In this document: positions 1 to 64,000 of the stretch, one piece after another
How positions within the stretch are numbered: the stretch's first letter is position 1
How the letters are laid out: every line of letters starts with the position of its first letter
Origin: Thuidium tamariscinum
Lineage: Eukaryota > Streptophyta > Bryopsida > Hypnales > Thuidiaceae
Direction of reading: 5' to 3'
NCBI GenBank assembly: GCA_947034885.2
Contig: OX344753.2
Location: 13,268,001 to 13,332,000, forward strand
DNA length: 64,000 nt
Program-made: the position numbers and the translations under genes
Notes under the pieces: model-generated
Databases searched by the model: none
Told to the model about the DNA's origin: nothing
Seen by the model: only the letters and a program-made list of their open reading frames with translations

Positions 1-810
1 TCGGATGATACCACCCAACCCCCATTCACTTTCTCGCCCGTTTCATGGAGAAAAATCAAAGCGGAACATACGCGCAAGTTGGAAATGAATCCTGTCAACT
101 TGAAAAAGCGGTCCTTGCAATTCCAGGAAACGAGTAGAATTGGCGATGCCAATTAAAAGAATTGAATATGATACAGTTCTGGGCAGCTAGCTAGCAGCAG
201 CATCGATCCTTCAAAGATTCCATCAATTGTCCGCAAAAGGGTACTGTACTATACATCGATCTACAGTGAAAATCATCCTTGACTGACGCAATCGATCTCA
301 CAATGAGAAATTGATTTCTCCGCGGGTGCCTGGGTGTCGAACTGTCGATCATATGTGCCCCACGCCAACTCGATCGATCACCGCGCAGTCACTGTAGACC
401 TGAATATCTGTAACAACTCTGATTTTTGGAGATCCGGGCGGGCTCCGGCCGTCACTGTTGCAGATTGTTTTCCCGGCTCTCTCAAAGTGTCAATTGGCAT
501 CAACCCGCTTGCGTGCGTACAACTGGATGGGTTTCCCGTTTCCTCTCTCCCCGGCCCGGTTGAAGAATCTCCTCAAACCAGGTCCGTCACGAATCGACAG
601 GTTTCAAAACACTCTGGAATTGGTTCACACCACCGGGCCTGCGGAAGCCGGTGACTGGTTCGATTCTGGCCACTTGTGGGGAGCCGGACGCTTGGCATTG
701 ACAAAAGCGGCACTTCCAGTGGATGCCGTGTGGAAAAGGTTTGAAAGGTTTGCCATGAGTGGAAGTTTGCTCAAAAAGCAAGGAATCAATGTTGTGAACT
801 TTGGCATGAA
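1..810. other. unassigned intergenic, moderate GC
   Basis: This stretch is less AT-rich than the DNA to its right and has two overlapping plus-strand open frames near 334-826. Neither resembles a protein I know, and their frames do not continue through plausible splice sites. It may be the flank or a degraded end of a gene lying to the left of the window. No RNA gene or clear promoter is visible. Confidence 0.3.
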
Positions 811-1091
811 TGGCGAATTTAATTAAAATGGAGGTATTTCATATGCCATTTTTCAGACTACGCAAATTAAACTTCAAACTAACATGTAGGATTTATACAC
901 ACTTCAAAAATCTATCATTGATTTAGATTTCAGAGTATATGGTTTGAAACACACTAGACAGGTATAGATTTTTGACATCTAGGTTGTGTATGGATTTCAA
1001 AAATATGTGACTCATTTACATTTCAGACCATGTGATTTGAAATATGAAAGTGTTAAAGTAATAGAATTTCGCCATTTTAATGAAATTCACC
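811..1091. mobile_element. MITE-like element, family F copy 1
   Basis: The ends form an imperfect inverted repeat of about 21 bp containing ATTAAAATGG on the left and CCATTTTAAT on the right. The interior has no reading frame and is rich in short motifs related to tagattt. A second copy at 31517-31822 shares the ends and most internal landmarks, such as atgccattttt close to the left end. It is a short DNA element without coding capacity; the superfamily is unclear because no target duplication stands out. Confidence 0.65.
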
Positions 1092-1203
1092 ATATGGTTG
1101 TGGTCATTGACTATGCAATTATCTTATAAATTGGATAAATATGTGCATTCTTCATTTAGAACTACAAGAAATCATGAGAGTCATTTGATTTACACCTTTT
1201 GGT

Positions 1204-1420
1204 TTAATCCTTGAAGGATAGAAATCATGCATTGTAATATTGTATAATATCATTGACTTTGAATAAGTCAAATATGCTAATTGGAAGTCTAAATACTTTT
1301 AGAAGATCTCTTCTTTCCACCCCTACTACTGAAGATGAATAGTTGCACTTCTATCTTGCAACAAAAAATTCTTTGTCGTTCATTGGACACAAAACATCCT
1401 TGTTGACGTTTATAGGTTAA
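1204..1420. mobile_element. TTAA-flanked element, family C copy 3
   Basis: TTAA stands at both edges (1204-1207 and 1417-1420) around about 209 bp without coding capacity. The inside shares a run of similarity with 12205-12315, for example a block around the word tccacccct. The right end, read inward on the minus strand, is TTAACCTATAAACG, close to TTAACCCTTAAACG at the left end of copy 2. This is a degraded member of a small TTAA-targeting family. Confidence 0.5.
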
Positions 1421-2910
1421 TTGGTGTACTTTCGAAGTTACCCTTCCACTCTCGACAAGTATTTTCAATTCAATTTGCTCAATCAATCAAAGTATTTGTT
1501 GATATTCTTCAACTCATTGAATTCATAGCTATTGTCAATATGTGAAAGTTTGAGCAAGGTAAGAATACATCTTATAATCTTATTGTGTCTTTTTGGTGCA
1601 ACCTATCCCAAATGAATGTTTGACAAGAATGCAAGAAGCTTGGAAAATTGTCACATTAGAAAAAAATTTAGACTACAGGAGTGTGATTTTTGCCTTTTTG
1701 GTCTACATACATTAGTATTTCATCGACAACAATACCAATTATAGTAGATTATGTTCATTGAATTTTCCATATAATATGTACTATAATCTCTAATATTTTT
1801 GAAAAATACTCATTGTGCACAATGATTTTGCTTCAATTTATGTAATTGTAACCATAGATTGACATAGTGTGCAACTTCTACAATATGACATTATGCTTCT
1901 TCATAATTACAAATTTTGGCCATGGGGCCACTAAGATGTTAAGTCTTAACTTTTAAAAAAAAGTGGATTTCTTAGTTTTAAATGGAAAGTTGAACAAACC
2001 CGAGGAGTTAACTCGCAATTATTAGAAAACTATATATGTGAGTTAAAAGATTGGGTTCATTTAATTCAAAGGAGATAAATTTTATATAATATGTAGGGCT
2101 ACTATAGGGTCCTTGAAATGCCACATAGCCTATTATATATAAATTAGGCTATGTAAAAACATCATTTCGTAGGATTTTTTATTAATAAATTAGCCTTTAC
2201 AAATAGGGTCCATACAAATTTTTTGTAGTACAATGAGTATAGATGTATACAAATTTTTTTAAGTGAATGATAAAACTTATACAATCTTGGAAATTGAAGG
2301 ATTTTTTTCTTCACGTTTTTTGTAGTTGTCAAATGATGTTAGCCTATATATACCAATCTTTTCATAAATATGTCAACAATGTGACAATCTATAAGTTAAC
2401 TGATGTGAGAATTTACCGTTCTAAGATAGAAAAATTGAGTTGTAAATTTTTAATGAGGTTGTATTATGGGGCCAATTTGTATTCACACAAAATGCCCATT
2501 GAGAAATAGATCTAGGGTTCGAAATTACTTACCTCCACTCCTGTGCGGCTAAGGTTGTTGAAAACATTAATATTACAAATTTTGTCTTGCACCTTTGATG
2601 CATTTTTATGTAAGGCAGATAGGGTCTCAAGCTGTGATTTATTCTACTCTCTTTTGTTGTTTTGAGAGTTTGGGGTTGCAAAGTGATTGCTATTTTTGAT
2701 GGAGCTACTTATCTACAGAAACTACTATTCTATAGAACTTGTTGATCTATAACAATTGTATAGAATCTTTCCCATGCTTTGACACTATAAACTCTAGATT
2801 TGCCTTAACTACTTGTACATATACTTGTAAATGTTTAAAATCATCTTCTTTTTACTAGTGTTTTATGAACACTCTTTTAATTATTGATTCTAAACTCAAA
2901 CCATTGCAAA

Positions 2911-2970
<60 letters not shown>
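2911..2970. repeat. (TA)n microsatellite
   Basis: About 60 bp of nearly uninterrupted TA dinucleotides. A shorter run of the same kind lies at about 3266-3304. Confidence 0.9.
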
Positions 2971-2974
<4 letters not shown>

Positions 2975-3262
2975 GAGAGAGGATAAATATATGGTCTCTA
3001 TGTTACAATAGAGGTCATATTCAGGTATAAATCTACACTGTTTTTAGAATGTTAATTTCTCATGTTGTTGATGTTATATTGCTGGTATTGGTTTTTTCTT
3101 TAGTTTCAGCATCATAACTATGTTTAATGTTTTTATGATGTTGTTTGTTATTCACCGTATCAGATTGTTTAGAATACATGGTATAGAATTTAGAAATATT
3201 TAAAACTAATGTTGCATTTTACACTTTTATTTGTCATTTGAAATTATACTACAATATAAGTA

Positions 3263-3265
<3 letters not shown>

Positions 3266-3304
<39 letters not shown>
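3266..3304. repeat. (TA)n microsatellite
   Basis: About 39 bp of TA dinucleotides inside AT-rich DNA, with no gene next to it. Confidence 0.85.
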
Positions 3305-3308
<4 letters not shown>

Positions 3309-4099
3309 GTACATGTATGATAATAGTTTTATAGTGTCTATTATATATAGGTATGAAAAAATTAGACATATAAGTTTTGTATATAAGATAGCCCAACTAT
3401 AAAAACAATATGAATGAATTTATAAAAAATCATAGTATATTAAAAATATACCCTTGGTATCTTTATATGTAAAAATACAATCATCTTAATTACTATAATG
3501 AAGGTAAATAGCCCTATATTAAATACCCTGTTTACGCACGTGTATACTTAAAATTACAAAGAGTAATCTCCCCGGGTGAACAAACAGAGTACGTCAAATA
3601 AATAGAAATAGAAGGTTGACTGTAGGAATCAGTTGGTGATCATTTGGGATAATGAATCAACTCATTTACAATATAGAAGGAGTAATGATTATAAATAGTA
3701 AGGGATGTCTTTTGATAAAAAATTCAATATCTTGTTTAAACCATGTTTTGACTCTACAAATATTTCTTCTTACTGCACATCACATATATTTTAAATTTAT
3801 CAAGACTATTCTTACAACCTCCAATGACCTTTACCTTTAAAATCTAAAAAATAATTCATCAACCTCTAAGATTTATCCAAACAATTTGATTTTTAAAGAT
3901 TTATCAATGTATTGTAGCCTCATGGCAAGATCAATGGAAAATAATTATTTTTAAGAATGCCAAAAAATAAATGAAAGGAAAAAAAATTACCAAATTTTGC
4001 AGAAATTATTTGACCAAGTTATTGTAAAATTAAAAAAATGTCAATTTCTAGGCTAAGGAAGTCTAAAGTAAAGTCAAAAAATAACCTACCTTCAAAAAA

Positions 4100-4615
4100 T
4101 ATTGATGGCAAAAAGGAGGATTTTCAATATTAACATTTAGTAAGAATGAAGGATGAAGAGGCTGTTTTGATAATGAAATGTATTGTCTTTTATAAATCCT
4201 CAAAGGATATGGGATAATTTGAAGATGGGAGCTTGACAACTCGTGAAAATATAGGAATTGTGTTTAATGTAGAATTTCATACCTTATTTTAGCATACTAG
4301 AATAACTTTTTTCAAAATAATTTGAACTATTAAAAGTTAAGAAATCAATCTTATTTTCATCTTTATAAATACCTTTGTGATTTAGAGTCTTCACAAAAAA
4401 TTATAGACAAAATTGAAAGGAGGTTTGAAAATGTAAAAAAAAAAACTTCCTTCTAATCCCTCTTTGAAATTTGTTTATAACTTTTGAATAGAGTCTTAAA
4501 ATTTCAAACGATTTCAGGATTATGATAGTTAATTTTTTTTTCTTGAGTTCTAAGTTTTTTGAAAAAAATTATTTTACTATGTCTAAATGAGGTTTGAAAT
4601 TGTATTATGAACACA
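4100..4615. repeat. foldback repeat, copy 1
   Basis: The right part (about 4455-4612) is a diverged reverse complement of the left part (about 4255-4440), so a transcript could form a long imperfect hairpin. Its left half matches the right arm of the foldback at 39805-40335 when that is read on the other strand, for example around ataatttgaagatg. No coding capacity is seen. It is a foldback or MITE-type element with no target duplication that I could find. Confidence 0.55.
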
Positions 4616-5842
4616 GTGCCTATGTTTGATGCAACTATGAGAGGTTGAACCTCTACTAATCCTAACCATTTACATGTCCCACATGTTTGTGCTACCTCCC
4701 ATGACACCATCTGTATAAAGGGCTTGTGTTACACCTTATGTCATGTATCCACTCACTTGGCATTTGAAACTTTGAGTCATATATTTTGAAATCTATTTAA
4801 TATAATGATGAATTTTTAAAAATTGAATTTGATAGTGTCAAAGCTACTTTGGGAACTATAATTAAATATTTGGCAAAAATGTGTTGATCTTGTCTTGTGA
4901 CTAGTGGGTATGGTATAGAATCTTTTTTTTAATCATTTTTCTTACTTCTTCTTGTAATACATATCTTCTTTGGATGATTTTAGATGTAGGTATGTTAATA
5001 AGTTTGCCAATAGAAAGTCTTCTATAATATATTGCATAGGTTTTACTTTGAATTTAGGATTTTAATACAAAGGTGCTAGAATGTGAGCCTAAAATCTTCA
5101 ACCCATGAGTCTAATAATCCAGACATCTATATTATAGGCACCTTCAATAGTTATAAGGTACCAACTTATACCTAGGTTTAAGGCTTGTCGGCTCATATGT
5201 TAGTGGCATAGGGTTCTAATAACATATAGTACTCCCAATTTGAATCATTATTGCACCTCCTACAAATTTTTTAAGCTTCAAAATAACCCGATATTCTACT
5301 TATATGGTGTTGAATTTGAGAATGTAAGGTTTAAATGTTATTTGATTTGTAAATGAAAGGTTTTAGTTATTCAATTATCAATTCAAAAGTGTATGTCTTG
5401 ATATAATTTAGTACATAATTTGTATTTTAGAAGTTTGATATGAAGTAGTGTATATAATTCTTTTTAAAAATCAATCTTCAATCTTGTACTATATACCATG
5501 GACTAAAAATGGTGTTGTACTAAATCTATGTTACTAGTACAAATTGTCTCGAAGTTAACACATAGATAATACAAAAGCATTTTATTTTAAATGGCGGGTT
5601 TATACTAGAGAATGCAAAGTATCCAATGAACAAGTTCTTGGAAGTCTATGACAACTAACTATAGCTAAAGAACAAAGAGTTGTAGATCTAAAAGAATTGC
5701 ACTCAACTATAATCCCTACAAATTTTTGCCCTAAGGTGTATTACTTCTTTCATAAGAATCCATTGTCATTCTTGCTAAACACCTATTTTCAACACTTTGA
5801 AACTTCATAATTTATTTATATGGTGTCCTAATAATACATAAG
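4616..5842. other. intergenic DNA with a dispersed repeat
   Basis: No gene is visible. About 5128-5222 resembles 18950-19060 in the spacer of the SAHH inverted repeat; both carry accttcaat followed further on by aaggcttgt. The rest is AT-rich sequence that I cannot assign. Confidence 0.4.
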
Positions 5843-7061
5843 AAGCACTAGAAGAAAACAGTCTTTTTTTGGACACGTCCATTCATGCATGTTGATGTTG
5901 GGTTAGACGTCCTCTATGTCAACATGGACGTCCAAAAGGATCACGTTAAAAAAAACATCGGCAAGACATCCAAAAAAACATGTAGGCATGAACATGTCAA
6001 GGGCTAGACATTCCAAAAAACACCGGTCAACGGGGTCCTCAAAGAGTGCCATGTGGCTGGAAATTTAGCGCCACGCAGGTACAGGCAACCAGCTAGGATT
6101 TTTTTCATCCATCCAGATTTTGTTGACATGGCATCTGCCACATCAGCTCATTTGGGGGTCAAAATGGGGTGACGTGGTATGTTCAAATGGTGACGTGGCA
6201 GATTTTTAAAAGCACATTTATTGTCTTTTGAGTTTTTGGGGGGTGTTTTCTATGATGTCTACAAAGACATCTTTATGTCTCAAAAGACATCATTAGAGAC
6301 ATCTATGTGTTTCATATGATGTTCATCTCCATGCATGTGGTATAGGCAAGGATACAAATATATTGACATATAATGTCCTGTAAGACTTCAACATTGTAGT
6401 AACAGATATAATATTTGAGATATACACATTTACAGAGACATCAATATGGACATTATAATATCTTGCAATGTCAACTTTGATGGCATCATGAACGTCTATT
6501 AAAATATTTAGTACAAATCAAACAAACAAAATAATGTCACATTGGGCATTTGTGTGATTAAATGCATAATTTAGAATGACACTAATATATCTACTAGTCA
6601 CACATATTCTACATAATGCACGTGTATGTTATAATGTCTACTACAGCATATGTACCAATGCAAATATAATGTCCAACACAACATGCCATACACAATACAT
6701 TGTATATAATATACCATACACCATACAAAATACACCATACATTGTACACCATATAAATACATCATACATAATATGCTATACATTGTAATCCATATATAAT
6801 ACACCATATATGGCAACTATGTTGCATGGCTTGAAAAACCATTTATTATATGAATATTTTGACATGGGAAGGCAAGATATTTATACTAATGGGGTGCTAG
6901 GAGGAAAGACAAACCATATGGGATTTTCCTAGTGCAACAAGCTGTGAACCTTGTCTATTTGGACATCTCAAATGACGTTTGAATTGATGTTGCAAAAAAT
7001 ATCTTGATGTCTTAATTGATGTTTCAATTGATATCTCAATTGACACCTTAAAAACAATTTT

Positions 7062-7151
7062 TTCTTTTTTGGCACAAATGAAACGGAATTTCATTGCAAG
7101 GAGACAAAAACAAAACTAGCCAGCCACAAGTGGCCTGGCTAGGGACACAAC
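7062..7151 (-). mobile_element. 5'-truncated LINE 3' end with target duplication
   Basis: Ninety bases are bracketed by a direct repeat of about 20 bp that starts GACACC and ends CAATTTT (7042-7061 and 7152-7172, one base longer on the right). The left edge is a T-rich run, which is the A-rich tail of a minus-strand insert, and just inside it the minus strand reads AATGAAATTCCGTTTC, similar to the 3' ends of plant L1-type LINEs. The tail plus long target duplication indicate target-primed reverse transcription. Only the extreme 3' end was inserted, so it has no coding capacity. Confidence 0.7.
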
Positions 7152-7950
7152 GACACCCTTAAAAACAATTTTAAAAGCCTCACATGGCGGCAAAGTGTGC
7201 TAACGTGGCACACTATAGGGTGCAAAACATATAAGATAACATCTTGCATTGTCTATTACATGTTAGAACTTCTAATGAATGTAATGAAATCTTGGGGGGA
7301 GAACTTTCCATTTTTTAAAAACTATATTGTGCAATCAAATGCAAGGTGGTATTAATTAACTTCTCTTAAATTTAGATAATTTTAAAAAGTAAACTAGCAT
7401 CATTAAAATGGAATATTTCAAGTTATTTATAATGAAGGGTAGGTGATAATAGATAGCTTTACCTATTATTTTTTTTTCTAAAATAGGGTTGCCAAAAGGT
7501 CTCCCAAAATTTGAAGTTTTATGAACTATAATAAATTTGGATTTAAGAAACTAAGGGGCTAGATTCTATAAGTTGGGTTGGATTTCCTAAGTTGTAGAGA
7601 GAAGTCAAGCTACCAATTTTAGTGATAGTTAATGACAAGTGACAAGTAATCTACTGATTGGAAAAAAATTCTTCTTCCAAGTGAAATGGTATTGATGTGG
7701 GTAACTTTCAATATTAATACAAATATTAACAGTATAGTACTAATCCAATACTGAATCAATATAGAAGAAGACAAGCATAAATGATATATTGTAGCTACCA
7801 TAAATGAATATTGTCCAATGGCTTAGTAAACAATACCACAGCTTGGATAATGAAAATTATATGTTTAAGCATTGCAAAATATCTTTAATTTGATATTGAA
7901 AGTATGATTTTTATGAATAATTGTAGTAATGCACATTTGTAAAATTGGTG

Positions 7951-8683
7951 TATAGGGTCGTTGCAAGAAACACTTACCGGTTTTGTCTCAAAATGGCTCA
8001 AATTAGTGAGTCCTATGAGTCCTGTGACTTTTGGAATAAATTTTTTTTAAATTTAAAAAAATATGGATAATTTTAAGAGCAATGAGAATATTATGTCTCT
8101 TGAAATTCAGACCTAAGAAATTTTTTCTCTAAATGTTATAGACAATGGAAAATACAATGAAAATAGCTCTTTTTCACTAATTTGGTAAAAATAGTAAAAA
8201 AATGAAAAAAATGAAAATGAAAAATCCATTTTTTTCCAAGTAAAGGTCTTTCTTTTCCAACAAATTTCATCTTTGGAAAAAATAAATTTTATTCTCCACA
8301 CTTGCACAAAGTCATCCACTTTGACAACATGTGGAGGTTGAATAGTATAGTATTTTCAAAAAATCTCTTTGAGGTCTTGTGTAACTTTAGGTGAGGTCCT
8401 TGCATGCCAATTTTCAGCTCAAAATTTGCATTTTTGGGTCAAAAATAGGACTAAAACCCCCCAAAATGGCCAAAGTAGACACCCAATCGGGGGCAGTTTA
8501 AAAATAGTAAACTAATTTTGAAAAAATTAAAAAAATTACACAAATTGTAAAACTTTTGTAAGCACCTTCATTTCAAGTTTCAAGTTAAATGAACAAAAGA
8601 TGCAAAAGTTATGAGCAAAAAACTACCTACTAAAGGTCAAGGGGACAAAAAAAAGGACAAGTGTTTCTTGCAATCACCCTATA
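7951..8683. mobile_element. 733-bp inverted-repeat element, family E copy 1
   Basis: The ends are inverted repeats of about 25 bp that carry GCAAGAAACACTT on the left and its complement AAGTGTTTCTTGC on the right, flanked by TATAGGG and CCCTATA. The element lies inside the CACTA element and is therefore younger. A second copy of almost the same length is at 46305-47030. There is no transposase. The edges allow a TA or TATA target duplication, so a Tc1/mariner-type origin is possible but not shown. Confidence 0.72.
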
Positions 8684-10763
8684 GAAGCAATGAATTTTTT
8701 ATACTAAAACATACAAATTTTTAAAAAATATTGTCAAACAATTATACAATTATAATACCAAAAGTGTAAAATTGTTTAATTTAGGAAATTTTCATTATTA
8801 TATTGCAATTGTGTGCATTTTAGATTAAAAAAATTGAAATGATTTTTTTTGTTGGTTCAAAGTCATTGTAGATGACGCTCATTTGACTTCATCTTCCTAC
8901 ACTTTAGTATTTTCAATAGTTAGGATTTAGGATTTTGGTCTATTGTGTTATACAATGATTTCTTATTTTGTTTGTTTTTGTAAATGTTTGTGTAATTTCT
9001 ATGACAAGGGTTCAAAAAGCTACATAGTTAGTGTGAAATTGTAAATTTGAGGGTTTAGGATTTAGAGTTTCAAAAAAAATTTAGACACTTAAATACCAGA
9101 TTCTATTTTTTGTATATTTTCCAAATTTCAAAAGTCAATGAGTGTTTTTGCAAAATATGTGCCAAAGATATCCAAATTTTCCAACCTACTAAAAAAATTT
9201 AGGAAAGCATAACTTTGATTTGGATCCCTAGTTGGAAAAAATATATATTTTCACTTAAAGACATATTCACATCTTATGTTAAAATTTTATGAACATCCAA
9301 TCAAATTCACTTCATAGGAACCTACCTAAATTTTCAATTGTTTGTTCAATGAACAATTGACCTTTAAAAGTTGAAAACTACCACTTTGTCAATAGCACTT
9401 AAATTGAATTGATTGTTGTTGGTTTCATGGTATAAATCTTGTACATATATGTAGTAGAAGGAAAAAAAATTTCAATTTTAAATGTAATATAGCCCTATTT
9501 TAAAACCTACAAGAATGAATTTACAAAAATTATAGGGTATTGAAAATATGCCCTTTGTAGCTTTTAATGTAAAAATACAGTCATCTTAAATACAAGAATT
9601 AAGGTAAATAGCCACACATAAAATACCTTTGAAAATACTTTATAGAAACAAGCTTTCTTATTATATTACTTCTCTATTGCAATGCTTTTAAAACATCTTG
9701 TATTATCCTACTTCATCCACTTCACTTGTTGTACATCATGTGACTTGTTTGAACCCTATAAAAACGTCATTGTTGTCATAGAAAATAGAAGACTTCAAAC
9801 TATGAACATCTTGATCCAATCCTCGTTGCAATGAAAGAGTTTCTCCAAACTCCTAAATGCTAGATAGAACATTAGTGTCCCTTGACCACTTTATAAAATG
9901 TTATGGCATAGGATGTTAAGGATGAACTTTGGACATAGTCTTTTATGTTTATATATAGTAACTTTGCTTGAGTTTAATGAAGAATATATGAAACTTCAAG
10001 TAGTAGGAGTTAACTTTTGAACAACGCTAAACACCTCTGAACTCTAGAATATGTTACCTAAAACATCCAAAAATTCTCATAAATGTCACAAGGTCCATCC
10101 TATCGTCTCATAAGAGTCTGTTGGAACGCATTGAAGTCACACTCAACGTCTACATGAACATGACACACTCTTACAAGGTGCCTGATGAGACTTATAAATG
10201 TCTCAGAGGACATCTACTATGACTTAATTAAGTCTCTTCCGACGTCTAAGAGAACATGAAATTTGTGTAGTACCTGAAATTAGTAATATGGCATGCTGCC
10301 ACGTCAAATTATAGCGTCTGCCATGTCACGAATATTTGATGTCAGATGTGACGTCAACAGCCACGTCATCATTTTTCCCCCCAGAATTTTTCCTGTCACT
10401 ACCCATTTCCTTTTTTTTTACTTGGACAGCATTTTTATTTTGAACCAAAATAATTCTTACAAAATTATCCAAAGTCAAAATGGATCAACGAAGCTAACAT
10501 GGCAATGAACGTTCCTACAGACATCAATTTCAACATCACCCTATCTTCAACAACGCTAGCAAAAAGTCGATGTCAATGGAAGCACATCTTGTTTTTCACT
10601 AGAATTTTACACCTTTGTCTCCAACATACACAAAAATCTACTATAGACATTGGAATGAACATTTTGACATACAGACATCTGTCTACACATGTAGATGTTC
10701 ACCTCTGGACATGAGTATGTCAGGGCTAGATATAAAAAAAAACCCGGTTTTCTTCTAGTGAAG

Positions 10764-10918
10764 ATAATCCTGTATATTTTAACAAGATCTAACAAAATAT
10801 ATTACAACTTCATAGTAGGAACAAATCATATTGCCTACAAGACCAACAATCCTAATACATTTTATTGTCATTGTAGGTCATATGTTGGTAAAGAGTATTT
10901 GGTTTGGTGATGTCTTCA
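10764..10918. other. short intergenic gap
   Basis: Single-copy-looking DNA between the CACTA element and the first family B element. No gene is visible. Confidence 0.4.
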
Positions 10919-11878
10919 TTAACCCCAATGCCCAAGGCCGGCCCAAAAGTGGCCGCACATATTCTAGAAGTCCAATTCAAAGTGTTGTAACTTTTTCATT
11001 CAATGTTCAAATTCAATAAAACTTGTCGGAAACATTGTGCATCCTAGTCTAGTTTGTGTGGTAAAAGTTTTCAAATCAATCCAAGATGTTAAGTTTTTTT
11101 TGCAAGCCAATCAAAGTTCACATGTTCAATTTGAATTCACTAAACTATATTTGATGGCTACAACTTTGGGGGCTTGTATCTCCTTCATCCAATCTTCGTT
11201 TTCAATAAAATTTATTGGATTATATTTTTCTTAAAGTCCAGTTATTGTGGTCAAATTTTAGTGGAAATCCAAGTTGTTTTGAATGTTTGGAAGCAATTTC
11301 AAGTTCAAAAACTAGACATTTTTGGATATCAGTGAACTTTGGCAGCTTATTTTTCTTTACATGGTGTTTGTTTCTTAGGAAAAGTTGCGCATTCTAGTCT
11401 TGTCTGTATGGCTAAATTTTCAGATCAGTCCAAGAAGTTATGAGTGACTTAGAAGCATTTTAATAGAAGGAGGTGCAGTCATAGATGTGTTTTTTGCACT
11501 CATTTTTGCTATTTTTTTGACATTTCAAAGTCATTTTGCAAATGATTCGAAGCATTTGAATGAATTTTTGTTTGAATTTTGCTTTTGAATCTCTTTCAAG
11601 TTTCAAGTTTTTTCATTTGAGTAGGTTTAAAAATCAAATTTCACCTCCAAATGTGTTTTTAAGAAAATTTCAGCATCTTTTAATTTTCGAATACTAAAAC
11701 ATTGTAATCTTGCAATCTATGTGGTCAAATGACTCCAAATTTGATCCACATCATCTACAACATACACACTAGAAGATTGTACGGTTGAGATTTTTATACC
11801 ATAGTGACATGTAGACTTATATTGCTTGAAAAGCAATGATGTTTTTGAATCCAAAGAGGCCTTGGGCCTTGAGGGTTG
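10919..11878. mobile_element. TTAA-flanked element, family B copy 1
   Basis: It starts TTAACCCC at 10919 and ends GGGTTGA at 11878, with inverted ends that both carry CCAAGGC-type sequence. The interior of about 950 bp matches copy 2 (59564-60521) over its whole length, including a shared block around cttgcaatctatgtgg. No reading frame of note is present. The right TTAA has decayed to TTGA. TTAA edges with CCC ends point to piggyBac-type mobilisation by a transposase encoded elsewhere. Confidence 0.68.
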
Positions 11879-12104
11879 ACCCTTATAAGACAGGCTAGAA
11901 ATTATGGAAATCATTTCTTTTGGCATCGTGTGAATACTAGGTTTACATAAATCCAAAAGCACTCATTGGAAATCAAACTTCTATACAAGACCTCTCCTTT
12001 TCATGCAAAATATTGAGGTTAAATAGTTGGACTTCTAACCTACACAAAAGGATTCTCTGTCATTCATCAACTAGAAAATGGCCGCAACATCATTTATGAG
12101 TTAA
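11875..12104. mobile_element. TTAA-flanked element, family C copy 1
   Basis: It lies directly between family B copy 1 and family C copy 2. The left edge is TTGACCCTTATAAGAC, a variant of the copy 2 edge, and the right edge is the TTAA at 12101. Internal landmarks match copy 2 in order: aaatcat, a CAAAAG word, then an aaga run and ccttttc. It is about 220 bp and non-coding. Confidence 0.5.
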
Positions 12105-12338
12105 CCCTTAAACGACGCAGGGGTCATCCAAGAAATCATCTTTTCTGAAACTATGGGAATCATTGGTATTAAAAAAATTCAAAAGTGCGCATTTGAAGTC
12201 AAAGAATTGTAGAAGATCTTCCTTTTCCACCCCTAATTCCGAGGATGAATGCTTGCAATTCTGTCCTGTACTGCAAAAGACTCTCCTATTGATCAACCAT
12301 AAAACAGCTCCAATGTTGTTTAGGGGTTTAGGGGTTAA
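12101..12338. mobile_element. TTAA-flanked element, family C copy 2
   Basis: TTAA is present on both sides (12101-12104 and 12335-12338). The ends are inverted: CCCTTAAAC on the left, and CCCCTAAAC when the right end is read inward. The 230-bp inside has no reading frame. It shares its left TTAA with copy 1, so two members sit head to tail at neighbouring TTAA sites. Confidence 0.62.
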
Positions 12339-14647
12339 GCGAATAAATCAATGCCTGCTATCTGCATTCTTCCAAGTAAAACAAAAATTCTGGGTGACTA
12401 ACTTATAATGCTAGTTTGCCTCTAAGATAGGATCAGATTGAAATTCTCCATGAGCTGCTCTCTCTTTTGAAATTACTCCGTCAAAGTTACAAGCACGGCA
12501 TCACTTCCGATCAGTTACCAACAGCATCCTTAAGATTACACCGGCAAGTACATTGTTACGGTCTTCCCTGCTCCATCGATCCAGCACTGTGCGTTCCTTG
12601 CAAATAATTTTCTGCTTCCAGTGCCGCATTACAAGCAAAAGCTTGATCGTGCTTTCCAAGTTCACTCTCATCTGTCATAACGAGTCAGTAACGCAAGCTA
12701 ACAAGTTGTAGAGTAACATTTAATTTATTGTATCCTCAGAGAATCAACTAATGCTGACTTTCAGTTGGCAATGAAGTGTCTCCTTCCGGCCAAGTGATCT
12801 ACACTATTACAGCAGTGACTTCACGATGTCACGTTGCGGTGTGCCAGAAATGATAGTCTGCATTCGCAACACAATCAGATGTTGTCGATCAAACGCTGGC
12901 CTTTACAGATAGAATGACTTCTCCATCCACAGTATAAAATGCCGATGTACGAACGAATATGCAATTAGTATCAAGAAACTACCAACATATTATTTGTTGG
13001 GTATCAAGGAAAATCATCGTCCACGGTCGTGAAGCAGTTATTCAAAACTTCATGATTCAAATTAAAACGTATCTGCGAACAACCCTCCGAACTGCGAAAA
13101 GCATGAAAACCCTTAACCTAAAAACCACGAGCAAGCAAGCACCCACAGAAAGCAAGCAAGCAAGCGACCACCATACAGACTCCACTGAAGCAACCCCTCT
13201 TAGGACCTCTTTAATCAATTATGACAGTTTCTCAGTCTGTGGGTACTATTGAAATCTTCCTATTTTGGAGATGTTCGATACTACTGATAATTGAGTTGGC
13301 TCTCTTAGGTACAACAACAAGATTAATGTTCTGAGAAGAAAGTTGTGACGTGTCTCAATTTGAGTTCACATACAAAAGATTTGTAGCTATTGCGAGCAAA
13401 AATACGCCATTGATCTAATCGGACAATTCAATGTAAATCTTATGTCCAGAGCTCCGCAGACATTTTCACTCATTCTCGTGTGTTTCAAAATGCATGATGC
13501 ACTACCTGATAATTGCAAATGTTCACTCATTGGCATGTGTATGGTACTTATTCTCAAGTATAGAAGTACGAATTTCACTGTTGCAGTCTGAAGATGATGC
13601 TCTCATTCGTGGCAATCAACAGATAAGTTATAGAATGATATACGGATAATGTTGGGGGCATGATAACAACCAGGGTACAATATCAAAACTAGATATTCCA
13701 CAACCAAACTGACATCAAGCTGATCCATATGGTCCTAACACCAAACTCTGACACAGCAGCCAGCCGCTCCACGGTCACATTTCTATTAGTTTTTGATTAA
13801 ATTACACGTCTGAATAAGGCGTCATCTTTTCTGCCCAAGCAATTATTAGATCATGTACTGACTAAGATTTACAACGCATTCGCTAATGCTGGTGGTATAT
13901 AACTTAACCACCCACGTTGTCCTTCTCACAAAATGATTAACATTACAAAACCATCAATTTTCCCGAATCAGTTCGATTTTCAATCGAAAGCAAATTACAG
14001 AAAAAGAACTGCCACAGGATTCCCCTTCTCAAGCGTAGATAATTCAATTTTTCGATGGCTGCTCTCAGAAGTTAGCAAGGCAGAAGACGAGGCAAAATTG
14101 GAAACCATCTCTTGAAACAATCACAACACCCTCCGACAAACTTGGAACAGTATATCATATCCACTCATAACTCCTGAAATATTCCTCCACTCTTTAGCTA
14201 TAGATAATCAATACGGAAAGACGAACAATACAACCCACCGCAAAAATTGACTCGAGAGAAATAGAAGCGAAGACAGACAGAAAAATTCATTCCAAACAGA
14301 AGAAATATCTGACCACTGAGACGCACCAGGCAGTCAAATCAGGCGCCACCTGTCATCGGAATCAAGAACACTTGAATAACCACACCTTGACCAGCCAAAG
14401 ACCGAAAAAAAAAACCCTCCAAGAAATGAGATCACCGCAAAATAAAAAAATAACCCTCGACGTATTAAGACGCTGAAGACAACGACGTCCCTCGACATAA
14501 AGTAATAGTAAAGACCCATACCACTCGAATACCACAAAGTCTCCGACAAAAAACAAAACGCAAACTACGTCAGCAGCAGATAACATGCAACAAATCCCAA
14601 GGAACACAAATAAGCCACATCGATAACGATGTGCCGCGCTCACAGTG
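12339..14647. other. intergenic DNA left of the SAHH inverted repeat
   Basis: About 2.3 kb with a more even base composition than the flanks. I examined the open frames at about 12959-13252 and 13933-14115 and recognise nothing in them; splice signals do not link them into a gene. It could hold untranslated or decayed gene sequence. Confidence 0.35.
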
Positions 14648-15549
14648 CACTAGCACCTCCAGACCTTCGACGAACGCCAAGCCAGTCCCCAGAAACAGTG
14701 GCACAGTCAGACATAGCAACCGACATGCAGTTGCATGCTGATTTGATTCAACCGACTACCAGCTGCTGATCATAACCAACCAGAAAACACATTCGCTTCC
14801 ACTATCTCGCAGCAGCATGTTCCCCACAGAAGAAACCACATTGCCAATCGTAAACACAACATGATCCAAAAACTCCAAAGATAAGGGAAAAAAACCGGAA
14901 TCCACAACAAACAGACACGACAAAAACCAGCCAAAAGCAGAACGGTACACCGAAACAAAACAAACAGCCGCCCAAAACAAACGAAACCTCCGTGACTTCG
15001 CTATCACTAGGAAAAAACACACTTCGGAGGAAACTCAAACATATGCCCTAACCTGATGATGAAGACCAACGGCACAACAACAACCGTTCCAGTACGCAGA
15101 AGACCAGCGACAAAACAAAAAACAGTACCACAGGAAATCCTACAAGCCGCTCTCCCAAATTCATGCAAACCTCAACCACGACAGTTCCCAAACGAAATCC
15201 ACAACGACACAGGCGTCACACGAACACCACTGCAAGACACCAAGGTCAAATTACCATACCACTCAAAAATTCGAAAACAAAAACGGAATGAAGCTACCTT
15301 CCAAACACAACATCACCAAATACACAATACAAGCGACTTCGGGTCCAACCATTCATTTGAGGAAAGACCTCCCATTTCGTATATGATAGGTATTGAAAAA
15401 AAATGTCATCCTTGCCGATCATAACCCGAAACACACATCCGGGATAGGCACAGCAAGTAAGATGCTCTCAGAAAAATAACGAGAAAAAAGGGTACCGCTC
15501 TGGGGAAAAAAAAGATCCTAACATCCAAGCCAACAAAGAAGACACGCGT

Positions 15550-17410
<1,861 letters not shown>

Positions 17411-17588
17411 CGCGGCAAGCAACCTTCTCTTCCTGCCGAGGGCGAGAGCTGAGATAGAGAAAGAGCGAGCCGCAGCGGCCGCGGCGGAAGACCACGACAC
17501 GGATCGGTCGATCGATCGGGAGCCGAGACGCCCGAGGAGGTGAGAAAAACAGAGTGCACACGACGGGAACCCCTGCGCAGCGAGGCTT

Positions 17589-17597
17589 CTTTATGGT
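17589..17597 (-). promoter_or_regulatory. TATA-like box of the left SAHH copy
   Basis: The minus strand reads CCATAAAG about 180 bp before the start codon, followed by GCCTCGCTGCGCAGG. The mirror gene has the same and the third copy has CCATAAAC followed by the same block, so this is the longest shared upstream patch. I infer a core promoter with an untranslated leader of about 150 bases. Confidence 0.4.
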
Positions 17598-18422
17598 GGT
17601 GAGCTAAGCCCTACAGCAGATCTTTTCACACTGCCAGTGCTCTCCGTCGCTCCCGGAAGTGAGATGAGCTTTTTCGTCCCTCACGCGGCATCTACGCCAT
17701 TGCAGCTTATTTGCCGGATCCCCAGATCTGGTTCTTGGGCCGGGGAACGAAGCGCAATCCCTCCCTCGGGGAGAGTCGCTCGCAGCGTCGTCGCCTCGCA
17801 CAATTATTTGCCATTGGGGCCTGACAGCCATTTCTCTCCTGGCTCACCCGCAGGAGGCTTTTCAGGTTGGATAGGAAAGTTTACTGGGACGAATAATTCA
17901 CGTGGCCCCCTGTGTGCGCGGCAGAGGGGCGGACGGAGGGCAACTCCAAGCCATTTTGAGGTCGGCGTGGGTTGAAGGTAGACAAGTCTCTTTCCATCCT
18001 CACTAGGGTGGCCCGTGCCGTTGCCACGGTCTAAAAGAAAAGAAAAACAACAGAATAAACAATTTTTTAATTTTTTTAATGTATAGAAACTTCAAAATTC
18101 AATAACTTTCATGCCGTAGGTTGGAACACCATGAATCAAAGCCCGTACACCCCTCCTCGCCGAGGGCTTTCCAACGGTAACAAACACGCACCCGGGGGAC
18201 TCACGGTCCCGGAGATCTCAACGTAACAAACATCCAAACAAACAAACAACGTATCTTCATAGGGGGATTTGGAATCGGAATATCATGGGGTCAATTCCAA
18301 GGGGGTTCACATATTTTCCAAAAGTTTGCACTTGTGTCATGGATGAAACCCATAAATAATTTTGCTGAATTAGGTAAGTGGTTTGCTGTGAAATTAGAAA
18401 ACTATTTGTACAATTAGTTCCC

Positions 18423-19676
18423 CGAAAATGACGACCTTAGATTCAATAGATACTTGTCCAACTGAGCTTCTTTAGAATGCTGAAAAAAGACCTTTAATTA
18501 TTGCACATTTACACTTTAGAAGGAGTTTTTAAACCAAAAGTTTTCATAATGCTAGAAGAGTACTAAATTCCTCTTTCAATGGAAAATAAGTTCTAAGATG
18601 GCATAAGATGTTTTTTTGAAGCGTCTAGTTGATTGTTTATTCCTAAACTATAGAAAATATAGGAACATTGCAACATAATCAATCTCAGAATGTTGGAAGA
18701 TTGCAACTTCTAAAAATGGTAGTTAAATAATTTCCAAAATGAAAAATGGAAAATATTATAATTTTTTGTATTAATTGTTATTTTTAATTTTTAATTTAGT
18801 TTGTTTTTGAAAAATTTATCTCTTGAATTTCAAAAAACATCAAATGTATATTTGATTTTAATCCGAAGCATTTTGTTGAACAAGAAAACCATTTTGCGAT
18901 GAAAGAAGTATATTAGAAATACCCATCTAATAAGCATCTTTTAAGGTTACAAGGTACCTATGTTATAGGGACCTTCAATTATTATAAAGTGTCCACTTAC
19001 ACTTAGATTGAAGGCTTGTAGGCTTGCATGGTGAGGCTTACATGCTAGTGTTATTGGAACTTAGCAATGTTGAAAAAATAAAAAGATGATACCACTAGTA
19101 TGAAAAATCTACATGATAAAAGTATCTAGAAAACTTTCAATTTTCAAATAGGAACTAATCTGGCAGTTCAAACCCATCCTTTTGAATTAGAGGCAATGGA
19201 CAATATTATTTGTTAACATCCTATAAGGTGCTTTAAAAAAATCCTCTTCAATATAACAATAAGTGAAATTGAATGAAAATTGAATTGACACAACACTTAC
19301 TTGAATAGTTCTAGTTTGGATAGGACGAGCTTACAATGAAGATTGCTTCAAAGCTTTTGAGATTTCCTAAGAGTAGACGAAATTAATTAATTAAAGGTAA
19401 TGACAATTGAAATTTCCATCTGACTAAAAGTAAAGAAATACAACGTAGTACAATTGCAATTTTGACTCTAGCTATGACTGGATTAGGCCACCAAGACACC
19501 TTTCTCTAAGCTAAGGGAAACTTGTCTAATCTGTCAACATCCAAATTTGTACAAAAAATACCAAAATATCTTGAATATTTTCACAAAATCAATGCACTAT
19601 CCCCATATGGAGGTTACGTGTCAATGCATGATTGAGAAGTACTTCAATGCTAGTAGATACATAGAAAGCTAATCCT
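18423..19676. other. spacer between the SAHH arms
   Basis: This 1254-bp AT-rich stretch is not inverted and separates the upstream ends of the two SAHH genes. It has no gene. About 18950-19060 is a dispersed repeat also present at about 5128-5222. A spacer this size between near-perfect arms is what remains after an inverted duplication and keeps the palindrome from being fully self-complementary. Confidence 0.7.
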
Positions 19677-20502
19677 GGGAACTAATTGTACAAATAGTTT
19701 TCTAATTTCACAGCAAACCACTTACCTAATTCAGCAAAATTATTTATGGGTTTCATCCATGACACAAGTGCAAACTTTTGGAAAATATGTGAACCCCCTT
19801 GGAATTGACCCCATGATATTCCGATTCCAAATCCCCCTATGAAGATACGTTGTTTGTTTGTTTGGATGTTTGTTACGTTGAGATCTCCGGGACCGTGAGT
19901 CCCCCGGGTGCGTGTTTGTTACCGTTGGAAAGCCCTCGGCGAGGAGGGGTGTACGGGCTTTGATTCATGGTGTTCCAACCTACGGCATGAAAGTTATTGA
20001 ATTTTGAAGTTTCTATACATTAAAAAAATTAAAAAATTGTTTATTCTGTTGTTTTTCTTTTCTTTTAGACCGTGGCAACGGCACGGGCCACCCTAGTGAG
20101 GATGGAAAGAGACTTGTCTACCTTCAACCCACGCCGACCTCAAAATGGCTTGGAGTTGCCCTCCGTCCGCCCCTCTGCCGCGCACACAGGGGGCCACGTG
20201 AATTATTCGTCCCAGTAAACTTTCCTATCCAACCTGAAAAGCCTCCTGCGGGTGAGCCAGGAGAGAAATGGCTGTCAGGCCCCAATGGCAAATAATTGTG
20301 CGAGGCGACGACGCTGCGAGCGACTCTCCCCGAGGGAGGGATTGCGCTTCGTTCCCCGGCCCAAGAACCAGATCTGGGGATCCGGCAAATAAGCTGCAAT
20401 GGCGTAGATGCCGCGTGAGGGACGAAAAAGCTCATCTCACTTCCGGGAGCGACGGAGAGCACTGGCAGTGTGAAAAGATCTGCTGTAGGGCTTAGCTCAC
20501 CA

Positions 20503-20510
20503 CCATAAAG
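20503..20510 (+). promoter_or_regulatory. TATA-like box of the right SAHH copy
   Basis: CCATAAAG lies 179 bp before the start codon and is followed by a block kept in all three SAHH copies. This would place the transcription start at about 20535. Confidence 0.4.
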
Positions 20511-20688
20511 AAGCCTCGCTGCGCAGGGGTTCCCGTCGTGTGCACTCTGTTTTTCTCACCTCCTCGGGCGTCTCGGCTCCCGATCGATCGACCGATCCGT
20601 GTCGTGGTCTTCCGCCGCGGCCGCTGCGGCTCGCTCTTTCTCTATCTCAGCTCTCGCCCTCGGCAGGAAGAGAAGGTTGCTTGCCGCG

Positions 20689-22549
<1,861 letters not shown>

Positions 22550-23511
22550 ACGCGTGTCTTCTTTGTTGGCTTGGATGTTAGGATCTTTTTTTTCCCCAGA
22601 GCGGTACCCTTTTTTCTCGTTATTTTTCTGAGAGCATCTTACTTGCTGTGCCTATCCCGGATGTGTGTTTCGGGTTATGATCGGCAAGGATGACATTTTT
22701 TTTCAATACCTATCATATACGAAATGGGAGGTCTTTCCTCAAATGAATGGTTGGACCCGAAGTCGCTTGTATTGTGTATTTGGTGATGTTGTGTTTGGAA
22801 GGTAGCTTCATTCCGTTTTTGTTTTCGAATTTTTGAGTGGTATGGTAATTTGACCTTGGTGTCTTGCAGTGGTGTTCGTGTGACGCCTGTGTCGTTGTGG
22901 ATTTCGTTTGGGAACTGTCGTGGTTGAGGTTTGCATGAATTTGGGAGAGCGGCTTGTAGGATTTCCTGTGGTACTGTTTTTTGTTTTGTCGCTGGTCTTC
23001 TGCGTACTGGAACGGTTGTTGTTGTGCCGTTGGTCTTCATCATCAGGTTAGGGCATATGTTTGAGTTTCCTCCGAAGTGTGTTTTTTCCTAGTGATAGCG
23101 AAGTCACGGAGGTTTCGTTTGTTTTGGGCGGCTGTTTGTTTTGTTTCGGTGTACCGTTCTGCTTTTGGCTGGTTTTTGTCGTGTCTGTTTGTTGTGGATT
23201 CCGGTTTTTTTCCCTTATCTTTGGAGTTTTTGGATCATGTTGTGTTTACGATTGGCAATGTGGTTTCTTCTGTGGGGAACATGCTGCTGCGAGATAGTGG
23301 AAGCGAATGTGTTTTCTGGTTGGTTATGATCAGCAGCTGGTAGTCGGTTGAATCAAATCAGCATGCAACTGCATGTCGGTTGCTATGTCTGACTGTGCCA
23401 CTGTTTCTGGGGACTGGCTTGGCGTTCGTCGAAGGTCTGGAGGTTCTAGTGGGAATGGAAGTGTTGGTCGTTGTGGGTGTTGGGTGCGTGTGCTGTCGTG
23501 GTTGATTTGAT

Positions 23512-23787
23512 TAAGGTAGGTACACCGAAAATGGCTCCTGACCTTAAAGCGGTCTGTAGAACGTGCATAGATTTTCAGAATCAGTCATGTACCCAGACTG
23601 TAGATGGCGCTTTCAGAAACACACTTTGACTGTTAATAACTTTTGCATACGGTTTCCAAATCCACTCTTCTTTGGTGCGTTTGAACATGGTTTCAGTCAC
23701 CAACAAGACTGTAAAAAAATCTGAACTATATAATAACAGAAACTAGGCACAGTAGAGAAACTGACGCTTTTGGGTGTACCTACCTTA
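23512..23787. mobile_element. TA-flanked MITE beside the SAHH arm
   Basis: The ends are perfect inverted repeats, AGGTAGGTACACC and GGTGTACCTACCT, flanked by TA on both sides (23512-23513 and 23786-23787). The interior of about 246 bp has no reading frame. TA duplication and AGGT ends suggest a Tc1/mariner (Stowaway-type) element without transposase. The first bases of the ends resemble family D (AGGTAGAACCACC). It lies just outside the right arm and has no partner beside the left arm. Confidence 0.75.
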
Positions 23788-24546
23788 GTGGAGTAATGGG
23801 GTATATCCTGAAATGATATTTGTTAATGGGGGCTATTTTGGATTCTCTAGAGTCATTGAGGAGTGTAGAGTATTTTTTGGGGCCTTTTGTATGGGTAACG
23901 TTTAATTTTTGAATGGAAGTATGAAAATGTTCTTATTGTTTTGACTTTTGAAACTTGTTAAACAGTTGTGATATTAAATGTGAGCAAATGGAATTCTTAA
24001 AAATCTTCTTCAAAGCTTGCTTTGGTTATACATTAGTGTACTCTACCACTAGAGGTTGGGAAATTTGCCTTGATGTCTGTATTATGCACTGAAATTATAC
24101 AAAAATGTGATGAGTGCATATTGTAGTCACGGAAAACTGTTTCAGTGTCATGCAAAATAGTATTGTCCAAATATTTTTGAAAAGTTAAGTTGGGGTCAGT
24201 CTTTACTTGTCTTTTATGAGGTCTTTACTTGCAATGGGTTCTTGAGCCTTATCATTTCCCCTTGGTATGCATAAACAAACATTATGCTGTTGTTGGATAT
24301 AGTGCCATTATATGCTCACAGACCATCAGTGCAAAATTTAATTGTTAAAAGGAATGTCTTTGTGTCTGAATTCCTTGTAATTGGTGATAATGTAATTTTT
24401 ATTTATCAGTCACATATATTCGCATGTTTTGATTTCCAGATGGAGTTTACATTAGACAATCTCCTCATCGTGATGAATTTTTTTATACAAAACCAAGCAT
24501 TCTTCATTGGGCTTTGTCGTCCTTAATGTGAGGTAGTGACTGCCTC

Positions 24547-24601
24547 TTTTGAGCTCATTGTCATTGTCATTGTGGCAAATTGTGTCACAATGAGCTCAAA
24601 A
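24547..24601. repeat. short perfect hairpin
   Basis: TTTTGAGCTCATTGT at 24547-24561 pairs with its complement at 24587-24601 across a 25-base loop. It is too short and isolated to assign; it may be a decayed foldback element. Confidence 0.6.
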
Positions 24602-24769
24602 ACTAAAGAAAATTTAAAATTTTAATTATTTTGTGCCCCCTCCCGTCTCATCAATCTGATTTAAGTATTAAATTTTAAATATTAAAATTTTAAAAAATTC
24701 TGAATTTGCCCCTCCCCCATCCCCTTTTTTAATTCTGAGAGGGTGGATATTCTTACAATGCATATGGGA

Positions 24770-24930
24770 TAATTCTCATATCCCATACACATACTTGTAT
24801 TTAGTATTTGTATTTAGTATTCATATCCGCATACATATTCATATCCCATATCTGCATTCAATATTCATACCCATATCTGTACCACATATCCATATCTCGT
24901 ATCCCATACTTGTATTTATATTCAGTATGT
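24770..24930. repeat. degenerate tandem low-complexity tract
   Basis: Variants of catatcc and tatttagtattc repeat irregularly over about 160 bp. No coding capacity. Confidence 0.6.
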
Positions 24931-25404
24931 GTATCAACAGCTGCTAATTTTCCTTAGAGGTGGGTGGGATTTTTTAAATTTCAAATCTGATGGTTCATCA
25001 TTTTTCAATGAGGTAGGGGGACCATGGAAATTGAAAACTAGGCATGCTGCGTCTTTTTGTCACATTGTCGTCTTCATGATGGTTGTTGTTTATAGTAGAA
25101 TTTTTTTCCTGCTCTAATTGTCCTAATCAATTCAATCGATTTTCATCCAATTTTTGGAGAGTGTTTCTTAACTATGTGCAGCTTTTAGTTGTGTTATGAT
25201 AGTTTCAAGACATGAATAAGAATGTTTAAAACAATAATTTGAAGAAAGATAGAAGATTGTATTAAGAAAGTTAAAGTACCAAGAAGAAGTTTTGCAATAG
25301 ATTTCTAAGATTGAAAACTTTAAAGTAGTTATCAGCAAGTGGTTAAGATTGAGGAACCTTTAATCTTAATGCCTATATATATTCAAGATATCAAAACTTC
25401 TTCT

Positions 25405-26710
25405 TTAACCCTTGAAACCCTAAACCGTGCCTTTTGGCAACATAGTGATTTTGGACAAGTCATTACAAATGGAGTATTTTTGTTTTTTATTCCTTCAAAA
25501 TTTCACAAAACATTTTTCCTTGGAGTTTCTTGAAGGCCGAATAATTTTAATACAATTTGATTGCATGGTTAAAAAGTTATGGCATGATATGTTGTATTTT
25601 TTATTTGGTAGGCAGTCGAGGCAGTTTATAAAGCTTCTTTTAAAATTCCATTTTAAAGAAATAAAAAATTGAAATTGGATTATTAAATTTATATCTACAT
25701 GAAAAGCTTTGAATCATTCCATTTTAACTAATGAGTCAAAAGTTATGAGGAGTCATAAGAGGATTTTCAGCTACTGTAAGAGACTGCGAGTTCCCAGACT
25801 CTGGGAACGCATCGGGAACTCTGGGAACGCGATGCTGATATGGTCGAGCGACTGCCATGTCAGAAAAAAATATTTTTTTATTAATTTTAATTAAATATTA
25901 AATATTTTTAAAATATTTTTTTGAAAAAAAAAATATTTTTTTAAATCATTTTTTTTCTCTTTAATACATTCTGAAGTTTTTTGGAAAAAAAAAATTTTAA
26001 TTTTTTTTTTTCAAAATTCAAAAATTCGGACCAGCAGGGTGCTGGTCTGCAGCAGTGGGAACAATTTCGGGGAACACCCCTGAAACGGTCTCCTGGGGGC
26101 CCAGAAATCCTCTTATGTTTAGTTTGGGGTAGTTTACGAGTAGTCATAGAATTTCCACCCTTCAAAAAAACTTGAAGTCTTTTATTTTATAGTTTTTTGA
26201 AAAATAATTAAAAAATTTGGTGAAGGTTTTTTATTACAATATAACAAGCATTGGATTGGCATTTTTCATTTTCATTAATAAATTTTTCACAATTTAGTGT
26301 TTTGTATAATTTTTTACTTCTTTCTGTTTACTATTTTTTCTTATATGTTGTCCAATTCCAAATGACTTGAAATTTTTTGAGCATATAGATAACTTGTATT
26401 GAAGGATTAATTCAAAGAGTAACCACCATTTTGAACATTTTTTTATACAAATGTGACCTTCTAAAGTGAGGTTGCTCAAATTATTCGCTTGGATAAAAAA
26501 ATGATTTTGTCAATTCAAATGCTAATATCTTGCAATCTACACTATGAAATTTTTTGAAATTTTTTCCACATCTTTTCAAACCACCTTACTACTAGATCCT
26601 ATGATTACATGTATCAAAAAAACTTCTTTTCTAAACTTTTGCACTAGTATTAGAAATTGTAGTTTTGGAGTGTTTTTGGTGACAACATAGTCAAAACCTT
26701 CAGAGGTCTA
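25405..26710. mobile_element. TTAA-flanked element, family A copy 1
   Basis: The left edge is TTAACCC at 25405; the right edge, around 26700-26710, has decayed from the TTTAGGGGTTAA seen in other copies. The interior aligns with copies at 29308-30237, 53066-54404 (opposite orientation) and 59253-60689 (opposite orientation), for example around the shared block tttttattacaa. There is no reading frame of note. A second MITE (25756-26115) sits inside it. The family appears to depend on a piggyBac-type transposase from elsewhere. Confidence 0.68.
25756..26115. mobile_element. MITE nested in family A copy 1
   Basis: The ends AGAGGATTTTC and GAAATCCTCT are inverted and flanked by TA on both sides. 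Copy 2 of family A lacks the insert at the matching place, so this is a clean later insertion of about 356 bp. Inside are repeated words around CTGGGAACGC. A Tc1/mariner-type MITE is the simplest reading. Confidence 0.68.
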
Positions 26711-29307
26711 GCTTCTACTCTAGATGCTTCAACAAAGTTCTACAAACTTAAAAGCTACTTTAAAAATATTTTCTTAAGAAAAAACCTCTTAAAAAGTTTT
26801 ATCAATCTTTTTGTATTTGTAACATTACCTCCCATTCTAACTTCAAACTTTTTGAAGAATTTTTCTTGTTGTTCTTTAATTGAATATCAATGTTCTTGAT
26901 TGTCATCAATAAAACTCTTGATTCTTTAAAGGTGCATTAGTTAAATTCAAAGTTGGTTCTCATGTACGCTCATGAATTGGATATTCATGCCAAAAAACAA
27001 GAGATTCTATTTGACCTTGTCAAATCCTTGAATAAAAAATATTTTCAATTCATATTCACTGTAGTCATCTATCTCTATACAAAGTAGTAGTAACCAAATT
27101 CTTTCAAAGAAGTATCATTCCCTATAGATTTCTAAGAGTGAAGTTAAAAAGAAAATGTATCTTTATGAATGTTTGCAAATCCAATTGATGTGCAATAGTT
27201 TCATTCACTTTTTGATTTAGAATGGTTTGATCTTACAATAGTTGGGTTTATCTAGTAGTCAAGAAATCTTAATGTTGCATTGTAATTGTCGTACCTTATC
27301 TTTTACTCAAAAGTGTGTGTGCTCTTTTTTTCTCTCAATAATAGATGTTTTGTAGCGAGCTTGAACTTCTTCAAAATATTCTTTCATTTTGAAATGTAGC
27401 TCTTTTAGAGATGTCACAAAATTCTTCACTATAGAATCCACCCTTTTTCAAATCCATAGCATATCAATTTTCGGATGGTATCCACAATTAATGTAATATA
27501 GAATCTCTTGAGTAGATGCATAAACAATGTTGTTAAATGCAAACTTAGTTGGTGGCATCAAGGATGTCTAATTATCTTATTCTATACTTGCGGGAGTAAG
27601 TAATGGGGTAGCTCACTTCTTCTTTCAAGATAGTTTAGCCGTTGTTTTCTAGTTTTAGTTCAATTGGCAGGTGGTAGTAGGTATTTGTACCACCTTAGCA
27701 AGACAACAAACGTCTTCAAGATGTTTGGGATTGGTGGTTGTAGAGTCATCAATCTTTAGAATAACAAATCGGCAGTGAAAGTTTGAACTTTGAACCATCG
27801 CTAGTAACAAGGCAAGAAGTCACCAACAACTTGGCTAGAGCCACTTTTTCAAGTGAAGCTCCTAGCATTGATGTCCAAACCACTTGCCTGAACTTTTATT
27901 TTCTTCTTTCTTTCTTTCTTCTTCTTTATCCAAACTCAGTCCGTTGAGGGAGGATGGCAGATTTTTTTTTTTTTTTCTAAAAGTCCAAATTGGCTCCAAC
28001 CATGGCAGACAAGGCTTCCTAACTCCTCTTAATGTCCAAATCAATTCTGATTGAGGCAAATCATAATAAGAAAATTATCAAGATAAGTTAATGAACAATG
28101 CTTAGAGTCATTGAGTTTGATGTTAGATCTTTTAGATTTGCATCAAAAGTCTTTGTAGAAAAATGGGTTTTTAGACTTGTCTTAAATCCATTTGGGCTGC
28201 ATTTGTGACTTTTTTAATAAAGTTATATTATAAATCTTCATCAATAATGATACTAGAAGAATGTGGGACTTCACATTCATATTTTGTTTGACATGTTTAT
28301 CAAAGTCCAGAACCAAAATAAACTTAGTTTAGAATCAATTTGATTTGTTGGTTGTTATTCATCAATGGTAATTAATAGTTCATTTTGAAGCATCTTTTTT
28401 CAAGTTGGAATCATGTAAGGGTACATCATCTAGAATCCAATACCACTTAATGGTTATATACATTCACATGTTGGTGCCAATTTGATTAGATTTCGATTTG
28501 ATCAAATACTGTCAACTGAAATTAATTGTATGTCCATGATAAAGTGTTAGTAAGAGTGGATCATATGATTTGCAATCCTACAACAAATGGCTGCCATATG
28601 TAAGCTCTCAAGTTGGCACTTAGAAACCTGAATTCATTTTTTGCAAATTTTTTTAAGCTTTTAGGATAATTTATAGAAAAAAGACATAAAAAAAGTATTG
28701 TAGAGAGTTTTGGTGGAGTCCCTACCAAAATAATGAGGAATATTTCTAAAATTGTAGAATGCATAAAATATATCTTTTCAATTTAAAAATCTAATTGTGA
28801 GTTTGAGAGATAAGTTAGTAAATTCAAGAGATGTGAGGAAGTGAAAGTTAGGCACTCCTAGTGTCTTGTCAATGCAAAACTTAGACTTTGGAAGTGTATT
28901 TGACAATGTAGTTAAGTATTTGAGTTTATTTTAGGTTTAAAAAGTCAATTAAGTCAAGATTGAATTCATAAAGGATTTAGGTTTGTTAATCAAAAACATT
29001 ACAAGAACTTTGAGATTCAAAGGACAAATTTAATAGAGATGGAGGAAAATGTATTGGAACATATAGAGAGGTGCTTTTAGGGTGAAAGCATGCCAAGAGA
29101 TTGACACAAGTGTCAATTATCCAAGATTCCTTAGTATCAAGAATTAATTTGTCATTTGGGTAGAAGTTATTTTAATTTTACTAAAATTAGAAAAGTGCAA
29201 GTGAGCTTGGAATTCATACTTAGAATCTAGGAATGTTCTAGAGTTACCCAAATTATTTTGGATTTTTTTAGAATTTCATGTTGACTTTATGGAAAGTCAA
29301 CCACTTA
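26711..29307. other. AT-rich intergenic DNA
   Basis: About 2.6 kb with no protein-like frame, RNA gene or clear repeat end. A pyrimidine-rich run of CTTT and CTT units lies at about 27896-27930. Confidence 0.5.
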
Positions 29308-30237
29308 TGAACCCCCAAAGTCCGAAGCATGTTTTCCAGAATTATAGATTTTTTGGGCAGCTCACTACAAGTGTAATTTTCATTTTTTTTCTCTGAATTT
29401 TTCATATATGTATGCGAGGAGTAGCTTCAAGGTAAAACAATTTTCATAACTTTTGACTTGATGGTTGAAAAGTTATTGTATAATATGTAGCTTCTTTATG
29501 AGATCGGGTAGCTTGGGCAGCTCAGAAAAAATCACTTTTTGAAGAAATAAAAATTGGAAATTGGTTCTCTAGATTTATATGTACATTGAAAGCTTTGAAT
29601 CACTCTATTTTGATCAATGAGTCAAAAGTTATGAGAAGTTTTAGTTTGTCGGCACTTATGGAATCTCTACCCTAAAATAAACTTTGAAGTCTATTATTTT
29701 TACTCAATTTTCAATATTTTTGATGAAAAATAAAAACATTGGGTGTATATTTTTTATTACAACATTAAAACCATTGGGATTGACATTTTTCAATTTTATA
29801 AATAAATTCTAAATAATTTAGTATTTTGAATCATTCTCTACTTCTTTCGACTAACAAATTTTTTTCTGTATGTTTCACGATTCCAAATGATCTAAAAATT
29901 TTCAAACATATAGTAAACTTGATTTGAAGAATGAATCCAAAGATGCACCACCATTTCAGGCATTTTTCATACAAATATGAGCTTGTGAAGTGTAGCTGCC
30001 CATTTTTTCACAGGGTTAAAAAAAGTATTTTTGTCAACTCAAATGCTAATATCTTGCAATCTACATTGTGAAAATTTCTGAAATTTTTTCCCCATCTTTC
30101 CAAACCAAAATACTGCAAGATCCTATGGTCACATCTGTCTAAAAAAAATTTTGAAATTTTTTTTTGGTACTTGTATTAGAAAGGGCAGTTTTGGAGTGTT
30201 TTTGGTGAAAACATAGTCAAAAATCTTTAGGGGTTAA
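29308..30237. mobile_element. TTAA-flanked element, family A copy 2
   Basis: The right edge is intact, CTTTAGGGGTTAA ending at 30237; the left edge has decayed to TGAACCCCC at 29308. At about 0.93 kb this is the copy with no visible nested insert and serves as the empty-site reference for the insertions in copies 1, 3 and 4. Non-coding. Confidence 0.66.
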
Positions 30238-31516
30238 TATCTTTGTAAATTTATAAAAATTATATATGTTGTGATAAAATCTCATTAAAAATTAGCATAA
30301 TGTTTTGTATGCTAATATAGTGCCCTATCAAGTTTGAAGTCATTCCAAGATTCCTAACCATTAGAATCAGCACCAATGTGGAATTCCTAGAAAATTTACA
30401 AATTGGCGGCGGGTTGACCAATGTATGAGGAATTAATGATGTCCAATAGAAGAAAATAAGGAGACATTCCCTATTTCCACATACATTTCTAACAACCTTG
30501 GCTTGAGAGATTCTTTGAAAAAAGCTAATTCCAAAAGTCAGAGTTTTGACTTTTCTTTAAAGCTACCAAGAGTGAATTTTGCACTTACAAACAACTTAGG
30601 ATGTAGGGGTTGGGATTCCCTAGGACTCAATAGGGCCTTTTGAACGCGATGGCCTAGACAATTTTTGATTTGTTTCCTAAAAGGTAGAGAGGGTCAACTC
30701 TTAGTTTGACTTTTTAATAGTAATTAGTGGTAATCCTAGGTTAATTTCGCAAATATCTTTTGAAAAATCAAAGATTGGATTTGGTCAAGATCTTATTTCT
30801 TGCATGAAAAATCAATTTTGAACTAAAAAAAGTCAATTTAGAAATATCTTTGGGTTAAACACTGGGGGTGCACTTCCATTTATTTAGCTAGTGATATGTG
30901 ATCAAATGAAAGGTCAATTTAACTAGGGTGAAGATAGATTTTAGAAACGACTTAGAAAAAAATTAGCATCATCATGATGTATAGAAGATATATATAAATA
31001 ATGAAGGGTTGGCAAAAATAACGATTTTAAAGTTATTTTTAAGTTCTTTTTAGATTTACAATAGGGTTCCCTAAAAGAAAAAAGAAAATTGAAACTTTTG
31101 TGAACTATAATACCAATACTAGTAGTCTAGAGTGTAATTTTGTATAAAGTATCCAAAGCCCTCGATCCAATGTCTAGTATATTAAGGCATTTACAATTAT
31201 AGAATATTATATGCTAAAGGTAGTCGTTGAGGTCTTGATGGATGAAGAAAGCAGTGGATTAAAACAAACTGGAATACTTGGTTGTCTTAGTGAATGTAGT
31301 TAGTCATTGAATTTAATATTCAAACTTTAGAAAGAGTCCGCAATTGAATTTTAAATTAGATTCCAAATCATAGAATGATGAACTTTCAAAGTAACCTTCA
31401 ACGTGAATGAACTTTGGATTCTAAGTTATTGAAGCTTTCAAAGAAGTTCATGAATTGCACTTTTTTTATAATAATTTCTATAAGTAAAGTTCTTAATGCA
31501 GGTTTGCTAGTAGATT
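30238..31516. other. intergenic DNA, no gene seen
   Basis: AT-rich sequence with no protein-like frame and no repeat ends that I could pair. Confidence 0.45.
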
Positions 31517-31822
31517 GCAAATTTTGTTAAAATGGCGACATTCCTTATGCCATTTTTTAGACTGCACAATCTAAACTAAAAACTAACATCTAAAACTAGT
31601 ATAGATTTCAAACATCTAGGACACATTTATATGCTCCAAATCTATGATGCATTTAGATTTGAGACCACAAGGGCTAAAACATCTTGGATTGGTATAGATT
31701 TTAGACATCTACAAGACAAATAGATTTAAAAAATCTATGATAGTTTTAGATTTTAGATTGCATGGTCTAAATTGTCAAAAGTGTCAAACTAATGGAATAC
31801 CATCATTTTAACAAAATTTGTC
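31517..31822. mobile_element. MITE-like element, family F copy 2
   Basis: The ends share a perfect 17-bp inverted repeat, CAAATTTTGTTAAAATG and its complement. Internal landmarks match copy 1 at 811-1091, including tgccattttt near the left end and repeated tagattt words. The last bases of the right end became part of the target duplication of the MULE-like insertion that follows. Confidence 0.65.
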
Positions 31823-32133
31823 ATCTAGGGGAGGACACTTCCTGTTTTTTAATAACCTATGTGCAGCAGAAGATAGGGTACATTTAAATAATCTTGGGTA
31901 AAATTTATAAGAAATTTATATATAAAATAGGGGACATTAAAAAGGCAAAGTGTTTTTAAAATAAAATACAGATGATAATATGGCTGATTTTTCCGCTTTA
32001 TGGTAGAATAGGGGCTCTTTTAATGTTGCCAAGTAATGATTACAAGTAATTGATAGCCCCCCTAAAAATATCCCACCGCCACATGTGGGTCCCCCAAATA
32101 CACAAGAAGTGTCCTCCCCGGGTTTGTCATGTA
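31817..32133. mobile_element. MULE-like MITE with 11-bp target duplication
   Basis: Inverted ends GGGGAGGACACTTC (from 31828) and GAAGTGTCCTCCCC (to 32119) enclose about 290 bp. The flanks TTTGTCATCTA (31817-31827) and TTTGTCATGTA (32123-32133) match at 10 of 11 bases, which fits the 9-11 bp duplications of Mutator-like elements. Three extra bases between the right end and its flank are unexplained. No transposase. Confidence 0.55.
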
Positions 32134-33310
32134 GGTTATAGAATTCACTTATTTTGTACATAGTTTTTAATACTTGAAAATTTCAATGATGTGGAGTATG
32201 AAGCAATGAATTGGTTGAAAAAAATAGGGTATATTTAATTAGTGCCCTCAAAATTTTTAATTGAAAGATAAGGTGCACAAAATGGCCCAAATTTAGAAAT
32301 TTAGGTAAATATAGTCCTATAGAAATTCAAAAAATTTACCTATATAGCCCCTATAGAATAAGGGCTTGAACGCACGGTACCAACGAACACCCTACTACAT
32401 AGTACATTCCCTGAGGTTAAACACTTAATATCTAGGTTAATTAGGGTTAATTTCAAAATATCTTTGGAAAAAAAATTTGGATTTGATTTTGCCAAGATCA
32501 ACTAGCTAAATGGAGAGACTTCTAAATTTTTCTTTCATTAAAAGAAGATTATTTTGCAATTATATTAGGGTAGTTTAGCAAATATCTGTAAATTGAAAGT
32601 AAAATGTAATTCATCAACAACCTACCGGGGGGGCCTGAAGTGAGTATAAAAGGCCCTTCCTTGAGGTTGCCAATACCCTCATTCTTATGCAACCACATTT
32701 TAATCTTATTTTTTTGATGTTTGTACTGTCAGTGGAGTCGGAGCACCATTTCTTTTGTTTTGTGTATTCAACAAAGCCCGAGTACCATTTCTTTGCTTGA
32801 TGTTCACTTTGAAGGACTAGAGGGTCTCTTTGTAGTGTTGATATTTGATTTTGTTGTAAGTGTTAGAGGCTAAGTCTCCATTGTATGTGTTTCGGAAAGT
32901 TTAGAAGGGATGGACCTCCAAGACTCTTTTTAGTTCAAAAAATGTAGAAATTTTCAATTAAGGGTCACTTTGCACTATATAGCTGTGACTGAACAAAGTT
33001 GATCAATGGAAAATATGGTTTCTAAAATTTGTTTGGTCAAAATCCATGGCTTCTTGACTTGGACAACCAAGTATGAAGTGGCCCTAAACCATAATTAGAG
33101 ATGACAAATACTTCAACTTCTTCCTACATGCAAGAAGACATGAAGATTCCACCTCACCTAAAAAGATTTAGACATTAAGCATTCATTACAAATAGTTCAA
33201 AGGTAGTCTACATTGTTCTATCTATATACATATTTTTTCAATTTTATTAAGGTAAATACTATAATATGTATACAAAATTATAATATTTTATAAGATAAAT
33301 GAAAATAAAA
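32134..33310. other. intergenic DNA with a TATA-like site
   Basis: No gene is visible. GTATAAAAGG at about 32645 looks like a TATA box but nothing that I recognise follows it. AGCACCATTTCTTT and its variant AGTACCATTTCTTT occur about 50 bp apart at about 32740-32795. Confidence 0.35.
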
Positions 33311-33313
33311 TGT

Positions 33314-34416
33314 CACTAGAAAAACGTGTCCGCTACAACCAACTGCACTGCAACTACATGTCCTATGCAATTGTTGTGCAACTACAACCCTCTATATTTG
33401 TACCAAATCGATGTTTACATTATTGTAGTTGCAAAGTAGTCGCAAAGTAGCTGCAAAATGAAATTTAGAGTTTACAAGAATGAGAAAAAAAAGAATCGTA
33501 AGGTATTCTACATCCAATGTTTATTACAATTGTTGACTAGTATCTATGCAATTATTGTATGACTGTGCAACTATTGTGCAACTACTATGCATTTATGAGA
33601 CTTTTGTGTGATTGTGCAACTATTATGCAACTACTATGCATTTGTGAGACTTTTGTGTGACTGTGCAACTATTGTGCAACTACTATGTATTTGTGCAACT
33701 CCTATGCAACTATGCGACTATTGTGCAACCACAGTGTGACTATACCACTAGTTGTCATCTACTCTACAAGTATCAAGAGTACCATTAAATTAGCCATATC
33801 CAAATCATAAGTTATAGCATTTTTATATATGAATTTTGATAATGAAAATCTAATATTTCTATACTTTTGTACATTTTTACAATTTGTAGATTTTTATAGT
33901 TAATAGAAATCAACAAATATTTAAAGTCCAAAAAATTTAAAAACTTGGGAAATTGTAAAATTTTCTATAGTAGTAAATTCTTTCAATATCAATATTGGAA
34001 TTGCTAATCTAAAATAGAAGATAGATCTAAAATTCTAAAATCTACAAATTGTTGAAATTCAAACTTCAAAATCTACAAATTTACAAGTCTTAGATAAATT
34101 GCATATAAATTGCAAACAAGTCACAAACAAGTTGCAATGAATCACAAATGAGTTGCAAAGCATTTGCAAATTGAGTTGCATAAAAGTTGCCACAAGCAAG
34201 TTCTACTTCAACGACTACACTAGAATTCATTGATGAAATTATACAAACGTTGTTGGATGAAAAACAACCTTGCTGCCTTTTGTAACTACTCTACAACTAT
34301 TGTGACTTGCTCACTGCAACAGAGGTCTCTAAATTTTCACCCACTTACAAACATTTGATGCAACTATAAAACTTGTTTCAAACTCTACTTGCAAAAACCC
34401 TTATTTTCTTCTAGTG
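33314..34416. mobile_element. small CACTA element rich in TGCAACTA motifs
   Basis: The left end is CACTAGAA and the right end is TTCTAGTG, which ends at 34416, giving 1103 bp. Flanking trinucleotides (TGT and AAT) do not match, so the target duplication has decayed or been rearranged. The interior is packed with TGCAACTA-type words, mostly on one strand in the left half and on the other in the right half, plus a 49-bp tandem unit. Dense subterminal motifs are typical of CACTA elements. No transposase frame is present. Confidence 0.72.
33590..33725. repeat. 49-bp tandem repeat inside the small CACTA element
   Basis: Just over two copies of a 49-bp unit containing gagacttttgtgtga and two TGCAACTA-like words. 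The unit multiplies the presumed transposase-binding motif. Confidence 0.7.
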
Positions 34417-35760
34417 AATGGCCCTTCATTTTCCATCCATCTAGTTTTAGGGCAATGAGGGGGTCAATTCACCCTTGTATGTTTAGGCACTATTAGACCT
34501 CTTACCTTACCTTTTTGATGTTGTTAATCCCAATTCATGGCTTTTGGATGACTAGAAGATGATTTGGAGAAAGCCTAGAAACATTTTTTCATCCATTTTT
34601 TGCTTGTTGACCTTTCATGGAGGATTAAGACTTTTGAAAAGTACCTAATTGACTTTAATTTGTAGTCTTGCTAATGTTTGTCTTCACATGAATGAGAAGT
34701 TAGTAAAAAAAATGAATCACAAAATATGCTATTTTAGTATATTTCGGAAAGTTGTTGCTCCTTGCTCTAAATCTGAAATTTCTTTACAAAAATGATTTTT
34801 TTTTTGAATTTAAGTCCAATTAAAAAATGAAGGTCTTCTATTCTAGTTATCACTTCAATTAAAATTTTGAAAAAAATCGTAATATTGAATATTTTATTGC
34901 ATATTGAACTTTGGATGTATTTTCAATGTCTATTGTATTTTAATTACAAAATGACACAGAAATTGAGTTTGCACCATAATGTTTACTAGTGTAATATACA
35001 CCCATGGTGAAATTTTCAAATTTTTTGAAACAATTTTTCATTTAATATGATTTTTCCTCTTTTTTTCTTCAGAAATTCTCCAAAAAATCAATTCTCCACA
35101 AAAAATCTAAAATTTCTGTGAAGTGTAGAAGACATGTAATTTCATCATTGAAAAATAAATATAAAATTTTTCATACATATCTAGATAAAAAAATGGCAAC
35201 AAATTGAGTGATGGACAATGAAGTTTGAAACCAGTGGTTATAGGTCCGTCCTTTAAGGGTTAATTTAAATTTTAAAAAATACCTTTCACTACCCTTTTAC
35301 TGCTCTCCGTACCCCATTGTACCAACTCAGCAACCCTAAGGGCCTCCTTACATATATCAGTGGGCAAGGAAACTTCACAGGGAGTGCTATAGGGGAAAAT
35401 ACTCATTGCACTTTCGTGTAAACTTAGTGGGTGGGGAGGGATTAAATAAGAAAAGCACACGTATGAGATTCTCTCGATCTTGCCAAGTCTCTTTGTCCAC
35501 TGGAGTCAGTGAAACTTCTCCTCCTCCTTTCCCATTTGCCGAAACCCAGCAAGACAGTTGCCCACCGGGCCAACATGTAAAGAGCCCCTGGCTCCCCTGA
35601 GGCTTGGCATGTTCCCCCAACGAACTCACTTCCGTCAAATCTACCGAATCAACAGAATATTACGAATCAAACGAATAAATTAGAAGTATACGTTCAAAGG
35701 GACACCAGAGGCGCGTCAGTCACCAACTGTTTCCCGCCGCTTCGTTCCCAACCCGGACGA
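34417..35760. other. intergenic DNA, one-sided TTAA end
   Basis: No gene is visible. CCTTTAAGGGTTAA at about 35252-35265 looks like the right end of a TTAA-flanked element, but I find no matching left end. From about 35400 the composition becomes more even towards the gene at 36447. Confidence 0.35.
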
Positions 35761-36446
35761 CATCTGATGTCTACGCCGGACGATTTCTCATTCTCGTCCG
35801 ACGGACGTCGAAAAACACACCGAAGGAAGCACCTTGAAGGGGACGGGCGCAGGCAGGGCAGACCACGGCGTGGTTCCTCTGCTACTCTAGAGATAGTCCC
35901 TCTGCTCTCTTTCCTGGGATGTAACCTCAGTCTCCTGCCGATTCCCCCTGCGTTGATGTGATTGCGAGCTGACAGATCTCGGGCGTGCTTTCAATCAGGT
36001 GACGGTCTCTTTCTGTTGCAGATTTTCACGGATTTTCAGGATTTTGTTTGCGGATTGGTAGCTCGTGTGTTGCTGCGCAACGGTGAATGGTGGTTTCAAG
36101 ATGGGGATCTATATTTTTGTTTTGGGGTAGGGTTGGGCGGTGGTTGTATGAACGGCTTTGCAATCTTTGTGGTGAGGTTTGTGCGTGTGGAGGACCGCGG
36201 GTGCTGTAGATGTGCCCACTGCAGCATTTCCTTGCTGGCTTAGCTGCGAGTTCGCTTTTTGCAATGGGGATTTGTTGATTTGTGCGTTTGTTATGGCACG
36301 AGGAAAGATTGTGAGGTAGACGAGTAAAGGTAGCCATCTCATTGTAAAAATGTGGTGAACGGTGCAGGTGTGTGTGTGGAGGCGAGACCCGTAGAGAGGT
36401 GGTGAAGAGGCAAATCTTAGGGTAACGGTTTGACAAGGCTGAAGCT
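35761..36446 (+). other. probable leader/promoter region of the 36447 gene
   Basis: GC-richer DNA directly before the first exon of the next gene. Open frames here are short and unlike known proteins. The region may hold an untranslated exon and intron: a run ending tctttctgttgcag at about 36022 looks like a 3' splice site. Confidence 0.3.
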
Positions 36447-38101
36447 ATGAGGAAGGCTGCGGTGCTTTGTAGAAATGTGAGGCGATTGTCCACTGTGGCT
36501 TCGCAAGGCTCCTTGGGTCTTGTGGCAAGGCCCCTGGCTGGAAAGATGGATGCTTCTCCAAAGCTGCTGTCATCTCCAGTTTGGTGTGTTGAATCCAGAG
36601 GAGCTGGTGGTGCGCTTGTTCAATCGAGTGTGGCTGCACGTGTTGGGTCTTTGAGATTCATGGCGTACGGGACTTTCAATGAAGAGCATGCGAATGCTGT
36701 TGTGCCTGAGGAGACGCATGAGGTGTGCGTGATTTCTTTCTTTGAATGTGATTTGACGGCGTTCTCTAGCTGCAATATATGTAAAGCTTGTTCTGGTCAT
36801 ATATTCATGGTCTTTTGGCGTCGGTTAACGCTAGAGAATCAAGAAACCCAAATCAGCGACTTTTAAGTGCGATCGTACGATGGTTGTTTCTATTAGTTTT
36901 GACGATCAAATGCAATTTTCGTTTCCGATCATGGTGGTATGTTATTTGGCCCCGTCTGAATTATTTTCAACAGTATGATGTTCATTTTAAACGACGAATC
37001 CTTGATTTTTGAGGGTTAAAGTAGGGTGGCAGTAATTGCGAGGTGAACATGATTTTCTCTTTTCTTTTTTGGAACTATATTCACGGGTTGTGTCCTTTTT
37101 TGTTTTTTCTAAGCCGAATCAAGGTAGATGTGTGAGTAATGGTTATATTCCTCTCGATGAGCTGGGCTATCGCTAGGGTTGTTATTAATGATGGTCAACC
37201 TTTCGTTCCTATGCCCACATGCCACCACTTTTGGACCCATGAATGGATGGACTACTGTATTTTCTAGTATGGATATACTCTTGTGGTATCGAACGGGGCT
37301 CATGTTCTGATGTATTCTGCTCAAATTGGTTGGTATCATCTGAGTCTCCATTAAGGAATAGAGTAATTACGACCTTTTTTATAATTTTGTGATTGTTTTG
37401 TATCTTTTCGTTTCCCTCTACACGGGTGACATGGCAGGGTGATGCTCTAGTTTGAGTATGATTTCGAGAGTTACCTTACCTTACATACCACCCTCAAGAG
37501 TGATTGAAGGGGAAGCTTCAGCATGCTTCTCTTGCTATCACTATTTTGACAACTTTGCAGCAGATTGCATTTATGGTCCAGGTTTGTAACTACTCATTTT
37601 GAAGAATGTAGGATGAGGTGAGTGATGACGAGCATCCAGAGGTGGCTATTGAGAAAGCTAGTCAGGAGCTTTTCAGGCAATCCAATTCAGTTGGTAAGCT
37701 TCAGATGCTTGACCTGCCTCCGCATGCGCCGTTTGCTTTGTCCATATTTTACACTGAGTTGATGCAGATCACATGAATACTTTCGCTGAAGTTATTAATC
37801 AGCTCTATAGTTTTCTTATTGGCTAATTGGATGATTGTCTTCAATGCTTTAGTGGATACTTTATCTGATTTTGTCTGCTTTGCCCGAATAATGTTACGCT
37901 GTCATTGTTTTGTATCTTATTTTATTCTGGATTTTTTGCATAGTTGATTGTGATGCCTCTGAGGAGGAAGAATTTCAAGTCAAAGAGCTTGGTAGAGAGA
38001 AGCCTGTCGCTGATATTGCGCGTGAGATATGGAGCGCGAAGGAACAAGATGGCACCAGTGTGTTCAGCGATGAATCTGACAAAGCGACCTCCAAAGGATA
38101 G
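36447..38101 (+). CDS. small three-exon gene, candidate mitochondrial protein
   Basis: Exons 36447-36722, 37612-37693 and 37944-38101 join in frame (276, 82 and 158 bases) across GT-AG introns and give 171 residues with a TAG stop. The N-terminus, MRKAAVLCRNVRRLST, is rich in Arg, Ser and Ala without acidic residues, as in mitochondrial presequences. The mature part is acidic: DEVSDDEHPE in exon 2, EEEEF at the start of the exon 3 segment, then a mixed-charge stretch with a lone Trp (about residue 149) and a hydrophilic tail. No membrane segment is seen. I do not recognise the family. Clean splice phases and the presequence support a real gene; the function is unknown. Confidence 0.68.
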
Positions 38102-39804
38102 ATCTCCAAACCATCCAAAGGAGAAACTTATTCGGGTAAAAGCAATCTTTTAACTTGAGGTACTTCAGTCGTGAATACGCTCAGAATAACTGAGAGTTTG
38201 GGAAGATAATGCAGTGTGCACAGTTGGTAATGCATTTGGTACTACTGCATTACGATGTTGACTTGGTAGACTATTGTATGGTAGCAGTGGTTTTCATTAT
38301 ATTTTCTTACATTCTTTAGGAATGTACGAACGAACCATGCACTCTGGCATTGTACAATGTACATAACTACCTGTACTGAAATGCAGCAGCTTTCCCACTG
38401 TTGCTGGGTGAACTAGGTATATTTTGATGTAAGAATCCAGCACTGTGGAGCCACCGTGCAGCCCATGGGTGTGCAGTATGCTGCTATATTAAAGTTTATA
38501 ATACAGTTTACAATGTTCAGAGTTCATGATATTTGTACAGAGAATGCGGCTTGGGTATTGTAGCATATTTGCAGAGTTGTATTAGGTTTCTCTTAGTCGT
38601 AGTAGATACTGTGAACCTTCTGTAGTCTGCATAGTTGCATTTTGTTTCCTAATGTAACAGCATTTGCGCTTCGCAAAACTGGGCATTCGTTAATTGATTA
38701 GTGTAAAATATTTAACAGCAAGTTTCCTCATTTTTGTTTTGGCCTTTATATTTGTCTACATGCGTGGAAGTTTAGAAGTGTGAGTATACTTTCCTCGAGA
38801 AGTGTGCCAGTGCTAGTATGCCGCAGAGGTGCACGGGGCAAATGTAGTAAGGGAGGAGGCTCAGAAACCGCTCATTTTTAAGGGCTGGTCCGCCTTTTTC
38901 ATGTATTTTCTTAGATGGGAATATTTGTAGCTCATTTTTCAGTTAAAAGAGAAATAAACGAGGAATGTAACACAAGTTTCATAATTTTCAGAGCATTTAC
39001 AAATTACTTGTGAATTTTCAAATGAAATTTGGCATAGGCCCCTATTTGTGATTCGGAGGTTTAGAAAAATCACACATGCTTGGATTGGAAAAAAATATGG
39101 CTTTGCTCAAAAACTAGCATTGCAACATGTAAAAAGTAATAGAGATGATTTCTAAAAGTGACCCTTTCTAAATCTGAAATAATGCTTGAATAAACCATCA
39201 TTTTAGATTTTTTAACATTTGTATGAAGGTAGTTGGACTACCAAATATTATTTTGAATGAAGTTAGTAGACACCTATCCACTTAGTTAAGAAAAAATCCA
39301 TTCTGGTTGTTAAATAATCCATTGAAGAAGTAAAAGACAACTCTTATTATGCTTTTATATAAACAAGAGTCCATTTTTCCACAATTTGGTATCCATTTTA
39401 GAGCCACCTATGAGACAGTTTGAAAAACCTGCTGCATTTTCAAGCCTTTTCCTATATATTGAAAGGCCCTTCGATTAAGTAGAGGATTTGCGCCTTGCTG
39501 CAATGGTACATTTATTTGAAAATATAATGATTCTCTCTTGAAAAAAGATTTTTTTTGAAATTCAACTTTTTGGACAAATAAATAGTTGTAGTTTCATTCT
39601 TTAGCCTAGGTTCCCTATCCTATCATAGCTACTCACTTCATGCATGAATCCCTCACATGGTTTCTAGAACCATTTATTGTGCGCAAGGTATGAAAAAACT
39701 ATTTATATAAGTGGGGTGGTGGGGTGGTAGGAGGTAAAATAGTCCATGTGGAATATGTTTTATTCATTAGAATTTGTGAGCTCAACCTTTCTTAGTCAAA
39801 TTCA
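38102..39804. other. 3' flank and intergenic DNA
   Basis: The first few hundred bases probably include the 3' untranslated region of the preceding gene. Beyond that the DNA is AT-rich, without genes or repeat ends that I could pair. Confidence 0.45.
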
Positions 39805-40335
39805 AAGTAAGAATTGTATTCAAAATAGAATTTTAGACCTCATTTAACCATTGTAAAATAACTTTTTCCCAAAAAACTTTGAACTATGGAAAGTTGGCAA
39901 ATCAAAGTGACTTTCATCTCCAAAAATTTGTTTGAGATTTGAAGTCTCCAATCAAAAGTTATGGATAAAGGTCAAAGAGGGGTTCAAAGGATCATTTTTA
40001 TTGACATTTTCAAATATCCTCTTCAAGTTTTATCCATAAATTTTTTTAAAGACTTGAAATGACAGAGATTCTTGGAGATGAAAGTTACCTTGATTTCACA
40101 ACTTTTCATAGTTCAAACTCTTTTAGAAATTTTTATTATAGAATGCTTAATTGAGGTCTAAAATTTCAATCCACATACAATTCCTACATTTTGATAAAGA
40201 ACCATCACTCTCTCATCTTCAAATTATTTCATATTTTTTGGGGATTCATGATAGACAATGAATTCTACTATAAAAATGACCTCTCCACTCTTCATCAGCA
40301 TAGATTGTCAATGAAATAATTTGATTATTTTATCA
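39805..40335. repeat. long foldback repeat, copy 2
   Basis: The left arm (about 39807-39974) and the right arm (about 40018-40188) are diverged reverse complements: tttgaactatggaaagttgg on the left answers ccaacttttcatagttcaaa-like sequence on the right. The outer right part continues to resemble the copy at 4100-4615. A transcript could fold into an imperfect stem of about 170 bp. No coding capacity. Confidence 0.65.
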
Positions 40336-42138
40336 ACAAAAAATTTCTTAATGGTAGACGGTCAAATAATGGATTGGCATTTGACTCAATGGTTTTCAAT
40401 GAATTTTCTAATTTTTCAGCAAATAATTTTAAAGTTCACCTAAGGATTCAACTATTTACTTCTAAAATTTGCAAAAGATTTTGCCATTGGATTTTTGAAT
40501 CAATTGAAGATGAACTTGTCCTACATCTATAATATTCAACAGAAAATCACAAATCCCTATCTCTGCATTTCATCTTTCTATTGTAAAATACAATGTCCTA
40601 CGAAAACTATCATTTAGCTTCTTATTACAGTCCATCCTCAATATTTGTCAACATTTGGCAGTAAGAAACTTGTAACAATTATGTAGTGTTGATGTGGACA
40701 ATTAGTAACACTTACATAGATAATACTTATGTGACTTCAAAATTTATTATAGTAACACTTTTTTTAAGCAGAAGATGAAAATATCCAAGATATGAATGCC
40801 ACCATTCATTTAAATAGGGATAGAAGAACAAACCTTAAGTACATTCTTATTGATCAAAACTTCTAATTTCTATACATTGTCAAATCACAAATTTGTCCCA
40901 CATCAACATAACATTGTTTATATTTACCAATGGCATATGCATTAGAATACAAAGAAATTGATGCAAAGAAGCTTGAAGTTTTAATTCCAAAGAAGATTAT
41001 GGAGTTTTTGGTGTAAGGTAAGTCTACCTATGATAAGCAAAATGCCACACAACTCATCACAAACAAAAACTTCTAATGATGCACAATTCAAATTTGGGTG
41101 TGCATCATCAATATACTTTAGACTACAATGGGCACAATGGCATTTAGCCTATCATAAGCAAAATTCCCTAATTGTCTCCATGATGACATATATCCAATAT
41201 ATGATGGAGATGGGATAATATGTAAAGTCATCCACAAAAATTTTATTCAATTTCATCATTATATATGAAGGGGTAATCATCGAAAAAAACATAGTTTTTC
41301 GGATTTATCTTCACAGTTGGCAGTTAATATTTCAGTTGGGAGTGTTTTCTTTGGAGTAATAGGCGGAGCACAAATTTCCTGAACAAGTATTGAATGCAAA
41401 TTTTCACACTCGGGTAACATATAACGAGTGGACTGTTTCACCACTCGGATGCAAACCGTTATTGCACATACTGTATTCATTATATCAGACAAATTACCTT
41501 TCCCAAAAGCCAATTCTCTACCAGAATGTCTTACCCCAAGTACTGAAAACGGTAATAGATTGATGGTCAAGTGCGCGGTTAAAATTTAGTGCGCAGATGA
41601 GACGTCAACCTGTCACCTACACATTACACAACTGCAAAGCGATATCCAGTCTGATATTGCTTTAATTCAAATTGCAATAATTCAGACGGAGATCCAAGCT
41701 TCGTATGACCTATGAATAGCGCGTCCACAACAGATACTGCAAATCTGAGTAGGCATAAACAATCAATTCACCAGGCCTCAAAATAAATAGCATGTGACAA
41801 ACTAAAGAATCTTTTAGAACGAAAGAAACCACTGTAAAAAAGTAAACAAACAAAACTTCGAACTCCCACATTACAACTCGTGACTAATAGATGAAAACCT
41901 AAAACTTCACACTTAAAAACCCGACATTATGTCAATCCAGAGTCAAGGCCACTGTCAACAGAAATCACATCAAAACAGGTCGAAAGCAACAACATTCCTT
42001 CAGATCTAACTATCAGCAAGCACAAATACCTACATATACTAGTCCAATAGCCGCCGTCAGGTTCAAGTAAGGGCACCCAAGTAACTTCAAAGAAAGCCCA
42101 TCAATGGAGCAATTTCTTCCAGGTAAATGATATGTAAA
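40336..42138. other. intergenic DNA left of the third SAHH gene
   Basis: From about 41280 the base composition is more even. A minus-strand frame at 41277-41570 was examined and not recognised. Nothing else is supported. Confidence 0.4.
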
Positions 42139-42292
42139 AAAAATGTCATCCTTGCCGATCAAAACCCAAACAATAATCAGTCGGGAGTTATCAAAGCAAG
42201 TAAGATGCTCTCAAAAAACAAAAACAAAAAGGGTACCGCTCTCAGAAGAACCAAACTACCAACAAAGATTGCCATAACCCAAAGCAACACGA
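42139..42292 (-). other. 3' untranslated region of SAHH copy 3
   Basis: Three blocks match the 3' flank of the other SAHH genes in the same order: aaatgtcatccttgccgatc, gcaagtaagatgctctca and gggtaccgctct. The sequence between them differs, so this flank diverged while the coding part stayed the same. Confidence 0.65.
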
Positions 42293-44155
<1,863 letters not shown>

Positions 44156-44320
44156 CGCAGCAAGCAACCTTCTCTTCCTGCCGAGGGCGAGAGCTGAGAT
44201 AGAGAAAGCGCGAGCCGCAGCGCCGCAAATGCAGACGACACGGATCGATCGGAGGCAGAAACCAAAGAAAAACAGAGTGCCCACGACGAGAAACCCTGCG
44301 CAGCGAGGCTTGTTTATGGT
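44156..44320 (-). promoter_or_regulatory. leader and core promoter of SAHH copy 3
   Basis: CCATAAAC followed by AAGCCTCGCTGCGCAGG on the minus strand repeats the TATA-like patch of the other copies, and the last 50 bases before the ATG are nearly the same. Further upstream the similarity fades quickly. Confidence 0.4.
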
Positions 44321-44494
44321 GTCGGGTGCCTTGCCTGAGAGCCCTAACTTAAGATGCGCAACACAGCGGGTTCGTATGTGGTGACCCGGATTCTCAGATC
44401 TGACGTCTTGCAAGGTTTCGGTAGAATTTGCTCAATGGTTTTCCACATCAGGCTTTATTCAGGAGACATTCCCAGGTCTTTTGGAAATACTGGG

Positions 44495-44878
44495 TAAGGT
44501 AGAACCACCCATAATCGATCATTCAAGGTATTCTAGACATGATCTGCTGTAGTGGAATGATAGAATTCAAGGGCATTGTAAAAATTTTGGTAATTTTGAT
44601 ATATGAATTGAAACTACTATGAATTTTGAAAAACAAAAAGTGCACCAAACTAATAGCCAATCTCTAAACTCTCCCAAAAGTGATCATTCAAAAAACTACT
44701 TTCCCACTCATTGCTTCTTACTTTCTTGTTTACTACTTTGGAATATGTGTCATGAATTTATTAGTCCCAACTTTGAAAAGGAGAAAAAAAAACATTCTAA
44801 CCTTAATTGGAAACAAATTACTCTACAAGTTTGCTATGGGGCACCAGTTGGGATTTGGGAATGGGTGGTTCTAACTTG
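44495..44878. mobile_element. TA-flanked MITE, family D copy 1
   Basis: The left end is TAAGGTAGAACCACCC and the right end GGGTGGTTCTAACTTG, an inverted repeat with two changes. The interior matches about 47350-47730 and, in opposite orientation, 55211-55641. The right TA has become TG. It is about 380 bp, non-coding, and its ends suit a Tc1/mariner (Stowaway-type) element. Confidence 0.7.
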
Positions 44879-46304
44879 GAGCCAATTTCCATTGCCCCTT
44901 TGGCCGTTGAGTAGATGGGGGCGGATAAATCAACTTAGAAAGTTAGAATGGAATCTAGCTTTCCATTTTGGATATTCATGAAGACTCTTTGATATTCGTG
45001 AAATCCTTTAGCTTGCATTCATGTTGTATTCTACCTTGGAATGGAGGTCCAATCCACCTTCTCGCCCCTCTAGGTCTGCATTTACCCAAAATATGAACTA
45101 GAGACTGGAGGTCCACTTTGAGCTCTAGGTCCTCTTGTATGTCAATGGCAAGTGACTAGTGGGGTCCAATTCTAGATGTTTGCGTTACAATAGAAACTGA
45201 CCCTTAGTTACCTAAACACGTGCCAATGTGGGTTCTTGAGTACATAATAGATAGTTTACTAAAAATTTGTTACACCTTTTTTTTCGAGGGGGGATAGTTG
45301 AATTTGCAATTTGCTCAATTATTATTGTTACTTGGAAATCTTTTTTTTGGTGGGTATCCTTTGTGAGTATGTATGTGGAATATGTGTCTTGTATTGCAAG
45401 AAATTTATAATTGGTCATGGCATTTTAAGGCCTATAATCCCCAAATAGAGGCATGTCTTATGTTGTGCATCTTATTTAGTGCATCGATCTTTTAGTACAC
45501 ACAATTGTATCATCTGCTTTTTTTTTAAGCCTTTGAAAGCGCAAACCATATGATTTTTCCTTTTCATTGTTGTATTTGGGAATTTTGTATGAAACTTTTA
45601 ACCACTTAATGTCAAAGGATTTTGGACAATATCCATAATCATTACAAAATAAAATTTCTTTAAATTTTTTCAATGTTTACACTGAAGAGATCATATTGGA
45701 TATGATTTTTTTAAATTATTCATATAATGTAGCTTGAGAATTTGTTCATAGACCTTTGTCAAATCATTTTAGAAGCAATTAATTTGAAAAACTCTTGAAA
45801 ATATAATTTTTATTACTAGTATTTCTTGTAGCATTTTCATTTAGATAATATAGGCTAAGTTTACAAAGTAATCAATTAATATGAATGCATTATTTCTTAC
45901 TACATGTGTTTAAAATACTAAAAGTTTCTACATTTGTATTATTTACATTACAAGGTTTCTATAGAGTGTTTTTAATTGGTGTTCACCCTGTATTTAAAAT
46001 GTATGATGTGTATCTTTTGATCTAATGTTCTTTTGTTCTTTGTTGCGTATTTTCATAAATTAGTGAACATTGGATTTTCAACTTCTAGATTGTATTTTTC
46101 AAATTGACATTGTAAGTTACAACATGATTTTTATAGATGATGATTGATGAACAATTTATGGTAAAAGTTGTGCAAAGAATTACATGAAATTCATCAATAA
46201 TATGTATATATAATCTCAGATAAGCATATAAAGATGATTTAATAGATTGCATTTTGCATAATGCATATTTTGCACTAATAAAGAATGATTGTAGATTGAT
46301 TATG
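44879..46304. other. AT-rich intergenic DNA
   Basis: No gene is visible. A segment at about 45040-45180 carries ggaggtccaatccacc and the variant ggaggtccactttgag, probably part of an old repeat. Confidence 0.4.
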
Positions 46305-47030
46305 TGGGTCATTGAAAGAAACACTATCCATTTTTATAGCATTTTGGAATTGGACATTTTTTTGGTAGGTACTATTCTAATTAGAATTTTTTTTAAACAT
46401 AAAAAATATGTCCAATGTATACACTTTAAAGAAAAACGACACTATGAAGGAAAAGCTTAGCAAAATTCTCTAAGTAGGAGAATTTGAAAAGCATAAAATC
46501 TCATTAAATGGGTGTATTTACATTTTAATTTGTAAAAAAATAGGAAAAGATACATTTTTTAAATCTAAAAATTGTCCATTTGGGAAGACTTGATGGTCAT
46601 GAGATTTCACCAAAAAAATAATTTTAGCACTATCATCAATGTTTAGAAATTGCATGCAATGGGAGTGTTGTTTGTATTCATGTGAAGGACATAAAATAAT
46701 ATATTTTAAAATTTTCTTTGGTAGGAATATGCATTTCTCCTATGCAAATGTACCACAAAATTTTTAGCTTTACATCATTAAATTTGGGGACTCCCAATGT
46801 AATAAAATCCCCTAAACCTTAGTTTGTGACAAATTTTAAAAAACAAATTATTTTAAAATACAAAATGGTTTTTCTTAATTTCTAAAAATAAAGGATGTGA
46901 AAACCATCAAGTTAGAAAGGTACACTTATCATTTTATGTTCTTAGATCTTTGGATTCAAAAGTTATAGCAAAAAAGAACATCACTCTAATTGTGACAAAG
47001 AATAAGACTAGTGTTTCTTGCAATCACCCT
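46305..47030. mobile_element. inverted-repeat element, family E copy 2
   Basis: The left end GGGTCATTGAAAGAAACACT and the right end AGTGTTTCTTGCAATCACCC are inverted with few mismatches. Length (about 726 bp) and ends match copy 1 at 7951-8683. There is no transposase. Confidence 0.68.
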
Positions 47031-48274
47031 TTTATCTAACTATATTAGCATTTCATAATGTCATCTTATTTTATATGATGCCTATAATATTTAGTTAATC
47101 CCTAAAGGACCATTGTGCCCTTGGAAGACAAAATGGATTCGGGTAGGTTCCTATCACTTCAATTTTTGGTGAAACCTTTTGGAACTTTCTTACAAGATAG
47201 AAAAATCAATTCATTTAGCTTTGTGAAAATGTAATTTTTATTTCAATTGGTGACTAGGAGCAAAAGTTATACCACAAAAATGCTTTATGAGCCTTCTACC
47301 TTAGAGCTTATTTATTGAATGTAACTATCCTGCTTGCCTTCAACCTTCATAGTAGAAGGACAGAAGGATCTGTAACCAATCAAATAAACAATTCTTGACA
47401 TGATTTGGGGTAGTGGAAGGCAAAGCAAAATTTAATAATTTTATCTCATGCATTGAAATCACTGTAAATTTTGAAAGGCAAAAGTTGTGCTTAACCCATG
47501 ACTAACATCTAGAGTAAATTCAGTTTCAATCATCCAAGAACCATTTTCCCACTTATTAGTACCTTCTTTTTTATTCACCTATGTGTCATTTACTTATTAG
47601 TCCAAACCTTCAAAAAAATTCATGGACTCACATTCCAAGAAGAAAATGGAAATTTGTTCCAATCTTGATTGGAAATAGATGATCGTGCTAATTGTTGATG
47701 GGGCACCGGTTACTAATGGGTCCCACTACCATATACAATCGTAGCTTCGCATGTTATGAAAATTGGTGGGAAGAGCGAAATCTTCAGAATTCAGCATTTG
47801 GGATGAAACACTGAATGCATGAACATATGAATATTCCGTACACAATGTACGCATAACAATTTTCAAGGACAAGTCTTTTTCCTCAATCATTAGACTCTTA
47901 GTGTCATTCCTCGACAGTCGCGCTCTTTCCCGGTCAACTGCCTGCACACTTCTCCGGAAACGCATAATTCATAAACACGTACAATTTATGGGACACCTTT
48001 TGTGTGTCTGCAAATGTGCAACGAATTAGACTTGAACGAAAACACCAGTCGAAGTTGGGAAATTAACATTTATAAAGATGTAATGAAAGAATTCAAAGTT
48101 CTCAAGACTACAATATTCACGGATACGTCTACTTTGGTCCAAAAACAATTCTTCCGAAATTATTTACATCTCTGTTATAGTCTTGGACAGCAGAAAAACG
48201 GTCTTGACTGCACAACTCGCATTGGGAAATGAAAAAGGCTCCCCAGTATATCAACGAGCTGGTAAAAACTCTCT
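47031..48274. other. intergenic DNA between family E and the USP gene
   Basis: Contains family D copy 2 (about 47350-47730). The rest has no gene and includes the 3' flank of the USP gene that ends at 48275. Confidence 0.4.
47350..47730. mobile_element. MITE, family D copy 2 (degraded ends)
   Basis: The interior follows family D copy 1 in order: gacatgat, gtagtggaa, cattgaaat, then ttcccact, tgtgtcat and ggggcacc. The terminal repeats are too worn to define edges, so the coordinates are approximate. Confidence 0.5.
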
Positions 48275-50659
48275 TCAGGTTGCTCGTTTATGCTCTGGAG
48301 TGGACTCGGTCCCTGGACTCTCAGGTACCTTCGGCATTCTTGCTACAATCAGAGGACATGGACTGTTGTGGGCAAGGTAGTCGGTAATGCTGCTGAGGAG
48401 AGTCCTGAAAGTACATGAACGGATTCGGATACGGCATCAGAACTTGCTTTCCACGACGAGTGACAAGATCTAGAAGAGAATTCGATTATATGGAAAACAC
48501 TTATCCCAGGTATGCGAAGTACAAGGATGATGTAATTCAACAACCAGTATGAGAATCTCTTAAGTCATACCTTGAAAGAGCACTCCGGTCATGGGTGCCA
48601 ATAATGACTGCATCAGCTTGGAGATTTATCAACCCCTCGACAACCTTATATTCAGGCTGACCAGTTACCACGACACCCTCGCATTTGATCTGAAGAGATA
48701 AGACGACACCATTCAGATATAACGCAATGTTCAGAAATTTTCCGCAACTTTCATATCTGCTGTTAAACGATGCTTGAGCTCACCTTTGTTTCTTTAGCAG
48801 CATACTGCATGTACTTCTCCACCAGTTTCTCGCTGTCATCTAAGGCTTCCACCTCCGTTTTCCCAGGAGAGTCACTCGGTACATACACCTCCTCGATACC
48901 AAATTCTCCTAATTTTATTACAAGAACACCCCACAAGATTAAACACTGAAAATCCAACTTCCAAGAGTCCATTGTAAGATCAAAACGTCTGTCGAACACC
49001 CATTAGATGTCTGAAGAACTCGAAAGCGGCAGGGACTTAGCACCACAATCTAGACTGGCGCATCCAAGAAGTACTCACCAGTCCCTGCGGTGGTCACGGG
49101 TGGAACAGATTGATTCACATGGTAAAGGGTCACCTTATCCTCTTCATTGGCGAAGTTCTCGAGCGCCCATTTGAACGCATGGACAGCCTGCGAAAAACAG
49201 AACAGTAATGATCATTTGTCAGGAGGCTGTATAATAGTCCAGTCGATAGGTTGAAATGTCAACAACCATAGTCACTCGTACTAGAAAAATAAGCCTGGCA
49301 TTTCAAAGAGGAAGGTGTCACAATTCTCCAGAAAAATATTTCGCTACAGAACTTCCTTTCAATTCAATACACTGATCGTTATATTGATTAGCTGACACAA
49401 TGACTAACATTGAGGACATGATCTGAAAGGCTGTATAGATAGTTGAAGCACCTCTCGTGACTGGTCAACAGCAATCACGATCTTCCTGCTACCTCCAGAG
49501 GAATTCAATGGGTCATGGTTGTTCAGATCCTCTTCGCTGTGTCGAACGACAGCCACCGGGCATGTTGCATTGTGAAGCACATAATCACTGTTACTCCCCA
49601 TAATCGCCCTGTAACATGCCATAGAAAGAGTGGTCAGAAGAAATGCGGAAGATAATTAAACCACCACAACTCCAATCGAGTGTTTGATAGGTACTCACCG
49701 TTTGATGACTCCACTCCCTCTGCTACCAACCACAATTACATCAGCGCCGAGACGATTGGCCTCGTCGACTATCCAAGTTCCAGCATCACCCTTCACAACC
49801 TCACCTGTGCAGGGAATCTATTGCACATTCCAAGCAAATTGGAGTTTGAAAAATGAAATTTCAATCATGGTGCCATTCTTTCATAATATGAAGGTGACAA
49901 GATTCACCGCAAGGCTCTGTCCGAACTAGTAGAAGATTCCGCATTACACTACAAAATTGGTTCTCGTACTACAAGAATAACTGTTAACACATGAATGTAG
50001 GTCACAATCGAGCAGGACGGAGAGACGGGATCGTAGTGCTAAGGTCGTAACCACAAGAATCATATGCTTCCTTCAGAGTTTGTCTCACAAAGATTTTCAT
50101 CTTCGTGACTGCATCATCCTGGTCACAGAGAAAATGAAGGCTTGACCACCTTGAGAAGGTAACAACGACTTACATCAGCCTGCTTGCATTGCGAAATACA
50201 TGTGGCAATAAGTTCCTTGGCGTCTTTAGTTACATTTTTGGCATTCACTTCTGTATCAACCGCTGATGGAATTACCGTCGGTCCATACTCTGCATCGAAC
50301 CGACAGGACAATGTTAAAAGAAATTTAGATGTGATTCAAAATTTTCACAAAGTGCAAACAAAAGTCGGCTCTAGAGAAACTGACTTTCCATATCTTGTTA
50401 AAAAAGACAGAGACGGAGTTAAACCACGGGCAATCGAAAGAACGAAGCACGACAGTTAGTCATGCACATGGCCTCATGCATAGGTCAACTTACCGGCGGC
50501 CAGATCTGTCGACGGATAGGTGATATCGACGAAAGGAGCAGCTGTAAGTGCCACCACATGATCCGTTTTGCGCACTAAATTGTGCAGCGCCCATGTGAAG
50601 GCGTAAGCAGAAACCTCAGAATCATCAACAGCTACCAATATCTTCCGACCGCTCGCCAT
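48275..50659 (-). CDS. universal stress protein with two USP domains, nine exons
   Basis: Exons read leftwards: 50659-50494, 50289-50174, 50118-50052, 49804-49699, 49608-49452, 49187-49079, 48908-48784, 48689-48571 and 48404-48275, all with GT-AG borders and compatible phases, giving 364 residues. USP domain 1 (about 1-165) opens GRKILVAVDDSEVSAYAFTW and contains GSRGSGVIKRAIMGS, the G-x2-G-x9-G-S ATP-binding motif. Domain 2 (about 187-350) opens RKIVIAVDQSREAVHAFKWA, but the matching motif reads GTHDRSALSRTLLSS, lacking the second and third glycines, so it probably does not bind ATP. Such proteins act in abiotic stress signalling in plants. Exon 3 is the least certain: its phase fits, but its sequence is unlike usual USP. 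The ATG at 50659 (MASGRK) is the first in frame. Confidence 0.88.
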
Positions 50660-51128
50660 GGCCACCGAAATGTCTGAGCTCACAAGAAACAACGCGCTCC
50701 AATACTAACTGAAATCACACAATGCCTTAACATCTATAAAATGTCCAAAAAAATGCTCAAAAACACATGAGGGATACCAGATCGCACAATGTCACAATCA
50801 ACGAGGTGTGCAATGTGCATCGCCGACGCCTTTTAAACTCAAATGCGCACTTTTCAATAGCCGCTAAATACGAAACTCAATATCTAGAGCTAAGCGTTTG
50901 TAGATGCATCAAAAAGATAACAAAAGAAAACGAAGCAGATAAGAAGCTCCAATGCAAAAATCTCATTGAGGTTCCAAAAACTTCAAGAAGCTCATGGTTC
51001 AAGCTGCAATACCTTCGAAAACGGCACTAAAAATGCTCGGAACAAGTAGACTCAAAAACACAATGCACCGTAAACTCAATGCAAAGCTTCACTGCACTTC
51101 TGCTTCGATCTGTGGGATTGAAACTCTT
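50660..51128 (-). other. upstream leader region of the USP gene
   Basis: Lies between the USP start codon and the TATA-like box, so it probably contains an untranslated leader of about 440 bases. Open frames in it resemble nothing that I know. Confidence 0.35.
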
Positions 51129-51130
51129 GA

Positions 51131-51277
51131 ATATATAGAGAGATGGTTGCAAATGATTTGAGAGACGGGATGAGGGCGCGAGAGAACTAAATACGGAACA
51201 CAACGAGCGCAGCACATGAGAGGAAGCTTGACCACGTGGCCATGCGGTAGAGGTGATATTCGCAATAATCTCACGTG
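51131..51277 (-). promoter_or_regulatory. USP promoter: TATA box and two CACGTG boxes
   Basis: The minus strand reads CTCTATATATTC around 51131-51139. Two G-box/ABRE cores, CACGTG, lie about 95 and 135 bp further upstream at 51233-51238 and 51272-51277, both followed by G on the plus strand. Paired CACGTG boxes close to a TATA box are the classical arrangement of abscisic-acid and drought-responsive plant promoters, which suits a stress protein. The assignment is inference from position and motif. Confidence 0.5.
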
Positions 51278-51440
51278 GCCTAGCCATTATTATGTTAAAG
51301 ACCGTGACATGACTCAGCTCAGAGAACTCCAAGTGTCGACCATAGACGGTGCCAGATGGTGTAGGCACCAACGAGATCTGAAGGACGGACCGACGAAAAT
51401 GTTGGCAGATATGGACGAGAGTTAAGGTATCGTTGTGCAT

Positions 51441-53065
51441 TGGTGACGGAGATGCATCTCTTTGTGGTCAAATCTTGATGTGTTCTATAATTAATCTCTT
51501 CCTCGTAAGAGACTTATTGAGGCTGAAGACTTTAACCCCTAAAATTTTTGGTAATCACATTGTGATTTTTGAAGTTTTATTAAGTTGTTGCAGTTTGACT
51601 TTTGACTTGTTTGTGTGTTCAATTAATTTTTAGATGCATATTTTTTATACAAATCTAAAAAGGCAATTTATATACACATCCATATTTGGATGCATTTTTT
51701 TTAATGAATTTTCAAGTGGTTGGGTCTCAAGAATTCAATTTCTATAATAATCAAAGGATTTGTGAGGAATTGCTTCTTAGTTAGTGGTAGGATGGGGGGT
51801 AACACTTGAGGATCTTTAGCCATAAGGGCCATGGCATAAAAAAATCATATTTCATGCCATAAATTTTTTATTTCTGAACCTTTATTCAAGGCTTTTTCTC
51901 CCTTACTTTAGTTGTTACAATGCAACATTGCACTATTTAAATTATAGAGAAAAGCATTTATGAATTTTTGATGAATTTATTGATTTTTATAAATGTTTTA
52001 TTCTTCTCTAAAGGATCATGGTAATGCAAGATTTATGAGTTTTTGATAAAGTAGATTCAACCCTTTTTTTTTATAGACTAGTTTCTAACCCTAGAATTTA
52101 CATCATACTAAAAGATGCAAAATAAATTCAACATGATTTCTTAATTCTCATTGAATTTTGAAGTTGAGATCCTCCCATAGGTATGCAATGAAGAGAAATA
52201 CTTTCTACTTTGAACTAGTAGATCTTACAAATGGTAAGGAATTTTGAGTTAAAATTTTTTTTGTATATAATTTCAATGAAATTAGAATTTTATAATTACA
52301 ATTCTTGTGATTAACCTTTTTATCATTGAAAAATCTTTACACAATAGAGACTATTACAATGTTTTGAGGCAATTCAAATTGCAAAAGGACTTTTAGAAGT
52401 TCAAATCTTTCAATGAGCTCCATGGTAATTTAATCCTAAAGGTATTTAAGGAGTAACTTCTTTATTACATGATTACATAGAAATTTTTATTTCATGAAAT
52501 TTTAATGATTATTTCAAAAATTATTAAGGTTTAAGTGTTTTTTGTCATCTTCAAATATTAATTTTTTTTTTTTTATAATTCTCTTGCATATTACAAGTCT
52601 TTAGATACAAGTGAAGTTTTTGTAAATGTAATAATTGTGAATGAAGTAGAATGGAAACTATAATACATAAGGCTAAATTTGAATTCAATTATTACAATTT
52701 CCAAAAAAGATAAGGTTAACAAAGTTTACATGGTTTGAAAAATATTCCTCCAATTGGAATGATAAAGTTAAGAGCAATTTATATTCTTGATGTCAAAGAC
52801 ATCTATATATTTAATATTTTTATAGAATATGAAGTTTTTCTAGAATTTTTTTTTTCTCCATGATATTCTCCTTTCAATCTTTGAACTCAAATTATTCAAG
52901 TTGTAGAACAAAATTTTCAAAGACAAAATGAGTGCTTTGGGAAGGACCACTAAAATTTGTTTTTGGAGGTGGTCAAAGAATTTCTTTAATTAAAATTTTT
53001 TAAATGATATATTTATTCAATTAAAATTTATTAAATGATATACTTCAATAAGTTAACTAAAAGAT
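51441..53065. other. AT-rich intergenic DNA
   Basis: No gene is visible. TTAACCCCTAAAA at about 51530 resembles a family A end but has no partner. Confidence 0.4.
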
Positions 53066-54404
53066 TTAACCCCTAAAGGTTTTTGACTATGTTTTCACCA
53101 AAAATGCTCCAAAACTGCCATTTCTAATACAAGTGCAATTTTTTTTTAAAACACATTTTTGACTCATGTAACCGTAGGATCTTGTAGTAAGGTGGTTTGT
53201 AAACATGTGGAAATTTTTTTAGAAATTTTCACTGTGTAGATTGCAAGATATAAGCATTTGAATTGACAAAAATTGTTTTTTTATCCCTACAAAAATCTGG
53301 GCAGCTGCACTTCACAAGGTCACATTTGTGTGAAAAAAAATTCAAAATGGTGGTTACTCTTTGAATTCATACTTCAATGCAAATTCACTATAGTGGAAAC
53401 ATCCAAAACCGTCCGAATAAGGAATTCAGCATAGTTGGAGGCAACGTTTTCTAAAACTGATATTTTTCTAGCATTAGCGAGTGAAAATCATGAATATTCA
53501 AAAAAAAAATTAAATTTTTCGGAATTAGTATGTAATTTCTGTAAATTTCCAAAGTGTTGGCTCCCTAGACCACTGGAAACGTCCTATAGGTGTACCTTAA
53601 ACCGAACACCTGCTGAAATTAGATGTCAGTGAATGAAAACTACACATGTGTCTTACAACTGCGTCACCAAATTAGAATTAAACAGTTGTCGGACACCTTA
53701 ATGTATGCCTATGGACAGATTTAGTGACACTCTATGGCCCAAGAATAGGTACAGGGACGGAAATGGGTGTTTCTCCCTTACATTCTCAAAAAATTTCAAA
53801 CCATTCGAAATTGTAAAACATATAGGAAAAAATAAGTAAGTAGAAAGAAATAAAAAAATGAGCCAAAATACTAAATTGTGAACATTTTATTCATGGAATT
53901 GAAAATTTTCAATCCCAATGGTTAAAATGTTGTAATAAACAATCTACACCTTCTGTTTTTAATTTTTTTCAAAAATATGAAAAATTGAATTAAATGAAGA
54001 ATTTCAAACTTTTTTTGTACTGTAGAGATTCTGTAACTGGTCACAAACTACCCCAAACTCAAAATCTTCATAACTTTTGACTCATTGATCGGAATGGATT
54101 GATTCAAAGATTCACATGTTTGTATAAACCTAAAGAATCAATTTGAAATTTCACTTTTAAAAAAAAGTTTTTTTGAATTTTTTTTCAGCTGCCCAGGCTG
54201 CCCGCCGAGTAAAGAAAACAGCATATCCTGCCATAACTTTTTAACTGTGAAGTCAAAAGTTATGAAAATTGTTGGGCCTTAAAGCTACTCCTTGGGCACA
54301 CATTGTATCAAAATTTCAAAGAAAAAAAATAAAACTCTATCCATAGTGAGTTGTCCAAAAAATTTATAATCTCAAAAAACGCTATTCAGGGCTTTAGGGG
54401 TTAA
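53066..54404. mobile_element. TTAA-flanked element, family A copy 3 (reverse)
   Basis: This is the best preserved pair of ends: TTAACCCCTAAAG at 53066 and CTTTAGGGGTTAA ending at 54404, a 9-bp inverted repeat CCCCTAAAG inside matching TTAA. The body aligns in reverse with copies 1 and 2. No reading frame. An unrelated MITE of about 390 bp (53391-53782) interrupts it. Confidence 0.75.
53391..53782. mobile_element. MITE nested in family A copy 3
   Basis: The left end GTGGAAACATCCAAAACCGT and the right end, read inward GGGAGAAACACCCATTTCCG, are imperfect inverted repeats ending in CCGTCC. TA lies just outside each end, although the exact edge is uncertain by two or three bases. Copies 1 and 2 of family A lack the insert. 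Confidence 0.55.
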
Positions 54405-55210
54405 TAGTTAAATTCTTCTTAAAGCAATATTTATCAAATTTTCATAGAATAAATTTTTCTAAAAGAATTTTGGACCTTTGAGTTTTAAAATTTTTAAGGT
54501 TTTAAATTATATTGAAGCTTTAATTTTATTGTTTTATTAAATGAGATTGCATCTTTTCTATTAATGTGAACAATAAAATAGAACCAACAATCTTCAACCC
54601 CAATTGGGGTGAGACTTTTGCACTATAAGTATTTTTGTTGGATAGTTGCAATATATATTATATTAGTTATACACATATCAAAATTGGAAAAAACAATCAA
54701 AATTTAGCAAAAACTATCAAAAACTATTTGCCCTATCTAAAATATTTTGGATATAGTTATAATATTTGATTGGAAAAACAATTGGATACAAAATTTGTAT
54801 CCTCCAAAGATAAATTTTTAGACCTTCTATCAAAAAAATGTTTAAAAAAAAAAATTACAAAAATTAACTTCATGAAAACCTATTTGAATTGGCTATACTC
54901 TCTTTAAGAGACATTTGTTCTAAGAGGATTACTTTAGAGTTAGTTCATGTAGACTGCGTACAAAGTCTTCCATTAAGATTTACTAAAATTTATCTATACT
55001 TAAATGTTGTTATTTTCTATTTTTGAAATTCCCTTATTTTAAAAAGATTCTAAGTTTGAAAATATTCTTCAAGATTTATTTTAGTCCAAAGTAGAAATCT
55101 TAGAAAAAATTAAATTTTATAAAAACATTATTGCACTTCTAAAAGTATATATGTATTTCAAGAGCTTCAACATGCAAATTCAACATTGTATGGTTTCACT
55201 CTTAATAATA
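54405..55210. other. AT-rich intergenic DNA
   Basis: No gene or repeat end is visible. Confidence 0.45.
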
Positions 55211-55641
55211 TAAGGTAGAACCACTTCTTGTCAACTAAGGACCCATATCCAATTTATACAATGTAGCTATTTCCAACTAAGGTTGAAATAAAATTCCAAT
55301 TAAAGCTTGGAATGTTTTGTTTTGTTTTTCTTTTCAAGCTTAGGAATAATAAGGTCATGACACATGTTCCAACTTAGTGTCATAAAATGTTGAAAGTATA
55401 GAGTGGAAAAGTAGTCCAGGCTATGATTTAAATTAGAAGATTCTAAACATTGGCTATAGACTCTAAGTACTTTTGGGCTCCCAAAAATCATAGTAATTTC
55501 AATCTCAGAAATAAAAATACAAAAAATTTACAATTCCAATAGTTCATACTTCTATACAAGTGAAAAATTTGCATTGCTTTATATTGTTTATGATTTGCTT
55601 GAAGATTGCGTAAATGATTGGATATAGGTGGTTCTACCTTA
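55211..55641. mobile_element. TA-flanked MITE, family D copy 3 (reverse)
   Basis: The perfect inverted ends TAAGGTAGAACCAC and GTGGTTCTACCTTA, set within TATA on both sides, enclose about 427 bp. The body aligns in reverse with copy 1 (44495-44878), for example around acacatgttccaac and tttcaatctc. Non-coding. Confidence 0.72.
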
Positions 55642-56951
55642 TATTATGTAATTGTGACAATTATATTGAATACTTTTCTATCTTTTAGAGTCTTAGTTTG
55701 GGACTTTAGCGTTTGAAATTTTGGGGGTTCTTCTAAAAAGTATCCACTTACTTTATTTTTATCATTAATGTATTCAAGATGGATAATTATGCTCTAGAAT
55801 TAAATTTAAGAAGAATGGAAGGATTGAGAAAGTGACCAAGGATTATCTAGTCAATTATATGTAAGATGTTGTCAATCAAATTTTTTGAATGTATTTCTTA
55901 TTTCTTATTGTACTTGACTATAGTTCAATTTCTAATAAGTAGCACTCTCTAAAGTAATAAACCTCTCTAAATTAATAAAGATTGTTGGTCCTAACATAGC
56001 TCACATACAAATGCATGTCATAAATGCAAATGTCACCCTCTCCAATATGATAAACCTCTTTAATGTAATTTGTTAGATTGGTCTTGGCTCCATTCTTTAT
56101 AAAAGTCTATTGTATTAAGATTAGCAAAAATTATATTAAGAAAGAAGTTGAATCTCTTTGAAAGTTTTTTCAATAGAGAGTTGAAAATAGGTAAATAGAT
56201 GCCACAAACTTTTAGGAAACAAACCTCATGCAAATCTTAGAATAATTAAGTTGCCACCCTCTTAATGTTCAAGCAATGAAGGGGATTAGGGGATGAATTC
56301 TTGAGAAAAAAATTTAAATTTAAAAAAATGGTTGAATAATTATATAAACGATTGCTGAACGACTTTCTCAATTTTAATTAATGATTTGGCATGCTGACCC
56401 TGAGAGCCAGGTAGCTGGGTAGGGTACCCAAGAAATTCCATGCAGAAGGTACCCAGATGCAGCAGCAGAGGAAAGAGATATGAAGGCTTACAACATCATA
56501 CATCGCTAAACATCGCTACAGTCTGCACTAAATATTCACAAACTATGCTGTAGGTGACATAATTGAGGGAGATTCGCACCGCAGTCCTCAAAGAGACAAC
56601 TGTGCCGAATTACATTCAAAGGGTTTCATCAATCTCCTCTAAATTCTTCTTGAATTTGTTTCAAATCAATTTCCAGAGCCCTACAATGTCTCAAAGCCAC
56701 AAATGACTGTACCTGTGGTATACAATATGGCTGTTCTGTACTTTACTATACACGCCCATGGTCTGCCCAACTCACACCTAAAAACTGCAGGACGCAGCAA
56801 ATGAATTGAAACCAATGAATCGAATTCATATCCACCTAAATACTGGACGACATTCTATTTCTTGCGGGGGCAAATGAGCCCCATCTACATACACGATTAA
56901 ATGCAATCATGTTGAACTCAAAGGATTTTATAATCACCTTCTTCGGCTCAT
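55642..56951. other. intergenic DNA and 3' flank of the 56952 gene
   Basis: AT-rich as far as about 56380, then of more even composition as the minus-strand gene is approached; the last few hundred bases are probably its 3' untranslated region. No other gene is visible. Confidence 0.45.
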
Positions 56952-58727
56952 TCAGAAGTCTGCGTCCCAAGAATATTGTACATTGGATGAACCAAGCATT
57001 TCGAAGTTGTCGTCTGTGACAGATCGAACACGCCGATGCTCGAATGTTGAATCTCCTGAATCATGCACTGTCGGTGAATCGTCTACTTCCATATCAGAGC
57101 CGGAATCTGTGACACGCAGTCCTTGAAATTGCGAGTGCATTAGGGAAACGTCGTCCTCAGAATCAAGGTTCGGCATGCCCTTGACGATGAGACGTTGAGC
57201 CTGAGATTGGTGGCGGCGGTCTCGATTGTGAGTGAAGAGGCAACAGGGGCAACAGGAGATCATGTTGCCCACATTGGATCCAAACTCGTCAAAAGCTCCG
57301 GGAGCTTTCTCGTTTTCTCGCTGTTGGCTTTTCTGCCGAATGAGGAAGCTCGTGCTGTTGAATGGCGCGGCGGTGGGTGATAAGCGGCGATGATCAGCAC
57401 ACTTCATCCTCTTTTGGTCCATGTCTAACGGGACTTTGTTGAGGCCGCTGCTACTGGGGGGGCCGCTAGTTGACAGGCGTCTTTTGAAGCGTGTCTTTAG
57501 CGAAATGCCATGCGTATTGAAACCCATTTGGAACTGCTTCACTGCATGATCACGCTTTAGGGTTAGAAGCTGGAGTCGAGGTTGCCGTCTCTCTGGTGAG
57601 CATGAAAGAAATTAGGAAGCCCGAGTACATAATAGGGAAGCCCGAATGAGCAATTGCTAAGTAAGTGTGAACCTGAGGGCTTACCTAGGGTTTTAGTGAT
57701 AAGAATACCGTCGACTTCGAGCGCGGCTAAATTTCCTTGCAAGTCGATTGTCTCTATATTCGATCTCCAATTGCTACGATTCGATCTCCAATTGCTGTGA
57801 TTCGATCTCCAATTGCTGTGATACGATCTTCAATTGCTTTGCTAATGCTGTAGCACCGAGATAGGGCAAGAGTTACAACACTCAGCAATGAAACTCGCCT
57901 AATGATTCAAATCGACAGTACAATACAAAATTGGATGAACCAGCACAATCTCACTCAAAATCGAATTTAAGCTCAAATTAAATCGACACAATCACCAGCA
58001 GGGAATGAACACTGCAGACATTAACGATGTCGTTCTTCGTGGTTACGCTTCCGTTGCTTACTGAGCAATATATGAAGGCACTCAACTTTTACTTTCCCAC
58101 GGACACAAGTGAATCAATCAACTTCCATTCCGATGCAAACTGGCGAACGCCAATTCGCCTGAAAGCTATGAAACTTGCCTCATGGAAATAGAAATGAAGT
58201 ATCAACTAAATTGATAGCACACACAGAGCAATTACAAAAAAAAATTCGCAAACTACGAGGTGAGTTTCATAGCTTCCACGCCACTGACGCCATTTAAGTT
58301 ACGCATCCAAAAACCTCGTGAATTTCGAGTAGGTCGCGAAATGCAATCTAATACCACATCGATCTCCTACAAGAGTAATGCGACTAACTTAGCTTGTAAT
58401 CAAAATCACACACAAGGACCTGTCATGACGCAACATAGCTTACTGACGAAGCAACTATTAAATTGAACTCACCTTCGATTCTTTCAAAACAATTTTGCCT
58501 ACGCGAGCCCTGACGGTGTCAATGCAGCACAATCTCCAACGCAAAGACGAAAAACGGCGCTCATGTTCTACGAATCGCATTGCCCTGTATGCTCGCCTCT
58601 GCAAAACAAGCGCAGGAAGTCCACTCGCTCGCTCCTCTACTAGGGAGCCCCCTTCCCAAGACTGGCAGCAAGCCGAGCGGAGTGAGTGTGAACGCGACCG
58701 AATGTGAACCCCACGTAATGTAGCCAT
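56952..58727 (-). CDS. three-exon gene of unknown function
   Basis: The last exon (57592-56952) is a long open frame ending VQYSWDADF. Upstream it joins 57751-57685 (encoding IDLQGNLAALEVDGILITKT) at a good GT-AG border, and that joins in phase a first exon 58727-58473 beginning MATLRG, giving 320 residues. The N-terminal part is Arg-rich, the middle has a basic run KTRFKRR, a motif AAPFNSTSFLIRQ (in the last exon), a Cys cluster ISCCPCCLF, and the C-terminal third is acidic and Ser-rich. The motif resembles the PYNT box (APYNTTQFLM) of animal HEXIM proteins, possibly by chance. I do not recognise the family. The last two exons are secure; the first exon and the 3' edge of intron 1, which lies in tandem repeats, are less so. 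Confidence 0.6.
57757..57840. repeat. 21-bp tandem repeat at the end of intron 1
   Basis: Four copies of a 21-bp unit containing CGATCTCCAATTGCTGTGA, the last somewhat diverged. They lie immediately upstream of the second exon of the minus-strand gene, so they form the 3' end of its first intron, and several units contain an acceptor-like CACAG. Confidence 0.85.
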
Positions 58728-59252
58728 CCTTCTTTGAAAATCCGTCTGCCGAGCGCAACAGCTTCAAGTGCACTTCGTTGCGGACTTGCGGCTTGTCTCC
58801 GACCCATCCATCTACGTTAATTCTTGTCTAAAGTGTAAACCCGCTGAACATGAGAGCTTAGGGTCAATTTTGGGTACACTCATGATTGGCTCTACTAAAG
58901 TTTATAGTTTCTTTATATGGTGCCTCCAAATGCTTGTCCAAAGAAAGTAGAATTTTCTTTTGACATCCAATTAATAACAAGATCCAACAAAAGATGAGAC
59001 AATTTAATAATGGAAATCAAGCTCAAATGCTTATTCAATAGATCATAAGTACACTTACTTAGGTGTAGTATAAAAATAAAAATAAAGATGTTGTATCAAA
59101 AGGGGTATTAGACCTAAATTTTCACATTTAACCTCAAAGCACTAAACAACATTTTTTGGCAAGATAGCAGTTTTGGGTAGTTCAGTATGAATTGAGTTTC
59201 TATTTTATTTTTTTAGTGAAGTTTTCACACAACATTCTTGTAAAGAGTATCT
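58728..59252. other. upstream region of the 56952-58727 gene
   Basis: Probably holds the promoter of the minus-strand gene in its first few hundred bases. No TATA box is obvious. The rest is AT-rich and unassigned. Confidence 0.35.
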
Positions 59253-60689
59253 TTAACCCCTAAATGGTTTTGACAATGTTTTCACCAAAAATGCTCCAAA
59301 ACTGCCATTTCTAATACAAGTACTAAAACTTAGAAAAAAAAACATTTTTTAAGACATATAAGTGTAGGATCTTGTAATATGTTGGTTTGAAAAGATGTAG
59401 AAAAAATTTCAGAATTTTCCACCGTATAGATTGCAAGATATTAGCATTTTAATGGACAAAAATCATTTTTTTGGTCCTCCAAAAAACCAGGCACATGTAC
59501 TTCAGAATGTCATATTTGTATGAAAAAATGTCCAAATTCATGGTTACTCTTCGGAATTATACTTTAACCCTAGACCGCCCAAGGGGCCAAAAAGTGGCTT
59601 CTCATAGAATTCAAAATGTTGTAACTTTTGCATCCAATGTCCAAATTCAATGAAACTTGTTGGAAAATTTGCGCCTATTATTCTAGTTTGTGTGGTAAAA
59701 TTTTCAGATCAATCTAAGAGGTGATGATTGTGTGGAAGCCAATCGAAGTTCAATGTGATTCACCAAAGTGCACTTCATGGCTGCAACTTCGGGGGCTTGT
59801 ATCTCCTTCATCCAATGTTAGATTTGAATAAAATTTGTTGGGTTCTACTCCCCTTGAAGTCTAGTTACTGTGGTGAAATTTTCAAGTCAATCCAAGTTGA
59901 TTAGATTGTTTGGGAGCAATTCAAAATTCAAAATCCCGCCATTTTGCAACTTCAGTGAACTTTGGCGGCTTGTATCTTCTTCATACAGTGTCCAATTCCA
60001 ATAATTTTTTTGGGAAAGTTGCAAATATTAGTCTAGTTTGTGTTGCTAAAATTTCACATCAATCCAATAAGTTCTCAATGACTGAGGTGCATTCTAGTAG
60101 AAGGAGGTTCAGCCCTAGATGTGTTTTTTGCAACTTTTCTTACCTATTTTTTGACATTTGCAAGCCATTTTGCAAACGCATTGAGTCAATTGAATGATAA
60201 TTTTTTGATCAATGTGTTTGTATGCTGATTTTGAATCACTTTGTAGTTTAAAGTTTTTTCATTTGCTTAGGTTTAGAAGTCAAATTTCACCTCTAAATGA
60301 GTTCTTAGGAAAATTTCAGCATTCTTTTTCAACACTAAAACATTTTAATCTTGCAATCTATGTGGTCAAATAACTTCAAATTTGATCCATGCCACCTACA
60401 ACATGCTCACTACAAGATTGTACTGTTAAGATGTGTATTACTTAGTCACATTAAGATTTATAGCACTTCAAAAGCTACAATTTTTTTGAACCCAAAATGA
60501 CCGTGGGCCTTCTAGGGTTAAGGCAAGTTGGCTATATGCTTGAAAATTTTCAAATCATTTGGAATTGTATAACACATAGAAAAATAATAATAAGTAGAAA
60601 GAAGTAGAAAATTATTCAAAATACTAAATTATAAACAATTTATTTATGGAATTGAAAAATGCCACTCCCAAAGTTTAAAATGTCATAAT
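59253..60689. mobile_element. TTAA-flanked element, family A copy 4, twice interrupted
   Basis: It starts TTAACCCCTAAA at 59253 and aligns in reverse with copies 1-3 up to about 59563. It then jumps over a family B element (59564-60521), resumes at ggcaagttggctatatgc, and is cut at 60690 by the LTR of a copia element, beyond which the remaining part should lie outside the window. This gives an order of events: A first, then B and copia. Confidence 0.72.
59564..60521. mobile_element. TTAA-flanked element, family B copy 2
   Basis: TTAA at 59564-59567 and at 60518-60521 flank 950 bp with inverted ends: CCCTAGACCGCCCAAGG on the left, and CCCTAGAAGGCCCACGG when the right end is read inward. TTAA followed by CCCTAGA matches the known edges of piggyBac elements. 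Matching sequence in family A copies 1 and 2 shows an uninterrupted site, so the insertion is clean. No transposase frame. It aligns along its length with copy 1 at 10919-11878. Confidence 0.78.
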
Positions 60690-60866
60690 TGTTGTGATGG
60701 ATAGCCAAAAGCAAGACACACAACCCTAGAACTCAAGGAAGTAAAACCAATAACTGTATTGTGAGGCTTTGGAGATACATTTATATAGGAAGATATGAAC
60801 CCTCGGTAGGAGGGTACTATGAATATCATCCATGTAACTAGGATCGTTTATCATCCTATCTCAACA
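60690..60866 (-). repeat. 3' LTR of the copia element
   Basis: The 177-bp repeat has TGTTG and CAACA at its two edges. On the element's strand it contains a TATATAAAT promoter-like box, and it is preceded by a purine-rich tract (60867-60876) that would prime second-strand synthesis. Only one LTR is in the window, so age and target duplication cannot be judged. Confidence 0.8.
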
Positions 60867-63800
60867 CTCCTCCTCGATCCTAGGTTACCTCGTTAAAAAA
60901 CTTAACTGTGACAAAAACCTTTGTAAGGAAAATTCACAGAAAGAAAAAGAGTGTAACCTAATGTGAAGTGAGATCTTGAAGAGACCTCATACCAGCTTCC
61001 TGAACTAATCGTTTATGAGTATAAGCTGGGAGTGCCTTTGTAAGTAAATCTGCAATGTTATGAGAAGACTGAACCTTCTCCACTTTAATTTCTCGTGCTT
61101 CAATAAGGTCTTGAGTAAATCCAAAGATCTGTGGACTAATGTGCTTGGTCCAATCAGCCTTGATGAATCCGCCTGTAACTTGTGCCACACATGCCGCATT
61201 GTCTTCATGAATCACTGTTGGCTCCATACTTTGATTGAGTTCACATTGGTGTGAAATGATCTTGTGAATTGTCCTCAACCAAACCGCTTCTCTTGTCGCC
61301 TCATGAAATGCAATCAACTCCGCATGGTTGGTTGATGTAGCTGTCACTGTTTGCTTCACTGACTTCCAAGATATAGGTGCATTATTATGAAGAAAGATAT
61401 AACCTGTTTGTGACTTGCCGGTGTTTTCATCCGATTTGAAACCAGCATCCGCATATCCGACTAAATTTGATGTTGCGCTCTTGGTGTAGTGAAGCCCTAA
61501 GTCTTCTGTTCCACGGAGATACCAAAATAGATGCTTGACTCCATTCCAGTGCCGTATTGTAGGCTTCTGACTGTGGCGAGCTAAAACACTTGTTGCAAAT
61601 GCTATGTCTGGTCGAGTATAAGTGGATAAATACAATAATGCTCCAACTGCTGTGAGGTACCGTTGCTTGTCATATTCCTCCTCCTCCTCGCAACGGTGGT
61701 ACGGGTCATCATGCGTCTTACTCCGACCAACCATGGGTGCAGATAGAGCATTGGCTTGATGCATGTGGAAATGTTTCAATAAACGTTGAGTGTACGCCGT
61801 TTGGTGAAGAAATATACTACCATCAGGTAGGTGTGAGATCTGCAAACCAAGACAAAAAGAAGTGCGTCCAAGTAGTTTCATCTCAAAGTGAGTGGTCAAG
61901 AGTGTCACCATTTGGCGGCAAGCCAAAGGTGTACCAATCAAGTTGAGATCATCAACATATACGGCAATTATCACAAAGCCGTTCCCATCCTTCAAAGTAA
62001 AAATACATGGAAGGGTTGAGTCATGTTGGAATTTATGGTCAATCAAAAAATCTCGTAGATGCTTATACCACATGCGGCCGGCTTATTTTAATCTATAGAG
62101 AGCTCGTTGCAGTTTGAGGCCAGAATACTTGCTCGGAGTATCAGGTGGAGGAGGTGTAGATAAAAAGTTGGGAGGAGGCCATATATAGATTGTAGCATCT
62201 AGGTTTCCATAGAGATAGGCTGTCACAACATCTAAAAGTGTGGTTTCTAAAGAGTTTTGGACAGCTAAACCGAGGAGATACCTAAAGGTAGTGGCATCCA
62301 TGACATGAGAATATGTAAATGTAAAATCTACACCAGGACGTTGAGTGAATCTTTGGGCTACTAATCGTACCTTATACCAAACTACTTCGCCTTTGGTATT
62401 TCGTTTGCGGGTAAAGATCAACTTGTACCCTATCGGTTTTGTAGGAAGATTGGTCAACAGAGGACCCAAAACTTGATGTTTTCTAAGAGAAGAATACTCT
62501 GCAGCAAGAGCAACTTGCCACTTTGGCTAGTCAGGGCTAGATTTGGCTTCATCTAATGTAGCCGGATCAGACTCATCACTAAGTATCCGAGTAATGAAGG
62601 CGGTCACAATGGATCCGTCATCGGAGAAACAAGAGAGTGGTGAATGAGCATCCGTGAGAGAGGTACATCACTATATAAACTAACATGCTGAGAGCGAGGT
62701 TGCTTGGATGTAGAATTAGGTGGCTCAGATTTACGTTTGGAAGGAATGACACTAATGGACGTAAGACCTGTGCCCGGTAGAGGATTCCGAGTGATTCGAG
62801 GACCGTTGCTAAAACCATCTGGTAATTTGTCTGCAAGGGACTGTAAATGTAGCAGTTTCTTGACCTATAACTTAGCTAGGGCTGTACGAGGGTCTGAGTT
62901 TTGAATGAAGGTCTCTGATGCACAAAAATCTAAGGCAGTGGTCTTGCTATGGGTTAAAGAAGGAAAACTATTCTCTTCAAAGTGACAATTGACAAATTTG
63001 GCACGTTGTAGAGTGCTCGTCAAAGGTGTAACGTATCAAATAATGCTAGGGGAATCAAAACCTATATAAATCCCTGCTTGACGATGACTATTCATCGTTT
63101 TTCGATGCAGTTCGGCAACTGGGACCCAAACTCTACAACCAAATACACGAATATGGGAAACATTGGGTACTCGCCCGGATACTAATTCAAGAGAAGACTA
63201 AGTATTGAGTAGGGTCGGACGGAACCTAAGTAGTGTAGCTGCATGTAAAACTGCATGCCCCCACATTGTAGTGGGCAACTTGGCATGAATCAATAAGGGC
63301 CGAGTGATAAGCTGGATCTTCTTGATATACGCCTCCGCCAATCCATTTTGTGAATGCTCATACGGTACAGAGTATGTCAATGAAATCCCATTGGCAATAC
63401 AATAATCCTCAAAAGTATGAGAACGAAATTCTTGGGCATTATCCATCCGTAAATTCTTCACGGGATTGTCCGGATAATGAGTTCGAAACTTAATAAGCAT
63501 TGCCAAGAGCTTGGAAAATACTAAGTTTCGAGTGCTGAGCAAAGACACCTCTGCATGTTGGCCCGAAGCATCAACCAATACAAAAAAATATCGAAATGGA
63601 TCGGAGGCTGGAGTAATGGGTCCGCATATGTCACCTTGTAGGCGCTCCAATATAGGGGGAAGTTCCGTTGGTAACTTCCAATAAGATGGGCGCTTAATAA
63701 ATTTGCCTTGTGAGCATGTTCTACAGCTTCCAACTTTTTCAGCATCACTTGTACTCAAAGTATGTCCTTCCAATAATGGTATCATTTTTCGCATCAGAGT

Positions 63801-64000
63801 GGTACCTGGATGGCCCAACCGACTATGCCACAGTCCAATCTTAGTTGGAGGTGGGAGTACCAAAGGAGAGCCCCGTGGGTTGCTTTCACATAATAGTCCA
63901 TGAGATGCTTCTGCAGTAACGTGGGTTGCCTGGCCATAGCCTGAGGTCCTGGACTCTTCATCAACTCCCGCCGCAGAGGAGAAGTGGAAAGATGCCTACG
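60690..64000 (-). mobile_element. Ty1/copia LTR retrotransposon, fossil, runs off the right edge
   Basis: The element reads right to left and its 5' part lies beyond the window. Visible parts in element order are the gag-pre-integrase zinc motif (LWHSRLGHPG, about 63830), the integrase core (DICGPI and DNAQEF, about 63250-63700), the reverse transcriptase with YVDDL (about 61650-62470), the RNase H (GYADAGF, HAELIAF and EDNAACV, about 60960-61470), a purine tract and the 3' LTR. The order integrase before reverse transcriptase places it in Ty1/copia. It looks broken, with a few interruptions in the visible part, although long stretches are still open, so it is probably not very old. It inserted into family A copy 4. 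Confidence 0.93.

Follow-up and report, generated by a model that had tools for sequence, protein, structure and literature searches.

The window analysed here, a single stretch of DNA of 64 kb in all, carries three families of dispersed elements (A, B and C) that lie between TTAA sites and have CC..GG ends, and these are likely to be ancient non-autonomous elements of the piggyBac type that were moved in trans. Our confidence in this reading comes mainly from the base found outside the TA core at the ends of the elements, from the ends themselves and from the insertion site of one element (B2). An earlier note on this DNA had suggested piggyBac-type transposition; our results bear out TTAA as the target and CC..GG as the termini, and membership of the three families in the piggyBac superfamily is, as judged from sequence, likely only.

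Contents of the window

The window contains no N and has a GC content of 37.4%. A gene for S-adenosylhomocysteine hydrolase is present in three copies (one copy was analysed with Pfam, and the best match among solved structures is 3ond, which we take to be the enzyme of lupin). There is also a copia-like polyprotein inside 60961-63995, and this content fits a plant nuclear genome. Two of the hydrolase copies (14648-18422 and 19677-23451) are inverted copies of 3,775 bp with a single mismatch between them, which points to palindromic duplication of very recent date or to an assembly effect, and the third (42123-44321) is 92.7% alike across about 2.2 kb. The copia-like element (60690-64000) has its pol on the minus strand, reaches near or beyond the end of the window and probably interrupts A2, the second copy of family A. 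Other repeats include a MITE-like family (810-1106 and 31514-31837) with inverted ends near GCGAATTTAATTAAAATGG in its first copy, which are not of the TTAA/CCC kind, a long repeat pair (3974-4709 and 39720-40488) that is 67% alike with part of its length also matching in the opposite orientation, a short repeat pair (5127-5210 and 18958-19040) and a minisatellite (33555-33729) with 3.6 copies of a 49-bp unit. Searching the window with Rfam at gathering thresholds gave no matches.

Copies of families A, B and C

Self-comparison and alignment of the families recovered the four substantial copies of family A that had been claimed earlier and added a remnant of a fifth. A1 (53066-54404, plus strand) is 1339 bp in length including a foreign insert and has the structure TTAA-CCCCTAAAG...CTTTAGGGG-TTAA, while A4 (29308-30237, minus strand, 930 bp) is free of large inserts and has an intact left end (TTAA-CCCCTAAAG) with TGAA at its right. 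A3 (25405-26710, minus strand) has an intact TTAA at its right end at 25405 and a worn left end (TAGA). The left end of A2 (59253 to about 60690, plus strand) reads TTAA-CCCCTAAA and the copy is interrupted by B2; its right limit was placed where the homology ends and the copia-like element starts. The remnant A5 (59128-59256, minus strand) represents a right end of family A (TTAACCTCAAAG) that was severed at one of its internal TTAA sites when A2 inserted there; by BLAST it matched the A1 right end (67.9%, E 5e-12) and those of A3 (E 3e-11) and A4 (E 0.001). Without their inserts A1, A3 and A4 have pairwise identities of 72.9-76.3%, and the four left ends of the family have 74.8-79.4%. The foreign inserts in A1 (53393-53779, about 387 bp) and in A3 (25754-26112, about 359 bp, with inverted ends ATAAGAGGATTT) may be other small transposons.

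The same comparisons bore out the two copies of family B and the three of family C that had been described. B1 (10919-11879, plus strand, 961 bp) has the form TTAA-CCCC...GGG-TTGA, with a left end reading CCCCAATG and internal direct repeats spaced about 178-189 bp, and B2 (59564-60521, plus strand, 958 bp) has the form TTAA-CCCTAGA...TCTAGGG-TTAA and is nested within A2; the two are 78.1% identical over 934 aligned bases. In family C, all on the plus strand, C1 (12101-12338) reads TTAA-CCCTTAAA...TTTAGGGG-TTAA, C3 (1204-1420) reads TTAA-TCCTTGAA...TTTATAGG-TTAA, and C2 (11876-12104) has its TTGA in common with B1 and its TTAA in common with C1. C3 was matched by C1 (BLAST E 7e-19) and by C2 (E 2e-15), C1 and C2 gave no BLAST match to each other at E 0.01, and the identities in the alignment were 60.7% for C1-C2, 64.4% for C1-C3 and 62.3% for C2-C3. 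At the right end of C1 (12320-12338) TTTAGGGG stands twice ahead of the TTAA and resembles the plant telomere unit; the doubling may have arisen through slippage within the terminal repeat.

B1, C2 and C1 abut one another in a chain, TTAA-B1-TTGA-C2-TTAA-C1-TTAA, in which neighbours have a single TTAA between them, in one case worn to TTGA, and this is exactly the pattern that insertion into a flanking TTAA would leave. Recent tandem duplication was considered as the origin of this chain and is unlikely, as C1 resembles C2 no more than either of them resembles C3. Divergence between copies within the families is about 20-40%, wear is seen at several ends, and A1, A2 and A3 have each received other DNA. 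By these signs A, B and C are old, and no sign of recent activity of any of them was seen within the window.

Nature of the insertion site

The proposal of the earlier note that the target is TTAA rather than TA or TTA is supported by our analysis. Intact TTAA stands at both sides of A1, B2, C1 and C3. Leaving out the four ends at shared sites (B1 right/C2 left and C1 left/C2 right), the base outside the TA core was T at all 14 remaining ends (p 9e-8 with T at 0.31), a result which held with the 12 ends that needed no register shift (p 9e-7), the registers of A3 left and A4 right having been shifted by hand, and with one end for each of 9 insertion events (p 3e-5), these p values being somewhat optimistic because several ends were first spotted via their TTAA. 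This uniformity argues against a plain TA target, and the intact sites rule out a duplication of 3 bp, since TTA at the left and TAA at the right form no direct repeat.

Nested insertions allow sites to be compared before and after insertion. B2 lies within A2 as ..actTTAA-B2-TTAAggcaag.., with both junctions visible and a gain of exactly one TTAA-sized unit, and the unfilled site is a single TTCAA in A1 (acTTCAAtgcaa), A3 (ccTTCAAtacaa) and A4 (tcTTCAAatcaa). The left end of A2 sits at a TTAA inside A5 that is still present in A1, the homologous place reading ggccTTAAagctact in A1, ggccTTCAagaaact in A3 and accTTGAagctact in A4; this site is half visible, with its left junction only, as the copia-like element probably breaks off A2 near 60690. 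An empty site with a duplication other than TTAA, which would have spoken against piggyBac, was found in neither of these insertions, one complete and one half visible. Rare duplication variants of animal piggyBac include TCAA, according to the excerpted text of one source (PMC10813416). A plain C/T difference would be the simpler account of TTCAA in A1, A3 and A4 against TTAA in A2, and we prefer it to a TCAA duplication because both copies around B2 read TTAA. Empty sites alone cannot separate TTAA from TA where the outer T and A already existed, and it is the count of outer bases that separates the two.

Terminal sequences

Seven sites had been listed previously (53066, 54401, 59253, 59564, 60518, 12101 and 12335) and each of them proved to be a TTAA with CCC or GGG next to it. 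All of the ends examined have TTAA or a worn version of it, the worn sites being A3 left (TAGA), A4 right (TGAA) and B1/C2 (TTGA). C3 left and C2 right depart from CCC, with TCC and CTC respectively. Inverted ends of the type CC[C/T]..GG are seen as CCCCTAAAG at both ends of A1, as CCCTAGA at both ends of B2 and as CCCYTAAA in C1, and all three families have CCCYTRRA-like ends. The terminal inverted repeats of A and C are short, at about 8-9 bp.

We summarised the ends and their site as a motif, TTAACCCYTRRA, which was composed after the ends were known, and the counts that follow therefore describe and do not test, a less circular check being the count of outer bases given above. Perfect (12/12) matches numbered 9 in the window, whereas 60 dinucleotide shuffles held 0.13 on average and never more than 1; matches of at least 11/12 numbered 14 against 3.3 (maximum 7), and those of at least 10/12 numbered 61 against 44.9 (maximum 58), which is near chance. 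Of the nine perfect matches, seven belong to family A or C as ends of copies, and the motif scan left two unpaired, TTAACCCCTAAA at 51532-51543 on the plus strand and TTAACCCTTAAA(GGACG) at 35252-35263 on the minus strand. Among the 12 pairs listed there was no partner for the ends at 35263 (minus), 51532 (plus), 37019 (minus) or 47095 (plus). A candidate pair at 3859-4648 has TCAACCTCT ends with two site mismatches. As a control we looked at six further dispersed families (3974-4709, 3304-3527, 7924-8680, 810-1106, 7295-7533 and 44501-44812, each with its partners), and none had TTAA/CCC ends when aligned and judged by eye; an AGGTTGA lies inside each of the two copies of the 3974-4709 family, yet their homology continues beyond it.

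A subterminal module probably common to families A and B

The three families had been described as unrelated inside. This stands for C, which matched neither A nor B within the window by BLAST or profiles. For A and B the description probably does not hold, as on sequence grounds the two appear to be related at one end, the left of A with the right of B. Leaving out the scores of members against the profile of their own family, which they had served to build, a profile of the A left end gave its highest non-self scores in the window to the two B copies (13.8 bits with E 6e-4, and 9.6 bits with E 0.01), the best of 20 shuffled windows giving 8.7 bits, and both matches lie on the reverse strand in the right subterminal region of B at about equal distance from the TTAA end. 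In the other direction a profile of B ranked A2 and then A1 highest among non-self matches with A4 lower, behind two unrelated places, the scores of 7.7, 6.7 and 1.8 bits all lying under the best shuffle (9.1).

The core of this module is a 13-mer, TAGATTGCAAGAT (53237-53249 on the plus strand in A1), with six occurrences in the window that all fall in A (four) or B (two), 172-175 bp inside the TTAA edge on the left of A1-A4 and 161-162 bp inside that on the right of B1 and B2. Pairwise alignments of A left with B right ends rose above all 200 shuffles in one case of eight, with seven of the eight falling at the same place, and the control of A left with B left ends gave none of eight above all shuffles, although A1 scored 29 and 30 against the B left ends versus 30 and 27 against the B right ends. 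We call the relation between A and B probable because these pairwise tests are mostly weak and the profile is clearer in one direction. Such a common module is what would be expected of elements bound by one enzyme.

Search for a transposase

In line with the earlier note, no transposase was found by searches of the whole window with tblastn and a two-sequence profile, or by Pfam on 40 of 518 pieces. The moth and bat piggyBac transposases gave a best E of 0.81 against the window by tblastn, and a profile built from the two enzymes gave a best E of 2.1 against 2,049 six-frame pieces of at least 20 aa. Pfam was applied to 40 of the 518 pieces of at least 45 aa, including 20 inside or overlapping A and B, and found no transposase in them; its matches were to the hydrolase with its NAD-binding relatives and to copia domains, besides sub-threshold matches. 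No recognisable coding was seen for the elements in the pieces searched. When the subterminal region of A was used as exact DNA patterns there were no matches in collections of viral contigs and genome contigs, and the left end of A1 had no match in phage records. Six peptide patterns from one sequence found no close relatives of moth piggyBac in viral contigs, a search which distant relatives would escape.

Proposed mechanism and alternative explanations

The mechanism we propose is that a transposase encoded elsewhere would recognise the short CCCYTRRA-like ends, and perhaps also the subterminal module of the A left and B right ends, and that the elements would be cut out and joined into TTAA sites with duplication of the TTAA. 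Repeated use of this process would give rise to the nests (B2 in A2 and A2 in A5) and to the B1-C2-C1 chain with its single shared TTAAs. The enzyme would belong to the piggyBac superfamily and act in trans, its excision would be without footprint and its activity would have ended long ago.

A number of other explanations can be weighed against this. With 432 TTAA in 64 kb and matches to TTAACCCYTRRA at the level of at least 10/12 near chance (61 versus 44.9), the TTAA and CCC could be thought a coincidence among unrelated repeats, but the perfect matches (9 versus 0.13), the outer T at 14 of 14 ends and the nesting of B2 with exact ends make this very improbable. Duplications of 3 bp, TTA or TAA, are common in plants and are contained in TTAA, which brings to mind PIF/Harbinger (Tourist-like) elements; TTA-A.. 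at the left and ..T-TAA at the right yield no 3-bp direct repeat, however, so that this reading is contradicted at A1, B2 and C1 and is scarcely credible. A Tc1/mariner-type enzyme that duplicates TA, uses ACCC ends and happens to prefer TTAA contexts has in its favour that T-TA-A sites are formally identical under the two models and some mariner-type enzymes favour AT-rich contexts. Under such a model the outer bases should be free, whereas all 14 ends had T where its expected frequency is 0.31, and ACCC starts are atypical of plant Stowaway/mariner elements, which start CTCCCT; we consider it unlikely.

Another superfamily that duplicates TTAA, such as Kolobok or Sola3, or an undescribed TTAA-specific plant transposase would also fit the target site, no transposase being in view in the window. 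Sola3 makes TTAA duplications. Kolobok makes them too (PMC9587614), but its termini are given there as 5'-RR..YY-3' as opposed to 5'-CC..GG-3' in A, B and C, and the excerpted text of that source lists it for green and red algae with no land plant named. CC..GG ends have been assigned to piggyBac and IS1380 (PMC10045372, in excerpt), and an origin in another TTAA-duplicating superfamily seems to us improbable.

The piggyBac-type reading is the one we favour. There is perhaps an even chance of a wider proposition, that this lineage of land plants long carried its own piggyBac superfamily, mobilising several non-autonomous families that have a common subterminal recognition module beside otherwise different bodies and that readily insert into TTAA at or inside other members to give chains with shared TTAA. 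A native land-plant piggyBac lineage, if true, would widen the known range of the superfamily and raise the question of descent versus horizontal transfer, and an intact copy, if one exists, might offer a plant-adapted seamless transposase. The common subterminal module would provide a testable prediction of what the enzyme binds.

Comparison with known systems

Widely used as a transposon for genome engineering, piggyBac is for the most part regarded as a lineage of animals, fungi and protists. The view that it is little reported in land plants is fair without being absolute, since a table for Ceratopteris richardii gives 1,230 PiggyBac-labelled elements totalling 122,417 bp (PMC6890710), a grass genome (Stipa) has one PiggyBac-labelled element of 75 bp (PMC8319324) and piggyBac is stated to have been isolated from plants (PMC10813416), all according to excerpts of these sources. 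Several plant genome papers mention piggyBac, and among the literature matches listed, in their excerpted text, we found no native family that had been characterised from a land plant. In appearance and placement A, B and C resemble piggyBac MITEs, and they are likely to be piggyBac-like elements in an unusual host, piggyBac labels being already known from land-plant repeat tables.

The Trichoplusia ni piggyBac (DDE_Tnp_1_7) is alike in its TTAA target and CC..GG ends, and the ends of B2 begin CCCTAGA, as those of the moth element do. The elements described here differ from it in having no transposase in view, in their land-plant host and in the short terminal inverted repeats of A and C. In the excerpted sources, a 4-bp target site duplication and CC..GG termini are the marks of piggyBac (PMC10045372), and among animal families CCCTT is the most conserved start with terminal inverted repeats from 4 bp up (PMC10813416). 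Moth piggyBac has also been reported to work in rice cells with excision restoring TTAA (PMC10905368, in excerpt), and plant cells can therefore support piggyBac chemistry. The likeness to the Ceratopteris richardii repeats is that of a label in a land plant, known from the table entry alone (PMC6890710), and Kolobok is alike in its TTAA duplication while its RR..YY ends are the reverse of those of A, B and C (PMC9587614, in excerpt). The piggyBac-type CMITE of coral, as described in the excerpted text of PMC2872659, has a CC[C/T]T terminal motif with TTAA and resembles A, B and C in being without its own transposase and in its TTAA duplications, its ends, its arrays and a nested form. It is about 100 bp in length with a conserved core, whereas A4 and B are 0.93-0.96 kb, and its arrays are attributed to replication slippage, whereas here C1 and C2 are not each other's nearest relatives when C3 is compared.
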